Positions 1 through 64,000 of a stretch of DNA of 64,000 bases are shown one piece after another. The translations under genes were made by a program, and so were the position numbers. The stretch lies in assembly GCA_003223455.1 (NCBI GenBank), contig QHVE01000013.1, positions 1-64,000 on the forward strand, written 5' to 3'. Below the pieces are notes generated by a model, which saw only the letters and a list, made by a program, of their open reading frames with translations, searched no databases and was not told where the DNA came from. The DNA is from Gemmatimonadota bacterium. GTDB lineage: Bacteria > Gemmatimonadota > Gemmatimonadetes > Gemmatimonadales > Gemmatimonadaceae. Within the stretch, counting starts at the first letter, position 1. Each line of letters starts with the position of its first letter.

Positions 1-377
1 AAGTAGAACGTCAGCTTCTTCCGGTCCCACTGCCACTCGGCGTCGGTGATCTTCATGACGAGCGCGTTCGCCTTCACGCGTTCCATCGCCCGCCGGCGCG
101 CGTCGTCGTCCTGCGCGCGGACCTCGTCGAGTCGGCGGACGTCATCGGCCGTGGCCAGTCGCTTGGCGAGGTGAGTCGGCGGTGCGCCGAGCAGGCCATG
201 CGGCACGCGTGCCGAGCGCTGCTCGGCGAGCTCGCCCACGGTATGCACGAGGCCGAGGTCTTCGCCGCGGTCGGCGTCGACGATCACGGGCGCGCGCAGG
301 GGCGGCGCCTCGTCGGCCTCCCAGAGAAAGAACTCCTTCCGGTTCCCCTTGAATGCGACCTCGATGAGCGGAGCCAC
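1..377 (-). CDS. PSP1/RicT-type protein, N-terminal part (runs off window)
   Basis: Reading from GTG at 377 towards position 1 gives an open frame of about 125 residues with no stop. It ends in a stretch resembling the entry to the PSP1 (YaaT/RicT) C-terminal domain: KITDAEWQWDRKKLTFYF, a signature of that family. Family members act in cytosolic regulatory complexes; in Bacillus, RicT takes part in mRNA maturation and sporulation control. The gene starts 3 bases beyond the accA stop in the same direction, so it is probably co-transcribed with dnaE and accA. The start is inferred: no ATG is available near the accA stop. The catalogue function in this organism is not known. Confidence 0.75.
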   Translation of the reverse strand, partial: MAPLIEVAFKGNRKEFFLWEADEAPPLRAPVIVDADRGEDLGLVHTVGELAEQRSARVPHGLLGAPPTHLAKRLATADDVRRLDEVRAQDDDARRRAMERVKANALVMKITDAEWQWDRKKLTFY

Positions 378-379
378 GG

Positions 380-1348
380 CTACTCGAGGAACTGGCCCAT
401 GCGCATGAACTTCTCGCGTCGGCGGCGCACGAGCTTGTCCGGCTTGAGCCGGCTCAACTCGTCGAGCTGCTTGATCAGCGTCTGCTGTACGGCCCCCGCG
501 GTCGTCTCGTGGTCCGCATGGCCTCCACCGGGCGGCTCGGGAATGATCTCGTCGATGACGCGCAGCTCGTACAGGTCGGGCGCGGTGATCCGGAGCGACG
601 TCGCGGCGCGCTCGCGCGTCTCCTGGCTCTTGCCGTCCTTCCAGAGGATCGCCGCGCAGCCTTCGACCGTGATCACCGAGTAGACGGCGTTCTCCAGCAT
701 GTTCACGCGGTCGGCGACGCCGAGCGCGAGCGCGCCCCCCGAGCCCCCCTCGCCGATGACGGTAGCGATGATCGGCACCTCGAGGCGGCTCATCTCGAAC
801 AGGTTGCGCGCGATCGCCTCGCTCTGCCCACGCTCCTCCGCGCCCAGTCCCGCCCAGGCGCCGGGCGTGTCTATGAAGGTGATGACCGGCACGTGGAACT
901 TCTCGGCGAGCTTCATGAGGCGCAGCGCCTTGCGATAGCCCTCCGGATGCGGCATCCCGAAGTTGCGCTTCAGGTTTTCCTTCGTGTCGCGTCCGCGCTG
1001 GTGGCCGATCACCATCACCGTCTCACCGTCGAGGCGCGCCCACCCGCCGAGGATGGCGGCGTCCTCACGAAATGCGCGGTCGCCGTGCAGCTCGATGAAG
1101 TCGGTGAAGCAGAGCCGCAGGTAGTCGTCGGTGAGCGGCCGCTTGTTGCTCCGCGCCACCTGCACGCGCTGGAGCGGGGTGAGGTTGCGATAGATCGTCT
1201 CGCGCAGCTCGACGAGCTTCTTCTCGAGGGGCGCGATCTCCTCCACGACGTTGAGCTGCCGCTCGTCGGCGAGTCGCTTGAGCTCGTCGATCTGCTTTTC
1301 CAGCTCGACGATGGGCTTCTCGAATTCCAGGGCAGTCGCCGTCGCCAT
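380..1348 (-). CDS. accA: Acetyl-CoA carboxylase carboxyltransferase subunit alpha
   Basis: This subunit transfers the carboxyl group from carboxybiotin to acetyl-CoA to make malonyl-CoA, the first step of fatty acid synthesis, in a cytosolic complex with AccD, AccB and AccC (none of which is in the window). The 322-residue length matches the family (about 319). A helical N-terminus (about residues 8-60) is followed by the crotonase-like carboxyltransferase fold, with LHGDR near 88, [14 protein letters not shown] near 130, FIDTPGAW near 158 and the oxyanion-hole glycines [12 protein letters not shown] near 200. The ATG lies 5 bases after the dnaE stop, and a GGGAG Shine-Dalgarno sits in the last dnaE codons, so translation is probably coupled to dnaE. 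Confidence 0.97.
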
Positions 1349-1353
1349 CCGAT

Positions 1354-4300
1354 TCAGCTCCCGCGCACGAGGCGGACCCGGTCGTTGCCGAGGAGGGCCC
1401 GCAAGTCGGTCAGGGCGGCCTGCGTCGCCGCCAGCCTCAGCGACCGCGATCTGAGCCGCGCCCGCGTTCCGTTGCCATCACTCCATCGCAGCTCGAGCGG
1501 CGGCGCTCCAGCGTGCGCGGTGGCATGGGCATCGACCACCGCTCGTACGTCCTGCATCACCTCGGGCGCCAGCGATTCACCGAGCTGCAGCTCGATGGCG
1601 ATCGATACCTGACCGTTCAGCCGCAGCTCGGCGAATGGCGTCACCGTCTCCACGATGAACGTCGGGTTCTCCGCATCCTGGTCGCGCTTCGAGTACCCGC
1701 CCTTCATGAGCACCGGCACGTCGCCGCGGATCCGATCGGCCAGAAGCCCCCAGCTCTCCGGGAAGACCAGGACCTCGGAAGATCCGGAAAAATCCTCGAC
1801 TGTCAACCGCGCGAACTCGGCGCCGGACCGTTTGCTGATCTGCCGCTTCACCGCCGTGACGACGACGCCGAGCGAGATCGGGTCCGGCGTCCACGTTCCG
1901 AGCTGACTCACCGTGTGCGTGGCGAACAGCTCGCACTCCACACGGTACGGCTCCAGCGGGTGGCCGCTGATGTAGAAGCCGAGGATCTCCTTCTCGCGCG
2001 ACAGGCGTTCGGCTTCGGCCATCGGTGCGACGTTCGGCAGCACGCGCGGCGCGTGCGACGAGGCAGCTCCCTGCTCGGTCGGTAGACCGAACAGGGAGAC
2101 CTGGCCCATCGCCTTCTCCTGCTGCTTGAGCGAGGCCTCCTGCATCGCGGAGTCGAGCGCGGACCAGTACTGGGCGCGGTGGCCGCCGAGTCCGTCCAGC
2201 GCACCGGCGGCGATCAGGGCCTCGAACACGCGCTTGTTGCAGGTCCGCAGGTCGATCCGTTCGGTGAAGTCGAAGAAGGTCGTGAAGGGCGCCTGTTCCC
2301 GCGCCGAGAGTATCGAGTCGATCGCGCCGCGCCCGACGTTGCGGATCGCGCCGAGACCGAAGCGGATCCGCTTCGCGTCGAGCACGGTGAACTTGTAGCC
2401 GGACTCGTTCACGTCGGGCGGCAGCACCTGGATGCCCATCTCTCGCGTCTCGTTGATGAACTTCACCACCGAGTCCGTATCGCCGATCGACGACGAGAGG
2501 ATCGCCGCCATGAAGTCGGCCGGATAGTGCGCCTTGAGCCATGCCGTGTGGAGGGAGACGATCGAGTACGCGACCGAATGCGACTTGTTGAAGCCGTAGC
2601 GGCCGAACGTCTCGATCTGTCCCGCAAGCTCCTCGATGATGCGCCGGTCGTAGCCACGCGCGACCGACTTCTCGATGAACTTGCCGAGCTCCACGCGGAT
2701 CAGCTCCGCGTCCTTCTTGCCGACCGCCTTGCGCAGCACGTCCGCTTCGGCGAGGGAGATCCCGGCGAGCGTCTGCGCGAGGCGCATCACCTGCTCCTGA
2801 TAGGTGATGACGCCGTAGGTCGGCTCGAGGATCGGCTCGAGCTCCGGCAATGCGTACCGCACCGGCTCCTCGCCGCGCTTGCGGCGCTGGTAGACCTTGT
2901 GCATCCCCGCGTCGAGCGGGCCCGGGCGCATCAGTGCGTTGCTCGCCACGAGATCGTCGAACCGGTCGCAGCGCATCGAGCGGAGCATGTCCGTCGCCAG
3001 CGCGGACTCGAACTGGAAGACGCCCGTGGTCCGCCCCGCGCGCAGCATGCGATACGTGTCGGGATCGTTCAGGTCGACCTCGTTCAGGTCCGGCCGTTCG
3101 CCCGTCCGCCGCTCGATGTTGTCGAGCGCGTCGCGGATCACGGTCAGCGTCGTGAGGCCGAGGAAGTCCATCTTCAACATGCCTGCCTTCTCGAGGCAGT
3201 TCATGTCGTACTGCGTGACGACGACGGTCTCCTCGTTTCCGGCGCCGGCGCCTTTGCTGGACACCGTGGCGATCGGCACGTAGTCGTCGAGCGGGCCGGG
3301 CGCGATCACGACGCCCGCCGCGTGCACTCCCGTATGCCGCGAGAGCCCTTCGAGCGCCATGGCGTAGTCCAGCAGCCGCTTGTAGCGCTCATCGGTCTTG
3401 TAGACGCGCGCGATCTCCGGCACCTCCTTCACCGCGTCCTTCACGGTGAGCGAGTAGGCCGGCCCGTTCGGGATGAGCTTCGCGAGCGCGTCCGTCTCGG
3501 CGGGGGTGAAGCCCAGCGTGCGGCCGACATCCTTGACCGCCGCGCGCGACTTCATCGTACCGAACGTCACGATCTGTCCGACCGACTCCCTGCCGTACTT
3601 CTGTCGGACGTATTCGATCACTTCACCGCGGCGCTCGAAGCAGAAGTCGACGTCGATGTCGGGCATCGACACCCGCTCCGGATTCAGGAAGCGCTCGAAC
3701 AGGAGATCGAACTTGAGCGGGCAGACGTCCGTGATGCGGAGCGCATACGCGACGATCGACCCGGCGGCCGATCCGCGCCCGGGCCCGACGGGAATGTCCC
3801 GGTCGCGCGCCGCCTTGATGAAGTCGTACACGATCAGGAAATAGCCGGCGTAGCCGGTCTTCGTGATCACGCCGAGCTCGTAGTCGAGCCGCTCCTGGAC
3901 TTCGGACGGCAACTCGTCGCCGTAGCGCTCGCGTGCACCCGCCATCGCCAGCGTGACGAGCAGCTCGTTCTCCGTCTCGACCCCCGATGGGAGTGGGAAC
4001 GACGGGACGTAGTACTTCTTCTGCGAACCCGGCTTCGTCGGCGATTCGAAGCGTGTTCTCGAGGACCTCGGGGCGCTCGGGGAAGCGCTCGAGCATCTCG
4101 GGGGCGCTCTTGAAATAGAGTCCCCGGTCGTAGTGCATCCGGTTCTGGTCGCTGTAGTCCTTGCCCAGACCGATGCAGAGCAGCACGTCGTGCGCGTCGT
4201 GGTCGGAGTCGCGGAGGAAGTGCGCGTCGTTCGTCGCGACGATCGGCAGGTTGAGCTCCGTGCCGAGCTTGAGGATCTGCGCGTTGTGCCGAGCCTGCCC

Positions 4301-4843
4301 CTCGGAGTCGTGAGCCTGCACCTCGAGGTAGAAGCGGTCCTTGAAGACGTCGGCGTACCAGGATGCCGCCTCGCGCGCGCCCTCCATGTCGCCTGCCTCG
4401 AGCTTGGTGGCGATCTCGCCGGCGAGGCATGCGAAGCTTACGATCAGCCCCTCGCTGTACTTCGCCAGCAGCTCACGGTCGACGCGCGGCTTCGTGTAGA
4501 AGCCTTCCGTGTAGGCGAGCGACGAGAGCTTGACCAGGTTGCGGTACCCGGCCATGTCCCGCGCCAGCAGTACGAGGTGGTAGTACGGCTTCGCACCCGG
4601 TGTGGGCCGTCCCCTCACGCGCCGATCACCCGGGGCGACGTACGCCTCCATGCCGATGATCGGCTTGAGCTTCGCCTTCTTCGCCTTCTCCTGGAACTCC
4701 CACGCCGCGTGGAGATTCCCGTGATCCGTGATCGCCAGCGCCGGCTGCTCGAACTCGAGCGCTCGGGCGATCAGATCGTCGATGCGGTTCGCGCCATCGA
4801 GGAGGGAGTACTCCGAGTGGCAGTGGAGATGGACGAAGGACAT
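1354..4843 (-). CDS. dnaE: DNA polymerase III subunit alpha, interrupted by a +1 frameshift
   Basis: Replicative polymerase catalytic subunit. The N-terminal PHP domain begins [17 protein letters not shown] at ATG 4843; an upstream in-frame ATG at 4885 adds residues not seen in the family. The polymerase core shows [10 protein letters not shown] and the catalytic aspartates PDIDVDF about 395-400 residues from the start, as in E. coli DnaE. A C-terminal OB-like region follows. The PHP frame is lost near 4010-4028, where GFA should continue as KKYYVPSFP. Removing one base restores a single frame of 1162 codons, close to the usual 1160. The span of 3490 bases is 3n+1, which fits exactly one extra base. 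An essential gene is unlikely to be truly null, so a sequencing error, recoding, or a second dnaE elsewhere must be considered. Confidence 0.93.
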
Positions 4844-4910
4844 CTTAGGAAGAATAGCGACCGCGACCCGGTGCGTCAAAAGCACGAGCCTCTGCGGACA
4901 TGGCGTGGAA

Positions 4911-6062
4911 GTGAAGAAAAATCAACGAGTTAAGTGGATACGGCGAGCGGCGCGCACGCTCGCCGTCATCGTGCTCGCGATCGTCGCCTACCTCGTGCTC
5001 GCGCCCACCGGTCGGTACCTCCTGCGCGCGGGCTGGGAGGAGGGGAAGATCCTCCTGCGCCGCCGGCCGATCGCCGAGCTCGTGGACGATCCGAGCACGA
5101 CGCCGTCGCTGCGCGCCAAGCTCGTGCTCGTGCTCGCGGCCCGCGCTTACGCCCACGACTCGCTCGGACTGGAGACCGGTCAGAGCTTCACGGCCTACAG
5201 TCGTCTCGACCGCGACACGCTCGTCCTCCTCCTCTCCGGCGCATATCGCGACAAGCTCCGGGCGCGCACGTGGTGGTTCCCGATCGTCGGACGAGTGCCG
5301 TACAAGGGCTACTTCGACTTCGACGCCGCACGCGCCGCCGAGCGGCAACTGACGGCTGACGGATTCGACGCCCGGCTCGGCGCTGCGTCGGCGTTCAGCA
5401 CCCTGGGCTGGTTCAACGATCCGCTCCTGCCGACGACGCTCCGCGCCGACTCGCTCACCGTCGCCAATACCGTCATTCACGAGCTCACCCACAACACCTT
5501 CTATGCGCCGGGTGGTGCGGTGTTCAACGAGAGCTTCGCGAACTTCGTCGGCTCGCGCGGCGCGGAGCGGTTCTTCCGCGCGCGCGGACAGACAGCGGCG
5601 GCGCAGGTCGTCGCCGACCGGTGGGAGGACGAGAAAGTGCTGGGACGGTTCTGGGCTTCGCTCTACGCCCGCGTCGATTCCGCCTTCGCGGCGCTGCCCG
5701 GAGAGGAGCCGGCCCGCGTCGCCGCGCGCATCGCAGTCCGCGATACCATCTATGCGAGGGCGCGTGCCACGCTGCGCGACACGGTCGCTCCGCAGCTTCG
5801 CACGATGAAGATCGGATCCGTCCAGCGCATCCGGATCGACAACGCCGTGGTGCTGGCGCGGCGGGTCTACCTCACCGATCTCGATGCGTTCGACGCCGTG
5901 CTCACGCGGCGTGGCGGCGACCTGCGCCGGACGATCCGCGACATCGTCGAGGCGGCGAAGGCCGATCGGAAGCATCCGTTCGAGGCGCTTCGCGCGCTGG
6001 GCCGCGATTCACTGTCGCGCGGGCCGAGCGCGGCCGAAAGTGGACGAGGGCCTACTTCGTGA
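4911..6062 (+). CDS. Predicted membrane-anchored aminopeptidase (COG4324-like zinc protease)
   Basis: A 383-residue protein starting at GTG 4911 (GTG 4905 is a near equivalent). A basic start is followed by a single hydrophobic helix (about residues 12-30, TLAVIVLAIVAYLVLAP), so the enzyme is likely tethered to the inner membrane facing the periplasm. The gluzincin motif HELTH is at 190-194, and NESFANF supplies the probable third zinc ligand Glu207. Wider sequence around FNDPLLPTTL and the C-terminal region fits the predicted aminopeptidases of COG4324. It is divergent from dnaE with a short 5' gap (4844-4910) and its stop overlaps the end of the uvrD-like gene by 11 bases. Substrate is unknown. 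Confidence 0.85.
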   Translation: MKKNQRVKWIRRAARTLAVIVLAIVAYLVLAPTGRYLLRAGWEEGKILLRRRPIAELVDDPSTTPSLRAKLVLVLAARAYAHDSLGLETGQSFTAYSRLDRDTLVLLLSGAYRDKLRARTWWFPIVGRVPYKGYFDFDAARAAERQLTADGFDARLGAASAFSTLGWFNDPLLPTTLRADSLTVANTVIHELTHNTFYAPGGAVFNESFANFVGSRGAERFFRARGQTAAAQVVADRWEDEKVLGRFWASLYARVDSAFAALPGEEPARVAARIAVRDTIYARARATLRDTVAPQLRTMKIGSVQRIRIDNAVVLARRVYLTDLDAFDAVLTRRGGDLRRTIRDIVEAAKADRKHPFEALRALGRDSLSRGPSAAESGRGPTS

Positions 6063-8157
6063 ATCGACCGCGCATGATGGCCCGGAGGTCGATCGCGGGC
6101 TGACCGGCGGGAGCCGGAGTCGGTGCGGGCGGCTCGCCAGGCTCCTCGACCACGATCCGTTGCATCGTCGCGCGAACCCCACGGTCGAGGAAGCGCGAAA
6201 GCTGGTCGATGGAGTAGTCGGCGCCTCGCCGTGTGCCGTAGACCTGCATCGGGTAGACGATCGCCAGCTCGTCCTTGGCGCGGGTGAGCGCGACGTACAT
6301 GAGTCGGCGCTCCTCCTCCAGCTCGTCCGGGTCTTCGACGGCGCGCGAGGAAGGGAACCATCCGTCCACCGCCCAGATGAGGAACACCGCCTTCCATTCC
6401 TTTCCCTTCGCGCTGTGCACCGTGCTGAGGACGAGCGCATCGGATTCCGACTCGCTCCCTCCCGCGAGGTCCTGGGTGCTGGAAGGGGGATCGAGGGCGA
6501 GCGCGGCGAGGAAAGTCGTGCGCGAGGGGTAGCTCGCGGAGATCGTGCGCAGCTGATCGAGATCGGCGAGCCGCGCCTCGGGGCGATCGTACTTCTCCTT
6601 CAGAATGGCGTCGTAGAGCGCACGAATCGCCGCGATGTCGCTCGCGACCCGCGCGCCGCCCTCCTCTCCGGCGGGAACGGCTCCTACACCCCGCAGCTGA
6701 CGCAACAACGTCGCGAGCGAGCGGTGCGCCTCGCGGGCACGCGGCGGCGCGATGAGATGCGTGAACGCGTCCGGATCCCATGCCCGTTCCTGCATGGATG
6801 CCATGAGGGCGCGCGCGGTGGAATCACCGATCCCCGGCATCAGCATGAGGATGCGGTACCAGCTCACCTCGTCGCGCGGATTGTCGGACACGCGCAGGAA
6901 CGCCAGGACATCCTTCACGTGAGCCGCCTCGAGAAATTTCAGGCCGCCCCATTTCTCGAACGGGATCTTACGATTGGTCAGCTCGATCTCGAGATCGGCC
7001 GACATGTAGCCGGCGCGGAAGAGAACGACCATCTCGCGGAGCGGCACGCCGCCCTCGTGCATCTGCAGCACACGGTCGACGACGAATCGCGTCTGCTGGG
7101 CCTCGTCCTTCGCCGTCACCAGCCACGGCTTCTCGCCGCCATCCCGCGCCGTCCAGAGGTCCTTCGTGAATCGCTCCTCGGCGCGCGAGATGAGCGTGTT
7201 GGAGAGCGTGAGGATCGCCGCGGTGGAGCGATAGTTCTGCGCGAGCGTGACGAGGGTGGTGCCTGGGAACTGCTTGGGGAAGTCGAGGATGTTCCGGAAG
7301 TGCGCGCCGCGGAAGGAGTAGATGCTCTGGGCGTCGTCGCCGACCACGGTGAGTCGGCGATGGGTCGAGCACATTCCGCGAAGGATGCGCGCCTGAAGGA
7401 GGTTGGTGTCCTGGTACTCGTCGACCAGCAGGTGGTCGTACAGACCGGCGATCCGCGCGGCGAGGTCGGGGGATGCCTCGAGCATCGTCGCCCAGAACAG
7501 CAGGAGGTCGTCGTAGTCGACGAGATTCCGCTCCTGCTTGCGCAGCGTGTAGTCGGCGAAGAGCGCCGTGATCTGCTCCTCGTACTCGAGGAAGTGCGGC
7601 ACCTCGCGATGAAGCAGTTCGTCGAGTGGGAGCTCGGTGTTGACGTGCCTCGAATACAGGTAGTGGAGCGTCTCCTTCTTCGGAAACCGTTTTGCCGACT
7701 TGGCGTGGCCCTGGGCGCCGCGGGCGAGCTGCATCAGGTCCTGCGCGTCGCCCTGGTCCATGATGGTGAAATCGGCCGGGAGCCCGGCGGCGCCGCCGAA
7801 CTGCCGCAGCAGCCGGTGGCCGACGGAGTGGAAGGTGCCGCCATGTACCCGTGCGCCCGCCGGACCGACCAGCCGCTCGGCACGCGACAGCATCTCTGCC
7901 GCGGCGCGCCGCGTGAACGTGAGCAGGAGAATCCGCTCTGGCGCGACACCTCGCTCGATCAGGAACGCGACGCGATGGACGAGCGTTCGCGTCTTTCCGG
8001 TGCCCGCTCCCGCGATGACGAGCAGCGGCGCATCGCCGAACGTGACGGCCCGCGCCTGGTCGGGATTGAGCGAGGCGAGGAGCGTGCGCTCGTCGTTGGT
8101 CGGAAGCTCCCGCGGACGCGGTCGATAAAGGCGAGGCTCGTCGTCCATGGGCGACAA
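6052..8157 (-). CDS. uvrD: UvrD/PcrA/Rep-family ATP-dependent DNA helicase
   Basis: Superfamily 1A helicase of 701 residues, slightly shorter than UvrD or PcrA (about 720). Visible motifs are the Q-like NPDQARAV near 31, Walker A AGAGTGKT at 49-56, motif Ia LTFTRRAA near 79, Walker B DEYQD at 246-250, DAQSIYSFRGA (motif III) soon after, VHSAKGKEW (motif V) and YVALTRAKDEL (motif VI) in the C-terminal third. It unwinds 3'-5' DNA in repair and restart. The C-terminus is proline-rich (PGEPPAPTPAPAGQP) and lacks an obvious Tudor-like tail. The start may be this ATG or the one at 8148 (MDDEPRLY). It follows lipB in the same direction across an 86-base gap with two hairpins. Whether it is UvrD or Rep in role cannot be told. 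Confidence 0.92.
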   Translation of the reverse strand: MSPMDDEPRLYRPRPRELPTNDERTLLASLNPDQARAVTFGDAPLLVIAGAGTGKTRTLVHRVAFLIERGVAPERILLLTFTRRAAAEMLSRAERLVGPAGARVHGGTFHSVGHRLLRQFGGAAGLPADFTIMDQGDAQDLMQLARGAQGHAKSAKRFPKKETLHYLYSRHVNTELPLDELLHREVPHFLEYEEQITALFADYTLRKQERNLVDYDDLLLFWATMLEASPDLAARIAGLYDHLLVDEYQDTNLLQARILRGMCSTHRRLTVVGDDAQSIYSFRGAHFRNILDFPKQFPGTTLVTLAQNYRSTAAILTLSNTLISRAEERFTKDLWTARDGGEKPWLVTAKDEAQQTRFVVDRVLQMHEGGVPLREMVVLFRAGYMSADLEIELTNRKIPFEKWGGLKFLEAAHVKDVLAFLRVSDNPRDEVSWYRILMLMPGIGDSTARALMASMQERAWDPDAFTHLIAPPRAREAHRSLATLLRQLRGVGAVPAGEEGGARVASDIAAIRALYDAILKEKYDRPEARLADLDQLRTISASYPSRTTFLAALALDPPSSTQDLAGGSESESDALVLSTVHSAKGKEWKAVFLIWAVDGWFPSSRAVEDPDELEEERRLMYVALTRAKDELAIVYPMQVYGTRRGADYSIDQLSRFLDRGVRATMQRIVVEEPGEPPAPTPAPAGQPAIDLRAIMRGRFTK

Positions 8158-8160
8158 TAT

Positions 8161-8235
8161 AGGTTCGGGCCCGAAAGGTTGCCGAACCTCCGACGCGCGT
8201 CCGATGGCGGAATCGCCGCTCGCTCCGGCGAGCGG
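8161..8235 (-). other. Two hairpins between lipB and uvrD
   Basis: An 8-bp stem (AGGTTCGG at 8161-8168 with CCGAACCT at 8182-8189) and an 8-bp stem with a TCCG tetraloop (CCGCTCGC at 8216-8223 with GCGAGCGG at 8228-8235) fill the gap. Neither has a T-tract on the minus strand, so they are not canonical intrinsic terminators. They could be attenuating or stabilising structures. Confidence 0.4.
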
Positions 8236-8243
8236 GCCGGAAA

Positions 8244-8957
8244 CTAGACCTCGACGATCGAAACCGCGGTCCGCGTCAGCTCGTCCGGGTCGAGGGTCGC
8301 GAGCTCGAGCGAGAACACCTCGCCGAATGCGTCGGCGACGCGCGTACGGACGTCGTGCTCGAGCGCCGCGCGCGCGTCATCCGGCGTGCCAAGCTCGCGC
8401 GCGACCGAGGTCATCTCCACCGCGGCGATGCCGCATGGGACGATGAGATCGAAGTAGGCGAGATCGGTCGTGACGTTGAGGGCGAAGCCGTGCCACGTCA
8501 CCCAGTCGCGCGCGTGGACGCCGATCGAGGCGAGCTTGCGTCCCTGCGTCCACACACCCGTGTAGCCCGTGCTCCGCTCTCCGACGATGCCGAGGGGGGC
8601 AACGGCGCGGATGAGCGCTTCCTCGACCTGCCGAAGGTACCAGTGCAGATCCAGCTTGTGGCGCTTGAGGTCGACGATCGGGTACCCGACGAGCTGCCCG
8701 GGCCCGTGGAAGGTGACGTCGCCGCCGCGCTCGACCTCGAACAGCTCGACACCGCGCGTGGCCAGCAGCGCGGGCGACGCCAGCAGATGGCGCTCCTTCG
8801 ACGAGCGCCCGAGCGTGACCACCGGTGGATGCTCGACGAGGAGCAGCAGGTCCTCGGCGATCTCGCCCCTGATCCGCGCCCGCGCGACCGCGCGCTGGAG
8901 CGCCAGCGCGTCCGCGTACGGCATCGTGCGGAGATCGGAGACGAGGAGCTGGGACAT
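8244..8957 (-). CDS. lipB: Lipoyl(octanoyl) transferase
   Basis: Transfers octanoyl groups from acyl carrier protein to the lipoyl domains of E2 and GcvH, the first step of endogenous lipoylation, in the cytosol. The 237-residue protein carries the family signature RGGDVTFHGPGQLVGYP at 77-93, the catalytic lysine in GRKLASIGV (Lys141) and the catalytic cysteine in LIVPCGI (Cys175). It is the last gene of the lipA-pdhABC-lpdA-lipB run, 31 bases after lpdA, which matches its substrate: the PdhC lipoyl domain encoded just upstream. Confidence 0.97.
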   Translation of the reverse strand: MSQLLVSDLRTMPYADALALQRAVARARIRGEIAEDLLLLVEHPPVVTLGRSSKERHLLASPALLATRGVELFEVERGGDVTFHGPGQLVGYPIVDLKRHKLDLHWYLRQVEEALIRAVAPLGIVGERSTGYTGVWTQGRKLASIGVHARDWVTWHGFALNVTTDLAYFDLIVPCGIAAVEMTSVARELGTPDDARAALEHDVRTRVADAFGEVFSLELATLDPDELTRTAVSIVEV

Positions 8958-8988
8958 GAGAAGAAGGTTAGAACCGTCAAATCGCTGT

Positions 8989-10392
8989 TCAAGCGTGAAT
9001 CATCTTGCCAAGCGAGTCGAGCGACGCTTCAGCCACCGCCTCGGCGAGCGTCGGGTGTGCGTGGATGGCCAAGTCCACCTCCTCCACCGTGTACTCGTTC
9101 GTGCGAGCGACGACGAGCTCGTGGATCAACTCGGTGGCGTGCGAGCCGACGATGTGAGCGCCGAGGATCTCTCCGTACTTGGCGCCACGAATGATCTTCA
9201 CGAAGCCCTCCGTCTCACCGGACGTGCGGGCGCGGCCGCTGGCCGAGAAGGGGAATTTTCCGACCTTGTACTCGATCTTGCGCTCCTTGCACTGCTGCTC
9301 GGTGAGTCCGACCGACGCCACCTCGGGGTGGCAGTAGGTCGCCCCGGGGATGTTCGTGTAGTCGAACAGATGGGGATGCTGGCCGGCGATCACTTCGGCC
9401 ACGACCACGCCCTCGCGCTCTCCCTTGTGCGCGAGCATCGGCGGACCGGCCACGTCACCGATCGCGTACAGCCCCTTCACGCTCGTCTCCATCCGCTCGC
9501 CGATCTTGATGAAGCCGCGATCGGTGAGTTGAACGCCCTGCTCCTTGAGCCCGATCTCCTCGATGTTCGGCGCGCGACCGGCCGCGACGAGCACGATGTC
9601 GACCTTGAGCTCCTTCTTCTCGCCGGCGGCTTCGACGGTCATGGTGACGGCATCCTTGCCGACCTTGACGTTCGAGATCTTGGCGCCGGTGAGGACGTCG
9701 ATCTTCCGCTTCTTGAACGCGCGCTCGACCTCCTTGGACGAATCCGCGTCCTCGACGGGCAGGATGTTCGGCATCACCTCGAGCAGCGTGACCTGAGATC
9801 CGAAGGCGGAGAAGACGTCGGCGAACTCGCAGCCGACGGCGCCCGCGCCGACGATGGCGATCGACTTCGGCGTCTTCTCCAGCACGAGCGCCTCGTCCGA
9901 CGAGATCACGGTCTTCTTGTTCAGCTCCAACCCGATCTGCGGCAGCCCCTTCACGCGCGAGCCGGTGGAGATGACGACCGCCTTCTTCGCGTCGTGCTTC
10001 TCCTCCTTTCCGTCCGCCGTCTTCACACTGACGGAGTTCTTGCCCGTGAGCTTCGCCGTGCCCTTGATCCAGGTGATCTTGTTCTTCTTGAACAGGAACT
10101 CGACCCCCTTCGAGTTCTGCGTGCTGACGGCGCGCGACCGCTTCATCGCCACGCCGTAGTCGAGCTTCACCTCGCCGGGCGTCACACCGAAGTCGGGCGC
10201 CTTCTTCATCTTCTCGGCGATGTATGCCGCCTCGAGCAGCGCCTTCGCCGGGATGCACCCCCAGATGACGCAGGTGCCGCCGAGCCCTTCGCGCTCGACG
10301 ACGGCGGTGTTGAGGCCGAGCTGGGCGGCGCGGATCGCGCCCACGTAGCCGGCGGGGCCGCCGCCGATGAAGATCACGTCGAACGAAGCCAT
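8989..10392 (-). CDS. lpdA: Dihydrolipoyl dehydrogenase (E3)
   Basis: FAD-dependent E3 reoxidises dihydrolipoamide with NAD+ in pyruvate dehydrogenase, and can also serve the glycine cleavage system encoded at 34-38 kb. In 467 residues one sees the FAD-binding GGGPAG at 10-15, the redox disulfide GGTCVIWGCIPAK (Cys41 and Cys46, the usual spacing), the NAD-binding GAGAVGCEFA in the middle and the C-terminal dimer-interface histidine in HAHPTLAEAV. The residues between the two cysteines (VIWG) differ from the common LNVG. It begins 2 bases after the pdhC stop. Confidence 0.97.
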   Translation of the reverse strand: MASFDVIFIGGGPAGYVGAIRAAQLGLNTAVVEREGLGGTCVIWGCIPAKALLEAAYIAEKMKKAPDFGVTPGEVKLDYGVAMKRSRAVSTQNSKGVEFLFKKNKITWIKGTAKLTGKNSVSVKTADGKEEKHDAKKAVVISTGSRVKGLPQIGLELNKKTVISSDEALVLEKTPKSIAIVGAGAVGCEFADVFSAFGSQVTLLEVMPNILPVEDADSSKEVERAFKKRKIDVLTGAKISNVKVGKDAVTMTVEAAGEKKELKVDIVLVAAGRAPNIEEIGLKEQGVQLTDRGFIKIGERMETSVKGLYAIGDVAGPPMLAHKGEREGVVVAEVIAGQHPHLFDYTNIPGATYCHPEVASVGLTEQQCKERKIEYKVGKFPFSASGRARTSGETEGFVKIIRGAKYGEILGAHIVGSHATELIHELVVARTNEYTVEEVDLAIHAHPTLAEAVAEASLDSLGKMIHA

Positions 10393-10394
10393 GG

Positions 10395-11756
10395 TCAGTA
10401 CACGAGCATGAGAGGATTCTCGATCAGGCGGCGAAGCGTCTGAAGGAACTTCGCGCCGACGGCGCCGTCGATGATGCGATGATCGCAGCTCATCGTGACG
10501 CGCACGCGGCTGCGCACGACGGGCTCGCCGTTCACGACGACGAGCTTCTCCTCGCTCGTGCCGATCGCGAGGATGCCGGCCTCGGGGGGATTGATGATCG
10601 CGGTGAACTGGTCGATGCCGAACATGCCGAGGTTGCTCACCGAGAAGGTCGAGCCGGTGAACTCCTCGGGCTTGAGCTTCCGCTCGCGTGCCCGCTTGGC
10701 GAGCTCCTTCGCCTCACGGGAGATCTCGCTCATGCGCTTGCGGTCGGCATCCCAGATGACGGGGACGATCAGCCCATCGTCGGTGGCGACGGCCATGCCG
10801 AGGTGCACGCGATTGTGGTACCGGATCTTGTCGTTGAGCCAGTGTGCGTTGACTTCCGGGTGCTGCGAGAGAGCGACGGCGGTCGCCTTCAGCAGCACGT
10901 CGTTGACGGAGACCTTGAACTGGTCACCAAGCTCCGTCATCGCCTTTCGCATCTCCATCACGCGCGTGAGGTCGAACTCCGCGGTGAGGTAGAACGTCGG
11001 GATGGGACCGATGGACTCGCCGAGGCGGCGCGCGATCGTCTTGCGGATGCTCGTGAGCGGCTCGTCGTGGTAGTCGCCCTCGCGCGGGATGACGGGTGCG
11101 CTCGGCGTGACGGCCGCGGCGCTCGGCGCGGCGGCGCCGGCGGCGGCAGCTGCTTCGATGTCGCGCTTGATGATGCGGCCGTTCGGTCCGGAGCCCTGCA
11201 CGCTGTGGAGGTCGAGCCCGCGCTCGCTGGCCAGGCGGCGGGCCAACGGGGACGAGCGAACGTCGCCGGTGGGCGGCTGGATGTTGCCACCCGAGGGAGC
11301 GGGCGCCGCCGGGCCGCCACCAGGAGAGGCGGGGGGCGTCGCGGCCACCTTCTGCTGCGGCGGTGTGCTGGCTTCGCCCTGCGATTCCTCGGCGCGACGC
11401 GGGATGGAGGAAGCGCCCGCGGTCTCCTGCTGCGTGGCGACCACTTTCTCCGGAGTCGGCGCGCCAGCCGCAGGGGCCGGAGCACCGGCGCCGGCGACTA
11501 GCGCATCGATGTTCTCGTCCGCCGTGGCGATCACACCGGCGAGTGTGCCGACCGGTGCAGTGTCGCCTTCGTTGATGAGCCGCTTCCGCAGCACGCCGTC
11601 GCCGCGTGCGACGAGCTCCATGATCGCCTTGTCCGTCTCGACCTCGGCGAGCGCCTCACCGCTCTTGACCGTGTCGCCTTCGTTCTTGAGCCACTTGACC
11701 AGGCGCCCCTCCTCCATCGTGGGGGAGAGCGCCTCCATGAAGACTTTGGTTGCCAT
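10395..11756 (-). CDS. pdhC: Pyruvate dehydrogenase E2, dihydrolipoamide acetyltransferase
   Basis: Core of the pyruvate dehydrogenase complex; accepts acetyl from E1 on lipoate and passes it to CoA. One N-terminal lipoyl domain has the lipoylated lysine in EVETDKAIMELV (Lys43). A long Ala/Pro/Gly linker (about 85-165) leads to a peripheral-subunit-binding domain (167-201, RSSPLARRLASERGL and GPNGRIIKRDI). The catalytic domain ends with SCDHRIIDG (His426, Asp430). The length of 453 residues suits a single-lipoyl E2. It lies between pdhB (18-base gap) and lpdA. Confidence 0.97.
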   Translation of the reverse strand: MATKVFMEALSPTMEEGRLVKWLKNEGDTVKSGEALAEVETDKAIMELVARGDGVLRKRLINEGDTAPVGTLAGVIATADENIDALVAGAGAPAPAAGAPTPEKVVATQQETAGASSIPRRAEESQGEASTPPQQKVAATPPASPGGGPAAPAPSGGNIQPPTGDVRSSPLARRLASERGLDLHSVQGSGPNGRIIKRDIEAAAAAGAAAPSAAAVTPSAPVIPREGDYHDEPLTSIRKTIARRLGESIGPIPTFYLTAEFDLTRVMEMRKAMTELGDQFKVSVNDVLLKATAVALSQHPEVNAHWLNDKIRYHNRVHLGMAVATDDGLIVPVIWDADRKRMSEISREAKELAKRARERKLKPEEFTGSTFSVSNLGMFGIDQFTAIINPPEAGILAIGTSEEKLVVVNGEPVVRSRVRVTMSCDHRIIDGAVGAKFLQTLRRLIENPLMLVY

Positions 11757-11774
11757 TGACGGTGACTCGGGGGG

Positions 11775-12755
11775 TCAGTCGAGATACATCACTTTCCGAA
11801 CGGCGGCGATCGCCTTCGGCAGGTCGGGCTTGGCGGCCTTCTCGAGGCCCTTCGCGTACGGCATCGGCGTGTCCGCCTGATGCACGCGCACGACCGGCGC
11901 GTCGAGGTAGTCGAAGCAGTCGCGCTGGATGTAATCCACCACCTGGGCGCCGACGCCGCACATCTCCCACCCTTCCTCGAGCACGACGGCGCGGTTGGTC
12001 TTCTTCACCGACTCGCCGATCGCCTCGACGTCCATCGGCCGAATGGTGCGCAGATCTACGACGTCGATGTTGATGCCCTCTTTCGCGAGCTGGTCGGCGG
12101 CCTGGAGGGCGACGAGCACCATCTTGCCGTGGGTGATGATCGAGCAGTGCTCGCCTTCGCGCTTGAGCTCCGCCTTGCCGAGCGGGATGAGATACTCCTC
12201 ATCGGGTACCTCGCCCTTGGTGTTGTAGAGCATCTCCCCCTCGAGCACGCAGACCGGATTGTCGTCGCGAATCGCGCTCTTGAGGAGCCCCTTCGCGTCG
12301 TACGGAGTGCCGGGCGCGATGACCTTGAGGCCAGGGATGTGCGCGAGCCAGCTCTCCCAGGCCTGCGAGTGCTGCGCCGAGAGCTGCAGGGCGGCGCCAT
12401 TCGGGCCGCGGAAGACGATCGGCATCTTGTACTGGCCGCCCGACATGTACAGCATCTTCGCGGCGGCGTTCACGACCTGATCGAGCGCGAGGAGCGCGAA
12501 GTTCCACGTCATGAACTCGATGACCGGGCGGAGCCCAACCATCGCCGCACCGACACCGACGCCGGCGAATCCGAGCTCGGTGATCGGCGTGTCGACGACG
12601 CGCATCTCGCCGAACTCCTGCAGGAATCCCTTGGACACCTTGTACGCGCCCTGATAGACGGCGACTTCCTCGCCCATGAGGAACACGCGATCGTCGCGCT
12701 GCATCTCCTCACGAATGGCGGCGCCGAGGGCGTCTCTGTATGTGATTACCGGCAT
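11775..12755 (-). CDS. pdhB: Pyruvate dehydrogenase E1 component, beta subunit
   Basis: Beta subunit of the heterotetrameric E1, which decarboxylates pyruvate with thiamine diphosphate. The protein is 326 residues, the normal size. It starts MPVITYRDALGAAIREEMQR and shows MGEEVAVYQGAYKVSKGF and a C-terminal transketolase domain with VVDLRTIRPMDVEAI and EEGWEMCGVGAQV. The partner pdhA is upstream, but the two are separated by 217 bases holding a large repeat, an unusual gap for E1 subunits, which are normally adjacent. Confidence 0.96.
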   Translation of the reverse strand: MPVITYRDALGAAIREEMQRDDRVFLMGEEVAVYQGAYKVSKGFLQEFGEMRVVDTPITELGFAGVGVGAAMVGLRPVIEFMTWNFALLALDQVVNAAAKMLYMSGGQYKMPIVFRGPNGAALQLSAQHSQAWESWLAHIPGLKVIAPGTPYDAKGLLKSAIRDDNPVCVLEGEMLYNTKGEVPDEEYLIPLGKAELKREGEHCSIITHGKMVLVALQAADQLAKEGINIDVVDLRTIRPMDVEAIGESVKKTNRAVVLEEGWEMCGVGAQVVDYIQRDCFDYLDAPVVRVHQADTPMPYAKGLEKAAKPDLPKAIAAVRKVMYLD

Positions 12756-12769
12756 TGATGAGCGAGAAA

Positions 12770-12970
12770 GTTGGGAACCAGAGAACTGGTGAACCAGGGA
12801 GTTAGTGAGTTGGGTAGCTGGTTAGCTGGTCGGTTGATTGGTGAGTTGAACTGCACGGGCCACTCAACCGGCGTACGACTCCACGTGGCGGCTCCACGCG
12901 GGTTGTGGCCGGGCCGTTCAGTTCACTAGTTCACCGACCAACTCACTAGCGATCCAATTCACCAACTCAC
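12770..12970. repeat. Octamer-repeat element, copy A (inside the pdh operon)
   Basis: The left arm (12770-12851) is made of degenerate TGAGTTGG/AGCTGGTT units. The right arm (12918-12969) has the complementary CCAACTCA units. A GC-rich centre lies between them, so the whole is a large imperfect inverted repeat. The 25 bases at 12921-12945 are identical to 37256-37280 in copy B. The right arm ends within a few bases of the pdhA stop codon. No ORF is supported in this stretch. Confidence 0.8.
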
Positions 12971-12972
12971 CC

Positions 12973-14004
<1,032 letters not shown>

Positions 14005-14024
14005 GGCGTAACTGCTCGGTGTGG

Positions 14025-14045
14025 AGTGGGGAGTGGGGAGTGGGA
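14025..14045. repeat. Short heptamer tandem repeat upstream of pdhA
   Basis: Three consecutive 7-bp units (AGTGGGG, AGTGGGG, AGTGGGA) lie between lipA and pdhA, 20-40 bases before the pdhA start. On the sense strand they read as CCCCACT units. The tract would sit in the pdhA leader. Confidence 0.7.
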
Positions 14046-14113
14046 AGTCTGAAGCCACGGAGTCTCGAGGGGCGTTGGCGTCACCCTCGACCTCCGATGC
14101 CCCACCGCGGTTT

Positions 14114-15022
14114 TCATACGCCCGCCGCCTGGACCTGCTCCCACGCATGGTAGCTGGACCGCACGAGCGGGCCGCTTTCCACGTGACGGAAGCCGAGCTC
14201 CATGCCGATCGCATAGAACCGGCGGAAGTCCTCGGGCGTGACGTAGCGATCGAGCGGGATGTGGCCGTCCGACGGCCGCAGATACTGGCCGAGGGTGAGG
14301 ATGTCCACGTCGACGGCGCGGAGATCCTTCATGACGGCGACGATCTCCTCGTTCGTCTCGCCCATGCCGAGGATCATCCCCGTCTTGGTGGGGATCTGTG
14401 GGGCGAGACGCTTCGAGGTGGTGAAGATGTCCATGACGCGAGCGTATCGCCCGCCCGGCCGGCACTTCTTGTACAATCTCGGCACCGTCTCGGTGTTGTG
14501 ATTGTAGATGTCCGGCTCCGCTTCGAGCACCGTCCGAATGGAGGCTTCGCGGCCCTGAAAATCGGGGACGAGCACCTCGACGGACGTCTGAGGGGACCGC
14601 GCCTTGATCTGCCGGATCGTCTCGGCGAACGCCCAGGCGCCGAAATCCGGTAGATCATCGCGGTCGACCGACGTCAGGACGACGTGCTGCAGGCGCATCG
14701 TCGACGCGGCTTCGGCGACCCGCTCCGGCTCGGTGGGGTCGAACTTCGGCGGCCGCCCATGGGCGACGGCGCAGTAGGCGCAGTTCCGCGTACAGACGTC
14801 GCCGAGGATCATGAAGGTCGCGGTGCCGTGCTCCCAGCACTCACCGACGTTCGGACAGTGCGCTTCCTCGCAGACCGTGTGGAGGTCGAGGTTGCGCATG
14901 AGCTGCTTGAGGCGGAGGTAGTTCGGGCCTCCGGGCGCCTTCACCTTGAGCCAGGAAGGCTTCCGTTCCGGAAGCGCCTCGGCCCGATGCCGGCCCATGA
15001 TCTGGTAGAGGGGTTCGCCCAT
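14114..15022 (-). CDS. lipA: Lipoyl synthase
   Basis: Radical-SAM enzyme that inserts two sulfurs into protein-bound octanoyl groups. From ATG 15022 (MGEPLYQIMGRHRAEAL) the protein is 302 residues, a normal size. The auxiliary cluster cysteines are at 51, 56 and 62 (CEEAHCPNVGEC), the radical-SAM cysteines at 77, 81 and 84 (CTRNCAYC), and the C-terminal RSSYHA provides the conserved serine ligand. The open frame extends to 15352, but the extra residues lack similarity to the family. It is the first gene of the lipoylation/pyruvate dehydrogenase cluster. No clear promoter was recognised in 15023-15209. Confidence 0.95.
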   Translation of the reverse strand: MGEPLYQIMGRHRAEALPERKPSWLKVKAPGGPNYLRLKQLMRNLDLHTVCEEAHCPNVGECWEHGTATFMILGDVCTRNCAYCAVAHGRPPKFDPTEPERVAEAASTMRLQHVVLTSVDRDDLPDFGAWAFAETIRQIKARSPQTSVEVLVPDFQGREASIRTVLEAEPDIYNHNTETVPRLYKKCRPGGRYARVMDIFTTSKRLAPQIPTKTGMILGMGETNEEIVAVMKDLRAVDVDILTLGQYLRPSDGHIPLDRYVTPEDFRRFYAIGMELGFRHVESGPLVRSSYHAWEQVQAAGV

Positions 15023-15209
15023 GCTCAGCGGGAAGGTAGTGGTCGACGCGAGGTCAAGTAAGTGTGCATAACCCTCTAAAGACCGCCTAGGAGGATAGCG
15101 ATTTCGAGAGGTGCAAAATGGTCGAATCCGCCCTCGTCGGGACGCTCCGGTGGCGACCGCGGCTCGATGGGCGGCACGTCCAACGCCCGACTTCCGCCGA
15201 ACCCGCGGC

Positions 15210-16289
15210 TCAGTGGCGCGACGAGCGCAATTCGGGGCGGTCGACGCGAAACGGGTCCAACTCCGGAGTCGCGTCGCCAAGCAGCACTCCGGCGAGCTGA
15301 GCCGCAGCCCAGGGGGCGAAGAGGATGCCGTTTCGCGAGTAGCCGCACGCATACACCAATGCGGGGGACTCGGGATCGGCTCCCAGGATCGGATGCGTGT
15401 CGAGCGACATCGGGCGCAGGCCGGCCCAGTGGTCCACGACCAGGGCGTTCGCCAGCGCCGGAATGGCGCGCGCGGCGATGCTCCGCAGCACGGAGAGACC
15501 CCCGAGCGAGGTCTCGTTCTCGAAGCCGGCTTCCTCGCTCGTCGCGCCGATCAGCACGGTGTCACCGCGCGGAACGAGGTAGCCGCCGCCTCCATAGGCG
15601 ACGTGGCGAGTCGGCGACTGATCCAGGCGGAGCAGCTGGCCCCGCACGGGACGAACCGGGATCCGGCGCGGCAGACCGGGGAGACCGCCGGCCCAGGCGC
15701 CCGTACAGAGCACGAGGCGCGTGGCGAAGAACCGCCCCCGCGTCGGGGTGAGGGCGCTCGGTTGATCGGCGTCGATCGAGAGGACCTCGGCGCCGATGCG
15801 GCGGATCGCGTCCGTGCCCGCGATGGCCCGCTCGAGCGCGTCCATGAGCACCAGGTTGTCGACGGCGCCATCGAACGGATGAAGGAGCGCGCCGTGGTGG
15901 CTGGCGAATGCCGGCTCGCGCTCGGCGAGGGCGGCCGAGTCGAGCCACTCGGCGCCCGCCGGTGCTCGTCGGCGGAGCGCGTCGGCGTCGGTGTCGGACG
16001 TGAGCTGGAGGATCCCACGGCGATCGAGCGGGACGTCGATCCCCGTGCGGTCGTGCAGCGCGGCGAGATAGTGCGGGTAGTAATCGCGCGCGGCGATCCC
16101 CGCGGAACGCATCGCGGGCGGAAGCTCCTCGATGGATGGCGCGAGCATTCCTGCAGCGGCGCGTGAGGCGGCGCCGGGGCGCGGCATGTCGAGAATGATG
16201 ACGCTCAACTCGCGCCGCGCGGCCTCGAGCGCCACGGTGAGTCCGGCGATCCCGCCGCCAAGGACGAGGACGTCCGCCGTCGTGCTCAC
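15210..16289 (-). CDS. thiO: Glycine oxidase ThiO-like FAD-dependent amine oxidase
   Basis: DAO-family flavoprotein of 359 residues. It has an N-terminal FAD-binding Rossmann motif (VLGGGIAGLTVALEAARR, residues 9-26), a substrate-binding region around GGGGYLVPRGDTVLIGATSEEAGF, and C-terminal GLRPMSLDTHPILG and CGYSRNGILFAPW, all typical of ThiO. ThiO makes dehydroglycine for the thiamine thiazole ring in aerobes. No other thi gene and no THI-box riboswitch was recognised nearby, so assignment to thiamine synthesis rests on sequence alone; a general D-amino-acid or sarcosine-type oxidase is the alternative. Confidence 0.85.
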   Translation of the reverse strand: MSTTADVLVLGGGIAGLTVALEAARRELSVIILDMPRPGAASRAAAGMLAPSIEELPPAMRSAGIAARDYYPHYLAALHDRTGIDVPLDRRGILQLTSDTDADALRRRAPAGAEWLDSAALAEREPAFASHHGALLHPFDGAVDNLVLMDALERAIAGTDAIRRIGAEVLSIDADQPSALTPTRGRFFATRLVLCTGAWAGGLPGLPRRIPVRPVRGQLLRLDQSPTRHVAYGGGGYLVPRGDTVLIGATSEEAGFENETSLGGLSVLRSIAARAIPALANALVVDHWAGLRPMSLDTHPILGADPESPALVYACGYSRNGILFAPWAAAQLAGVLLGDATPELDPFRVDRPELRSSRH

Positions 16290-16439
16290 GAGGTCACGCG
16301 CCGTCTTGCGGCCGAGGGTCTCATGTGCGCAATCTCACTCCCGGTCACGGCGGGTTCCAGGTCGACGGGCGTGATGGCGATGAAACCCGTCACCGAGGGC
16401 GCGCGTACGTGGAGTCAGACCAGTTCGGGAGACCGCACC

Positions 16440-16664
16440 ATGCTGCGCACCATCTTCATGATCGGCCTGTTCGCCATCGGCGGGCTGTTCGTCCTCAAAA
16501 TCGCGTTCGGGCTGTTCGGCGTCGCGCTCGGCATCTTCGGCGTGCTGCTCGCGCTGGCGATCAAAGTGTTGATCATCGGAGGGTTGATCTATCTGGTGAT
16601 CAGGATTTTCTCTCCGGATACGGCGAGACGGTTGAGGCAGAAGTGGTCAGGGAGTTCCTACTGA
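16440..16664 (+). CDS. Small hydrophobic membrane protein of unknown function
   Basis: A 74-residue protein beginning MLRTIFMIGLFAIGGLF at ATG 16440, with GGGAGAC as a well placed Shine-Dalgarno; an earlier in-frame ATG at 16323 lacks one. Nearly all of residues 4-57 is hydrophobic, enough for two membrane helices (about 5-25 and 31-57), followed by a basic tail (DTARRLRQKWSGSSY). No family was recognised. The gene is divergent from thiO, ends at the start of a GGTACC-rich repeat, and is followed by a strong intrinsic terminator at 16776-16813. Confidence 0.7.
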   Translation: MLRTIFMIGLFAIGGLFVLKIAFGLFGVALGIFGVLLALAIKVLIIGGLIYLVIRIFSPDTARRLRQKWSGSSY

Positions 16665-16720
16665 ACTGCCACCGCGCGTACTCGGTACCACCGACGTAGC
16701 TGTACCCGGTACCGGTTGGA
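16661..16720. repeat. GGTACC-rich inverted repeat, left copy
   Basis: This segment contains GTACTCGGTACC, GACGTAG and ACCCGGTACCGG. Its reverse complement recurs at 16981-17040 with most positions matching, so the two are inverted copies of about 50 bp flanking the four-helix-bundle ORF. It begins at the stop codon of the small membrane gene. Confidence 0.75.
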
Positions 16721-16775
16721 GGCTCCCGGAGATCGGGGATGCCCCACGCTTCGGAATGGTTTCAGCCGCGTTGAC

Positions 16776-16813
16776 AAGGTGCGCGCCTTCATCGAAAGGC
16801 GCGCACCTTTTTC
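16776..16813 (+). terminator. Intrinsic terminator after the small membrane gene
   Basis: A perfect 14-bp stem (16776-16789 with 16796-16809) around a 6-base loop, rich in GC (GGTGCGCGCC), ends in a run of five T at 16808-16812. It points along the plus strand and should stop transcripts from the gene at 16440. It sits 4 bases before the ATG of the next ORF, so that ORF would not be reached by read-through. Confidence 0.85.
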
Positions 16814-16816
16814 TTG

Positions 16817-17047
16817 ATGCACGACTTTCGAAGGCTCGAAGTCTGGCGTCGAGCGCTGGCATTGGCGATCGCGAGCGAACGAGAGAGCCGCCGCTTTCCT
16901 CGCTCGGATCATGGGGTGATCGCAGCTCAGCTCCGCCGTGCCGCGCTCTCGATCCCTGCGAACATCGCCGAAGGGAGCGTCCAGCCGGTACCGGGTGCCT
17001 GCTACGTCAGTCGTACCGAGTACTTCAGTGGTTGTCCAGCTCCGTGA
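16817..17047 (+). pseudogene. Truncated four-helix-bundle (S23/TIGR02436-type) protein
   Basis: The first 55 or so residues (MHDFRRLEVWRRALALAI ... RRAALSIPANIAEGS) match the N-terminal half of the four-helix-bundle family found in 23S rRNA intervening sequences and as avd genes of diversity-generating retroelements. After NIAEGS the family normally continues for 50-60 residues with a second pair of helices. Here the frame runs instead into the right-hand GGTACC repeat and encodes an unrelated tail (VQPVPGACYVSRTEYF). A terminator ends 4 bases before the ATG and no promoter or Shine-Dalgarno is evident. I read it as a remnant cut by the repeat. No reverse transcriptase or rRNA is nearby. Confidence 0.7.
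16981..17040. repeat. GGTACC-rich inverted repeat, right copy
   Basis: Contains CCGGTACCGGGTGCC, GCTACGTCAG and GTACCGAGTAC, the inverted counterpart of 16661-16720. It overlaps the truncated end of the four-helix-bundle ORF and the last codons and stop (17025-17027) of the minus-strand gene that follows. Confidence 0.75.
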
Positions 17048-17930
17048 CTACCGCCCACACGAGCATCGGCACCATGATCTCATGATGCCCCGTGATCTCG
17101 TAGCCTTTCCCGCTGTGCAGCGTGGGGCGCTGGACGACGTTCATGCGCGGGCGGTAGTGGCGCTGCATGTCGAGGTCGACGCTCGTGAAGTGCTCGGGCT
17201 TGCCGCCGCCGAGGTTGCGGGCGATCGTGAGCGCCTTGAGGAACACCTCCGGCATGATCACGGCGCTGCCGAGGTTGAGCACGACGCCGCCGTCGTCGAG
17301 GCGGGGCAGCGAGCCGGCGAGTCGACGGAAGTCGCGGTGGCTGGTGTCGCCGATCGCCGCGCCGTTCGCCGCCGGGTGCTGGTGGATGATCTCGGCACCG
17401 AGGGCCGCGTGGACCGTGAGCGGGATGCGATGACGACGCGCGGCGAGCAGGAGTGAGAGCTCCGGATTGGCGAGCGTGGACTGCTGCTCCAGCTCGCGAC
17501 CGAGGCACTCGCCCATGCCGAGGGCGTCGCGCATCCCTGCGACGAAGGCCTCGTTCATCTCGCGTCCCGTCTCCTCGGCCATGCCGAAGGTGCCATCCCT
17601 GAGACCGGCGGCGACGTCTTCGGACGTCGCGCCGAAGCGTGCGACCTCGTAGTCGTGGATCGCGGCGGAGCCGTTCATCGCGACGTGCGTGAGGATGCCG
17701 CGGCGCATCAGCTCGATGAGCACGGGGGCGAGACCGGTCTTCACGACGTGGCCGCCGAGCATGACGACGACGCCCCGCGCGCGGCGGGCCGCATCGGCGA
17801 CCGCGCCGACGACGGCGCGAAAGTCCCGCGCGACGAGCACGTCGGGGAGCGCGTGGAGGAAGGCGCGGAACGAACGGTCGTCCGCGGGCGGCTGCGCGAA
17901 GTCGCGCGCGCTCACCTTGTTCTCGCGCAC
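17025..17930 (-). CDS. Conserved protein of unknown function, possibly deoxyhypusine-synthase-like fold
   Basis: A 301-residue protein from GTG 17930 (MRENKVSARDFAQPP). Striking conserved-looking blocks are GVVVMLGGHVVKTGLAPVLI, NGSAAIHDYEVARFGATSED, TVHAALGAEIIHQHPAANG and VVLNLGSAVIMPEVFLKAL, followed by HYRPRMNVVQRP and GYEITGHHEIMVPML. Glycine-rich nucleotide-binding-like turns and several histidines suggest an enzyme. I have seen this kind of sequence in bacterial proteins loosely related to deoxyhypusine synthase, but no catalytic lysine can be assigned, so no function is claimed. It lies 65 bases after the DUF3108 gene in the same direction, and may be third in an operon with it and the glycosyltransferase. 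Its last codons lie in a repeat. Confidence 0.75.
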   Translation of the reverse strand: MRENKVSARDFAQPPADDRSFRAFLHALPDVLVARDFRAVVGAVADAARRARGVVVMLGGHVVKTGLAPVLIELMRRGILTHVAMNGSAAIHDYEVARFGATSEDVAAGLRDGTFGMAEETGREMNEAFVAGMRDALGMGECLGRELEQQSTLANPELSLLLAARRHRIPLTVHAALGAEIIHQHPAANGAAIGDTSHRDFRRLAGSLPRLDDGGVVLNLGSAVIMPEVFLKALTIARNLGGGKPEHFTSVDLDMQRHYRPRMNVVQRPTLHSGKGYEITGHHEIMVPMLVWAVVTELDNH

Positions 17931-17995
17931 CGCGACGGGGACGGTGCGGACGCCCGAGAGATCGGCCTCGGCGGGAGCGGAGGGCGCCGCCGAGT

Positions 17996-18766
17996 CTACG
18001 GCTTGGCGCTCGTCCGCGCCGGAGCTGGACGGTACGATTTGAGGTACAGGTTGAGGGATCCGATCTTCAAGCCCGACTTCATCTGCAGCATGATGTGATT
18101 CTCGTCGTCCGAAAGCCAGACCTCGGCGTGGCCGTTCTCGGAGAAGAGGCCGCGCGACTTGATGACGGGCTGGATGACGACGGCGTCGAACTCGCCGCCC
18201 GGAACGCGGATGCGCTCTCGGCGCAGCACGCGGATCGTGACGGGGTTGCGATCGGGACGGAAGTATCGCTCGAAGCTGTACGTCTCGCCGACGTTGAGCG
18301 GAATGGTGCGCAGAAAGTAGATGAAGGAGCCATCGTCGAGCGGGTTGTGGACGCTGACCTCTTCTTCCTGGCCGTTCTCAGTGAACACGGCGCGGTCGGG
18401 GAAGAACTCGAACGTGCGCTCGACGTCGCGACTGCCTTCGTGCTGGTCCTGGAGATAGCGAAGCGAGTTGCCCGTCCGCGTGTCGATCCAGCTCTCGTAC
18501 CGATCATTCACCCGGTACATGAAGTTGCCGCCGCGCACCGTGAACACGGTGTGCCAGGTCTCGCGACCGCGCACCTCCTGCAGTCCTTCCACCTCCATGG
18601 TGCCGCTGCCGACCTTCAGCCGGCCGAAGCGCACCTCGTACTCGAGCCGCTCCCCGACCGCGTAGGGCACGGGCAGCCTTCCTCCGTCCTGCGCGAGCAC
18701 GGAGGGGCCGACGAGCAGCGCGGCGAATGCGAGCCCGCGCAGCCGCCGGGCCGAGAGTCGGATCAT
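17996..18766 (-). CDS. Exported DUF3108 domain protein
   Basis: A 256-residue protein from ATG 18766, where the ATGA overlap with the upstream glycosyltransferase stop fixes the start. A signal peptide (MIRLSARRLRGLAFAALL ... VLAQ) precedes a beta-rich domain beginning YAVGERLEYEVRFGRLKVG, the hallmark of DUF3108, with YESWIDTRTGNSLRY and GLFSENGHAEVWLSDDENH further on. The family is periplasmic and its role is unknown. The coupling to a glycosyltransferase suggests an envelope function, but this is inference. Confidence 0.88.
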   Translation of the reverse strand: MIRLSARRLRGLAFAALLVGPSVLAQDGGRLPVPYAVGERLEYEVRFGRLKVGSGTMEVEGLQEVRGRETWHTVFTVRGGNFMYRVNDRYESWIDTRTGNSLRYLQDQHEGSRDVERTFEFFPDRAVFTENGQEEEVSVHNPLDDGSFIYFLRTIPLNVGETYSFERYFRPDRNPVTIRVLRRERIRVPGGEFDAVVIQPVIKSRGLFSENGHAEVWLSDDENHIMLQMKSGLKIGSLNLYLKSYRPAPARTSAKP

Positions 18767-19617
18767 GCGCGCGCGGCTCGTACACTGCGGCCACGCGCGC
18801 CGCGCGCGAAGCGCAGCAATGCCATGGCATCGCTCCACGCCCGCACGCGCGTCTCGCGCGAGCGCACGTCGTAGCGAGGCGTCAGCTCCACCGTTTCCAC
18901 GCGCCGGGCGTGCGGGGCCGCACGCAGCAGGAGGTCGACATTGGCGGTCCAGCCTTCGCCCCCGAGCAGCGGCGCATCGCCGCGCTCCTTGATCAGATCG
19001 CGGATGACCGACACGCGGTAGAGCCGAAGCGTGCCGAACGGATCGCGCACACCGGCCACCGAGACGAATGGGCGAATGAGCCAGGGAGCGACGCGGCGAA
19101 GCGTGCGGACGGGCTGCGGCACTGACGGCGCGTCGTCGGGCCGTTCGGCGACCACGATGTCGGCGCCGCCGTCGAACCGCTTCAGCAGCTCGGGCAGGTG
19201 CTCGGGCTGATCCGTGAAGTCGGCCTGGAGCAGGATCACGGCGTCACGTCGAGGATATCGCGTCCGGCGCGACGCCTCGCGGCAGAGCGCGTCGACAGCG
19301 GCGGCGTAGCCGACACGCGTGCCCCCGAGGACGCTCAGCGGCATCACCTTGTGATAGGGCGCGAGGGTCTCGGCCGTCGCGTCGGTGCTGCCGTCGTCGT
19401 ACACGAGCACCTCGTATTCGCGCGGCTGCTCCTGGAACACCTTGCGCAGGCGCCAGATGAGGAGACCGACGGTGGGGGCTTCGTTGTAGGCGGGGATGCA
19501 GAAGTACAGCACGAAATCCTGGATGCGCGAGGGCGGGGCGTTTCGAAAGCTAGGTATGTCAATGGGACGCTCGCCACCCTCGGCGAGGCACTTCGCTCCC
19601 GCGGATATACCCGCCAT
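18763..19617 (-). CDS. Glycosyltransferase family 2 protein
   Basis: A GT-A type glycosyltransferase of up to 284 residues. The conserved core begins LYFCIPAYNEAPTVGLLI near residue 37. The nucleotide-sugar acidic motif is YDDGSTDAT, and the metal-binding region reads LLQADFTDQPEHL (DxD-like). No membrane helices are apparent, so this is probably a cytosolic dolichol-phosphate-mannose-synthase-like enzyme acting on a lipid carrier. The first 35 residues look weakly conserved, so the start may lie a little downstream. It overlaps the DUF3108 gene by ATGA. Confidence 0.88.
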   Translation of the reverse strand: MAGISAGAKCLAEGGERPIDIPSFRNAPPSRIQDFVLYFCIPAYNEAPTVGLLIWRLRKVFQEQPREYEVLVYDDGSTDATAETLAPYHKVMPLSVLGGTRVGYAAAVDALCREASRRTRYPRRDAVILLQADFTDQPEHLPELLKRFDGGADIVVAERPDDAPSVPQPVRTLRRVAPWLIRPFVSVAGVRDPFGTLRLYRVSVIRDLIKERGDAPLLGGEGWTANVDLLLRAAPHARRVETVELTPRYDVRSRETRVRAWSDAMALLRFARGARGRSVRAARA

Positions 19618-19749
19618 GCGGACGCGCGTTCAGCGCGGTGGGCGCGCTCGCCGTCGCTTGCGAGCGCTGCATGCAGTGTTTAGCCTGACGCCTCACCTCA
19701 TGCGTCCCGCCCCGGCGGGCGCCACTCGTCTCGCGAGATTCTGACGTCC

Positions 19750-21309
19750 ATGCGCCGCGCCGTCGTTGCCCTCCTCGCAGTTGGAACCGCCTGCGCCGCG
19801 CCGTCGCGGACGATCCCCGCTCCGGCGACGCCAGCGCCTCCAGGCGCTGCCGTGACCGCCGCGGAACTGAGACGCGACCTGTACGCGTTCGCCGACGACT
19901 CGATGCGCGGGCGCGAGACGGGGACCGAGGACGCCGCGCGGGCGATGCGCTTCCTCGTCGAACGGTTGACACAGCTCGGACTCCAGCCTGCCGGCGACAG
20001 CGGCTTCGCGCAGCGCGTGCCGATGCAGAAGGAAGTCTTCGGTCCAGGGACGCGAATCGCGGTCGAGGAAAACGGCACTGCACGGTCCCTGAAGATCGGG
20101 ACGGACGTCGTGCCCCAGCTCGACCTGGGTGGCGGACTGCCTCCGACGAAGCTCACCGCCGATGGGGAGCTCGTCTTCGTGGGATACGGTGTGAAGATGG
20201 CGAGCCCGAAGCGGGACGATTTTGCCGGTCTGTCGCTGCAGGGTAAGGTGGTCGTGGTGGTGAACGGCGCGCCCGCCGGCGTGGACTCGGCGAAACGCGA
20301 GCAGCTCGAGGCGTACGCAGCGATCACTCAACGGCTGGTCCAGATCCTTCCGCAGCGTCCGGCGGCGGTGATCATCCTGCTCGTGGGTACGGGACAGGAG
20401 CATTTCCAACAGGTGAGACCTCTGCTCGAGCGCGCCGTCGCGCTCCGCAGCAACGCGCCGGAGCTGCCGGACAGCGACCGGCCGATCCCGATGATCATGT
20501 TCGGCGTTCCCGTCGTCGGCTCACCACTGCTGCCGACAGGCTGGCCGGCGGACGACAAGGCGCAGGCGCTGAGCGGCCGGCGATTCACGGCGCGCATCGA
20601 GCAGGTGAAGACGCCGATCACGGGATACAATGTGGTGGCGACCGTGCGCGGCAGCGATCCCGCACTCGGCTCGACGTACGTCGCGTTCGGTGCGCACTAC
20701 GATCACGTGGGGATCGTGAAACCAACGGCGGGCGACTCCATCGCGAACGGCGCGGACGACGACGGCTCGGGGAGCATGGCGCTTCTGGGGATCGCGCGGG
20801 TGATGCAGCAGGCTCCGGTGAAGACGCGCCGTTCGGTGCTGTTCGTCTGGCACATCGGCGAGGAGAAGGGGCTGCTCGGATCGAGCTGGTTCACCGATCA
20901 CCCGACGGTGCCGATCGACTCGATCGTCGCACAGATCAACGCCGACATGATCGGCCGCAATGCAGACTCGGTGCTGTACGTCGTCGGCCCGATCGCTGCG
21001 CCGAACAATCAGAGCAAGCGACTCGGCGCCATCCTCGACAGCGTGAACGCGACGCTCACCCCGCCATTCGCGATCAACCGGGAGATGGACAACCCCAATC
21101 ACCCCGAGCAGCCCTACATACGCAGCGACCATTACAACTACGCGAAGAAGGGGATCCCGATCATCTTCCTCACGACCGGCTTGCACGACGACTACCACAA
21201 GGTGAGCGACGAGCCGCGCAAGATCGACTACGCGAAGATGGCACGCGTGACCCGGCTGATGGTGGATTTGGGACGCGCGGTGGCGAATTCCTCGCGAAGT
21301 CCACGCTGA
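19750..21309 (+). CDS. M28-family zinc aminopeptidase lipoprotein
   Basis: A 519-residue exported metallopeptidase. The lipobox VGTAC puts the lipidated cysteine at 15. A PA-type insert (about 130-290) is followed by the M28 catalytic domain with zinc ligands in AHYDH (His316), GADDDGSG (Asp336), the catalytic pair HIGEEKG (Glu371/Glu372), NADMIGR (Asp399) and the C-terminal GLHDDYHKVSDE histidine. It probably trims peptides in the periplasm or at the outer membrane. It is a single gene, divergent from the glycosyltransferase and followed by a hairpin. Confidence 0.93.
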   Translation: MRRAVVALLAVGTACAAPSRTIPAPATPAPPGAAVTAAELRRDLYAFADDSMRGRETGTEDAARAMRFLVERLTQLGLQPAGDSGFAQRVPMQKEVFGPGTRIAVEENGTARSLKIGTDVVPQLDLGGGLPPTKLTADGELVFVGYGVKMASPKRDDFAGLSLQGKVVVVVNGAPAGVDSAKREQLEAYAAITQRLVQILPQRPAAVIILLVGTGQEHFQQVRPLLERAVALRSNAPELPDSDRPIPMIMFGVPVVGSPLLPTGWPADDKAQALSGRRFTARIEQVKTPITGYNVVATVRGSDPALGSTYVAFGAHYDHVGIVKPTAGDSIANGADDDGSGSMALLGIARVMQQAPVKTRRSVLFVWHIGEEKGLLGSSWFTDHPTVPIDSIVAQINADMIGRNADSVLYVVGPIAAPNNQSKRLGAILDSVNATLTPPFAINREMDNPNHPEQPYIRSDHYNYAKKGIPIIFLTTGLHDDYHKVSDEPRKIDYAKMARVTRLMVDLGRAVANSSRSPR

Positions 21310-21330
21310 TTCTCGTATTAGCAGTCGAAC

Positions 21331-21361
21331 GGCGTGAGTGCCAACTTTGTGCACTCACGCC
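21331..21361 (+). terminator. Hairpin, probable terminator after the M28 gene
   Basis: A perfect 11-bp stem, GGCGTGAGTGC (21331-21341) with GCACTCACGCC (21351-21361), and a 9-base loop, 21 bases after the stop. Only three T follow it (ATTTG), so termination may be weak. Confidence 0.6.
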
Positions 21362-21392
21362 ATTTGCGTCGTCAGACTCAGAGGAACGGCTA

Positions 21393-22175
21393 ATGCCACT
21401 CCTTTCCTTGGTCGCAGGGTATCCGCAGACGAGGAGGTCCGACGTGATCCAGGCCACGGTGCGGCATCATCTGACGCGTGACGACGCGCAGCTCGTCGCT
21501 CGGTTGATCGCGCGTGACTCGGGAACGCCGCTCGAGGAGATCGAGCGAGCGCTCGCCGACAAGGGAATCGACGCGGTGCTCGACGATCCGCGTCTTCCCG
21601 CCGCGCTGCTGCGCGAGGGGCAGGGCGCGTGGGCGTCGCTGCCGCTGTTCTCGTACGTGATGGTCCGGCACGCACTGCGCCGGCTCGGCGAGGAGGATCG
21701 GCGCCTCGCGGACTACGTCGCCGCAGTGCTGATGCATCTGGGCATGCGCGACAACGCGCGCCGCGTCAGTGCAGGGGACGATCAGGTCTACGATTCCCTC
21801 GCGGCGCTGCTCGCCGACGTCGACGATCCCGACGGCCGGCGCAGCTTCCTCGTGCGGACGCATCTCGGCAACTACGCGCTCTGGCTGAGTGGTCTGTTCC
21901 CCGACTACATCGAGCACCGGAAGTGGCGGCGCGGGGGCCCGGATCTGGACTACTACGAGGAGATGGGACGGAAGGGATACCAGCTCGCGGCGGGACACCG
22001 TCTGGCCGACGACCACGGACTCTCGACGCTGTTCGCGACGGCCGCCGAGCGATTCGGGCTGCTGCGCGCCGCGCTCAACGACGTGAGCGACACACTGCTC
22101 TTCCCGAACCACTTCTCACCCGAGCGACTGATGCGTCAGGTGACGTCGGAAGCACGATGGCGCCGGCTCAGCTGA
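21393..22175 (+). CDS. Hypothetical cytosolic protein
   Basis: A 260-residue protein starting MPLLSLVAGYPQTRRSDV at ATG 21393 with GAGGAACGG as a plausible ribosome site. It is predicted largely helical, rich in Arg, Asp and Leu, with no signal peptide or membrane helix. Features that may help a search are RHHLTRDDAQLVARLIARD, FSYVMVRHALRRLG, LGNYALWLSGLFPDYIE and DYYEEMGRKGYQLAA. I do not recognise a family. Its 3' end overlaps the end of the convergent C26 amidase gene by 8 bases. Confidence 0.75.
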   Translation: MPLLSLVAGYPQTRRSDVIQATVRHHLTRDDAQLVARLIARDSGTPLEEIERALADKGIDAVLDDPRLPAALLREGQGAWASLPLFSYVMVRHALRRLGEEDRRLADYVAAVLMHLGMRDNARRVSAGDDQVYDSLAALLADVDDPDGRRSFLVRTHLGNYALWLSGLFPDYIEHRKWRRGGPDLDYYEEMGRKGYQLAAGHRLADDHGLSTLFATAAERFGLLRAALNDVSDTLLFPNHFSPERLMRQVTSEARWRRLS

Positions 22176-22899
22176 TCCGGCTCCGAGATACGACGTCGGC
22201 AAATGTCGAGAGCAGCGCCCGGTCCCACGGCTCGGGGGAGGTCGTCAGCTCCTCGGGGTGCCATTGCACGCCGACCATCCACCACTCGTCGCTCGGCCAT
22301 TCGACTCCCTCGACGATGCCGTCCGGCGCGCGTGCCACCGTGGCCAGCGAGGGCGCCACCGCCCGAATGGCCTGGTGATGCATCGAGTTGACGACGGGAC
22401 ACTCGGTGCCGAGCGCTCGCGCGAGCCGCGAGCCGGGCGTGACCTGCACCTCGTGCACGCGCGCCGTCCGGGCCCACTCGCCGTCGTGCACGATCGGCTC
22501 GTTCCACTCCGAGGGAATGTCCTGCACGAGCGTGCCGCCGAGGGCGACGTTGAGGATCTGGATGCCGCGACAGATCGCGAGCGTGGGCAGCGCACGTGCA
22601 CGGGCCGCCTCCACGAGGGCGATCTCGAACGCATCGCGCCCGTCGTTCGTGTCGCCAAGCTCCGGGTGCGGCGCGCTGCCGTACCGTTCGGGATTGACGT
22701 CCTCGCCGCCGGTGAGGACGAGCCCCGCGACGCCATCGAGCGCGGCCTCGGCGTCCGCCGGGTCGAGGACGGGGAGCGCGAGGGGGAGCAGCCCCGCGCC
22801 GCGAATCGCGATGACGTACGCGGCGTTCACGCGGACGCGGAGCGCATCGCGGATGATCTCGGTGGTCGCCGTCACGGCGACGGGAGACAGGGTGGGCAT
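22168..22899 (-). CDS. Class I glutamine amidotransferase-like hydrolase (peptidase C26, PuuD type)
   Basis: Gamma-glutamyl-gamma-aminobutyrate hydrolase family, 243 residues. The protein shows LVLTGGEDVNPERYG at 61-74, the nucleophile in LAICRGIQILN (Cys110), VNSMHHQAI, and the C-terminal dyad VQWHPEE (His214, Glu216). Members release GABA from its gamma-glutamyl conjugate in putrescine breakdown, or cleave other gamma-glutamyl compounds. No other puu gene is nearby, so the substrate is open. It is divergent from the coiled-coil gene at 22990. Confidence 0.9.
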   Translation of the reverse strand: MPTLSPVAVTATTEIIRDALRVRVNAAYVIAIRGAGLLPLALPVLDPADAEAALDGVAGLVLTGGEDVNPERYGSAPHPELGDTNDGRDAFEIALVEAARARALPTLAICRGIQILNVALGGTLVQDIPSEWNEPIVHDGEWARTARVHEVQVTPGSRLARALGTECPVVNSMHHQAIRAVAPSLATVARAPDGIVEGVEWPSDEWWMVGVQWHPEELTTSPEPWDRALLSTFADVVSRSRIS

Positions 22900-22989
22900 G
22901 ACGTGGCCGAGGTTGCGGGGTCACGAGCGCGTCCTGTATCCTAAGCGCCCACGGCCCCAGCCGCAGCACCCGTCGCGCCGAGCCTGTCG

Positions 22990-23553
22990 ATGTTCGAACA
23001 CTTCCGCCAATCGCTGCGCGATCTGATGGACCGCTCGACCCCTCCCGAGGAACGCCGCGCTGGCTTGGCGCAGATGAAGCAGACGCTCGTGCAGGCGCGC
23101 ATGGGGCTCGACGACCTGCGCGCCGGCATCGCGCAGACGCGCCAGCGCCTCGCCGCCGAGCAGCGCGAGCTCGAGACCGTGCGCCGGCGGAAGGGACTGG
23201 CGGCAGGGATCAACGATACGGAGACGGTGGCGCTCGCCGAGAAGTACGAAGCCCTGCATGCCGAGCGGACCGCGGTGATGGAGCGCAAGCTGGCGGCGCA
23301 GGAGTCGGAGCTCGCACTGGTGGAGCGTGAGGTGACCGAGATGACGTCGGCGCTCAAGGGGGCGATCGCGGGCGCGACGACGGGCACCCCGCTGCAGAAC
23401 GCCGACGTCACCGCGGAACTGGACGCAATGCTCGATGGGAGCGCCGGCGTCGCCGAGGAGATCGACGCGCTGGGCCGTGCGAGCGCCCGCTCGGCACGGG
23501 AAGCCGAGGCCGACCGCCTGCTGGCTGAGCTCAAGCGGAAGATGGGCAAGTAG
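22990..23553 (+). CDS. Coiled-coil protein of unknown function
   Basis: A 187-residue protein (MFEHFRQSLRDLMDRS) dominated by a long charged helix (about 25-120) with heptad-like Leu/Ala spacing, rich in Glu, Arg, Gln and Ala. It has a central small-residue break (GAIAGATTGTPLQ) and a final helix ending LAELKRKMGK. No signal peptide. The pattern resembles PspA-type or membrane-scaffold proteins but is not diagnostic. It stops 8 bases before the outer-membrane protein gene, so the two are probably one operon. Confidence 0.75.
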   Translation: MFEHFRQSLRDLMDRSTPPEERRAGLAQMKQTLVQARMGLDDLRAGIAQTRQRLAAEQRELETVRRRKGLAAGINDTETVALAEKYEALHAERTAVMERKLAAQESELALVEREVTEMTSALKGAIAGATTGTPLQNADVTAELDAMLDGSAGVAEEIDALGRASARSAREAEADRLLAELKRKMGK

Positions 23554-23561
23554 GGGCGCGC

Positions 23562-25298
23562 GTGCGCCTCTCGATCTTGCTGCGGGGCGCGTCACTCGTG
23601 GCAGCGCCCGCGCTATCGCTCACGTCGCAGCAGCCGGCGCCGGCGATCACGCCGTCTGGTCGACCTCCGGTAGCGTGCGTCGCTCAGGAGATCGCGCAGG
23701 TGACGATCTACACCGAGGCGCCTTCGGTCGCGAGCTTGCGCCGGGTGCCCGTGATCGCGAGGATCGCGCGCACGATGCACGAGACGACGCAGCCGAGCGT
23801 CGTCGAGCGATTCCTCCTGTTCAAGGCTGGGGACCACTGCGAGGAGCTTCGCCGCGCGGAATCGGAGCGCATTCTCCGCGCGCAGCCGTTCATCGCCGAC
23901 GCCGATGTGTTCATCGTGGCGAACGACGACGGCACGGTCGACGCCGAGGTACGGACGATCGACGAGACGGCCGTCGTGTTCGGCGGCAGCGTTCGCGCGC
24001 GCTCGCCCAACGTGTCGGGGATCCTGTTCGGGAACGCGAACCTCGCGGGTCAGGGAGTTTACGCGTCCGGCGCATGGCGCACCGGCGACGGATTCCGCGA
24101 CGGCTACTCGGGACGTCTGATCGACAACCAGTTCCTCGGCCTGGCGCTGGTCGCGGGCGCCGAAGGGGAGCGCAATCCGGTCGGCGGATCCTGGCGGCTT
24201 TACGCCGGGCGTCCGTTCTTCACCGACCTGCAGCGCGTCGCATGGCGGGCGCGCTCTGGAGAGTCGTCCGGATTGATGGAGCTGCGTCGTCCCGACGGAA
24301 CGAAGCCCGACGTGGCTCTGTGGCGGCGCTACTTCGAGGTCGGTGCGGTCGGGCGGGTGGGGTTGCCTGGACGTCTCGGTCTAGTCGGCCTCTCGCTCAC
24401 GGGCGACGACGAGGAGACCGGCACCCGCTTGGTGTCCGCCGACTCGGGGATGATCATCGACCTGGGGCCGTTGCCACGACCGTATTCGCCCCACCACCTC
24501 GCGCGCGTGAACCTGCTGCTTGGCGTGCGCGACATCCGCTTCGTCCGCCGGCGCGCGCTCGACGCCATCACGGCGACGCAGGACGTTCCCCTGGGGGTGC
24601 AGATCGGTCTGCAGGCCGGTCACAGCGCGCCGATACTGGGCGCGCAAGAGAAGGACTTCTTCTTCGCGGGCGATCTGTACGTGGGTACGTCACGATCGGA
24701 GCGAGCGACGACGCGGCTTCAGCTCCGGTCCGAGGGACGACTTCCGGGGGGCGATGCGCCGTGGGACGGCCTCCTGAATACCGGCCGACTCCTGCATCAG
24801 ATCAAGGTGAGTCGATCGAATCTTGATGAGTTCGCACTCGAGTGGGCGGCAGGATATCGGCAGCGCATGCCGTTCCAGCTGCTTCTCGGTGTCCCCGAGG
24901 GCGGCGTGCGCGGCTACGAGCAGTCTTCGTTCGCCGGCGGCCAGCGCATCGTGACTCGCTACGAGCACCGATACTCGTACGGCGCCGTGCGCAACCTCGG
25001 CGATGTCGCATTTGCCGGGTTCGTCGATGTGGGGCGTCAGTGGGCGGGCGACGTGCCGTACGGCGTGACGACACCCGTGAAGGGCGCACTCGGATTGAGC
25101 CTCCTCGCATCGGTGCCGTCGCGATCGACGCGCGTCTGGCGCGCCGACGTCGCTTTTCCCGTGAGCAGCGGAGCGCGCGCGCCGGTGACCATACGGTTCA
25201 CGAACATCGACCGTACGGCGTTCGCGTTCCGTGATCCGCGCGACGTGGCGACCGGACGTGAGCTGACGGTGCCGTCGTCGATCTTCGCCTGGCCGTGA
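23562..25298 (+). CDS. BamA/TamA-like outer-membrane beta-barrel protein
   Basis: A 578-residue exported protein. It has an N-terminal signal sequence (MRLSILLRGASLVAAPALS), a single POTRA-like module (about 55-135, RFLLFKAGDHCEELRRAESE then AQPFIADADVFIV) and a C-terminal Omp85-type barrel. The barrel contains the loop-6 signature GGVRGYEQS near 447-455 and ends in alternating hydrophobic strands. Omp85 proteins insert or secrete proteins or lipids across the outer membrane. With one POTRA it is smaller than BamA, so a specialised role is likely. It starts GTG 8 bases after the coiled-coil gene. Confidence 0.85.
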   Translation: MRLSILLRGASLVAAPALSLTSQQPAPAITPSGRPPVACVAQEIAQVTIYTEAPSVASLRRVPVIARIARTMHETTQPSVVERFLLFKAGDHCEELRRAESERILRAQPFIADADVFIVANDDGTVDAEVRTIDETAVVFGGSVRARSPNVSGILFGNANLAGQGVYASGAWRTGDGFRDGYSGRLIDNQFLGLALVAGAEGERNPVGGSWRLYAGRPFFTDLQRVAWRARSGESSGLMELRRPDGTKPDVALWRRYFEVGAVGRVGLPGRLGLVGLSLTGDDEETGTRLVSADSGMIIDLGPLPRPYSPHHLARVNLLLGVRDIRFVRRRALDAITATQDVPLGVQIGLQAGHSAPILGAQEKDFFFAGDLYVGTSRSERATTRLQLRSEGRLPGGDAPWDGLLNTGRLLHQIKVSRSNLDEFALEWAAGYRQRMPFQLLLGVPEGGVRGYEQSSFAGGQRIVTRYEHRYSYGAVRNLGDVAFAGFVDVGRQWAGDVPYGVTTPVKGALGLSLLASVPSRSTRVWRADVAFPVSSGARAPVTIRFTNIDRTAFAFRDPRDVATGRELTVPSSIFAWP

Positions 25299-25319
25299 TG
25301 AACGCGACGAGCCGCGCGC

Positions 25320-26855
25320 TCAGCGCGCGGTGCGCGCCATCATCCGGCGGATAGGCACGACCAGCGCGAGGAGCAGTGCCGCCGCGACGAAGAGCGAGAT
25401 GGCCGTGCGCTGAAAGAGCGCCGGCATCTGGGTGAGCTTCTCGGGGTCGACGTTGCCGCCGACGAGGCCGGCGATGAGGTTGCCCAGCGCGATGGAGGTG
25501 AACCACACGCCCATGGTGAGACCAGCGAACCGCTTTGGCGCGAGACGCGTCATCGAGCTCATACCGACGGGGCTGAGCGAGAGCTCACCGATCCCCTGCA
25601 GGAAGTAGCTGGCGACGAGCCAGAGCATCGAGACGCGCGTCGCCGCGCCGCCGGTGATGACACGGTTGGCCGCGGCGAGCATGACGAGAAAGCCGAGACC
25701 AGCGAAGGACAGGCCGAGGGCGAACTTGGTCGGGCTCGAGAGATCGCGGCCGCGACGCGCGAGTCCGGCCCACAGCGCGGCGAGCAGCGGTGCGAAGAGG
25801 ACCACCGCGACGGATTCCGCCGCCTGGAACCACGACGTCGGCACCTCCCAGCCGCCGAGGCGGCGGTCGGTGAAGTCGCGCGCGAAGAGGTTCAGCGACG
25901 TCGGCTGCTGCTCGAACGCGGACCAGAAGACGACCGAGAACACGAACAGCACGAGCACGACGGCGATGCCGCGACGCTCGTCCGCATCGAGGCCGGCGAA
26001 CAGGAAGAGATAGACGAAGTACAGCAGCGCCATCGTGAGGATGACGTTGCGCATCGCGCCCGCGAGGGCGCGCGGATCGATCGGCACGACGCCGGCCATC
26101 GCCAGCGCCACGGCGAGCGCGATGATCCCCAGCGCGACGAGCGCAACGGTGCGCGCCCGGCGCTGTTGCTCCGGCGTGCTCGTCGGCGATGCGCCGATGG
26201 CGCCGAGCGTGGTGCCGGCACGCAAGCGGAAGGTGAGCAGTCCGGCGAGCATCCCGACGCCGGCCGCGCCGAATCCCCAGTGCCAGCCCACGCGCTCGCC
26301 GAGCAGCCCCGTGATGATCGGCGCGATGAGCGCTCCCGTGTTGATCCCCATGTAGAACACGGAGAACCCCGCGTCGCGACGCGGGTCGTCGGCGCCGTAC
26401 AGATCGCCGACGATGGCCGAGACGTTGGGCTTGAGCAGCCCTGTGCCGATGACGATGAGGACGAGGCCGAGGAAGAACGTCGGCCGCGAGAACACCGACG
26501 AGAGCGCGATCGACAGATGGCCGAGCGCGATGAACACGCCCCCGCTCCAGATCGCGCGCTGCAGGCCGAGCCAGCGATCGGCGATCCACCCACCCGGAAG
26601 CGAGGCGAGATAGACGCTCGCCGCGTAGATGCCGACGATGGCGGACGCCGTCGGCCGGTCGAAGCCGAACCCGCCGCGCGCCAGCGCCGCCGTCATGAAG
26701 AGCACGAGGAGCGGCCGGATCCCGTAGTACGAGAACCGCTCCCACATCTCGGTGAAGAAGAGCGTCGCGAGTCCGCGCGGGTGGCCGAAGAAGGCGCGGT
26801 CCTCGCGCGCGGTGATCGTGTCGCTCTCGTCGGGCCCGACGCGCGTGGCCGTCAT
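25320..26855 (-). CDS. POT-family proton-coupled peptide transporter
   Basis: An MFS-fold carrier of 511 residues from ATG 26855; the ATGA overlap with oppF fixes the start. The POT signature [13 protein letters not shown] (ExxER at 36-40) is in the first helix, and [17 protein letters not shown] and [17 protein letters not shown] match the PTR2 motifs. About 14 hydrophobic segments can be counted. It imports di- and tripeptides with protons across the inner membrane. Coupling to a peptide ABC transporter suggests two uptake routes for the same peptides under one control. Confidence 0.93.
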
Positions 26856-27942
26856 GCGCTGCGGTGCAAAGCGGCGCGAGGCAGGAAGAACTCGGGCGGA
26901 TTCGTACCGCCAGCGTCGCGCTGCTGCTCCCAGCTCACCGTCGTCGGAGGCTGCTTGATGCACGCCGCCCAATGGCCCGGCGCCTTCTCCTCGAGCGGCG
27001 GGACGATCTTCGCGCATGCCGCATCACGCGCGGGATGCTGGCAACGTGGATGAAACACGCACCCGCTCGGCGGATTGGCGGGCGACGGCACGTCACCGGC
27101 GAGAAGAATGCGCTCGCGTTTCACGCCCGGCTCCGGCGCGGGCACGGCGGACAGGAGCGCCTGGGTGTACGGCATGATCGGCTCGCTGTACAGCCGTTCC
27201 ACCGTTGCGAGCTCCACGACGTGGCCGAGATACATCACGGCGACCCGGTCGGCGATGTGCTCGACGACCGAGAGGTCGTGGGCGATGAAGAGATAGGCGA
27301 GCCCGCGATCCCGCTGGAGGTCCTGCAGGAGGTTCACGACCTGCGCCTGCACGCTGACGTCGAGCGCGCTCACCGGCTCGTCGCAAACGATGAAGGTCGG
27401 CTCCACCGAGAGTGCGCGCGCGATGCCGACGCGCTGCCGCTGGCCGCCGGAGAATTCGTGCGGGTATCGCGACGAGTATTCCGGTCGCAGCCCGACCTCC
27501 TCGAGCAACTGCCGGACGCGCGCGTCGGCGGCGCTTCCTTCGGCGAGCCTGTGGATCGTCAGTCCCTCGCGCACGATGGCACCGATCGACATGCGCGGGT
27601 TGAGCGAGGAGAAGGGATCCTGGAAGACGATCTGCATTCGGCGCCGCAGCTTGCGCAGTCCGGTCGAGTCGAGCGCGCGTACGTCCTCACCGTCGAAGGT
27701 GATCGTGCCCGACGTCGGCTCGATCAGCCGCAGGATCGCGCGACCGGTGGTCGACTTGCCGCACCCGGACTCTCCCACGAGCGCCAGCGTCTCGCCGGGC
27801 GCGACGTCGAACGTCACCCCGTCCACCGCACGCACCTGACCCGTGACGCGACCGAAGACGCCCCGCTTGATCGGGAAGTGCTTGGTCAGATCTCGCACGG
27901 AGAGCAGCGGCCGCGTGGCGTCTCCTACCGGACGAGGGGCCG

Positions 27943-27946
<4 letters not shown>
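26852..27946 (-). CDS. oppF: Oligopeptide ABC transporter ATP-binding protein, OppF/DppF type
   Basis: ATPase subunit of 364 residues from ATG 27946, within the ATGA overlap with oppD; the open frame continues upstream only as a shadow of oppD. Walker [10 protein letters not shown] is at 58-66. The signature [14 protein letters not shown], Walker [12 protein letters not shown] and the H-loop IAHDLSVV follow. The oligopeptide-type C-terminal extension has a cysteine cluster ([16 protein letters not shown]) seen in OppD/OppF iron-sulfur proteins. It powers peptide import with oppD and the permeases at 29.6-31.5 kb. Confidence 0.95.
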
Positions 27947-28992
<1,046 letters not shown>

Positions 28993-29151
28993 CCCTGGTA
29001 GCTGCTGAGAGGTCGAAACCTAGCCAATCGTCGCCGACGACTGCCAGGTTTCACGCGCGCGCTCGCCGCAATTCACAGTGCGCGCGCCGTGTAACGAGTA
29101 GACGCTGCTCATGCAGGCCTGGCAGCCTCCACCCTCCATCCCCACACCGCC

Positions 29152-29573
29152 ATGCGCCGCATCGTCTCCATCGTCTGTCTCGCCGCCCTCGCCGCGTGCG
29201 GGGGCGGGGCGGACAGCCCAACCACGCCCGCGCGGATCTTCCCGAGCATGGCCGGAGTCTGGAGCATCACCGGCGCATTCACCAACGGAATACCGTTTCA
29301 TGGGACGGTGACCTTCGCTCAGGCGTCACTGCAACAGCCCGCTCTCGGCGGGTCCATGAATACGACTGCCGAGACCCCCCTCGGGCCGGTCAACACCGCC
29401 GCCACGATCACCGGCTCAGTCTCCGAGAACGGGATCCTCCTGTTCAATCCCATCCCCCCGTGGGATCGCTATCGTCTTCGCGGTACTCCGGCGTCGTGAC
29501 CGGCACGAGCGTCACGGGCGTGCTCAGTGACGGAAGCCAGACGGTCGCCACCTTCACGATGGCGAAGCAGTAA
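29152..29573 (+). CDS. Small lipoprotein, interrupted by a frameshift at a C6 run
   Basis: The start at 29152 encodes MRRIVSIVCLAALAACGGG, a lipoprotein signal with lipidated Cys (LAAC). The mature part has SMAGVWSITGAFTNGIPFHG and repeated Gly/Thr/Ser beta-like stretches, as in small secreted beta-barrel or lipocalin-like domains. The frame stops at 29499, but a second frame continues naturally (RYSGVVTGTSVTGVLSDGSQ) to a stop at 29573. The switch lies at or after six C at 29454-29459. One added base would give 140 residues. It is on the strand opposite the surrounding ABC transporter genes. Function unknown. Confidence 0.7.
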
Positions 29574-29647
29574 CCCGTTGCGGGTGCCTCGCACCTGGTG
29601 CGTCGCGCGCTCGACGAGCGACATTCTCGAGCGCGGGCGGGATATGG

Positions 29648-30595
29648 TCATGCCTCCGAGGCGAAGGTCGCGTCGGCGCCGTCGCGGGGAAGCTGCCGGG
29701 GGTCGAACGCATCCCGCAGGGCGTCGGCGAGCGCGTTGCACGCGAAGACGGTGACGAGAATCGCCAGCCCCGGGAACAGCGTGAGCCACCACAACTCGGC
29801 AACGCGCTCGGCGCCGTCTTCGATGATCGAGCCCCAGCTCGCGGTCGGCGGCCGGACCCCGATGCCGAGGTACGACAGCGCCGCCTCGAGGAGGATCACG
29901 TTGGCGATGCCCAGGGCCGCGGCGACGAGCGCGGGAGCGAGCACATTCGGCAGCACATGGCGGACGATCAGCCTCGGCGTGGGCGCGCCGAGCGCACGCG
30001 CCGCGAGGACGAACTCGCGATCGCGCAGGGCCAGCGTCTCGGCGCGCACCAGGCGGCTCACGGCGAACCACCCCGTGCCGGCCATGAGCAGCGTGAGCGG
30101 CACGAGCCCCAGTCGTCCCCAAAGCGACGCGACCATGATGAGCACGAGCAGGCGCGGGATGGACACCGCCGCATCGACGAGTCGCATGAGCACGGCATCG
30201 ACGGCGCCCCCGAGGAATCCGGCGACGACGCCGACGGCGATGCCGAACGTCATCGCCAGCGCGACGGAGCCGAGTCCCACGGCGAGCGAGACGCGGCTGC
30301 CGTAGATCAGCCGCGAGAGCACGTCGCGGCTGTACGGATCGGTGCCGAACGGGTGCGCTGCGGAGGGCGGCTGGCTCTGAAGCCGCTCGATATCGAGCTG
30401 CGCCGTCGGGTCGTGCGGTGCGAGAACCGGCGCGAGGACGGCGCCCAGTGCAACGAGAAGCAGTACGGCGAACGCCACGCGCGTGCGCGAGTCGCGGAAC
30501 AGCGCACGCAGCATCGGGTGCGCACCGAGGCCTCGGTCGAGCGCAGCGGACACGCGCACCTCAGCCGACACGGATGCGCGGGTCGGCGAAGGCAC
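29648..30595 (-). CDS. dppC: Peptide ABC transporter permease, DppC/OppC type
   Basis: Inner-membrane permease of up to 315 residues with an N-terminal helix (FAVLLLVALGAVLAPVLAP), the HPFGTDPYSRDVLSRLIYGSR motif region of DppC proteins (TDPYSRDVLSRLIYGSR), about six helices and the EAA loop REFVLAARALGAPTPRLIVR that contacts the ATPases. The given ATG overlaps dppB by 35 bases; GTG codons at 30571, 30556 and 30550 are alternatives. It closes the binding-protein/dppB/dppC run. Confidence 0.93.
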   Translation of the reverse strand: MPSPTRASVSAEVRVSAALDRGLGAHPMLRALFRDSRTRVAFAVLLLVALGAVLAPVLAPHDPTAQLDIERLQSQPPSAAHPFGTDPYSRDVLSRLIYGSRVSLAVGLGSVALAMTFGIAVGVVAGFLGGAVDAVLMRLVDAAVSIPRLLVLIMVASLWGRLGLVPLTLLMAGTGWFAVSRLVRAETLALRDREFVLAARALGAPTPRLIVRHVLPNVLAPALVAAALGIANVILLEAALSYLGIGVRPPTASWGSIIEDGAERVAELWWLTLFPGLAILVTVFACNALADALRDAFDPRQLPRDGADATFASEA

Positions 30596-31532
30596 TGGCC
30601 AGGTCCGCGAGCAGGGCGCCGATCGCGACGGCGATGCTCGTGACGAGGACGACGGCCGTGATGAGCAGATAGTCGCGCGACACGATGGCGTTCGCCGCCA
30701 GCAGCCCCATGCCGGGCCAGCTGAACACCTTCTCGATCAGCAGCGCGCCGGAGACGAGCGCGGGCAGCGAGAGACCGGCCAGCGTGATCGACGGCAGGAG
30801 CGCATTGCGCAGGGCATGTCGTCGTACCGCGCGGCGACGGCTCAATCCCTTCGCGATCGCCGTGCGCATCCAGTCGCTCGGCATCACTTCGAGCAGTGCG
30901 CTGCGCTGCTGCCGCGAGATGGCCGCGGTGGCGAGGAGCGTGAGCGTCGTGACGGGGAGCACGAGGTGTGTCAGCCGATCGAGCGCGCGGCCGGCGGGAC
31001 TCATGTAATCGTGCATCACGGGATCGATGATCCCGCTCGGTGGCAGGATCGGCAGCCGATAGGCGAACTCTATCAGCACGACGAGCGCGAACCAGAAGTC
31101 GGGAACGGAGAAGAGGACGAGGAGCACGCGGCCGAGCCAGCGGTCGCGGGCCCCACCCGGCCGTTCGGCCTGCAGGACGGCGACGACGATCCCGAGCGCG
31201 AAGCTGAGCGTCAGCGCGAGGCCCACGAGCAGCAGCGTCCGCGGCAACGCGTCGGCGATGACGTCGGCAACGGGACGACGGAAGGCGATCGAGTATCCGA
31301 GATCGCCGTGCAGGGTATTCGACACCCAGCGCACGTACTGCTCGCCAAGCGGTCGGTCGAGTCCGAACGACGCACGCCACTGCTGGCGCACTTCCTCGGT
31401 GACACCAGGCCGGTCGAGCAGCAACGCGATCGGATCGCCCGGCGCGAGGTGGACGAGGACGAAGGTGACCGTCGTGACGAGAAGCACGACGATCGTCGCC
31501 TGCAGCAGGCGGCCGGCGACGTAGCGTCGCAC
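30561..31532 (-). CDS. dppB: Peptide ABC transporter permease, DppB/OppB type
   Basis: Permease of 323 residues starting MRRYVAGRLLQATIVVLLVT, with six predicted helices, the family motif HLAPGDPIALLLDRPG near residue 30, LGYSIAFRRPVADVI and the EAA loop WMRTAIAKGLSRRRAVRRH. The start is 3 bases beyond the stop of the solute-binding protein gene, so the two are tightly coupled. It pairs with DppC to form the membrane channel. Confidence 0.95.
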   Translation of the reverse strand: MRRYVAGRLLQATIVVLLVTTVTFVLVHLAPGDPIALLLDRPGVTEEVRQQWRASFGLDRPLGEQYVRWVSNTLHGDLGYSIAFRRPVADVIADALPRTLLLVGLALTLSFALGIVVAVLQAERPGGARDRWLGRVLLVLFSVPDFWFALVVLIEFAYRLPILPPSGIIDPVMHDYMSPAGRALDRLTHLVLPVTTLTLLATAAISRQQRSALLEVMPSDWMRTAIAKGLSRRRAVRRHALRNALLPSITLAGLSLPALVSGALLIEKVFSWPGMGLLAANAIVSRDYLLITAVVLVTSIAVAIGALLADLASAFADPRIRVG

Positions 31533-31535
31533 GCG

Positions 31536-33245
31536 CTACGGCGTGGGCCGGAGTCCGATGCGATCCCGTGCGGTGCGCTCGGCGGCAGGGATCCACCAGT
31601 CGGCCATCCCGGACCAGTAGCCGTCCGCGCGCATCGTCGTGGTATGAATGCGCTTGTGCACGCCGGCGACCATCGCGGGCTCGTACAGCCAGATGCCTGG
31701 TGCATCCTCGATGATCGTCTCGAATGCGCGGCGCATGTAGGCGCGGGTGCGCGCGGGATCGAACGTCACCGTGGCGCTGTCGAGCAGCGCATCCACTGCG
31801 GCGTTGCTGTACGATGCGAAGTTCGCTCCATCCTTGCCGATTCCACTCGTGGTCCAGCTCTGCTTGAATCCCGACGGGCTGGGGTCTGTGCCGTACAGCT
31901 CGATGATGGTGTCGAAGCCGTGGTCACCGTTTCTGGCAAGGAAGCCGGCGTTGTCGGTCTCGTCGATGCGCGCCGCCGCACCCACCTTCTTGAACGCCGC
32001 CTGTAACAGCACCGAGTACTGCTTGCGCGCTGCGCTCGACACGGGTGTCGTGATCCCGAACTCGAGGCGCTGGCCATTCTTCGCACGCACCCCATCGGGC
32101 CCGGGCAGCCAGCCGGCCGAGTCGAGCAACGCGCGCGCCCGCGTGGTGTCGTAAGGCAGCTGGGGCAGCGTGGTGTCGGCAACGGAGAGCGCGTGCGGGA
32201 AGGGACCGTAGAGCGGTTTGCCGTACGGGCCGAACACATTGGCGAGCATGGCGCGCCGGTCGACGGCCATGCTCAGCGCGCGCCGCACGGCGCGGTCGCC
32301 GAAGATCGGGTGCGGCTGGCCAGGTCGTTTCCCGTCGACGTTGTTCAGCGCGAGGTACGCGTAGCCGAGCGTGGCATAGCTGATCGCGCGACGTGTCGTG
32401 TCCTTGGCGATCTGTGCGAGGTGCTCGGGGCGGAGCTGCTCGAAGAAGTCGGCGTCGCCGGCGAAGAAACGGGTGATCGCCGTGTTGAAGTCGGGGGTCG
32501 GCGTGTAGAGGATGCGATCGAGCTTCGGCCGTCCGCGGTAGTTCGTGGTGTCGGCGACGAGCTCGAGTCGCTTGCCCTGCTCCCATCGGGCGAGGCGGAA
32601 CCGTCCCGATCCGATGCCGCGGCGGGCCACTTCGGCCGTCTTCATCTGCGCCGGCGGCGTGTTGCTGAGGATGTGCTCTGGGACGATGAAAACCTGGTAG
32701 ACGAGATCGTAGAACTGCTCCGGCGTGTGGCGCTTGAAGTACGCCACCGCGGTGAGCGAGTCGCGCACCGCGATCGAGTCGATGTTCGAGATGAGCGGCA
32801 GGCCGGGCGAGCCGAGCGCGGGATCCTTCATGAGGGCGAAGCTGTAGCGCACGTCGCTCGCGCGCACCGGCTGGCCATCGTGCCACCGTGCGCGCGGATC
32901 GAGGTGGAACGCAATGGAAAGCGAGTCGGGCGCCCACTCCCACCGCTCGGCGAGCTGCTTCTTGAAGCCCTTGTCGCCGACCGTGTTCAGATCGTCGCCG
33001 ATCTCGGCGAGTCGATCGTAGAGCAGCTCGGTGATCTGCTTCTCGATCTGCTGCCCCTGGAGCGGTGGGAGCAGCGTGCCGGGCTCGCCCGGCTGGGCGA
33101 TGACCATCGTGCCGCCGACGTCGTTCGGGCCGGCGACTGCGGGCCGCTGCTGAACGTCCTTGCACCCGGACAGCGCGAGGCCGGCGAGCGCGACGGAGGT
33201 CCAGCGTGCGACGTGCGGCCGGAACGGGTGGGGCAGTCGTTGCAT
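31536..33245 (-). CDS. Peptide ABC transporter solute-binding lipoprotein (family 5)
   Basis: A 569-residue lipoprotein from ATG 33245 (MQRLPHPFRPHVARW). Lipobox LALSGC places the lipidated cysteine at 28. The mature protein begins with a typical SBP_bac_5 opening (GGTMVIAQPGEPGTLLPPL), then ERWEWAPDSLSIAFHLDPRARWHDG and VRRALSMAVDRRAML, all diagnostic of DppA/OppA. It binds peptides in the periplasm for delivery to DppB/DppC. An earlier in-frame start at 33299 would put the signal peptide internally, so it is rejected. Confidence 0.95.
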   Translation of the reverse strand: MQRLPHPFRPHVARWTSVALAGLALSGCKDVQQRPAVAGPNDVGGTMVIAQPGEPGTLLPPLQGQQIEKQITELLYDRLAEIGDDLNTVGDKGFKKQLAERWEWAPDSLSIAFHLDPRARWHDGQPVRASDVRYSFALMKDPALGSPGLPLISNIDSIAVRDSLTAVAYFKRHTPEQFYDLVYQVFIVPEHILSNTPPAQMKTAEVARRGIGSGRFRLARWEQGKRLELVADTTNYRGRPKLDRILYTPTPDFNTAITRFFAGDADFFEQLRPEHLAQIAKDTTRRAISYATLGYAYLALNNVDGKRPGQPHPIFGDRAVRRALSMAVDRRAMLANVFGPYGKPLYGPFPHALSVADTTLPQLPYDTTRARALLDSAGWLPGPDGVRAKNGQRLEFGITTPVSSAARKQYSVLLQAAFKKVGAAARIDETDNAGFLARNGDHGFDTIIELYGTDPSPSGFKQSWTTSGIGKDGANFASYSNAAVDALLDSATVTFDPARTRAYMRRAFETIIEDAPGIWLYEPAMVAGVHKRIHTTTMRADGYWSGMADWWIPAAERTARDRIGLRPTP

Positions 33246-33323
33246 GATCGGAGTGATGAGGGCGGGGTCAACGATGGAACGGCACCGAAGCACGGTCAAG
33301 CGAGCGACGACTGGCCGAGCGAC

Positions 33324-34094
33324 TCACCGTCGCCAGGTCCATGCGTCGTCGTGATAGCGCGGCGCGATTTCGGCCGTGTCGCGTGCAAGATCGAAGTCGA
33401 TCGCGAGGGGTGTGGCATCCCGATCGGCGAGCTCGCGCACCGCGCGGAACATGGCGTCGCCCACCTCGGCCATGACGGGTGCGCGCCCCAGTGCGTCACG
33501 CAGCGTCGCCGGCGCCGGCGTCGGATCCACGGGAACGCGCACCAGTTGGGCGATCGACGACTGGTCGTCGTCGATGAGAATCGAGCCGTGCTGCAGCATC
33601 GCTCCGCGCTCCCGCCACTGGGCCGAGCCGACGAGCTTGCGTCCGCGCAGCGTCAGCTCCCCACGCGCGGGCTCGGCGAAGCAGGGTGAAGCCGAGGGCG
33701 GCGCCGCTCGCCGCGATGGCGCGGCGACGACGACGGGAACCCCCAGTGACTCGAGCGCGTTGCACAGCATCGCGTTGATGCGACCATACTCGGCGAGGAG
33801 CGCGCCGTTGTCCTCGCACGGTGCCGTCACGCTGTACGTGATCTCGCGATGGTGCAGCAGCGCCCGCCCACCCGTGGGACGCCGCACGACGTCGATGCCG
33901 CGCTCGGCGAGCGCCTGCTCCCGGTAGATGCCGACGGCCCTCTGGTTGCGCCCGAGCGAAAGGGTGGGCGGCGACCAGGCGTAGACACGGAACACGCTCT
34001 CGCCGGTTCGCCGGGCGCGCGCCATCAGGGCCTCGTCGAGCGCCATGTTTTCGGGCCCACCGAGCGGTGGGGTGACCAGCAGACGCCAGGGCAA
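33324..34094 (-). CDS. Lipoate-protein ligase / octanoyltransferase (LplA family)
   Basis: Cofactor transferase of about 256 residues from a likely TTG start at 34094 ([23 protein letters not shown]). The frame is open to 34244, but that part overlaps the divergent gcvP start. Motifs are NMALDEALM near 15, the lipoate-loop [19 protein letters not shown], and the lysine in [23 protein letters not shown]. LplA ligates free lipoate to E2 and GcvH; LipM/LipL relatives move octanoyl groups instead and these cannot be told apart here. Its position beside gcvP and gcvH fits supply of lipoylated GcvH. Confidence 0.85.
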
Positions 34095-34215
34095 CCGTTC
34101 GGCCGCTATAATGAAGGATCGCGCGGAACGTCGCGCCTCGACGAAAGATAGCTTCGTTGGCGCTGCCCCACATCTCGAACGAACAACCGGTGCCCTGCGG
34201 GCGCCTGAGGCTTGC

Positions 34216-37119
<2,904 letters not shown>

Positions 37120-37130
37120 CGCTGCGGCGG

Positions 37131-37371
37131 TGAGTTGGTGAGTTGGTTGGTTGGTGAGCTGGTTGGTTGATCGGTGAGTTGAACGGCCCTGGCTACGAAC
37201 CAGGGTGGAGACCCCTCAGCGGGGCTTCCATGCCGGTTGTAGACAGGGCCGTTCCGTTCACTAGTTCACCGACCAACTCACCAACTCACCAACTCACCAA
37301 CTCACCAACTCACCAACTCACCAACTCACCAACTCACCAACTCACCAACTCACCAACTCACAACTCACCCG
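37131..37371. repeat. Octamer-repeat element, copy B, with 11 perfect CCAACTCA units
   Basis: The left arm (37131-37184) is GAGTTGGT-like. A GC-rich centre with internal hairpins (GGCCCTGG ... CCAGGG; CCCCTCAGCGGGG) leads to a 25-base stretch (37256-37280) identical to copy A. The right arm is an uninterrupted tract of eleven CCAACTCA octamers (37273-37360). It fills the gap between the convergent gcvP and gcvH genes, and the gcvH stop (37365-37367) lies in its last unit. Perfect 8-bp repeats are prone to slippage. Confidence 0.9.
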
Positions 37372-37751
37372 ACTTTAGCCTTATACCCCGCCGCGTCCAG
37401 CAGTCCCGCGCGCTCCGACTCGTCCGTCATCCGCAGCTTGATCATCCAGCCGTCGTCGTATGGCGTGGTGTTGACCACTGCGGGCTCGGCGTCGAGGCGG
37501 GAGTTGATCTCGAGCACCTCGCCGCTCACCGGAGCGTAGAGCTCGGAGACCGCCTTCACCGCCTCGATCGTGCCGAAGACGTCGTGCTTCTTGAACTTCG
37601 CACCGACCTTCGGCAGCTCCACGAACACGATGTCGCCCAGCTCTCCCTGTGCGTAGTCGGTGATCCCGATGTACACGACGCCCGGCTCGCCGGCAGGCTT
37701 CAGGTACTCGTGGTCCTCGGTGTAGAGCAGGTCCTGAGGAATGTCGGACAC
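37365..37751 (-). CDS. gcvH: Glycine cleavage system H protein
   Basis: Lipoyl carrier protein of 128 residues that shuttles the aminomethyl group between P, T and L proteins. The lipoylation site is FGTIEAVKAVSE (Lys66), and GELGDIVFVELPKVG precedes it as usual. The start is GTG 37751, with GGAG 8-11 bases ahead. The stop codon falls in the tail of the octamer repeat. The operon partner is absent; coaE is upstream on the same strand after 86 bases. Confidence 0.97.
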   Translation of the reverse strand: MSDIPQDLLYTEDHEYLKPAGEPGVVYIGITDYAQGELGDIVFVELPKVGAKFKKHDVFGTIEAVKAVSELYAPVSGEVLEINSRLDAEPAVVNTTPYDDGWMIKLRMTDESERAGLLDAAGYKAKVG

Positions 37752-37837
37752 GTCGCGCTCCGCGTGGAGAAAGGTGATGAGGGGGCGCAGTCTATCCGGC
37801 GGCCGAGCGGAGTGTCAAGCCGCGTGCGCTCGGCGAG

Positions 37838-38467
37838 CTAGCCCTCGAACGCGTGAGACGCGGTGAGCTCGGCGGACTGCTCGAGCGCGCTCCACACCTC
37901 GCCCACGCGCGCGTCGAGCTGCGCCAGCGTGCCGACGTTGTCGATCACGAAGTCGGCGCGCGCCCGCTTCAGCTCGGCCGGCATCTGCGCGACGATCATC
38001 TCCATCGCCTCCGTCTCCTTGAGCCCACGCTCGCGCACGAGCCGCTCGAGACGCATGGGCCGCGGCGCATCGACGAGGACGATCTTGTCGAACGAGTCGG
38101 TCATCTTACGCTCGAAGAGGAGCGGGATGTCGCACACCACCAGTTTGTCGCCGCGCATGCGCGCCTGCTGCACAAGCTTGTCGCGCATCCGCTCGACCTC
38201 GGGGTGCACGAACGCATTGAGCTGCTCGAGCTCTGTCGGCTCGCTGAAGACGATGCGGCGCAGGGCGCCGCGGTCGAGCATTCCGCTCGCGTCCAGGATC
38301 GACGTGCCCCATCGCTCGACGATCGCCTTGTAAGCCGGCGTCCCTACCTCCACGGCCCGGCGTGAGAGGACATCGGCGTCGATGATCGTCGCCCCGCGCT
38401 CGCTGAGGAGCTGGGCGACGGTGGACTTTCCACTGCCGATGTTGCCAGTCAGACCGACGAGAAGCAT
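37838..38467 (-). CDS. coaE: Dephospho-CoA kinase
   Basis: Last step of CoA synthesis: phosphorylates the 3'-OH of dephospho-CoA in the cytosol. The 209-residue protein starts MLLVGLTGNIGSGKSTVAQLL with the P-loop GNIGSGKS at 8-15, followed by IIDADVLSR near 28, ERMRDKLVQQARM, and VVCDIPLLFE. Size and motifs are standard. It is divergent from folE (163-base gap). Confidence 0.96.
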   Translation of the reverse strand: MLLVGLTGNIGSGKSTVAQLLSERGATIIDADVLSRRAVEVGTPAYKAIVERWGTSILDASGMLDRGALRRIVFSEPTELEQLNAFVHPEVERMRDKLVQQARMRGDKLVVCDIPLLFERKMTDSFDKIVLVDAPRPMRLERLVRERGLKETEAMEMIVAQMPAELKRARADFVIDNVGTLAQLDARVGEVWSALEQSAELTASHAFEG

Positions 38468-38629
38468 GTATGCAATCGAAAAGGGGGGTGCTCCGCCAAG
38501 CTATGAGTCGTGGCCGGGAGCGGCAAGCGCGAGCCGGGCGCTACGGCGCAAGAATAGCAGCACCCGTGCCGAGGCGTCCGCCACCTCTGCTCCGGCAACC
38601 AAGTCAGCGACCCGAGACCGCCAAAACCT

Positions 38630-39229
38630 ATGGATATCGACGAAGGCATCGACGACGCCGCAGGCGTCGAGCAGTACGCGGCGCTGGTCCAGGAGCAGCT
38701 CGAGCTCGTCGGTGAGGATTCGTCGCGCGAGGGGCTGCTGCGGACCCCCGAGCGCGTCGCGAAAGCGATGCAGTTCCTCACGAGGGGCTACCGGCTTCGC
38801 GTGGAGGACGTGGTCGGTACAGGGATCTTCGCCGAAGAGCATCGGAACATGGTGATGGTGCGCGACATCGAGCTCTATTCGCTTTGCGAGCACCACATGC
38901 TCCCATTCTTCGGTCGCGCGCACGTGGCCTACATCCCGGATGGCCGGATCGTGGGACTCTCCAAGCTCCCGCGCATCGTCGACGTCTTCGCCCGCCGGCT
39001 CCAGGTGCAGGAGCGTCTCACCGAAGAGATCGCCGGGGCGATCGACGACGTGCTCGCCCCCCTCGGCGTGGGCGTCGTCATCGAGGCCTACCACCTCTGC
39101 ATGATGATGCGCGGGGTGGAGAAGCAGAACTCCCGCACGATCACCTCGGCGCTCCGAGGGGTGTTCCGGGATGATGCGCGGACGAGAGAGGAGTTCCTGT
39201 CGTTGGCGCATGCGAAGCTTGCCGTTTGA
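38630..39229 (+). CDS. folE: GTP cyclohydrolase I (first copy)
   Basis: Converts GTP to dihydroneopterin triphosphate. The 199-residue protein has the zinc ligands in [12 protein letters not shown] (Cys86, His88, His89) and [10 protein letters not shown] (Cys157), [15 protein letters not shown] near 34 and the C-terminal [15 protein letters not shown] second copy, clearly homologous throughout, is at 57628. This one stands alone beside tdk and coaE, so it likely serves folate synthesis, while the second serves the pterin operon. The stop sits inside a small hairpin (GCCGTT/AACGGC, 39221-39234). Confidence 0.96.
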
Positions 39230-39282
39230 ACGGCAACAGCGAGTACCCGGTACAACCGAACTCGCTGTGGCAGTTCAGCTAG
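39221..39282. repeat. GGTACC-family palindromic element, third site
   Basis: Between the convergent folE and tdk genes lies a hairpin with an 8-bp perfect stem (CAGCGAGT 39237-39244, ACTCGCTG 39260-39267) around ACCCGGTAC. The reverse complement contains GAACTGCCAC, as at 16663-16672, and GGTAC elements shared with the pair near 16.7 and 17.0 kb. It may also act as a bidirectional terminator, although T-tracts are lacking. Confidence 0.6.
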
Positions 39283-39896
39283 AGCAGCCTCACCTGATCC
39301 TCATCCCTCCTCGGCACCGAATGACAGCTTCTGCATCTCGCCTCGTAGCTTTCGTCGCCGCCGACCATGATCGTGGGTGAGTCGTAGCGCGCCGGCTTTC
39401 CGTCGATGAGGCGCTGGTTGCGGCTGGCCGGGTTACCGCAGACCACGCAGATCGCGTGGAGCTTGTCCACTACCTCGGCCACGGCCAGCAGCTGCGGCAT
39501 GCAGCCGAACGGCTCGCCGCGAAAGTCCGTGTCCGTCCCCGCGAGGATCACGCGCTTGCCGCTCCCAGCGAGCGCCGTCGCGAGGTCGACGATTCCGGCC
39601 TGAAGGAACTGCGCCTCGTCGATCGCGACGACCTGCGTGTCGCTCTGCACGGCGCGCGCGATCTGTTCCGGCGTGTCGATGGGGATCGCCTCGACGGTGC
39701 GGCCGTCGTGGCTGGAAACGTGGTAGATCCCCGCATAGCGCTCGTCGAGGTGCGACTTGAACACCTGAACTCGCTTCTTCGCGATCAGCGCACGGCGAAC
39801 ACGGCGAATGAGCTCCTCGCTCTTGCCGCTGAACATGACCCCACAGATCACCTCGATCCAGCCGCGCGCACCGCCGGGATAGAGGTCGCCGATCAC
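39279..39896 (-). CDS. tdk: Thymidine kinase
   Basis: Type II thymidine kinase of 205 residues, pyrimidine salvage in the cytosol. P-loop [12 protein letters not shown] at 19-30, catalytic glutamate in AIDEAQF (Glu94), lasso-domain zinc cysteines at 150, 153, 188 and 191 (CVVC and CRSC) and the substrate loop [10 protein letters not shown]. The start overlaps the stop of the upstream DEAD-like gene by ATGA, so translation is coupled. Confidence 0.96.
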
Positions 39897-41494
39897 GAGT
39901 CGTCCCGCCTGTGCCGAGGCGGAGCGGCGGCGCGCGGCGGACGCTGATCGTCGCCCCGTCCATACGGGCGCTTCGGCCCCGCGTCGCGTCCGCCGCGCGG
40001 CGGTCCTCCCGGACGTGCCCCCGACCGCGCTGGCCGGTCGCCGCGCCCGCCACGGTCACCGCGATCACCGCGATCACCGCGATCCCCCCGCTCGCCGCGA
40101 GGTGGCCCGCTGCGGGGCCCGCGCGCCTCGCGTGGCTGGTCCACACGCGCCTGTGCGCGACGTCCTCGGACAACGCTTCCCGTGAGCTTCCCAGCGACCA
40201 GCTCGGCCATGGATGCGGGCACCTCCACGATCGAGTGGGTGTCGCGCACCTCCACCTTGCCCACCTGCGAGCCGGGGATTCCGGCCGACGACGTGACCGC
40301 GGCCACGAGCTCCTGGGCGCGTACGCCGTCGCGCTCACCGAGGTTCACGAAGAGAGCCGTCATCGGGACCGTCTGGGCCGCGGCCGCCGCGGGGCGCACA
40401 GGCCGGTGCTGATCGAGCAGCCGCAACGCCGCCGCGGCGATCTCCACGCCGTCGAACTCGGCGAGCAGCGGCTCGATGGCGAGCACCTCGCGCCGCACGT
40501 CGTTCGACGTGAGCACGTCGCGCAGCGAGGCCCGCAGCGCCGCATCCTTGCCACGTGCGCGCTCGGCGGCGTCCATCAGGGCGATCGGGCTCACCGTCCC
40601 GCCGCCGAGCAGCGACCGCAGGCTGCTCACCTGTGACGGCTGCACGATGGCGTAGATGCGGCGCCCCGAGCCTCCGGCGAGTGCGCGCATCTCCTCGCGC
40701 GTCGCCGGAAGATCCAGCAGCACCAGCGGGTCGTTCCCCGCCGCATCCGCGGCCGATCCCGCCACGCGCGCGGCGTCGGTCGGGTAGCCGAGGGTGCGCG
40801 CGACGCGCGCCGCCTCGTCGCGGATGCCAACGTCGCGCGCGTACAGCACGGCAGCCGGAAGATCGAGTACATCCAGGAGGCGACGCAGCGCCGAGGCGCG
40901 TCCCGCCGCCGGGGCAGCGACGTACTCGGCCGAGAGCGCCGCACCGGGCTCGCCGGCCGGCTCGCTCTCGCGTCGAGCGCGACGCGCGTAGCGCTCGATC
41001 AGCGTCTCGTAGGCCGGACTCATCGCCGACGCGAGCACCACGCGCGCGCCCTCCTTCGGCAGCTCGGCGAACAGGTTCTCGAGCGGCTGCGCCTCCGGCG
41101 ATTCGAGGATCGTATCGAGCCACGCCAGCACGACCGAGCGTACGCTCCCAGGCTTGAGGGCGGAGCTCTGGAGCAGCGTCGCGAGCTCGGCGGGCGCGCC
41201 GGTCACGACGTGCGGCGGCGTGGAGCGCAGCAGACGTGAAGCGCGAGGGCTCGCCGTGGCAGCGAGCACGCGCACGCCGCGCTCGCCGACCATCCCGACG
41301 ATCGCGCTCGCGGCGGAGGCGGCGCTCTCGGCGTCCGTCGTCACGACGAGCAGTTGGGGCTCGGCGCGAGCGACGTCGATGCGGTCCACGATCGCGCCCA
41401 GCACGCGCGGAAGCGCGGACCAATCGAGCGGCAGGACGTGCACGGCGTTCTGGCCGCGGGTCACACCCGTCGGCTCCTTGGCTTCAGACTCCAC
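39893..41494 (-). CDS. Degenerate DEAD-box helicase with DbpA-type RNA-binding domain and RG-rich tail
   Basis: A 533-residue protein with the outline of a DEAD-box helicase but without its catalysis. The Walker A (GKT) is absent in the first domain. [10 protein letters not shown] (96-104) replaces motif Ib, LAWLD (123-127) stands where DEAD should be, and ASAMSP (155-160) stands where SAT should be. The second lobe keeps the [20 protein letters not shown] fold (214-233). An intact DbpA-type domain follows (about 378-452, [38 protein letters not shown]). The tail (453-533) is Arg/Gly/Pro-rich with [14 protein letters not shown]. The likely role is binding rRNA or structured RNA without ATP-driven unwinding. 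It is coupled to tdk by ATGA. Confidence 0.8.
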
Positions 41495-41823
41495 GATTCC
41501 TCACATCGATCCGAGCGCGACCGTCGCGCCGCTGAGTTGTCAAAACGGGTGCGAAAGCTACCCGCGAGGCGTGGGGGAGACCACCAGCGCCGTGTCATGT
41601 CCGATACGCGACTCTCGCCGCGCATTCGTCGCTTCGCGGGTGCAGGTCTCTCGAGCCCGTTACACACTCGCTCGAGGCCGTTACATGCCCACTCGCTTCG
41701 CGCCGGAGCGCACCATATATCTATCGCGTCGAGGGCTTCGACGCTTCGGCACGCGCGCGAAAGACGATGCGCGTCGTCGTCGCTGCGACAGGTTGAACCG
41801 TCCGCCGACCAGAGAGGGAAATC
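41495..41823. other. Intergenic region between divergent genes (329 bases)
   Basis: No coding frame is supported. It holds the 5' sides of the DEAD-like gene (minus) and the gene at 41824 (plus). A pair of direct repeats is described separately (41650-41685). An AT-rich patch, CATATATCTATCG at 41711-41723, is a possible -10 region for the plus-strand pair. Confidence 0.5.
41650..41685. promoter_or_regulatory. Candidate operator: two 15-bp direct repeats
   Basis: CTCGAGCCCGTTACA (41650-41664) and CTCGAGGCCGTTACA (41671-41685) differ at one position and are 21 bases apart, two helical turns. That spacing suits a dimeric regulator acting on either divergent gene. The pattern is seen directly; the function is inferred. 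Confidence 0.45.
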
Positions 41824-42330
41824 GTGAGCGTTGCCGTACAGCTCGAGCCAGCCGCCAGCGTTCCCGCGGTGGAATATCGCTGGGACGCCGACACCGACAT
41901 CCTCACGGCGCGACTGCGCGGTGCGAATGGGCGCACCGGCATGTCCGGATCGGTCGAGCTGGAGGGCTCCGACGGCTCCTGGCTCATCCTCGACGTCGCC
42001 TCGGGGTGCATCGACGGCGTGGAGGTCGCGGTCTGGCCGGACGTCCACAAACGCCGTGGGCTGGCGCCGCCGGCGGCGGAGGACGTGCGCGTCGTCGTGC
42101 CATCGCAGGACGACACGCGCGCCGTGTCCGCGGTGGAGGTCGAGACGCGCCTGCTCGCGGAGGCCGACGACACGCAGCGGGTGATCCATTTCCGGCTCGG
42201 CAAGCCACGTCCGGTGCGCACGGTGCGACTCGGAAGCGACCTGTTGCTCGACGTCGATCCGGAGAGCCTCCGGATCGCGGGCCTCTGGATGCTCAACGTG
42301 CCACCCTCTCCCTCGCCATTCCCGCCGTGA
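41824..42330 (+). CDS. Hypothetical protein with DUF2283-like repeats
   Basis: A 168-residue protein from GTG 41824, with AGAGAGGGAAAT as the ribosome site. Near the N-terminus, YRWDADTDILTARLRG resembles DUF2283, and the C-terminal LLLDVDPESLRIAGLWMLNV resembles it again, so there may be two such modules (about 15-80 and 115-158). The last residues are proline-rich. DUF2283 proteins are small and of unknown role. It overlaps the next gene by GTGA. The DUF2283 call is a tentative reading. Confidence 0.65.
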   Translation: MSVAVQLEPAASVPAVEYRWDADTDILTARLRGANGRTGMSGSVELEGSDGSWLILDVASGCIDGVEVAVWPDVHKRRGLAPPAAEDVRVVVPSQDDTRAVSAVEVETRLLAEADDTQRVIHFRLGKPRPVRTVRLGSDLLLDVDPESLRIAGLWMLNVPPSPSPFPP

Positions 42331-42605
42331 TCACGACCATCGTGCTGATCCGCGCCGAGCCCGCGTCGCTCCCCAGGACGGCTCAACGGCTGGCCGAGAT
42401 CGACGGGGTCACGGAGGTCTATTCGGTCAGCGGCGACTGGGATCTCGTCGCGATCGTGAAAGTGCCGGAGTACGACCAGATCGCGCACGTGGTGACGGAG
42501 GTGTTCCCGACCGTGCCCGGTCTCCAGCGGACGCAGACGCTCACGGCGTTCCGGGCGTACTCGAAGAAGGATCTTCAGCAGGCCTGGGACATCGGCGTCG
42601 ACTGA
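42327..42605 (+). CDS. Stand-alone RAM (Lrp/AsnC ligand-binding) domain protein
   Basis: A 92-residue protein from GTG 42327, which overlaps the upstream stop (GTGA). The sequence (TTIVLIRAEPASLPRTAQRL ... GVTEVYSVSGDWDLVAIVKV ... VPGLQRTQTLTAFRAYSKK) is a complete RAM domain, the ligand-binding half of Lrp/AsnC regulators, without a helix-turn-helix. Such proteins oligomerise and bind amino acids, often as accessory regulators. The coupling suggests joint action with the upstream protein. Confidence 0.88.
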   Translation: MITTIVLIRAEPASLPRTAQRLAEIDGVTEVYSVSGDWDLVAIVKVPEYDQIAHVVTEVFPTVPGLQRTQTLTAFRAYSKKDLQQAWDIGVD

Positions 42606-42633
42606 CGTTCGCGTGGCGCCGGTCGCGCCGCGA

Positions 42634-43626
42634 TCAGGCCTTCCGCTTCGGGTCGGCGCACCAGCTCGTCTCGCCGCGCGCCATCTCGCGCCACTTCCCG
42701 TTCGTGTAGCGCAGGAAGAGGAGGAAGCTGTCCCCTCCATTCTCCCATCCCTCGAGCAGCAGCTCGTCCACACCATCGCCCGTGATGTCGGCGTGGTCGA
42801 TGTACCGGCGGAACTCGGGAAGCGAGTCGTCGGCGGAGTGGACGAACGTGGGTGCGTAGCCCCCCGCCGTGCTGTCGGCGAGGACGAAGAGGTGCCGCGG
42901 ATGTCCCTGAATCCCTCCACCGCGCTCGATGTACGAGGCCACGAGCGTGGGCGCGCGGGTCGCGCCGGTGTGGATCGCGAACACCGCGAGGTCGAGCCCT
43001 GCGCGCGCGTTGCGCGTGATGCCCTCGTGCTGCGAGACCTTGAGGGCGATGGCGCGCGCCGTGTCGATCGCGCTGCGGGGAACGGGACCACGGTCGGGAG
43101 CGGGAGCGAGCGGTTCGCTCGTGGCGATGCGCTCGAGCATCACATCGCTCGATTCGAACTTGCGCGGCACGAGCGCCGCGAGCGGCTTCACCGAGCGGCA
43201 ACGGGGGAGCTTGTAGAGTGGACCGGTCGCGTCCCACATCCCGCGTCGGATCTTCCCCTCGCCGTCCGACCGACCGTCTCGGTACAGCGAGAGCGACGTG
43301 CCGGGCCGGAAGTAGATGTGGTCGAAGTCGCGCCAGCCCTGCACGTCGAGCGAGACGGGCGCGACCTGTCCCTCGATCGTCGTGGCAACGGGAAGAATGC
43401 GCGGGTCGGAGCGGTCACCGAACAGCAGAAAGACGACGTTCGGCTTGTTGGCGAGGCTGGTCCGATGCACCACTTCGGCCGTCTCGGCGTTCTTGTCACA
43501 GCCGGCCGTGGCCGTTAGGATGCTGGCCAGTACCGCGACCCCGAAGATCGCCCGTAGCCGTCGGGCAATCGTCGGGAAGGTGCGTTCGCCGTGCGGGTCT
43601 CGCGAGGTGGGGTAGGTCTGATGCAT
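42634..43626 (-). CDS. Hypothetical lipoprotein
   Basis: A 330-residue protein with an N-terminal helix and lipobox LTATAGCDKN (cysteine near 43), preceded by an unusually long basic leader. The mature region contains VVFLLFGDRSDPRILPVATTI and a C-terminal FG-GAP-like stretch, HADITGDGVDELLLEGWENGGDSFLLF, which suggests a beta-propeller-type repeat. No family assigned. Its ATG shares a six-base ATGCAT with the divergent nurA ATG, so the true start of one of the two may be further in. Confidence 0.75.
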   Translation of the reverse strand: MHQTYPTSRDPHGERTFPTIARRLRAIFGVAVLASILTATAGCDKNAETAEVVHRTSLANKPNVVFLLFGDRSDPRILPVATTIEGQVAPVSLDVQGWRDFDHIYFRPGTSLSLYRDGRSDGEGKIRRGMWDATGPLYKLPRCRSVKPLAALVPRKFESSDVMLERIATSEPLAPAPDRGPVPRSAIDTARAIALKVSQHEGITRNARAGLDLAVFAIHTGATRAPTLVASYIERGGGIQGHPRHLFVLADSTAGGYAPTFVHSADDSLPEFRRYIDHADITGDGVDELLLEGWENGGDSFLLFLRYTNGKWREMARGETSWCADPKRKA

Positions 43627-44631
43627 TCGAGTCCTAGAGGCGACCCAGCACTGGACGTCCGCACGGTGAGGCGGCAGCTGGCTGCGCTCCTTCCGGACGC
43701 ACGTCCCACCAGTGAAGGAGAGGGGGCGCTGGAGCTCGCGTCCTCGAGAGTAGACGCCCCCCGGCTGATCAGCGCAACGGTTTTGGAGGGGTCCGGCCCG
43801 CTAAGAGCCCGAAGGGTCTTTCAGGCGGCCGTCGCGGGATTTCGCGGGTTCCTCGACGGTACCCAGCGGAGCCTCGTGGCCGGCTATCTGGCGGGGGGCG
43901 CACCCATCGTCGTGGGGCGGGCAGCCGCCGTCATCCGGGAACGGCGAAATCGGCGCATGCACACCTGGGGCGCACCTCTGGTCGAGATGCGCCTGTACGC
44001 CCCGCACGGTCTCGCAACGCCCACCGAATGGGATGCGCTGCGGCAGATCGCCGGACATCAGCTGGTGGACATCAGCGCCAGGGAGGGGGAGATCGATGGC
44101 GAGCACCCGCTGGCCCTTCGCGACGCCGCGTTCCACCGCGTCCAGGCGCATCGCGAGGCTCTGGAGCAGCGGCTGGCCGAACGGTGGTGCTCCACCGAGC
44201 ACGACCGCCTATTCATCGATGGAGGGATCAGCGGCAGCGACACGGTCGCCGTCTCGTCGTGCACGGTCGGCGTCGTGAAGAGCCACCGAACTCTCTACGC
44301 CGAAGGCGTAGCGCTGCAGACGATCCTCGGCCTTGGCCGTAGCGAACGGTCAAGCGTGTTCGAGGTCACCTCTCCTCGGCGCACGACGGTGGCGAGCTGG
44401 TACCTCCGGCTGCGCGATCCCATGGGGCGGGATCCGATGTGGGGACTCGTACGCGTCGAGATCGCGCGCCCCGATCCCGCCGAGCGGCACGCGATCGGCG
44501 ACCGCGCCGACGAGGTCTCGCGCTGGATCCTCGCCGAAGCGAGCCCGCTCGCCTTGCCGGACGCGCGGTGGGACAAGATGGTGTACGGGATTCGGGACTG
44601 TGAGGAGTTCTTGAGAGCAGTGACTCAGTGA
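43621..44631 (+). CDS. nurA: NurA-like 5'-3' nuclease
   Basis: A 336-residue protein from ATG 43621. Two NurA landmarks are visible: the first acidic site FRGFLDGTQRSLVAGYL (Asp79) with PIVVGRAAAVIRERRNRR after it, and a later LFIDGGISGSD (Asp200) followed by VGVVKSHRTLY and SSVFEVTSPRRTTVASWYLRL, the typical NurA core. In archaea, NurA is the nuclease partner of the HerA motor in end resection. HerA follows 91 bases downstream. A GTG at 43663 is an alternative start that would not overlap the divergent gene. Its last three codons and stop lie in a repeat of GTGACTCA units. Confidence 0.85.
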   Translation: MHSSPRGDPALDVRTVRRQLAALLPDARPTSEGEGALELASSRVDAPRLISATVLEGSGPLRARRVFQAAVAGFRGFLDGTQRSLVAGYLAGGAPIVVGRAAAVIRERRNRRMHTWGAPLVEMRLYAPHGLATPTEWDALRQIAGHQLVDISAREGEIDGEHPLALRDAAFHRVQAHREALEQRLAERWCSTEHDRLFIDGGISGSDTVAVSSCTVGVVKSHRTLYAEGVALQTILGLGRSERSSVFEVTSPRRTTVASWYLRLRDPMGRDPMWGLVRVEIARPDPAERHAIGDRADEVSRWILAEASPLALPDARWDKMVYGIRDCEEFLRAVTQ

Positions 44632-44716
44632 CTCAGTGACTCAGTGACCTCACCAACCCACCGATCAACCGACCAGCTCACCAACTCACCAGCTCACCAG
44701 CTCACCAACTCACCGC
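44620..44716. repeat. Octamer-repeat tract, copy C, between nurA and herA
   Basis: Three GTGACTCA units (44620-44643) start in the last nurA codons, then degenerate CTCACCAA/CAGCTCAC units run to 44716, 6 bases before the herA start. Only the right-arm orientation (CCAACTCA) is present, so this is a half copy of the element at 12.8 and 37.2 kb. It leaves no evident Shine-Dalgarno for herA. Confidence 0.8.
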
Positions 44717-44722
44717 AGTCTG

Positions 44723-46672
44723 ATGTCTTCAATCCTTGGCCGCGTCGTCGCGACGGAGCGGCGGCCGAACACGCCGCACGAGTTCCACTTCTGGACCGCA
44801 CTCGACTCCCCGGTGGGGATCGGGACGATCGTCCGCGTGGACGGACGCGACGCCGTCAACGGGACGGTGCCGCGCGTGTACGGGATCGTCACCGAGGGCT
44901 TCAGCTGGACCGATCTCGCGTCGCCGCTGCACGACGTCATGGGCTTCGACGGCAGTCCGAGCGCGGAGTCGCTCAGCCAGACCGACCGGGCGGAGATCCG
45001 GCTCTACACGGCGGCCGTGCTGCGCCACGTGCCCGAAGAGCCGCTTCAACCCGTGCCGATGGGCACCGTGTTTCTCGCCGACGAGCTGGATGTCAACATC
45101 GCGCTGCGCATGGACGGCTACCTCAAGCCCGGCGCGCGAACGGGGATCCCGATCGGTGTGTACCGTGCCGGTGGCACCGATGCGCCCATCTACCTCGACG
45201 CGGACTTCCTCATCGGTCCCGAGGCGGCGCACCTGAACATCAGCGGCGTCTCCGGCCTGGCGACGAAGACGAGCGCGGTGGAGTGGCTGCTGCAGTCGAT
45301 CTTCACGCACTTCCCGGCGCAGAAGGGGAGCGTCGCCGCCGTCTGCTTCAACGTGAAGGGCCCCGATCTCTGCTACCTCGACCAGCCGGGCGAGATCGAC
45401 GACGCCGACCGTGCGCTCTACGAGAAGTGCGCCGTCGCCCCGGTGCCGTTCGAGGACGTGCAGTATTTCGCACCGTACAAGTCGGACGGTGTCTCGCTCA
45501 ACACGCTCCGCTCGAACGAGGCATTGCTCGACAACGTGACGGCGCTCACGTGGGGGCTGCGCGAGGTGTTGCAGTACGCCGAGGTCCTGCTCAACAAGGA
45601 CGACGTCGACGCGAAGGCCGACGCATTGATCGACTTCATCAAGGAGAACGTCCTCGACAAGCGGTTCGTCGACCAGATGCTCGAGCGGCCACACACGGTC
45701 ACGTCGTTCGCGGACCTCGACGCGTGGTTCAAGGACGTGCTGCGCGCGCTGGAGAAGAAGGACGACCAGAGCTGGCGCACCCATCACGTGGCGACGATCC
45801 GAAAGGTGCGCAACCGGCTCTCGAACATCTCGCTCCGGTGCAAGGGGCTCGTCGCCGACGACGGCGCCACGAGCGATCTCCCGTTCGGGAGCTTTCAGGA
45901 TCGGACGGTGTATGTCATCGATGTCGCCGGCCTCGAGGAGGACGCGCAGGATCTGATCTTCGCCCGCGTGGTGACGAAGCTGCGCGAGCACCTCGAGAAG
46001 CGGGATCTGGGCGTGCAGCACGTCGTGGTGTTCGTCGACGAGCTGAACAAGTACGCGCCGGGTGACGGCCCGGAGACCTACGTTCGCAAGATGCTGCTCG
46101 ACATCGCGGAGCGGGGCCGGTACCTGGGACTCGTCCTGTTTGCCGCGCAGCAGTTCCGCTCGCAGGTGCACCGCCGCGTCGTCGGCAACTCCGGTACGGC
46201 GCTGTACGGCCGGATGGACGGCGACGAGTTGGCGACGCCGGGCTACGCGGTGCTCAGTCCGGCGATCAAGACGAAGCTCGCCACGTTGGAGAAGGGACAG
46301 CTGATGGTGCGTCATCCCCACTTCACACAACCGATCTTCGTCCGATTTCCGCGCCCGTCGGTCATGCGCGGCCGCGACGGCGTGAGCCAGTATCCGGCGG
46401 CGCAGGCGCCGTCGCTCCACGCCGCGGTGCTGCGCACGCTGCGCACGCTCGATCCGTCGCTCACGCTCGGCTGGCTGCAGGATGTGACCCAGCTCGCGAC
46501 CGACGACGAGATCCTGCGCGCGCGGAACGACGTCGTGCGCGCACGTCCCGGTGACGTGCGCCGCGAGTTCAGCAAGCACTTCCGCGCCGCCGTCGCGCCC
46601 CGCACCGCCGTGCGCCCGGACGCACCGTCGCCTCTTCCCGCCGCTCCCGCGGACGATCCCTACGGCTTCTGA
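44723..46672 (+). CDS. herA: HerA-like hexameric DNA translocase (FtsK/HerA superfamily), variant P-loop
   Basis: A 649-residue ATPase starting MSSILGRVVATERRPN. The N-terminal HAS-barrel (about 1-100) is followed by the RecA-like core. The P-loop region reads SGVSGLATKTS (174-184), with Lys182 and Thr183 kept but the usual GxGK replaced by ATK. Walker B is VVVFVDELNKYAP (Asp439/Glu440), and RGRYLGLVLFAAQQFRSQVHRRV is the sensor/arginine-finger region. HerA hexamers pump DNA for NurA. Here it stands between nurA and the Mre11/Rad50 genes, the archaeal arrangement. The C-terminus is Ala/Pro-rich. Confidence 0.9.
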   Translation: MSSILGRVVATERRPNTPHEFHFWTALDSPVGIGTIVRVDGRDAVNGTVPRVYGIVTEGFSWTDLASPLHDVMGFDGSPSAESLSQTDRAEIRLYTAAVLRHVPEEPLQPVPMGTVFLADELDVNIALRMDGYLKPGARTGIPIGVYRAGGTDAPIYLDADFLIGPEAAHLNISGVSGLATKTSAVEWLLQSIFTHFPAQKGSVAAVCFNVKGPDLCYLDQPGEIDDADRALYEKCAVAPVPFEDVQYFAPYKSDGVSLNTLRSNEALLDNVTALTWGLREVLQYAEVLLNKDDVDAKADALIDFIKENVLDKRFVDQMLERPHTVTSFADLDAWFKDVLRALEKKDDQSWRTHHVATIRKVRNRLSNISLRCKGLVADDGATSDLPFGSFQDRTVYVIDVAGLEEDAQDLIFARVVTKLREHLEKRDLGVQHVVVFVDELNKYAPGDGPETYVRKMLLDIAERGRYLGLVLFAAQQFRSQVHRRVVGNSGTALYGRMDGDELATPGYAVLSPAIKTKLATLEKGQLMVRHPHFTQPIFVRFPRPSVMRGRDGVSQYPAAQAPSLHAAVLRTLRTLDPSLTLGWLQDVTQLATDDEILRARNDVVRARPGDVRREFSKHFRAAVAPRTAVRPDAPSPLPAAPADDPYGF

Positions 46673-46685
46673 TGGGGTCGCGGGC

Positions 46686-47579
46686 ATGACCGCCGGAGTC
46701 GTCGACCAGCGTGGGTCGAGCTCCCCACGACGCGTGCGTGCGATCGCCGTGCGCGGAGCGCTCGCGTGTGCGGCGCTGGTCGGCCTGACCCGCGGCGGCG
46801 CGGCCCAGACCGCATCGGCGAACCGGATCATGCTGCGGCTGCACCCGCGCATGGGCGACACGCTGCACACGCGGCTCGAGCAGCTCACCGAGATCACCAC
46901 GTCGCGCAACGGAAGCGCGGCGGCGACACCGATGACGACGAGCGTCATCGTGCTCGCGCGCACGATCGTGCAGGCATCGCGCAAGGCGACGACGACGGTG
47001 CTGACCGTCGTGGACTCGGCCGAGGTGCACAGCTCCGACGCCCACGGCCCGGCGATGTCGGCGCAGGCGGAGCGGGTGCTTCGGGGCCAAAGGATGCTCG
47101 TGCAGCTCGCCGAGGACGGATCGGTGGAGAGCGCGGCCGACGCCCGCGGTGTCGCCGTGCCCCGCGACGTCGCCGAGGCGATGGCGGCGATGCCCTCCGT
47201 GCTCCCACGCCGGCCGGTCGCGGTGGGCGAGCGCTGGCAGCGCGAGATTCCGCTCCCGTCGGCCGGCCCGATCGGATCCACACGGAGCGCCGTGGTCCGC
47301 GCCGAGTTCCGGTTCGACTCGCTGAGCGGCAACGGCGAGCTCGCGTTCGTCTCGATGCATGGCCAGATCGCCTCGGACGCGGACGTGCGCGCCGTGGAGA
47401 TGTCCGGCACCATGACGGGCACGATGCGGATCGACCGGATGCGCGGGTGGATGACCGAGTCGTTCTTCACGCTACTCATCCGCTCGGCGGTCGCGCCGCC
47501 GAGCAGCAGCGTGGGGATGGCGCCGATGAAGTTCGTCACCAGGGTCTCCCAGCGTCTCCGGACCATGGACAAGCGGTGA
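46686..47579 (+). CDS. Exported protein of unknown function within the repair cassette
   Basis: A 297-residue protein from ATG 46686 (MTAGVVDQRGSSSPRRVRAI), 13 bases after herA. A long basic leader is followed by a hydrophobic stretch ALACAALVGLTRGGAAQ, so a signal peptide with Ala-Gln cleavage near residue 36 is likely. The mature part is beta-rich with many Thr/Ser/Val (TSVIVLARTIVQASRKATTTVLTVVDS) and ends RVSQRLRTMDKR. It resembles DUF6263-type periplasmic proteins only loosely. A secreted protein is unexpected among cytosolic DNA repair genes; it could be a passenger. Confidence 0.8.
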   Translation: MTAGVVDQRGSSSPRRVRAIAVRGALACAALVGLTRGGAAQTASANRIMLRLHPRMGDTLHTRLEQLTEITTSRNGSAAATPMTTSVIVLARTIVQASRKATTTVLTVVDSAEVHSSDAHGPAMSAQAERVLRGQRMLVQLAEDGSVESAADARGVAVPRDVAEAMAAMPSVLPRRPVAVGERWQREIPLPSAGPIGSTRSAVVRAEFRFDSLSGNGELAFVSMHGQIASDADVRAVEMSGTMTGTMRIDRMRGWMTESFFTLLIRSAVAPPSSSVGMAPMKFVTRVSQRLRTMDKR

Positions 47580-47609
47580 TCCGCCACTAGACTTTGACGG
47601 TGCGGCGGA

Positions 47610-48878
47610 GTGAGCCAACTTCCGCGCGCGCAACTGCTTGGCGCGCCGCGACCTCCTCGCCCACCCCGGCCCCCCGAGCATCTGCGCCTCGTCCACCTCG
47701 CCGACCTGCACCTCGGTTACCGCCAGTACCAGCGGCTGACTCCGCGCGGGATCAATCAGCGCGAGGCGGACGTGGCGCAGTCGTTCACGCGCGCCGTGGA
47801 CAAGATCATCGAGCTCGCGCCCGAGCTCGTGCTCATCGCCGGCGACGTGTTCCACCAGGTACGTCCGACGAACACGGCGATCCTCCACGCGTACATCCAG
47901 TTCGCGCGGCTGCGAGCATCACTGCCGCGCACCGAAGTCGTGATGGTCGCCGGCAACCACGACACCCCGCGCTCCGCGGAGACCGGCTGCATCCTGCGGC
48001 TGTTCACGCCACTCGGGATCCACGTCGTCGAGGCCGAGCCGCAAGCGCTGGAGTTTCCGTCGCTCGATCTGTCGCTGCTCGCCGTGGCGGACAATCAGTA
48101 CCAGCGCCCGAAGCTCGTGCCGGCGGGCACCCGCCGGTGGAACGTGCTGCTGCTGCACGGAGAGGTCGAGGGAATGCTCGGTCCCTTCGCGGCGACGCAC
48201 GAGTTGGCGACGCAGGAGATCCCGCAGGACGAGCTGCATGGCTCGGTATGGGACTACATCGCGCTCGGGCACTACCACGTCTACCGACGGATCGCACCGA
48301 ACCAGTTCTACAGCGGGTCGCTCGACTACACGAGCACGAACACGTGGGGCGAGCGGATCGAGGAGGAGATGGCTGGGGTGTCGGGGAAGGGAATCATCGA
48401 GCACGATCTCGTGTCCGGTGCACACACCTTCCACCGCCTCACGCCGTCGCGCGAGTTCGTCGACCTGCCGATGGTGTCGGCGCGCGGGCTCACGACCGAG
48501 GAAGTGAACGCGCGCATCGCCGACGTCGTGGAGTCGTGTCCCGGCGGGATCGACGACAAGGTGGTGCGGCTCGTCGTGCGCGATCTGCCGCGGCACATCA
48601 CGCGGCAGCTCGCCCACAAGCAGCTGCGCGAGTTCCGGCGGCGCGCCCTGCACTTCCATCTCGACACCCGGCGTCCGGAGATCATCCGCTCGGTGGGGCA
48701 TGGCGCACCGGGCCGCCGGCCGTCGCTCGCCGATTTCGTGCGCGACAAGCTGCGCGAGCGCCTCGTGCCGTCGGACGTGGACCGTGACGCGCTGGTCGCG
48801 CTCGGCCTGCGCTATCTGAAGGACGCCGAGGAGCGCGACAGCCCCTCCGCGGCGGTGCCGCCGGGCATCGGGGCGTAG
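47610..48878 (+). CDS. sbcD: Mre11/SbcD-family nuclease subunit
   Basis: A 422-residue metallophosphoesterase from GTG 47610. Metal ligands are in LVHLADLHLGY (Asp32, His34), IAGDVFHQ (Asp79), VAGNHDTP (Asn116-His117), LLLHGEVEG and ALGHYHVY. With Rad50/SbcC it trims protein-blocked and hairpin DNA ends. An N-terminal Pro/Arg-rich leader (12-24) is not found in E. coli SbcD, and the C-terminal helical region ends SPSAAVPPGIGA. The gene adjoins rad50 with no gap, and the cassette with HerA-NurA is archaeal-like. Confidence 0.94.
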   Translation: MSQLPRAQLLGAPRPPRPPRPPEHLRLVHLADLHLGYRQYQRLTPRGINQREADVAQSFTRAVDKIIELAPELVLIAGDVFHQVRPTNTAILHAYIQFARLRASLPRTEVVMVAGNHDTPRSAETGCILRLFTPLGIHVVEAEPQALEFPSLDLSLLAVADNQYQRPKLVPAGTRRWNVLLLHGEVEGMLGPFAATHELATQEIPQDELHGSVWDYIALGHYHVYRRIAPNQFYSGSLDYTSTNTWGERIEEEMAGVSGKGIIEHDLVSGAHTFHRLTPSREFVDLPMVSARGLTTEEVNARIADVVESCPGGIDDKVVRLVVRDLPRHITRQLAHKQLREFRRRALHFHLDTRRPEIIRSVGHGAPGRRPSLADFVRDKLRERLVPSDVDRDALVALGLRYLKDAEERDSPSAAVPPGIGA

Positions 48879-51281
48879 ATGCGGCTCAACAGCCTTCGCC
48901 TCACGAACTTCCGCCAGCACTGCGACACGTTCGTCACGTTCGACAGCGGGCTGACGGGGATCATCGGCGCGAACGGGTCGGGCAAGTCGACGCTGCTCGA
49001 GGCGATCGCGTGGGCGCTGTATGGGCAGGACGCGGCGCGCGGCAAGAAGGAGACGCTGCGTTCGCTGCGCGCGGGGCCGAACGCGCGCGTGAAGGTGGAG
49101 CTCGACTTCGAGCTGGGAGGACATCGCTATCGCGTCGAGCGCGGGCTGACGACGGCCGAGCTCTTCCTCGATGGGTCGGACGCGCCGATCGCGAACTCTC
49201 TCACGGGAGTCTCGGAGCTGCTTCGTCGCCGGAAGGAGCTCGACGTGATGGCGGCGATGGCGCCGTCGGAGCGCGCGCAGTTCCTCTCGCGCGTGCTCGG
49301 CTACGAGCGCCTGCGCACCGCCCAGCGCCTCGTGCGCGAGCGCGCGCGGCTGATCGCTGCCGAGGCGGCGGGTGTCCGTGCTGCCATGCCCGAGGCGGGG
49401 AGCATCGACCGCCTGCACGCCGACGCGAGCGAGCGGCTGACGCGCGCGAATGCGCGGGCGCGTGAGAGCGCCGAGCGGCGCGATCGCGCCGGCGCGACCC
49501 TGGCCGACATCGTGCCGCGCTGGCTCGCCGCGCAGCGCGAGCGCGAGCAGTTGCAGGAGGCGCTCGCCGAGCTGCGGGTCGCCGAGAGCGAGTCGGCGGC
49601 GTATTCACGCGACGTCGAGCGGGTCGAGCGCGAGCTCGCCGACGTGCAGTCCGCGGAGCAGGAGCTGCAGCGGCTGGCCGAAGAGCTCGCGCCGCTCGCG
49701 GCGTTGAGCGACGAGCTCGTGCGGCTCGACCGCATGGCGAGCGAGGACGGGCGACGGCGCGCGCTCCTCGACACCGAGCGTGCGCTCGAGGAGGAAGTCC
49801 GCTCGCTGCGCGAGCGCCGCGCACGCATCGAGACCGCGCCGGCGCTCGAGGAAGAGGTCACGGTGGAGCTGGAGCAGAAGCGCGCGCTGCTCGAGCTGGT
49901 CGAGGGAGAGCTCGAGGCCAAGCGCACCGAATGGGTGCGCGATCGCCAGGAGGCCGAGACGAAGCGCCGCGCGCTGCTCGACCAGTACGCCGAGGCGCGA
50001 GAGCATCGCGAGCAGCTCGTGAAGGCGGGCGAGGATGGCGAGTGCCCGACCTGCGAGCGGCCGCTGCACGACCATTATCGCACGGTGCTCGACCGGCTGG
50101 ACGAGCAGATCGAGGCACTCGTCGCCGACGGGAAATACTTCAAGTCGCGCCTCGAGCAGCTCGAGGAGATGCCGGTCGAGGTGCGCGAGCTGGACGAGCG
50201 CCGCCGCGCCGCGTTCGACGAGACGAGCAAGCTCGAACGGCGACTGGCGAAGGTGCAGCTCGCGGTGCAGGAGCTCGCCCAGCTCTCGCGCGATCTTCAG
50301 AGCAAAGAGCAGCGCTTCCATCAGGTGCGGCACGATCGGGAGCAGATCCCCAGTGGCTACGACGCGGCGCGGCATACGCAGGCCCGTCGCGAGCTGGAGC
50401 GCCTGCGACCACTCGATGCGCGGGCGACGCGGCTCGCGGCGCAGCTCGAGCGGCGCGCGGTGCTCGAGTCGGAGCACCAGCGCGCAGCCGCGGGGCTCGC
50501 GGCGGCACAGGCCCGCGCCGCGGCGCTCTCGGCGCGCCGCGACGTGCTCTCGTTCTCCGAGCAGAGCTACGCCGAGCTCCGCGCGCAGCACGATCGTGCG
50601 GCGACCGATCTGCGCACTGCCGAGCTGGATGCCGTCGCCGCGACGGGCGAGGCGGCCGGCGCGCAGCAGGCGCTTGGGCGCGCCGATCAGATGCGCGCCG
50701 AGCTGCAGCGCGCGCGCGCGCAGCTCGATCAGCTCGAGCGCGAGAAGCGGCTGCACGACGAGCTCGATCGCGCCTACACCGATCTGCGCACGGACCTGAA
50801 CGTTCAGCTGCGTCCCGAGATGAGCGAGCTCGCGAGCGCATTCCTCACCGAGCTCACCGACGCGCGATACGATGAGCTCGAGCTCGACGACAGTTACAAC
50901 CTGACGGTGATCGAGGACGGCGTGCCGAAGCCGGTCATCTCCGGTGGCGAGCAGGACATCGCGAACCTCTGCCTGCGACTCGCCATCTCGCAGATGATCG
51001 CCGAGCGGGCGGGGCAGAGCTTCTCGCTGCTCATCCTCGACGAGGTGTTCGGCTCCCTCGACGAGGCGCGGCGCCAGAACGTCGTGGAGCTGCTGCGCGG
51101 ACTGCAGGACCGGTTCGAGCAGGTCATCCTCATCACGCACATCGAGCAGGTGCGCGAGGGACTCGACCGCGTGATCAACGTGCGCTACGACGAGGAGACG
51201 GGGATGTCGGTCGTGACGCAGTCCGATGCGAGCGGCGTCGACGATACGCCGCTGCTCGCCGGTGCGGGCGCGGAGGAGTGA
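48879..51281 (+). CDS. sbcC: Rad50/SbcC-family SMC-like ATPase
   Basis: An 800-residue protein starting directly after the sbcD stop. The N-terminal Walker A is GANGSGKST (30-38). Two antiparallel coiled coils of charged Glu/Arg/Leu heptads (about 150-680) are joined by a zinc hook at GECPTCERPLH (Cys389, Cys392). The C-terminal signature is ISGGEQDIANLCLRL (about 687) and Walker B is LLILDEVFGSLD (Asp721/Glu722). The length is closer to archaeal Rad50 (about 880) than to E. coli SbcC (1048). It tethers DNA ends for Mre11. The GNAT gene overlaps its stop by one base. Confidence 0.95.
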   Translation: MRLNSLRLTNFRQHCDTFVTFDSGLTGIIGANGSGKSTLLEAIAWALYGQDAARGKKETLRSLRAGPNARVKVELDFELGGHRYRVERGLTTAELFLDGSDAPIANSLTGVSELLRRRKELDVMAAMAPSERAQFLSRVLGYERLRTAQRLVRERARLIAAEAAGVRAAMPEAGSIDRLHADASERLTRANARARESAERRDRAGATLADIVPRWLAAQREREQLQEALAELRVAESESAAYSRDVERVERELADVQSAEQELQRLAEELAPLAALSDELVRLDRMASEDGRRRALLDTERALEEEVRSLRERRARIETAPALEEEVTVELEQKRALLELVEGELEAKRTEWVRDRQEAETKRRALLDQYAEAREHREQLVKAGEDGECPTCERPLHDHYRTVLDRLDEQIEALVADGKYFKSRLEQLEEMPVEVRELDERRRAAFDETSKLERRLAKVQLAVQELAQLSRDLQSKEQRFHQVRHDREQIPSGYDAARHTQARRELERLRPLDARATRLAAQLERRAVLESEHQRAAAGLAAAQARAAALSARRDVLSFSEQSYAELRAQHDRAATDLRTAELDAVAATGEAAGAQQALGRADQMRAELQRARAQLDQLEREKRLHDELDRAYTDLRTDLNVQLRPEMSELASAFLTELTDARYDELELDDSYNLTVIEDGVPKPVISGGEQDIANLCLRLAISQMIAERAGQSFSLLILDEVFGSLDEARRQNVVELLRGLQDRFEQVILITHIEQVREGLDRVINVRYDEETGMSVVTQSDASGVDDTPLLAGAGAEE

Positions 51282-52255
51282 TGGCGAGCGTACGCAGCTG
51301 GCGCCCGCTCGCCCAGATCGAGGGGCCGCAGATGGCCAAGCTCGAGGAGATCCCCGCGCTCAACGTCGTGTTCAGCGACGCGTTCACGGAGCGCTATCGG
51401 CGCGACGGCATGGTCGGCGTGCGCGTGCCGTACCTCAACCCCGCCGTGTGGCGCTACGCGATCGAGGACGCGGCGGGTGGCGCGATGGTGTGGCGCGATG
51501 CGCGCGGCGAGATCGCGGCGTTCAACATGGTGCACCGCTCCGGCGTCGAAGGGTGGATGGGCCCTCTCGCCGTGCGCACGGAGTACCAGGGGAGCGGCGT
51601 CGGCAAGGAGGTCGTCGAGCAGGGGATCGCGTGGCTCAAGCGCGAGGGCGCCACGGTGATCGGCCTCGAGACGATGCCGCGGACGATGGACAACATCGGG
51701 TTCTATTCCTCCCTCGGCTTCCTGCCGGGTCGTCTCACGATCACGCTCACGCTCGACTCGGCGGCGTCGGATCGCGCACCGGAGCTGCTGGGCCGCCTCG
51801 GCGTGCGGGAGCGCGAAGACGCCATCGCCGAAGCGCGCGCGCTCGTGGACTCGCTCGCACCGGGCTACGACTTCACGCGCGAGCTCGATCTGACGGAGTC
51901 GCTGGCGCTGGGCGATACGGTGGTGGTCCGCGACGGCGGCCGCATCCTCGGCCTCGCGCTTTGCCACACCGCGCCGCTCGTGGAGGGCCGCACGCGCGAG
52001 GAGCTGCGTGTGCTCAAGCTCGCGCTGGCGGACGACTCGGCGCTCGACGCGATGCTGCGCGCACTCTGCGACTTCGCCAAGCGGAGCGGTACCCGCCGCG
52101 TCGCGCTGCGCGTGCAGGGCGAGTATCCGGGCATGTACCACACGATGGTGGCGGCGGGAGCGCGGGTGCGCTGGACCGACCTCCGCATGGCGCTCGCCGG
52201 GTACGAGGAGCGCAAGAACGGCCGAGGCGTTGTGCTGTCGAACTGGGAGATCTGA
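51281..52255 (+). CDS. Tandem GNAT-domain acetyltransferase
   Basis: A 324-residue protein from ATG 51281 in the TGATG overlap with rad50, with GGAGGAG as ribosome site. The first GNAT domain has the acetyl-CoA loop MGPLAVRTEYQGSGVGKEVV (V-x-x-x-Q-x-x-G-x-G) and LETMPRTMDNIGFYSSLGF. The second half (about 190-310) repeats the fold in degenerate form (RILGLALCHTAPL). It is co-translated with the repair cassette; whether it modifies repair proteins or is a passenger is open. Acceptor unknown. Confidence 0.88.
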   Translation: MASVRSWRPLAQIEGPQMAKLEEIPALNVVFSDAFTERYRRDGMVGVRVPYLNPAVWRYAIEDAAGGAMVWRDARGEIAAFNMVHRSGVEGWMGPLAVRTEYQGSGVGKEVVEQGIAWLKREGATVIGLETMPRTMDNIGFYSSLGFLPGRLTITLTLDSAASDRAPELLGRLGVREREDAIAEARALVDSLAPGYDFTRELDLTESLALGDTVVVRDGGRILGLALCHTAPLVEGRTREELRVLKLALADDSALDAMLRALCDFAKRSGTRRVALRVQGEYPGMYHTMVAAGARVRWTDLRMALAGYEERKNGRGVVLSNWEI

Positions 52256-52368
52256 AGCGAGCGACTTACCGAATCGCCCTATCGGTTTCCTCGGAAGGGA
52301 CAGTCGACAGGAGAACCGTGTGCGCGACGTCGCCGAAACGGCACCGATGCCTCACGCGGCGCGCCTCC

Positions 52369-52384
52369 TACGTCAGTTGACGTA
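52369..52384. promoter_or_regulatory. Perfect inverted repeat, candidate operator
   Basis: TACGTCA (52369-52375), two bases, then TGACGTA (52378-52384), 57 bases before the lipoprotein start at 52442. The rest of the 186-base gap (52256-52441) holds no coding frame. A perfect CTGACGTCAG at 56996-57005 shares the same core. Confidence 0.4.
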
Positions 52385-52441
52385 TGGTGGCGGAGGTGGC
52401 CGAGCCCGAGATTCGCGGCCTCCCCCTCCTCGAGGTGCCCC

Positions 52442-52801
52442 ATGCTCGCGATCTCCCGTGCAAGACTGATCATCGTCCCGCTGCTCACGTGTGCGTGTCA
52501 TACCTGGAGCACCGTCCCGATGGCGCCGAACACCACTGGTCAGCTTCCCACGCATAGCACGGTCGTGCTCGTGCGAGGCGACCGAGTGCAAGTCGAAAAT
52601 GGGCGCACGACTCGTGATAGCCTCATCGGCACTCGACCGAGCGGAGCGCACTTCGCGGTGCACCGCGATAGCGTCAACTTCGTCGAGGCGCGCAAGGTCA
52701 GTGTGATACGCTCCGTCGGAGCGGGCGCTGGAGGGCTGCTCGTCGCCTTCGCGGTGGCGACTGTCGTGCTCATAGGCGCCGCTCTGGGTGAGCTCCAATG
52801 A
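52442..52801 (+). CDS. Small hypothetical lipoprotein with C-terminal membrane helix
   Basis: A 119-residue protein starting MLAISRARLIIVPLLTCAC, with a lipobox-like LTCAC placing the lipid on the cysteine near 19. The middle is a short beta-rich stretch (STVVLVRGDRVQVENGRTTRDSL). A hydrophobic Gly/Ala-rich helix (about 92-113, SVGAGAGGLLVAFAVATVVLI) ends the chain. No family recognised. It ends 58 bases before the amidohydrolase gene. Confidence 0.65.
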   Translation: MLAISRARLIIVPLLTCACHTWSTVPMAPNTTGQLPTHSTVVLVRGDRVQVENGRTTRDSLIGTRPSGAHFAVHRDSVNFVEARKVSVIRSVGAGAGGLLVAFAVATVVLIGAALGELQ

Positions 52802-52859
52802 GCCGTTGAATACGGCCGCCGCGCTGGCGCGCACGGTCGGATCGCTGCATCGTCCTGCG

Positions 52860-54284
52860 ATGACGACGATTGCCCATGCCAGGCGCGCGCTCCTCCCGCC
52901 CGCCCTGCTCCTCTCCGCGTGGCGTCCGGCGCCGGCGCAGTCGCCCGCGGCCGTTGCGCCTGTGACGTTCGCCGTCGTGGGCGGCACGCTCGTCGACGCC
53001 GCGTCGCCCGGGCCGCGGCGCATCGCCGACGCGGTCGTCGTCGTGCGCGGCGCGCGCATCGCGTGCGCGGGCACGCGAATCCAGTGTCCCGTGCCCCGCG
53101 GTGCGAGGGTGATCGACGCGCGCGGCGCGTTCGTCGCCCCGGGCATCATCGACGCGCACGTGCACTTCTCGCAGACCGGCTGGGTGGACGGTCGCCCCGA
53201 CGCGCTCGACGCGCGACGCGAATTCCCGTACGACTCGACGGTCGCGGAGCTGCGTGCGCATCCCGAGGTCTTCGGCCGCGCGCAGCTCTGCGCCGGTGTG
53301 ACTTCGGTGTTCGACGTCGGCGGCTTCCCCTGGACCATCCCCATGGCGCACGCCACGTCCGAGCGTACCGACATGCCGCGCGTCGTGGCGGCGGGGCCGC
53401 TGCTCTCCACGATCGACCACTGGCTCAACCTGCCCGACATGCGGCAGTTCGTGCACATGAGCAGCGACTCGGTCGTGCGCGCGGCCGTGCGCGAGCAGCG
53501 ATACATGGGCGCCAGTGCGGTGAAGGTGTGGTACATCGCCCAGGCCGACACCGCACTCGCGCGACGCGGGCGGGCGATGCTCGGTGCGGCGGGCGACGAG
53601 GCGAAGCGCGTCGGCCTTCCGCTCCTCGTGCACGCGACGGACCTCGCCGAGGCGAAGGAGGCACTCGCGGCGGGGGCGAAGGTCCTGGTGCACAGCGTGG
53701 ACAACGCGGAGCTCGACGACGACTTCGTGCGCCTCGCGCGCGCCAATCACACGATCGTCATCCCCACGCTCACCGTGCTCGAAGGCTACGCGGACGTTCT
53801 CCTCGGGCGCGACGTCGCGGCGCGCTACCCGCTCGACTGCGTCGACGCGGCGACGCGTGCCAAGCTCGCGCGCCGCCTGCCGGCGAACGAACGCATCACC
53901 ACGTACTTCGCGGGCCCGGTGCCGAAGCGGGAGCGCGCGACGATGGAGGCCAACCTGCGCCGCCTCCTGCGCGAAGGGATCCCGATCGCGATGGGCACCG
54001 ACGCCGGGAACCCTGGCACGGCGCACGGGCCGAGCGTGTATCGCGAGCTCGAGGCGCTCCAGTCGGCGGGGATGTCGGCTGCCGCCGTGTTCGGCGCGGC
54101 GACGCTGAATGGCGCGATCGCCATGGGCATCGACCGTGACGCGGGCACACTGGAGGCAGGTAAGCGCGCTGACCTCGTCGTGCTCCAGGCGGACCCGACG
54201 GTCGACGCGGCGCATTGGCGCCAGCCGCGGGTCGTCGTGCGGAACGGACGCGCGTATCGGCGCGAGGAGCTGCTACCGCGCTAG
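52860..54284 (+). CDS. Exported amidohydrolase (imidazolonepropionase-like)
   Basis: A 474-residue protein from ATG 52860 (MTTIAHARRALLPPALLLS), where a signal peptide begins; an earlier in-frame ATG at 52788 would bury it. The TIM-barrel metal motifs are GIIDAHVHFSQ, the lysine-containing KVWYIAQAD, the histidines LLVHATD and LVHSVDNAEL, and MGTDAGNPG. The C-terminal GTLEAGKRADLVVLQADP is the composite-domain closure. It likely hydrolyses cyclic amides or dipeptides in the periplasm; substrate unknown. Confidence 0.92.
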   Translation: MTTIAHARRALLPPALLLSAWRPAPAQSPAAVAPVTFAVVGGTLVDAASPGPRRIADAVVVVRGARIACAGTRIQCPVPRGARVIDARGAFVAPGIIDAHVHFSQTGWVDGRPDALDARREFPYDSTVAELRAHPEVFGRAQLCAGVTSVFDVGGFPWTIPMAHATSERTDMPRVVAAGPLLSTIDHWLNLPDMRQFVHMSSDSVVRAAVREQRYMGASAVKVWYIAQADTALARRGRAMLGAAGDEAKRVGLPLLVHATDLAEAKEALAAGAKVLVHSVDNAELDDDFVRLARANHTIVIPTLTVLEGYADVLLGRDVAARYPLDCVDAATRAKLARRLPANERITTYFAGPVPKRERATMEANLRRLLREGIPIAMGTDAGNPGTAHGPSVYRELEALQSAGMSAAAVFGAATLNGAIAMGIDRDAGTLEAGKRADLVVLQADPTVDAAHWRQPRVVVRNGRAYRREELLPR

Positions 54285-54406
54285 GGAACGCGGGCGCTCG
54301 GCGTGTCTCTGGCGGCGATTTTGCCCGCCGACAGCCCAGTGCACGGCGGCACCGGGCTCATTCGCCAGTCGAACGCGTTCGGCCCGCCCCATTCGTCGGA
54401 TGCTAC

Positions 54407-55945
54407 ATGCGTAAACTGCTTGTGGTCCTTGCGTTTGCGGCTTTCAGCGCCGGCTGCAACGACGACTCCGTGACAGATCCTGGAAGTACGTTCGGTCTCG
54501 ACCTCGACGTCACGCCGGAGCTCGACACGCTCGTCGCGGGCGGCCAGGTGCAGCTCGACGCCAGCGCGACGCGGAAGGGCGTCCGTCTCCCCGCGCTCCC
54601 GGGCCACGTCTGGGAATCGTCCAACCAGACCGTCGCGCAAGTCGATCAGAACGGGAAGGTCACCGCCGTAGCTCCCGGCATGGCCGATATCGCCGTTCGC
54701 GTGAACAGCGTCCGCGGCTACGCGACGATCGTCGTGATCGCGGCTGCCGTCGGTGGCGGTGGAGGGGGTGGAGGGGGTGGAGGTGGGGGAGGTGGTGGCG
54801 GCGCCGGTGGTGTCCTCGCGTTCATCGCAGGGCCCGCGGGTTCGATCGCGTCGGGGCTCGATGCAACGTGTGGCATCGTGACTGGCGGACAGACCTGGTG
54901 CTTCGGAAAGGCCCCGCTCATCGGCGTCGCGTGAGATACATCCTGCTTCGATGTCCAGGGAACCAAGGGCGACCCGTCGCCTTGCACGCTCGTACCGCTG
55001 CGAATCGCCAGCAGCGTCGCGTTCTCCGCGGTGGCGCTGGGCGATTCGGTGGCGTGCGGACTCGCAGCAGGCGGAGCGGTCTACTGCTGGGGCGATCAGA
55101 CGTATGGCCAGGTGGGCAACGGCATCGCACAGAAAGGAACGCCCGCGCTTCCCTCCCGCGTCACCGGACCGCTTGCTGCGGCGGCGACGTTCACGCAGGT
55201 CGCTGCCGGCGCGACGCACGCCTGTGGCTTGATCGCGAACGGATCCGCGCTCTGCTGGGGACGCGATTCTACCTATCAGCTCGGCGGTGGCGACAACTTC
55301 GCCATCAACTCCTCGACGCCGATTCCCGCGGCGCCCGGGCGGACCTTCAAGGCGATCACCGCAGGACGCGGCCATACCTGCGGCCTCACCACGACCGGCG
55401 CTGCGGTCTGCTGGGGCGACAATGGGAAGGGGCAGCTCGGCCGGGGAACCGTAGGCGGCACCAGTGACGTCGCACAAGCCGTGACCGGCTCGATCGTGTT
55501 CACGCAGCTCTCGACGTACCGTGACAATACGTGCGGCGTCGCCACGGGTGGGACCGTGTACTGCTGGGGCGCGAACGACTCGTCCCAGACCGGGCAGGCG
55601 CCAAGCGCGGCCATCGCGACACCGAGCGCGGTCACGGGCACGGGCTATACGTACGTCGCCGTCGGCGGCAATCACGCCTGCGCTTTGACGGCCACGGGAA
55701 TCTCTTGTTGGGGCGCCAACAGCTACGGACAGCTCGGTCGTGGCACCCTGAGCGGGGCGACTCCGACGCCGGCGCCAGTCAGTGGAACGCGCACATACTC
55801 CGCGCTTTCAGCTGGTGCACGCACGTCGTGCGCGGTGGCGGTCGACGGGGCCTACTGCTGGGGCTCGTCGGTGTATGGCGCGACGGGAAGCCAGGTGCAG
55901 GCGATCACCGTACCAATTCCGACCAGGACCGAGCCGCCGCAGTAG
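54407..55945 (+). pseudogene. RCC1-repeat lipoprotein with Ig-like domain, split by an in-frame TGA
   Basis: From ATG 54407, MRKLLVVLAFAAFSAGC is a lipoprotein signal with lipidated Cys17. A bacterial Ig-like (BIG2-type) domain (about 30-110, WESSNQTVAQVDQNGKVTAV) is followed by a run of some 17 glycines (about 117-133) and then RCC1/BNR-type repeats with the motif AxGxxHxCxL...VxCWG (about six; GATHACGL, GRGHTCGL, GGNHACAL). The frame is continuous from 54407 to 55945 except for a TGA at 54932-54934, after residue 175. Translation could restart at 55031 but without a signal. A base change or error is the simplest reading. Ligand unknown. Confidence 0.8.
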
Positions 55946-56150
55946 CGGCGGTGATCGATGGACTGCCATGGGGGCATCGGCCAGTCGCCGGTGCCCCCAT
56001 TGCGCAATTCCAGGTTCCATCCCACCCTCTACGCAGCGCCCGCTACAAGTCCCCTCCCTGGAAACGATTGCCAAGCAGACGCGTCTTTCAGCAGCCGTGC
56101 GCAACAGTACTCGTTGCCGAGTGCTCCACACGCGCGCGCGAGTCGGCGAC

Positions 56151-56639
56151 ATGACTGGTCCGCGCGTCGACAGCGGTGAGACACCGGCAAGCCTGGGACC
56201 GTCGCGGGTCGAAGCGATGCAGCACATCCAGCAGCTGACGATGACCGGACTTCCCGAGCGGCCCGCACGGACGACTCGACGTCCGGAGGCTCGGGCGCCA
56301 GAGCTTCCGGACCGGGAAAGCGTGCGCAGGATGGCGAAGCTGCATCACAAGCAACTCGTCAAGGCCAGGGAGCGCTCGGGCAGCGACTTCGAGATGCTTC
56401 GTGCGCAGACCGACGCACTGCGCAAGTACACGCTCCAGTTCACCCCGGAGCAGGCCGACACGTTCATGAACGTGTACACCGAAGAGAGCAGTGCGATCGA
56501 GCGCGCGTGGATGGCGAGGCAGAGTGGTCAGCGCACCTACGAACCGCTGAGTCACACGCTCATCGACACGGTCGTGAACGCGGTCATGCTGGTGACGCTA
56601 CTCACAGCGATCGGTCTCGCCATCTACTACTTCGTCTGA
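56151..56639 (+). CDS. Hypothetical tail-anchored membrane protein
   Basis: From ATG 56151 the 162-residue protein starts MTGPRVDSGETPASLGPS. The middle is charged and helical (ESVRRMAKLHHKQLVKARER, TPEQADTFMNVYTEESS). One hydrophobic helix closes it (about 138-161, NAVMLVTLLTAIGLAIYYFV) with no signal peptide, consistent with a tail anchor. The frame is open further upstream without a plausible start. The preceding 205 bases (55946-56150) hold no supported gene. No family recognised. Confidence 0.55.
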   Translation: MTGPRVDSGETPASLGPSRVEAMQHIQQLTMTGLPERPARTTRRPEARAPELPDRESVRRMAKLHHKQLVKARERSGSDFEMLRAQTDALRKYTLQFTPEQADTFMNVYTEESSAIERAWMARQSGQRTYEPLSHTLIDTVVNAVMLVTLLTAIGLAIYYFV

Positions 56640-56692
56640 CCATTGCGCCACTGCTCGCTGGTGGCGCGCGAACCGATTCGCTCGTCCAGCGC

Positions 56693-56866
56693 TCAGCGCG
56701 TCGGTGGAGATTTCGATTCGCCGCTCGTGCTCACGACGATGCGGAAGATCAGCAGCGATACGCCAACCGTGAGCAAGAGGTGAATCCAACCGGGCCCTTG
56801 CATCACGAGTGCGCCGATCGCCCACACGATCAACATCACGATGGCGACGATGATTCCGAGATCCAT
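56693..56866 (-). CDS. Small lmo0937-like (DUF5670-type) membrane protein
   Basis: A 57-residue protein from ATG 56866, with AAAGAGGCAAGC as ribosome site; earlier in-frame codons to 56935 are unlikely. Two hydrophobic helices (MDLGIIVAIVMLIVWAIGAL and WIHLLLTVGVSLLIFRIVV) separated by a MQGPG turn match the lmo0937 family, often linked to general stress. Function is not known. It is convergent with the gene at 56151. Confidence 0.75.
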   Translation of the reverse strand: MDLGIIVAIVMLIVWAIGALVMQGPGWIHLLLTVGVSLLIFRIVVSTSGESKSPPTR

Positions 56867-57236
56867 GCTTGCCTCTTTGAATTGACCCTTCTCGTGTAGA
56901 GCGCTAGATTTCGTGAAGGAAACACCACCGCACACAGGGACGGAGAGTCACGTTTTTGAGCCGATAAGTCCTTCGAGTGGGTTCGACAATCTATACTGAC
57001 GTCAGGCCCCCAGTGCGGGGGTAGACGGAAGGTGTGGTGAGAGCCTCATTATTTCGACTGGGCTTCAAAAAACCCTCTCCGTTCCAGCTCTTCCTCGGGC
57101 CCCGCGGCACACTGCGGGGCCCGATTTTCCTTCTCCCGCATTCGTTCGGCGTCATCCTTGCGAACGCTGCGGGAACGGCTGCCCGCCGAGCGGCATTCGT
57201 ATCGCGCCGGACCGACGCCCCCACTCCGCCACGCCA
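56867..57236. other. Intergenic region (370 bases) with possible small RNA
   Basis: No protein gene is supported. A TATACT hexamer (56992-56997) sits next to the perfect palindrome CTGACGTCAG (56996-57005), and a strong terminator ends at 57128. The 120 bases between could be a small RNA, but no -35 match and no known RNA family were recognised. The remainder is the leader of the PTPS gene. Confidence 0.35.
57096..57129 (+). terminator. Intrinsic terminator upstream of the pterin operon
   Basis: A perfect 10-bp GC stem (CGGGCCCCGC 57096-57105; GCGGGGCCCG 57114-57123) with an 8-base loop, followed by ATTTTCC. It points along the plus strand and lies about 110 bases before the PTPS start. Confidence 0.75.
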
Positions 57237-57650
57237 ATGCCCGTCGTCACCGTGACTCGCCGTCTGCACTTCAACGCGGCGCACCGAGTGCACAATCCCG
57301 CGCTCTCCGACGAGGAGAACGAACATCTGTTCGGGAAGTGCAACAACCCGAACTGGCACGGCCACAACTACATCCTCGACGTGTCGGTGCGCGGCCCCGT
57401 GGACGATCGCACCGGCTACGTCCTCGACCTCGCCGCGCTGAAGCGGATCGCCGAGGAGCGTGCCGTCGATCGCATCGACCACAAGAACTTCAACCTCGAC
57501 GTCCCGTTCATGCGCGGCGTGATCCCGACCTCCGAGAACATCGTCGTCGGGATCTGGCGCGAGCTCGAGCCGGCGATCCGACCGGGCAAGCTCGTCAAGC
57601 TCGTGCTCTGGGAGACGCCGAACAACTATGTCGAGTACACCGGTGAGTAG
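57237..57650 (+). CDS. 6-pyruvoyltetrahydropterin synthase (PTPS)
   Basis: A 137-residue zinc enzyme of the PTPS/QueD fold. The zinc histidines are in [10 protein letters not shown] and WHGHNY. A cysteine is in [13 protein letters not shown], and the C-terminal glutamate is in [16 protein letters not shown], a layout very like eukaryotic PTPS rather than QueD. It would convert dihydroneopterin triphosphate to 6-pyruvoyltetrahydropterin. The next gene makes its substrate (folE copy) and the third may reduce its product. Confidence 0.93.
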
Positions 57651-58290
57651 CCGCGCTTCCGAATCCGACATCCGGTCGGCGCTGCACGCGTCCATCCACC
57701 GTGTGGACGTCGACGAGCTGCCGATCGTCGACGGCGACTATGCCGCGCTCGTGCGGCAGCAACTCGCGCTGCTCGGCGAGGATCCGGAGCGCGAGGGGCT
57801 CGTCCGCACGCCCGATCGCGTCGCGAAGGCGATGCACTTCCTCACCGCGGGCTACGACATGACGGTCGAGAAGATCGTCGGCAGCGCGCTGTTCGAGGAG
57901 GAGCACGAGAACATGGTGATGGTGCGCGACATCGAGCTCTACTCCCTGTGCGAGCACCACATGCTCCCGTTCTTCGGGAAGGCCCACGTCGCCTACATCC
58001 CCAACGGCCGGATCGTCGGGCTCTCCAAGCTGCCGCGCATCGTCGAGATGTTCGCGCGGCGGCTCCAGGTGCAGGAGCGGCTCACCGAACAGGTGGCGTC
58101 GGCGATCGACGACGTCCTCGCGCCGCGCGGGGTCGGCGTGGTGATCGAGGCGTTCCACATGTGCATGATGATGCGCGGCGTCGAGAAGCAGAACTCGCGC
58201 ACGATCACGTCGGCGCTGCGCGGCGTCTTCCGCGACGACGGGAAGACCCGCGACGAGTTCCTGCGCCTCGCGTACGCGACGGCGCGGTGA
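57628..58290 (+). CDS. folE: GTP cyclohydrolase I (second copy)
   Basis: Makes dihydroneopterin triphosphate from GTP. From ATG 57628 the protein is 220 residues; a GTG at 57643 is an alternative start, giving 8 rather than 23 bases of overlap with PTPS. Zinc ligands are Cys108, His110, His111 ([10 protein letters not shown]) and Cys179 ([10 protein letters not shown]). It is very similar to the copy at 38630 in the whole catalytic part but has a longer N-terminus. Position between PTPS and an SDR suggests service to tetrahydrobiopterin-type synthesis. Confidence 0.95.
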
Positions 58291-59015
58291 GCACCCGCGA
58301 CTCCCGCGGTCCTCTCGCCGGCCGGTGGGTCGTCGTCACCGGCGCGTCGCGCGGCATCGGCGCCGAGCTCGCGCGCCGGCTCGCGGCGGACGGTGCACGC
58401 CTCGCCCTCGTCGCGCGCGGCCGCGAGGCGCTCACGACACTCGCGCGCGAGCTCGGCGCGGAGCCGGTGGTGTGCGACGTCGCTGATTCGGCGCAGATCG
58501 AGCGTGCTGCGGAGCAGATCGGAGCGCTCGCCGGGGGGGCTCCGGACGTCGTCGTCAACAACGCCGGGACGTTCTCGATCGCGGCGGCGCACAATACGTC
58601 GACCGACCACTTTCGTCGAACCATCGAAGTGAATCTCGTCGCTCCATTCGCCTTCGTGCGTGCCTTCCTCCCGGGGATGCACGCGCGCGGGAGCGGGCAT
58701 CTCGTCACGCTCGGCTCGGTCGCCGATCGCAACATCTATCCGGGAAACGCCGCGTACTCCGCGAGCAAGTACGGACTGCGGGCGCTGCACGAAGTGCTGC
58801 GTGCCGAGCTGCGCGGCACGGGCATACGCGCCAGCCTGGTGTCGCCCGGCCCGGTCAACACGGAGCTCTGGGATCCGATCGATCCCGATCGGCAGCCGGG
58901 CTTCACGCCACGCGCGGAGATGCTCACGTCCGCCGAGGTCGCCGACGCGATCCGATGGGTGATCCTCGCGCCCGACACGGTGAACGTGGACGAGCTGCGC
59001 GTCTCGCGCAGCTAG
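58287..59015 (+). CDS. Short-chain dehydrogenase/reductase, possible sepiapterin-reductase role
   Basis: A 242-residue SDR from GTG 58287, overlapping the folE stop by GTGA. It has the cofactor motif [18 protein letters not shown] near 15, VVNNAGTFS, the catalytic serine in LVTLGSVAD and the YxxxK in [18 protein letters not shown] preference is suggested by the Arg after the second strand (VARGRE). Context (PTPS, GTP cyclohydrolase) points to reduction of 6-pyruvoyltetrahydropterin, but SDR sequence alone cannot show it. Confidence 0.9.
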
Positions 59016-59020
59016 CGAGC

Positions 59021-59674
59021 GTGTTCATCGAGCTCGTCGACGCGCTGCGCTGCCCGCGAGCGCACGAGGAGAGCTGGCTCGTGCTCGCGACGTCCCGGAT
59101 CAGGGCGCGGCACATTCAGGAGGGCGCGCTCGGCTGTCCCGTGTGTCGCGCCGAGTATCCGATCCGCGACGGCATCGTCGACCTGCGACTCGACGACGCA
59201 CGCTCGGTCTCGCGCGCCGAGCCGGCGCGAGTCGACTCCGGTGTCGTGGACGACGTCCCCGCCGACCACCTAGCGGCGATGCTGAACCTCTCCGACGCGC
59301 TGGGGTTCGCCGTCCTGGTCGGCGAATGGGGACGCCACGCGGATGCCTTGCTCGCGCTGGAACCGATGCCCCCGCTGCTGCTCGTCGATCCCCCCGAGGG
59401 AATCGCGATGGCGCCCGGGCTCTCCGGCGTGCGTGCTGGCTCCGCCCTGCCGCTCGCCGTCGGCGCCGCACGCGCCGTCGCCGTGGACGACACCGACACC
59501 GAGCGTCTCGCGTCGGCCGCGCAGGCGACTCGCGCCGGCGGGCGTCTGGTCGCCCCCGCACGCGCCTCCATCCCCGACGGCGTGCGCGAGCTGGCCCGCA
59601 CCGAGCGCCTATGGGTGGGCGAGCGCGAAGCGCATCCGTCGGCGCTCGTGCGGCTGCACGTGCGTCGCGGCTGA
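59021..59674 (+). CDS. Trm112-like zinc-domain protein with a degenerate C-terminal region
   Basis: A 217-residue protein from GTG 59021, 5 bases after the SDR. The N-terminus (about 1-60) is a Trm112-type zinc domain: VDALRCPRAHEESWL, then GCPVCRAEYPIRDGIVDL. Trm112 domains activate methyltransferases. The rest (about 85-217, LNLSDALGFAVLVGEWGRHA ... LLLVDPPEGIAM ... AARAVAVDDTD) is reminiscent of a SAM-dependent methyltransferase but lacks a clear GxGxG. It may be an inactive or partner subunit. Last gene of the operon. Confidence 0.75.
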   Translation: MFIELVDALRCPRAHEESWLVLATSRIRARHIQEGALGCPVCRAEYPIRDGIVDLRLDDARSVSRAEPARVDSGVVDDVPADHLAAMLNLSDALGFAVLVGEWGRHADALLALEPMPPLLLVDPPEGIAMAPGLSGVRAGSALPLAVGAARAVAVDDTDTERLASAAQATRAGGRLVAPARASIPDGVRELARTERLWVGEREAHPSALVRLHVRRG

Positions 59675-59678
59675 CGCG

Positions 59679-61508
59679 CTACGCCGCCACGCTCTCGTCC
59701 TCGTACAGTCGGTCGATCACGTCGCGGTACGTCTTGTCGATCACGCGGCGCTTGACCTTGAGCGTCGGCGTGAGCTCGCCGCGCTCCACGCTGAAGTCGT
59801 GCTCGAGGATCCCCACCTTCTTCGGCGTCTCGTACTTGGCGAGCCCCTGCAGCTTGCCGTAGACCTCCTTCTCGAGCTTGGCGTGCACGATGGGCATCTC
59901 GAGCAGCTGCGATCGGTCCGTCCAGAGCAGATTCTTGATGCGCGCCCACTTCTCGAGCTGCTCCCAGTTCGGCACGACGAGCACGACGGGGAACTTGCGC
60001 TTGTCCCCGATCACGACCGCCTGGCTGATGTACTTGTTGGTCTTGAGCGTGTTCTCGATCGGCTGCGGGGCGATGTTCTTGCCTCCCGCCGTGACGATGA
60101 TGTCCTTCTTGCGATCGGTGATCGCGAGAAAGCCGTCGCGCATCTCACCGATGTCTCCGGTGTGGAACCACCCCTCCGAATCGATCGCCTCGCGCGTGGC
60201 CTCGGGCTTGTTGTAGTAGCCCTTCATCACGTGAGGTCCGCGCGTGAGGATCTCGCCGTCCGGTGCGATCATCACCTCGACACCGTGCATCGGCGTGCCG
60301 ACGGTGCCGATGCGGAAGGCGGCGGGGGTGTTCACGCTGATCACCGGCGAGGTCTCGGTGAGGCCGTAACCCTCGAGGATCACGAGCCCCGCCGCGTAGA
60401 AGAACTTGTTGATCTCGGGCGCGAGCGGTGCACCGCCGGAGACGAAATACCGCAGCCGCCCGCCGGTGCGCTGTTGCAGCTTCGAGAAGACCAGGCGCTG
60501 GGCGATCCGGTATTGTAGTGCGAGGAAGCCGCGCGGCGTGCGGCCAGCGAGCTTCTCCTCCGCCCATCGCTCGGCCACGGCGCGCGCCCAGAAGAAGATG
60601 CGTTTCTTGACCGCGCCTCCCGACAGCGCGTTCTCCAGCACGCGCGCGTACATCTTCTCGTACAGCCGCGGCACCGAGAGCACGATCGTCGGTCGCACGG
60701 TCTGCATGTCGATCGGAACGGTGTCCATCGATTCGGCGTACGCGATCGAGCAGCCGACCTGGAACATGAGGTAGTGGCCCGCCATCCGCTCGAAGATGTG
60801 CGAGAGCGGCAGAAAGCTCAGGCAGACGTCCTTCCCCTCGAACGGGATCTGCACCGCCGAGGTCATCACGTTCGAGTACAGGTTGTCGTGCGTCAGCATG
60901 ACTCCCTTCGGCTCGCCCGTGGTACCTGACGTGTAGATGAGCGTCGCCACGTCGTCCGGCTGCACCTCGAGCGCCTCCCGACGGTACCGCGTTCGCCGTG
61001 CCTCGTCGTCCACGGCGGTGCCGCGCTGCTCCACGTCGGCGAGCGTGAAGTCGGCGCCCTCGTGCCGCGACGCGGCGAAGGTGATCACGTGTCGCAGCCG
61101 CGTGCAGTGGTCGCGCACCTGCGCGATCTTCGCCGCCTGCGTCGCGTCGCTGACGAAGATCGCCACCGCGCCGGAGTCGTTCAGAATGTACGCGGCCTGC
61201 TCGGGCGGAAGATTGGGGTACAGTGGCACGTCGGTGAGCGATGCGGTGAGGCACGCGTAGTCCGCGATCGCCCACTCGGGACGGTTCTCCGAGAAGATCG
61301 CGACCCGCTCCCCCGCCTGAATTCCCAGCTCCTGCAGCCCGAGCGCGACCCGGCGCACCCGTTCGCCGACGGTGCGACTCGAGATCGGCGTGTACGCTCC
61401 CTTCACCTTGACCTGAAGGGCGTCGGGCTTGTTGTGCGCCAGCGCGCCGAAGAACAGTCGTGTGAGCGTACCGGGGGGTGTGTTGCGAGGTCCACCGGAT
61501 GAGATCAT
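59679..61508 (-). CDS. Long-chain fatty acid-CoA ligase (AMP-forming, FAA1-like)
   Basis: A 609-residue ANL enzyme. P-loop-like LIYTSGTTGEPKGVMLTHDN is near 190. Next come the A4-like GYGLTETSPVISVN, the hinge ITDRKKDIIVTAGGKNIAP and the C-terminal catalytic lysine region GELTPTLKVKRR. The size and the long inserts resemble FAA1/COG1022 synthetases. It activates long-chain fatty acids at the membrane. It is convergent with the Trm112-like gene (4-base gap) and stands alone. Confidence 0.93.
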   Translation of the reverse strand: MISSGGPRNTPPGTLTRLFFGALAHNKPDALQVKVKGAYTPISSRTVGERVRRVALGLQELGIQAGERVAIFSENRPEWAIADYACLTASLTDVPLYPNLPPEQAAYILNDSGAVAIFVSDATQAAKIAQVRDHCTRLRHVITFAASRHEGADFTLADVEQRGTAVDDEARRTRYRREALEVQPDDVATLIYTSGTTGEPKGVMLTHDNLYSNVMTSAVQIPFEGKDVCLSFLPLSHIFERMAGHYLMFQVGCSIAYAESMDTVPIDMQTVRPTIVLSVPRLYEKMYARVLENALSGGAVKKRIFFWARAVAERWAEEKLAGRTPRGFLALQYRIAQRLVFSKLQQRTGGRLRYFVSGGAPLAPEINKFFYAAGLVILEGYGLTETSPVISVNTPAAFRIGTVGTPMHGVEVMIAPDGEILTRGPHVMKGYYNKPEATREAIDSEGWFHTGDIGEMRDGFLAITDRKKDIIVTAGGKNIAPQPIENTLKTNKYISQAVVIGDKRKFPVVLVVPNWEQLEKWARIKNLLWTDRSQLLEMPIVHAKLEKEVYGKLQGLAKYETPKKVGILEHDFSVERGELTPTLKVKRRVIDKTYRDVIDRLYEDESVAA

Positions 61509-61593
61509 CGCTACCTCCGACGTTGGAGACGCCGCGGGGGGCGCGGCGTGACGGCCGAAGATATCGCGGCGGGCTCGGCGAGCGCCACCATAG

Positions 61594-62397
61594 CTATTTC
61601 GTCGTCACCACGAAGCGGATCGGGCTGCCCTTCAGCGGTATACCCTTCAGGTTGTTGGCCGACGCGCTGACCTCGACGCTGTCGAAGCCCAGTGGGATGG
61701 CGCGGATGCGGCGCGAAGCGCTTCCCGCCGCGTCGGTCGTGTCGGTCGCCGCGCGGCCGGTGGGCAGCCGAAAGCGGCCGGTGTCGTCGATCAACACCAG
61801 CGTGGTGTCGGGAATCGAGGCCGTCGCCGGAAAGATCCGCGTGACGGCATATCGCACGATGATCGACTTCACGCCGGCGCGCTGCGTCGTCGAGGTGGGT
61901 GGGCTCGTGACGCTGACGCCGAGCGACACGACAGAGGTGACCTCGCCGGCGGTCGGCACCGGGAACCGCGAGCTGGTGCTGGTCGACGCGGAGACGGAGT
62001 CCGGCTGGAGCACGACGTCGAGCGACGCCGGAGGCGTCTGCAGGCGCGTTCCCACCTGTCCGACGATCGTCGCCGTGCGCACCGAATCGCCGATCGCGAG
62101 GTTGGTCGGCGTGAGATGGACGCTCTGGCCAGGAATCGACGTGACGATGAACAGGGGCGTGATGTTGCGAACCGTGTCGCCGCTGTTGTCGATGCCGTAC
62201 AGCTTGAGCGGAGTCACGACGCCGAGGCTGTCGCGCAGCGTGTCACCGAGTGCGACAGCCGGCGAGGCCAGGATGATGGGGGAGATGTAGGCGACGCCTT
62301 CGGGCAGCGTCGGCACCTCGCCGCACGCGAGACCGGCGACGACGAGTGCCACGCCGGCGAGACGCGCCGGAAAGGATCCAGGCCTCGGGTCGGTCAC
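61594..62397 (-). CDS. Hypothetical lipoprotein
   Basis: A 267-residue protein from ATG 62397, overlapping the parA stop by ATGA. The signal has a lipobox LAC (VVAGLACGEVP, cysteine near 25). The mature part is beta-rich with two or three Ig-like stretches (GDTLRDSLGVVTPLKLYGID, GDSVRTATIVGQVG, GFDSVEVSASANNLKGIP) and many Ser/Thr. Role unknown; a surface adhesive-like domain is possible. It is co-translated with parA, an odd pairing. Confidence 0.8.
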   Translation of the reverse strand: MTDPRPGSFPARLAGVALVVAGLACGEVPTLPEGVAYISPIILASPAVALGDTLRDSLGVVTPLKLYGIDNSGDTVRNITPLFIVTSIPGQSVHLTPTNLAIGDSVRTATIVGQVGTRLQTPPASLDVVLQPDSVSASTSTSSRFPVPTAGEVTSVVSLGVSVTSPPTSTTQRAGVKSIIVRYAVTRIFPATASIPDTTLVLIDDTGRFRLPTGRAATDTTDAAGSASRRIRAIPLGFDSVEVSASANNLKGIPLKGSPIRFVVTTK

Positions 62398-63118
62398 CGC
62401 AGCTTCGGGTCGAGGATCTCGGCGAGCCGAGTGTAGGCTTTCGACGCCGGGTCGTCGGGGGAACGGAGCACCACGGGCTGACCCGCGGCGAACGCATCGA
62501 TCGACGCCATCGTGCGCGGGATCGCGACGTCGAACAGCAGCTCGGCAGGCAACTGCTCGCGGACGTACGCCGCAACACGCTGGGAGACAGCGTTGCCGTC
62601 CTCGAGCATCGTCAGCAGGATCCCGTCGAGCACCAGGCTGCCGTTCTGCGCCGTCGCTTCTCGCACGGCGCGCAGGATCTGGGTCGTCGTCTGCAGGGCG
62701 AGCGGCTCACACTGGAGCGGCACGACCACGTGCTGGCTGTGCGCCAGCACGCGCCGCGTGACCGCGCCCAAGCCGGGTGGCGTGTCGACGACGACGACAT
62801 AGCCGCGCTTGCGAGCCCGCGTGAACAGTCGTGGTCGCCCGAATCGGAGACCGAGCCCGCTAGCAGCACGCGCAGCCAGGGCAGCGGCGTGGCGAGAACC
62901 ACGTCCTGCAACTCGTGCGTTCCGGCCAGCACGTCGGCGAGCCCGGCGGGATGCTCGGCTCCCGTGAGCCCGACGCCGTGCCGGACGGCACCCTGCGGAT
63001 CGACGTCGACGATCAGAGTCTTGCGCCCTCGCCGCGCCAGCGCGGTCGCCAGGTTGATGGCGGTCGTGGTCTTGCCGACTCCTCCCTTCTGGCTGACGAC
63101 GGCGAGGACGGTTCCCAC
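62394..63118 (-). CDS. ParA-family ATPase, interrupted by a frameshift
   Basis: From GTG 63118 (TAGTG overlap with the upstream TPR gene), the N-terminal frame gives VLAVVSQKGGVGKTTTAINLA, the deviant Walker A of ParA/MinD, and LIVDVDPQGAVRHGV. The frame is lost near 62828-62834. A second frame continues as RARKRGYVVVVDTPPGLGA and CEPLALQTTTQIL to the stop at 62394. The 725-base span lacks one base; restoring it gives 241 residues. No parB is in the window, so an orphan ParA is likely. Real mutation or sequencing error cannot be told apart. Confidence 0.85.
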
Positions 63119-63541
63119 TACCCCTCGGGCTGCTGCTCGGGATAGTCGGCCGGCTGGGCTCGCAGCTCGCGGAGGGTCTGGCGCGCGTGACGGACCCAGC
63201 GATCGGCCTCGGCCCCCGAGGGAGGCGCTTCCAGGAACGCCTCGAGATGCGCTGCCCCCTCGGCCAGGTCGCCGCGCTTGATCAGAAGAAACGCGAGGCC
63301 GTAGTGCGCGCCCGACAGCTCGGGATCGGTTCATCCGCCCCGTGCGGGAGAAGGCGATCGCCATGTTCTGGAGGATGCGCGGATCGTTGGGATGATCGCG
63401 CATCGCAAGGCGATACGACGTCAGCGCCGCGTCGAAATCGCCCTGACGCTCGAGCGACAGCGCCTCGTTCAAATAGTCGAGGCGCTGTGGTTTCGGGCTG
63501 TGGTCCGACTTGCCGCCCAACAGGCGGCTGAACCAGGACAT
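63118..63541 (-). pseudogene. TPR-repeat protein with an internal deletion
   Basis: The first part (MSWFSRLLGGKSDHSPKPQR, then YLNEALSLERQGDFDAALTS and DPRILQNMAIAFSRTGRM) is a TPR array. At about 63325-63335 the frame breaks. A second frame resumes with DPELSGAHYGLAFLLIKRGD and runs to TAG at 63120-63118. Matching the 34-residue TPR period implies loss of about 12 residues (a deletion of about 35 bases) and a shift. Translation is linked to parA by TAGTG. The role is unknown; TPRs usually bind partner proteins. Confidence 0.7.
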
Positions 63542-63758
63542 GCGTGACGCTGCGGGAGGGAGTGGTGGCGTGCCGGCGGGGGACGGTTGACCGGGACACT
63601 ATTGCACCTGGGCGCAAACTTAATTCCCCGGAGCACGAGGCGGCAACTTGTTGGGGGAACGGTCGCGTGCGCCACGGCCATCGCCAAGCCGCTATCGCGC
63701 TTCCAGATACACACGTGACGGGCTAGCTTAGGCGGCTCCCACCTCCCCAGGAGCGCCG

Positions 63759-64000
63759 ATGTCGCCACGGAAGACCGCAGTCGAGCAGAGCAAGGGGGTC
63801 TTCGAGGTGGAATGGCCGATGTTCGGTGAGCTGTCGCGTGCGCTCGCACTCAAGGTCGTTCGCGACTACGACCCCGAGGTCGTCGTCGGTGTGGCCACGG
63901 CCGGGGTGGTCCCCGGTGCCGTGATCGCGGCGATCCTCGACCGCGAATTCCACTCGATCATCGTGAGCCGCCGCTACCAGTCGGATTCCATCCGCGACAC
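63759..64000 (+). CDS. Phosphoribosyltransferase-type protein, N-terminal part (runs off window)
   Basis: From ATG 63759, with AGGAG 6 bases ahead, the frame is open to the window edge. It reads MSPRKTAVEQSKGVFEVEWP, then VVVGVATAGVVPGAVIAAIL and SIIVSRRYQ, which fits the beginning of a type I phosphoribosyltransferase fold. Those enzymes salvage bases using PRPP. The PRPP-binding motif itself lies beyond the edge, so the specificity is unknown. The 217 bases before it (63542-63758) hold no supported gene. Confidence 0.75.
   Translation, partial: MSPRKTAVEQSKGVFEVEWPMFGELSRALALKVVRDYDPEVVVGVATAGVVPGAVIAAILDREFHSIIVSRRYQSDSIRD

Follow-up and report, generated by a model that had tools for sequence, protein, structure and literature searches.

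Why should part of a gene for a small helical protein lie between two inverted copies of a repeat, with a protein gene to either side? This question is raised by a locus (16661-17047) in the window, by which we mean the whole stretch of 64,000 nucleotides of Gemmatimonadota DNA that was analysed, where two arms of about 68 bp in opposite orientation surround about 240 bp containing the 5' half of a four-helix-bundle (4HB; S23p/IVP) gene (Table 1). As set out below, the element is a hairpin-shaped repeat with a gene for a small helical protein inside it, in a copy that has decayed.

The window element and its truncated gene

The two arms pair in two blocks, 16704-16727 with 16973-16996 (92% complementary) and 16678-16700 with 17001-17023 (91%), and the fragment between them matches both PF05635 (E 8.9e-12, profile positions 2-50 of 106) and TIGR02436 (positions 1-46 of 109, above the curated cut-off). 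These results bear out the original prediction that inverted GGTACC copies bracket a 4HB fragment, with the correction that the copies, inverted as stated, are longer than the 50 bp first given. At its TGAACTGCC the left arm shares bases with the stop codon of a membrane-protein gene lying upstream, and the right arm has lost its outer end at CAGTGG, within the end of a deoxyhypusine-synthase-like gene. The start codon of the fragment is probably ATG 16817. It was also correctly seen that repeat replaces the missing half of the gene, the profile match ending at TIGR02436 position 46 and the reading frame continuing into the right arm, to 17047. The RNA fold calculated for 16655-17050 has an energy of -219.9 kcal/mol, against a mean of -157.3 for shuffled sequences (z -9.97).

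Table 1. Hairpin repeats, their arms and the gene fragment located in the window.
Feature	Position	Strand	Basis
Family A palindrome without a gene, arms of GTGAGTTG	12798-12972		
Left arm, palindromic repeat family B (GGTACC type)	16662-16731	+	Repeat search, inverted pairing, arm profile
Perfect 14-bp hairpin and T run, terminator-like, directly before the 4HB start codon	16776-16809		Inverted-repeat scan, RNA fold
5' half of 4HB (S23p/IVP) gene	16817-16978	+	ORF list, TIGR02436 and PF05635 profiles
GGGAGC common to gene and arm, proposed deletion junction	16973-16978		Sequence
Right arm, inverted copy	16973-17034	-	Inverted pairing, arm profile
Gene-less family A unit: G-arm (37129-37177), core with its own hairpin, C-arm (37266-37369)	37129-37369		
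Shortened family B hairpin, outer ends only	39227-39277		Inverted-repeat scan, arm profile
Unpaired family A C-arm array (ACCAACTC), beside 8-nt array CAGTGACT (both within 44618-44718)	44645-44718	-	

The consensus of the arm inner end, CCGGGAGCGTCC, contains GGGAGC, and the GAA GGG AGC of the gene (codons of NIAEGS) coincides with the start of the arm inner end GGGAGCGTCC, while the usual inner start of the arm, TTCC, is absent in the right arm. We propose that the gene is truncated because of a deletion between two GGGAGC copies, one in the gene and one in the inner end of the arm, which would be the simplest account of the missing half. Cutting of the gene by a transposon end was considered and is not needed, since such a deletion suffices.

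The two genes flanking the element stay adjacent in eight other genomes of the genus. The intergenic gap is about 20-120 bp in seven of them, which is too short for a 4HB gene, and about 400 bp in the eighth (L223). A 4HB gene standing at the same locus in relatives without the repeats would have spoken against the original prediction; none was seen in the relatives of the genus with adjacent neighbour genes, the gap being too short for one in seven of the eight. At the orthologous site G061 has a plain hairpin and G013 and G064 have other gene-less palindromes, and that of G013 aligns to both flanks of the 4HB gene of the same genome (L102). Comparison of the window copy with the element-free site of G061 revealed no target-site duplication; both outer ends overlap neighbouring stop codons. 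In L221 and L222, which come from two further species of the genus, the same intergenic site (~1380-1530) is occupied by differing palindromes without a gene.

Repeat families with and without a gene

The arms belong to a palindromic repeat of ~195 bp, family B, with about ten gene-less copies in the same genome (G000). The ten fuller gene-less copies measure ~190-209 bp, with similar arms and a core of ~60 bp, and in the window copy this core is replaced by the 14-bp hairpin and the first half of the 4HB gene. Further paired repeats, for which a search had been suggested, are plentiful: a 400-bp query from the window gave 22 further arm matches on other contigs of G000 at E<0.08, some of them one site found on both strands, and an arm profile gave 36 arm matches (25 loci and the window, the window feature being counted twice, as the window and as L001). 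The shortened hairpin that had been picked out as a third related copy scores as a short family B member in this profile. The only gene-carrying family B copy found is the broken one in the window, no gene other than 4HB was found between the arms among the copies read, and the family was detected in 0/9 other genomes of the genus at E<=0.001. The window feature is probably a 'master' copy, now decayed, of a small hairpin element with the order arm, 4HB gene, inverted arm. The core of another family B unit (L017, 1320-1564) has a further long hairpin of its own, which gives the look of a hairpin within a hairpin.

The other 4HB genes of the genome have similar surroundings in most cases. Inverted repeats, of quite different sequences, enclose the intact loci L031 and L032, a second fragment (L033, 1473-1637, profile positions 31-70) is closely bracketed by 22-nt inverted repeats, and the divergent locus L035 has no enclosing inverted repeats. 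L031 is a gene-carrying copy of family A, with the same arms. The (GTGAGTTG)3 pattern of this family occurs at 39 forward and 63 reverse sites in the genome (0 + 0 for the reversed control), and among 33 of its gene-less loci that were inspected 28 present a G-arm followed by a C-arm within 200 bp, none is divergent only, and five are unpaired; most have a common core with its own hairpin. L032, whose best PDB match is XCC0516 (2GSC, E 1.5e-19), lies within family C (TTTGTGG), for which other arrays gave 23 and 25 sites with a non-zero reversed-pattern control of 2 and 10. Arrays of TTTGTGG were noted on contigs C117, C118 and C120 of G000, and some of them form closely spaced inverted pairs. 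The window also has a short heptamer array, GTGGGGA (14019-14048, 4.3 copies), outside the recognised palindromes.

If the gene sustains its repeats, the state of the two might be related. Nearest-neighbour identity has a mean of 0.781 and a maximum of 0.800 among ten copies of family B, and a mean of 0.835 and a maximum of 0.902 among 23 copies of family A, and only 0.45% of 10-copy subsamples of family A have a mean as low as that of family B. Family B, with its broken gene, therefore looks older than family A, although the differing sequence make-up of the families could also explain these values.

Flanks of four-helix-bundle genes

Having seen inverted repeats around further 4HB genes in G000, we tested flanks across the bacterial family by scoring the 450 bp upstream of each gene against the reverse complement of the 450 bp downstream. 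The set consisted of 74 4HB loci, namely five from G000, the best match of each further genome given a locus (29), and 40 hand-picked down the match list; five at contig edges were dropped, leaving 69 with full flanks. The inverted-flank score was at least 40 at 59 of the 69 loci, compared with 6/69 for same-locus direct flanks and 35/4692 for cross-locus pairs, this cut-off having been set after seeing an initial control, with cut-offs from 30 to 60 also computed. When random positions with a gene-sized gap were scored, 0-0.6% of the 753-940 taken per genome reached the cut-off in a set of eight genomes; the window gave 1.3% of 628. Ten loci fall below it (L104, L062, L060, L033, L079, L095, L037, L035, L064 and L098). 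These results are strong evidence that inverted arms enclose the majority of 4HB genes in this lineage.

For a multi-phylum comparison we took a named set. A query with a Xanthomonas protein at its head gave 572 relatives, of which the best 80 were used; nine of these at contig edges were dropped, leaving 71. By record title the set spans Proteobacteria, Bacteroidota, Nitrospira, Planctomycetota, Acidobacteriota, Chloroflexi and others. Within these best 80 of 572, the inverted score was at least 40 in 29/71 loci and at least 34 in 45/71, with direct controls of 9/71 and 12/71 and cross-locus controls of 1.4% and 3.0%, respectively. The pattern is present outside this lineage in a weaker form, with 45/71 at the lower cut-off of 34. 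The proposal of a REP-like unit carrying, or having cut, a 4HB gene can now be divided: carrying is the rule for the gene family (59/69 and 45/71), whereas for the cut gene a GGGAGC deletion is enough.

The arm sequences vary between loci, even within one genome. What they have in common is their make-up: most are tandem arrays with a unit of 7 nt, or at times 8 nt, and the arm on the 5' side is rich in G. Self-match at lag 7 is 0.544 in the family set and 0.594 in the named set, and at lags other than 7 and 14 it is mostly 0.22-0.31 (0.385 at lag 8 in the named set); G exceeds C in the upstream arm in 53/59 and 42/45 loci, respectively.

In at least three of the genomes sampled the arms also form a gene-less dispersed repeat, namely in G000, in Xanthomonas arboricola and in Oryzomonas japonica. 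GGGAATC has 248 + 251 sites in X. arboricola, and the arm repeat of O. japonica has 27 + 25 (controls 0 + 0 in both); each has one 4HB gene, which in X. arboricola is inside the GGGAATC repeat, and there several gene-less GGGAATC pairs have an inner AAAGCGG-like stretch in common with the gene copy. Between three Xanthomonas species the 4HB gene has a dN/dS of ~0.04-0.08, indicating purifying selection. The C-terminal part of the X. vasicola gene (L229) is out of frame.

Palindrome density (score >=44 per 100 kb, from 37-100 kb per genome) was compared between genomes with many and with no 4HB genes. The first eight genomes were only suggestive (0, 3, 0 and 3 units in 4HB-less against 2, 14, 6 and 2 in 4HB-rich genomes), and the comparison was then extended to 16. 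The densities were 0, 3.7, 0, 3.0, 2.0, 1.0, 0 and 13.9 in the eight 4HB-less genomes and 2.0, 15.7, 6.0, 2.3, 13.0, 21.6, 21.9 and 11.0 in the eight 4HB-rich ones, which are thus denser in palindromes (one-sided Mann-Whitney p 0.010, uncorrected for kinship). That 4HB-less genomes still have some palindromes, one of them at the 13.9 given above, counts against a link. Among paralogues within one genome, arm similarity showed no correlation with protein identity (rho 0.03, n 66), so that either the arms change fast or their inheritance is not simply tied to that of the gene; the only pair clearly with common arms is L042/L070, whose proteins are 96% identical.

Known systems and competing readings

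The association of 4HB genes with inverted repeats is well supported, and its closest parallel is the REPIN/RAYT system, in which repeat doublets lie in hairpins, many of them gene-less, with one cognate gene and a separate repeat family for each gene (PMC3116915, in the part of the article available to us). The 4HB repeats are likewise dispersed inverted doublets forming hairpins, with many gene-less copies, and a repeat family is matched to one gene, here 4HB (families A and B, X. arboricola, O. japonica). They differ in that the gene is an S23p-family four-helix bundle instead of a Y1 transposase, the one Y1 gene of G000 having no family B arm in its locus, and in that the arms are longer, usually heptamer or octamer arrays, with the 4HB gene inside the hairpin.

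The second parallel is the 23S rRNA intervening sequence (IVS) of Coxiella, where, in the portion of PMC4990558 accessible to us, terminal inverted repeats make a stem whose loop holds an S23p/PF05635 ORF. Directly upstream of that ORF stand tandem GACAGAT heptamers, two or three of them depending on the strain. These heptamers are a strong and unplanned match to the 4HB arm arrays. The window arms are terminal inverted repeats around an S23p ORF too, truncated in this copy. Unlike an IVS, the window element lies between protein genes and has related gene-less copies dispersed in the genome; a search of its locus (L001) against Rfam gave no match, and an rRNA IVS was therefore ruled out as its identity.

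In Xanthomonas, 70 and 75 convergent pairs of GGGAATC repeats are described in two genomes, most repeats being transcribed, linked to G-quadruplexes and generally not associated with mobile elements (PMC4692102, as far as its accessible text goes). Our analysis finds this heptamer repeat bracketing the XCC0516-type 4HB gene; the main text of that article, in the same part, has no mention of four-helix, S23 or XCC0516. The Avd protein of diversity-generating retroelements is a homologous four-helix bundle (PMC10053308, accessible part), but the 4HB genes of G000 have no linked reverse transcriptase, PF00078 being absent from this genome, and a system of that type was ruled out. PF00078 was likewise absent from eight of nine other 4HB genomes, and thus found in 1/10. 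Eighteen genes of the 23S rRNA IVP family are reported from within cas loci, in many cases next to Cas4 or Cas6 (PMC3936711, accessible part).

In our best reading, the 4HB protein would be the repeat's own gene product in a partnership like that of REPINs and RAYTs, taking the place of the Y1 transposase, and we infer that it moves or maintains the repeats. The family forms pentamers (PMC4990558, same portion), and such a pentamer might bind its cognate arm hairpin as DNA or as RNA, the data fitting both alike, and recruit host enzymes to copy or protect it without PF00078 reverse transcriptase or Y1 transposase. Gene-carrying and gene-less hairpins would both be copied or kept up, the gene-less ones riding along, in a role comparable to that thought for RAYTs on REPINs, and loss of the second half of the window gene by the GGGAGC deletion would stop family B from spreading. 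The 23S rRNA IVSs might then be the same element residing in an rRNA hairpin. The 4HB family is not known to us to have a motif that would catalyse the cleavage of DNA or RNA, which counts against this explanation. So do the ten loci below the flank cut-off and the uncorrelated arms and proteins of paralogues, and the analysis revealed neither a movement event nor a target-site duplication. In its broadest form the proposal is a tentative one: S23p/IVP proteins could be the cognate genes of bacteria-wide heptamer-array hairpin repeats, each spreading or maintaining its own family without reverse transcriptase or Y1 transposase, with rRNA IVSs and the Xanthomonas GGGAATC repeats as two faces of one system.

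The association of 4HB genes with hairpin repeats is widespread, and we found no description of it in the open-access literature searched, preprints excluded. The proposal offers an origin for the heptamer repeats that bacterial genomes have long been known to contain in abundance. It would also give a role to XCC0516 (PDB 2GSC), a protein of solved structure but unexplained, and a reason for a protein gene in rRNA intervening sequences. If the proposal is true, this would be a second, independently invented REPIN-like system, with a protein without any recognised transposase fold.

Alternatively, 4HB could be a separate mobile or selfish gene that inserts into the loops of existing hairpins, intergenic palindromes as well as rRNA helices, with no role in the repeats. 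This would agree with the variation of arms between loci of one genome, with the gene of the window unit standing where gene-less units have their core, and with the position of IVSs in rRNA hairpin loops (PMC4990558, same portion). We consider it unlikely, since it does not account for arms in different phyla having a 7-nt period and a G-rich polarity, for the single 4HB gene matching a dispersed repeat in Xanthomonas and Oryzomonas, or for the difference in palindrome density. Less probable still is that the arms are a transcript stem for RNase III and 4HB an RNA-binding regulator or stabiliser, the repeats spreading by unrelated means such as slippage or REP-like dispersal. The strong RNA folds, the cleavage of the Coxiella IVS by RNase III at the heptamers (PMC4990558, same portion) and the transcription of most Xanthomonas repeats (PMC4692102, same part) would fit, but such a module does not explain why gene-less copies with similar cores are dispersed, or why copy age differs with gene integrity.

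An ordinary REP or MITE of a Y1 (RAYT) transposase, with the 4HB fragment caught by chance, is very improbable: G000 does have one Y1_Tnp gene (PF01797), the RAYT-like L036 (G000:C32:27136-27471), but an arm profile search found no family B arm in its locus, which disfavours the repeats as REPs of this resident transposase, and inverted repeats belonging to two further families enclose intact 4HB genes of the genome as well, in what is a general pattern. Short repeats translating as '..SDSLK..' surround L036 and may be that gene's own REPs.

Follow-up and report, generated by a model that had tools for sequence, protein, structure and literature searches.

Organisation of the locus

The window, i.e. 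the whole stretch of 64,000 nucleotides that was analysed, is G000:C66 in a 4.96-Mb, 127-contig assembly, and its closest relatives in our named genome collection are MAGs of Gemmatimonadaceae. The host, a member of the Gemmatimonadota, is described as a soil-type bacterium. Between positions 43621 and 52255, the + strand carries six genes: nurA, herA, a gene for a DUF6263 protein, sbcD, sbcC and a gene for a GNAT-family acetyltransferase. Five of them, those for NurA, HerA, SbcD, SbcC and the GNAT enzyme, had been named in a first-pass annotation of this DNA, and all five were found at this place and on this strand.

The nurA gene (43621..44631, + strand, 336 aa) belongs to an open reading frame that opens at a GTG at position 43591. 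The upstream border of the locus is a divergent lipoprotein-like gene on the − strand (42634..43626), whose 5′ end abuts nurA; some genomes of the family keep it there, even ones devoid of nurA-herA. Downstream, the 91-bp gap between nurA and herA is occupied by octamer tandem repeats (CAGTGACT and ACCAGCTC/ACCAACTC; 44618..44714), the nurA stop codon being located within the first octamer array. At the other end of the cluster, the ATG of sbcC directly follows the stop codon of sbcD and the start of the GNAT gene overlaps the stop of sbcC, and these three genes are thus probably translationally coupled. The initial description of a cassette with almost no gaps passed over both the repeat-filled gap and the DUF6263 gene.

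Bacterial-type NurA and HerA

When the window NurA protein was searched alone against Pfam, nothing was retrieved up to E = 10, and PF09376, the Pfam NurA model, found no match in the whole window genome. This was the very check proposed by the first-pass annotation for positions 43621-44631 and its outcome, taken alone, would have spoken against the entire cassette. The reading that this protein is not a NurA was nonetheless overturned by a family profile, by structure comparison and by the active site. First, a profile (A1) made from an alignment of 52 family members matches the Deinococcus radiodurans NurA (drNurA, 7f6d_H) with E = 6e-22 and Thermotoga maritima TM1739 with E = 1e-12. Without the members from the other families of the class (f5-f7, see below) the profile is weaker, with the same two proteins on top (TM1739, 1.4e-4; drNurA, 1.9e-4); with or without these members, no archaeal NurA was matched by sequence. 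Second, the AlphaFold model (pLDDT 92.1, pTM 0.90) has the RNase H-like NurA fold, and its best seven PDB matches are all NurA or NurA-like nucleases: drNurA comes first (E = 9.5e-12), and then TM1739, Sulfolobus solfataricus NurA, matched by fold only (E = 1.8e-6), TdpB and T. kodakarensis NurA. Finally, D79, K220 and R316 align in A1 with D53, K201 and R309 of drNurA, each of which kills the enzyme when mutated (PMC9960219), and are kept in 49/52, 52/52 and 51/52 members, respectively. PF09376 itself matches nine of the 52 members at E up to 1, with a best value of 1.4e-6. As fold, profile and active site agree, we judge the PF09376 miss to be a limit of the Pfam model, and the first gene is, on sequence comparison and the predicted model, a bacterial-type (Deinococcus/Thermotoga) NurA, which restores the identity that it had first been given.

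The herA gene (44723..46672, + strand) encodes a protein of 649 aa for which, searched alone, Pfam gave no match up to E = 10 either. By phmmer, it matches drHerA (7f6d) with E = 1e-41, and the HerA family profile (A2) matches drHerA with E = 1.6e-158 over A2 positions 4-561, in agreement with the first identification; the archaeal T. kodakarensis HerA reaches an E-value of about 0.2 only. The homology extends over the HAS-barrel and the RecA-like domain with its Walker A and B motifs. The P-loop, GVSGLATKTS, has the unusual form G[VI]SG[LV]ATKTS that is common to the window protein and drHerA. Moreover, K182, T183, D215 and the Walker B pair D439/E440 correspond to K175, T176, D220 and D487/E488 of drHerA and are invariant in 32/32 members. 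By its sequence, the second gene is a bacterial-type HerA, a putative dsDNA translocase. The label “archaeal-style” had therefore to be abandoned: NurA and HerA are of the Deinococcus/Thermotoga type, and the profile searches revealed no closeness to archaeal HerA or NurA sequences.

SbcD, SbcC and the additional genes

The sbcD/mre11 nuclease gene (47610..48878, + strand) is matched by Metallophos (1.5e-9) and by the NCBIfam models Mre11 (6e-20) and sbcd (6e-17), both below cut-off, and its product matches the archaeal Mre11 structure 3auz (2e-16). The phosphoesterase motifs of Mre11 (D-x-H, GD, GNHD and GHxH) were seen by eye. The sbcC/rad50 ATPase gene (48879..51281, + strand) encodes a short protein of 800 aa that is matched by SMC_N (2e-22), SbcC_Walker_B (4e-9), a Rad50 model (5e-52, below cut-off) and Rad50 ATPase structures (3e-25), and that combines the Rad50 ATPase halves with a coiled coil and a CPTC zinc hook (50043-50054, by eye). 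Family models, together with Mre11 and Rad50 structures as best PDB relatives, thus bear out the SbcD/Mre11 and SbcC/Rad50 assignments.

Between herA and sbcD lies the gene for a predicted exported DUF6263 protein (46686..47579, + strand; PF19777, E = 2e-6). It has a signal-peptide-like N-terminus and, in structure prediction, a beta-rich fold with a weak resemblance to lipid carriers. This gene remains beside sbcD in genomes that have lost nurA-herA, and many clusters lack it, which makes it look like a passenger; its product is probably a bystander in the cluster. In the window's order, the GNAT gene (51278..52255, + strand; PF00583, 3e-14) is conserved on the downstream side of sbcC, and no GNAT was detected at this position in the loci of the f5-f7 Gemmatimonadota or of Armatimonadota.

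Conservation and inheritance of the cluster

In what follows, f1 and f2 are the two main families of the window's order, the Gemmatimonadales, f4 is one relative genome, and f5-f7 are other families of the class. HerA is present in 82 of the 121 genomes sampled in the phylum. The order NurA-HerA-SbcD-SbcC-GNAT was found in 44 of the 57 loci of f1, f2 and f4, and the expected conservation of gene order in relatives was thereby confirmed. In f5-f7, despite strong divergence of the proteins (about 30% for HerA), the four core genes are together in 13/15 loci, as HerA-SbcD-SbcC-NurA (7) or NurA-HerA-SbcD-SbcC (6). With dozens of related genomes sharing this order, the clustering goes far beyond chance. 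The seeming order swaps of a few loci come from overlapping stop-to-stop frames.

Within the named collection, the cluster was found in Gemmatimonadota, Armatimonadota and Cyanobacteria/Gastranaerophilales, with the full four-gene order in Armatimonadota (L163, L164, L241, L242, L259) and Cyanobacteria (L264, L265, L270); HerA was detected in 20 of the 81 Armatimonadota and 7 of the 79 Cyanobacteria genomes sampled. All 11 HerA-fetched genomes outside the window's sample carry NurA. In eight loci HerA has no neighbouring NurA, and a search for NurA in these loci at relaxed thresholds gave nothing convincing. The premise that SbcCD normally stands alone in bacteria cannot be maintained, as sbcD-sbcC are found beside nurA-herA in Oceanithermus profundus (PMC5448004) as well as in Gemmatimonadota, Armatimonadota and Cyanobacteria.

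In a HerA tree built without archaeal sequences, each Gemmatimonadota family groups together. Families f1 and f2 form one clade with f4, with Armatimonadota as neighbours, and the HerA proteins of f5-f7 fall into a second lineage, of shorter proteins, that also contains cyanobacterial sequences. As the tree follows the Gemmatimonadota families, inheritance looks vertical. One could also consider that the operon was recently imported from archaea: thermophilic archaea have these four genes in a cluster too, and in NCBIfam SbcD and SbcC match archaeal Mre11/Rad50 models best, all below cut-offs. Nonetheless, the nearest proteins to HerA and NurA are those of Deinococcus/Thermotoga, and the HerA tree, although devoid of archaeal sequences, is family-coherent with Armatimonadota as neighbours, so that we find such an import hardly credible.

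Motors of the HerA type paired with nucleases, and ATPases resembling Rad50, are frequent components of defence systems (for example TdpAB, MADS and HerA-Sir2/DUF4297). The cluster could also be read as an anti-phage defence cassette: the PADLOC models mad3 and mad8 match SbcC (3e-33) and HerA (5e-9), respectively, and the structural matches of the NurA model include TdpB (E = 5.5e-5). However, SbcC matches 140 PADLOC models, mostly generic ATPases, and the PADLOC matches were set aside as generic ATPase similarity. Unlike mobile defence islands, the cluster keeps its neighbours and has a HerA tree that follows the families; instead of being patchily distributed, HerA is present in 147 of the 179 genomes of the window's family, nearly always as a single copy. 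Moreover, the closest relatives are the Deinococcus NurA-HerA and Mre11-Rad50 and not defence proteins. Altogether, this makes a role in defence quite improbable.

Distribution of RecBCD/AddAB and loss of nurA-herA

In the 121-genome sample, AddAB or RecBCD is present in 34 of the 39 HerA-negative genomes, and neither was found in 51/82 HerA-positive ones (51 of the 65 carriers in f1 and f2). An AddB query agrees with these counts within its narrower reach. Among the HerA-negative genomes tested, NurA is absent in 14/14 and SbcD is kept in 12/14: nurA and herA are lost together. Four near-complete genomes (G019, G055, G068 and G078) cleanly lack nurA-herA and show the arrangement lipoprotein-DUF6263-sbcD-sbcC-GNAT; all four carry RecC. 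In a SbcD-SbcC-GNAT tree, these losses are nested in a RecBCD-bearing clade, with a sister genome, G111, that has no RecBCD and keeps NurA-HerA. This pattern suggests that RecBCD was gained first and that nurA-herA were lost later.

Across the 179 family genomes, RecC is present in 17/32 HerA-negative versus 29/147 HerA-positive genomes, and in 13/18 versus 17/87 when only genomes at least 90% complete are counted. Fisher tests on the HerA/RecC counts are significant but ignore relatedness, and in an independent-pairs test only one of four pairs differs. In genus g4, no HerA/RecC association was seen, which we attribute to RecBCD being nearly universal there. Fifteen family genomes have neither HerA nor RecC, several of them being incomplete. 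The overall pattern supports an enrichment of nurA-herA loss in the RecBCD-carrying genomes of the window's family. The two systems are nevertheless not mutually exclusive, as NurA-HerA is found together with an apparently intact RecC in G039, G040, G073 and G089, and together with AddAB in some genomes.

The expectation that carriers of the cluster would have lost RecBCD/AddAB thus describes most f1 and f2 genomes but not the window's own genome, which has a recBCD locus on contig G000:C54. There, recC is spread over two reading frames and recB over three, and recD is intact. Coding bias continues across the recB and recC breaks, which points to recent decay or sequencing error. The congener G025 has NurA-HerA and gave no match for RecC or PDDEXK_1.

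That nurA-herA can be lost without sbcD-sbcC would also be expected if the four DNA-maintenance genes were merely adjacent, nurA-herA being one unit and sbcD-sbcC another with no joint action. The exported DUF6263 protein that intervenes between herA and sbcD fits this idea, as does Thermus, in which nurA-herA have a metabolic gene context that lacks sbcCD (PMC5448004). Yet, the clustering recurs in Gemmatimonadota, there in two different gene arrangements, and in Armatimonadota, Cyanobacteria, Oceanithermus and archaea, and archaeal Mre11 is reported to bind HerA (PMC2288612). We therefore regard two independent units as unlikely.

Discussion

We favour, with a probability of about 0.75, the reading of this locus as a chromosomal, vertically inherited operon for double-strand DNA-end processing that stands in for RecBCD/AddAB in most Gemmatimonadales. 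The first-pass annotation had proposed an archaeal-style end-processing cassette acting alongside or instead of RecBCD/AddAB; the four identities, the conserved order and the scarcity of RecBCD/AddAB uphold its core, and the archaeal style is given up. We infer that the genes are co-transcribed, that the proteins act jointly and that they functionally replace RecBCD/AddAB, this replacement being the best reading and one that the distribution pattern supports.

In the mechanism that we envisage, SbcC-SbcD (Rad50-Mre11) would bind the broken end and trim or open it. A HerA hexamer would then load and drive the duplex into NurA, which would sit as a dimer on the HAS-barrel face of HerA. There, the two strands would be separated and the 5′ one cut, so that a 3′ single strand is left to RecA. 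The 5′-strand polarity of resection is proposed by analogy with the D. radiodurans NurA-HerA (PMC9960219). In most of the Gemmatimonadales, this NurA-HerA-SbcCD set would take the place of RecBCD/AddAB; after acquisition of RecBCD, nurA-herA would become dispensable and be deleted as a unit, sbcD-sbcC remaining in place.

Among known systems, the best match for the window NurA and HerA is the D. radiodurans pair (PDB 7f6d, 7wrw), for which a bacterial NurA-HerA and its mechanism have been described (PMC9960219). Both pairs have the NurA catalytic D/K/R, the unusual HerA P-loop and the Walker B motif. They differ in that the window NurA is only about 17% identical to drNurA over the structural alignment and that the f1 and f2 HerA have a C-terminus extended beyond the drHerA-like part. 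In the window cluster, sbcD-sbcC adjoin nurA-herA. The nurA-hepA-sbcD-sbcC arrangement of O. profundus, published in 2017 and interpreted as a recruitment of SbcD/SbcC (PMC5448004), resembles the window, on the published gene order, in that sbcD and sbcC come after a bacterial herA; while it concerns a single thermophile, the arrangement described here is common to an order and present in three phyla. The archaeal HerA-Mre11-Rad50-NurA operon (Sulfolobus, Pyrococcus) clusters the same four families with the same proposed division of labour (PMC4351679, PMC2288612), but its HerA and NurA are of another, archaeal subfamily. Finally, RecBCD/AddAB would be alike in outline, as a motor and a nuclease that turn double-strand ends into 3′ tails, although their motor and nuclease families are unrelated to NurA-HerA. 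To our knowledge, NurA-HerA-SbcCD has no equivalent of Chi recognition.

The role of bacterial NurA-HerA is disputed. Survival of D. radiodurans is affected modestly, or is even improved, when nurA or herA is deleted (PMC9960219), and a repair role of NurA-HerA is thus not to be taken for granted. RecJ-RecQ may do the work in Deinococcus, which would explain why the mutants are barely affected or fare better. Our search of the open literature found nothing on this cluster in Gemmatimonadota. What is new here is that most NurA-HerA carriers of the order have neither AddAB nor RecBCD, that nurA and herA are lost jointly, and that these losses are enriched with RecBCD in the window's family. The Pfam model misses nurA in most of these genomes.

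We tentatively extend this to a broader proposal, to which we give slightly less than even odds: NurA-HerA-SbcCD may be the primary RecBCD equivalent of the whole order, an ancient bacterial and not an imported archaeal system, displaced in several lineages of the family after RecBCD acquisition, the two machines being interchangeable. If this is true, Gemmatimonadales would offer a natural replacement experiment between NurA-HerA-SbcCD and RecBCD. They are a large group in which NurA-HerA and SbcCD are conserved, mostly without AddAB/RecBCD and with nested losses in RecBCD-carrying lineages, a pattern that makes the question of whether NurA-HerA is a true substitute for RecBCD testable by genetics and evolution.

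Results and discussion

At the upstream border of the repair cluster, nurA and the divergent lipoprotein-like ORF overlap at their apparent 5′ ends (window 43621-43626), and therefore the true start codon of at least one of the two probably lies further downstream. The DNA-repair cluster also encloses a gene for an exported DUF6263 protein (46686-47579), whose fold is predicted to be rich in beta structure; the gene is present in two copies at that position in some genomes of family f2.

Tandem octamer repeats, built from ACCAACTC and its variants and from CAGTGACT, occur at several sites in the window (12799-12968, 37129-37169, 37272-37369 and 44618-44714), the nurA stop codon lying inside one of these arrays. 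A 16-mer of the repeats gave 18 matches against 0.02 expected. Elsewhere in the window, inspection of translations by eye suggested two GTP cyclohydrolase I-like ORFs on a common strand and about 19 kb apart (38630-39229 and 57628-58290), the second adjoining a 6-pyruvoyl-tetrahydropterin-synthase-like ORF (57237-57650).

The same genome carries a recBCD locus on another contig (L198, G000:C54:1-20000, at 4044-13227), where recD is intact, recC is split over two frames and recB over three. Since coding bias is kept, the broken frames are either recent decay or sequencing error.

No NurA was detectable near HerA-SbcD-SbcC in eight of the compared loci (L039, L041, L042, L079, L157, L159, L160 and L162), where NurA may be encoded at a distance or HerA may work with a different partner. 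The Gemmatimonadota HerA proteins form two deeply split lineages (L045-L051 with L092-L099 versus L031-L044), each accompanied by its own NurA and SbcCD cluster, which suggests separate acquisitions or an old replacement.
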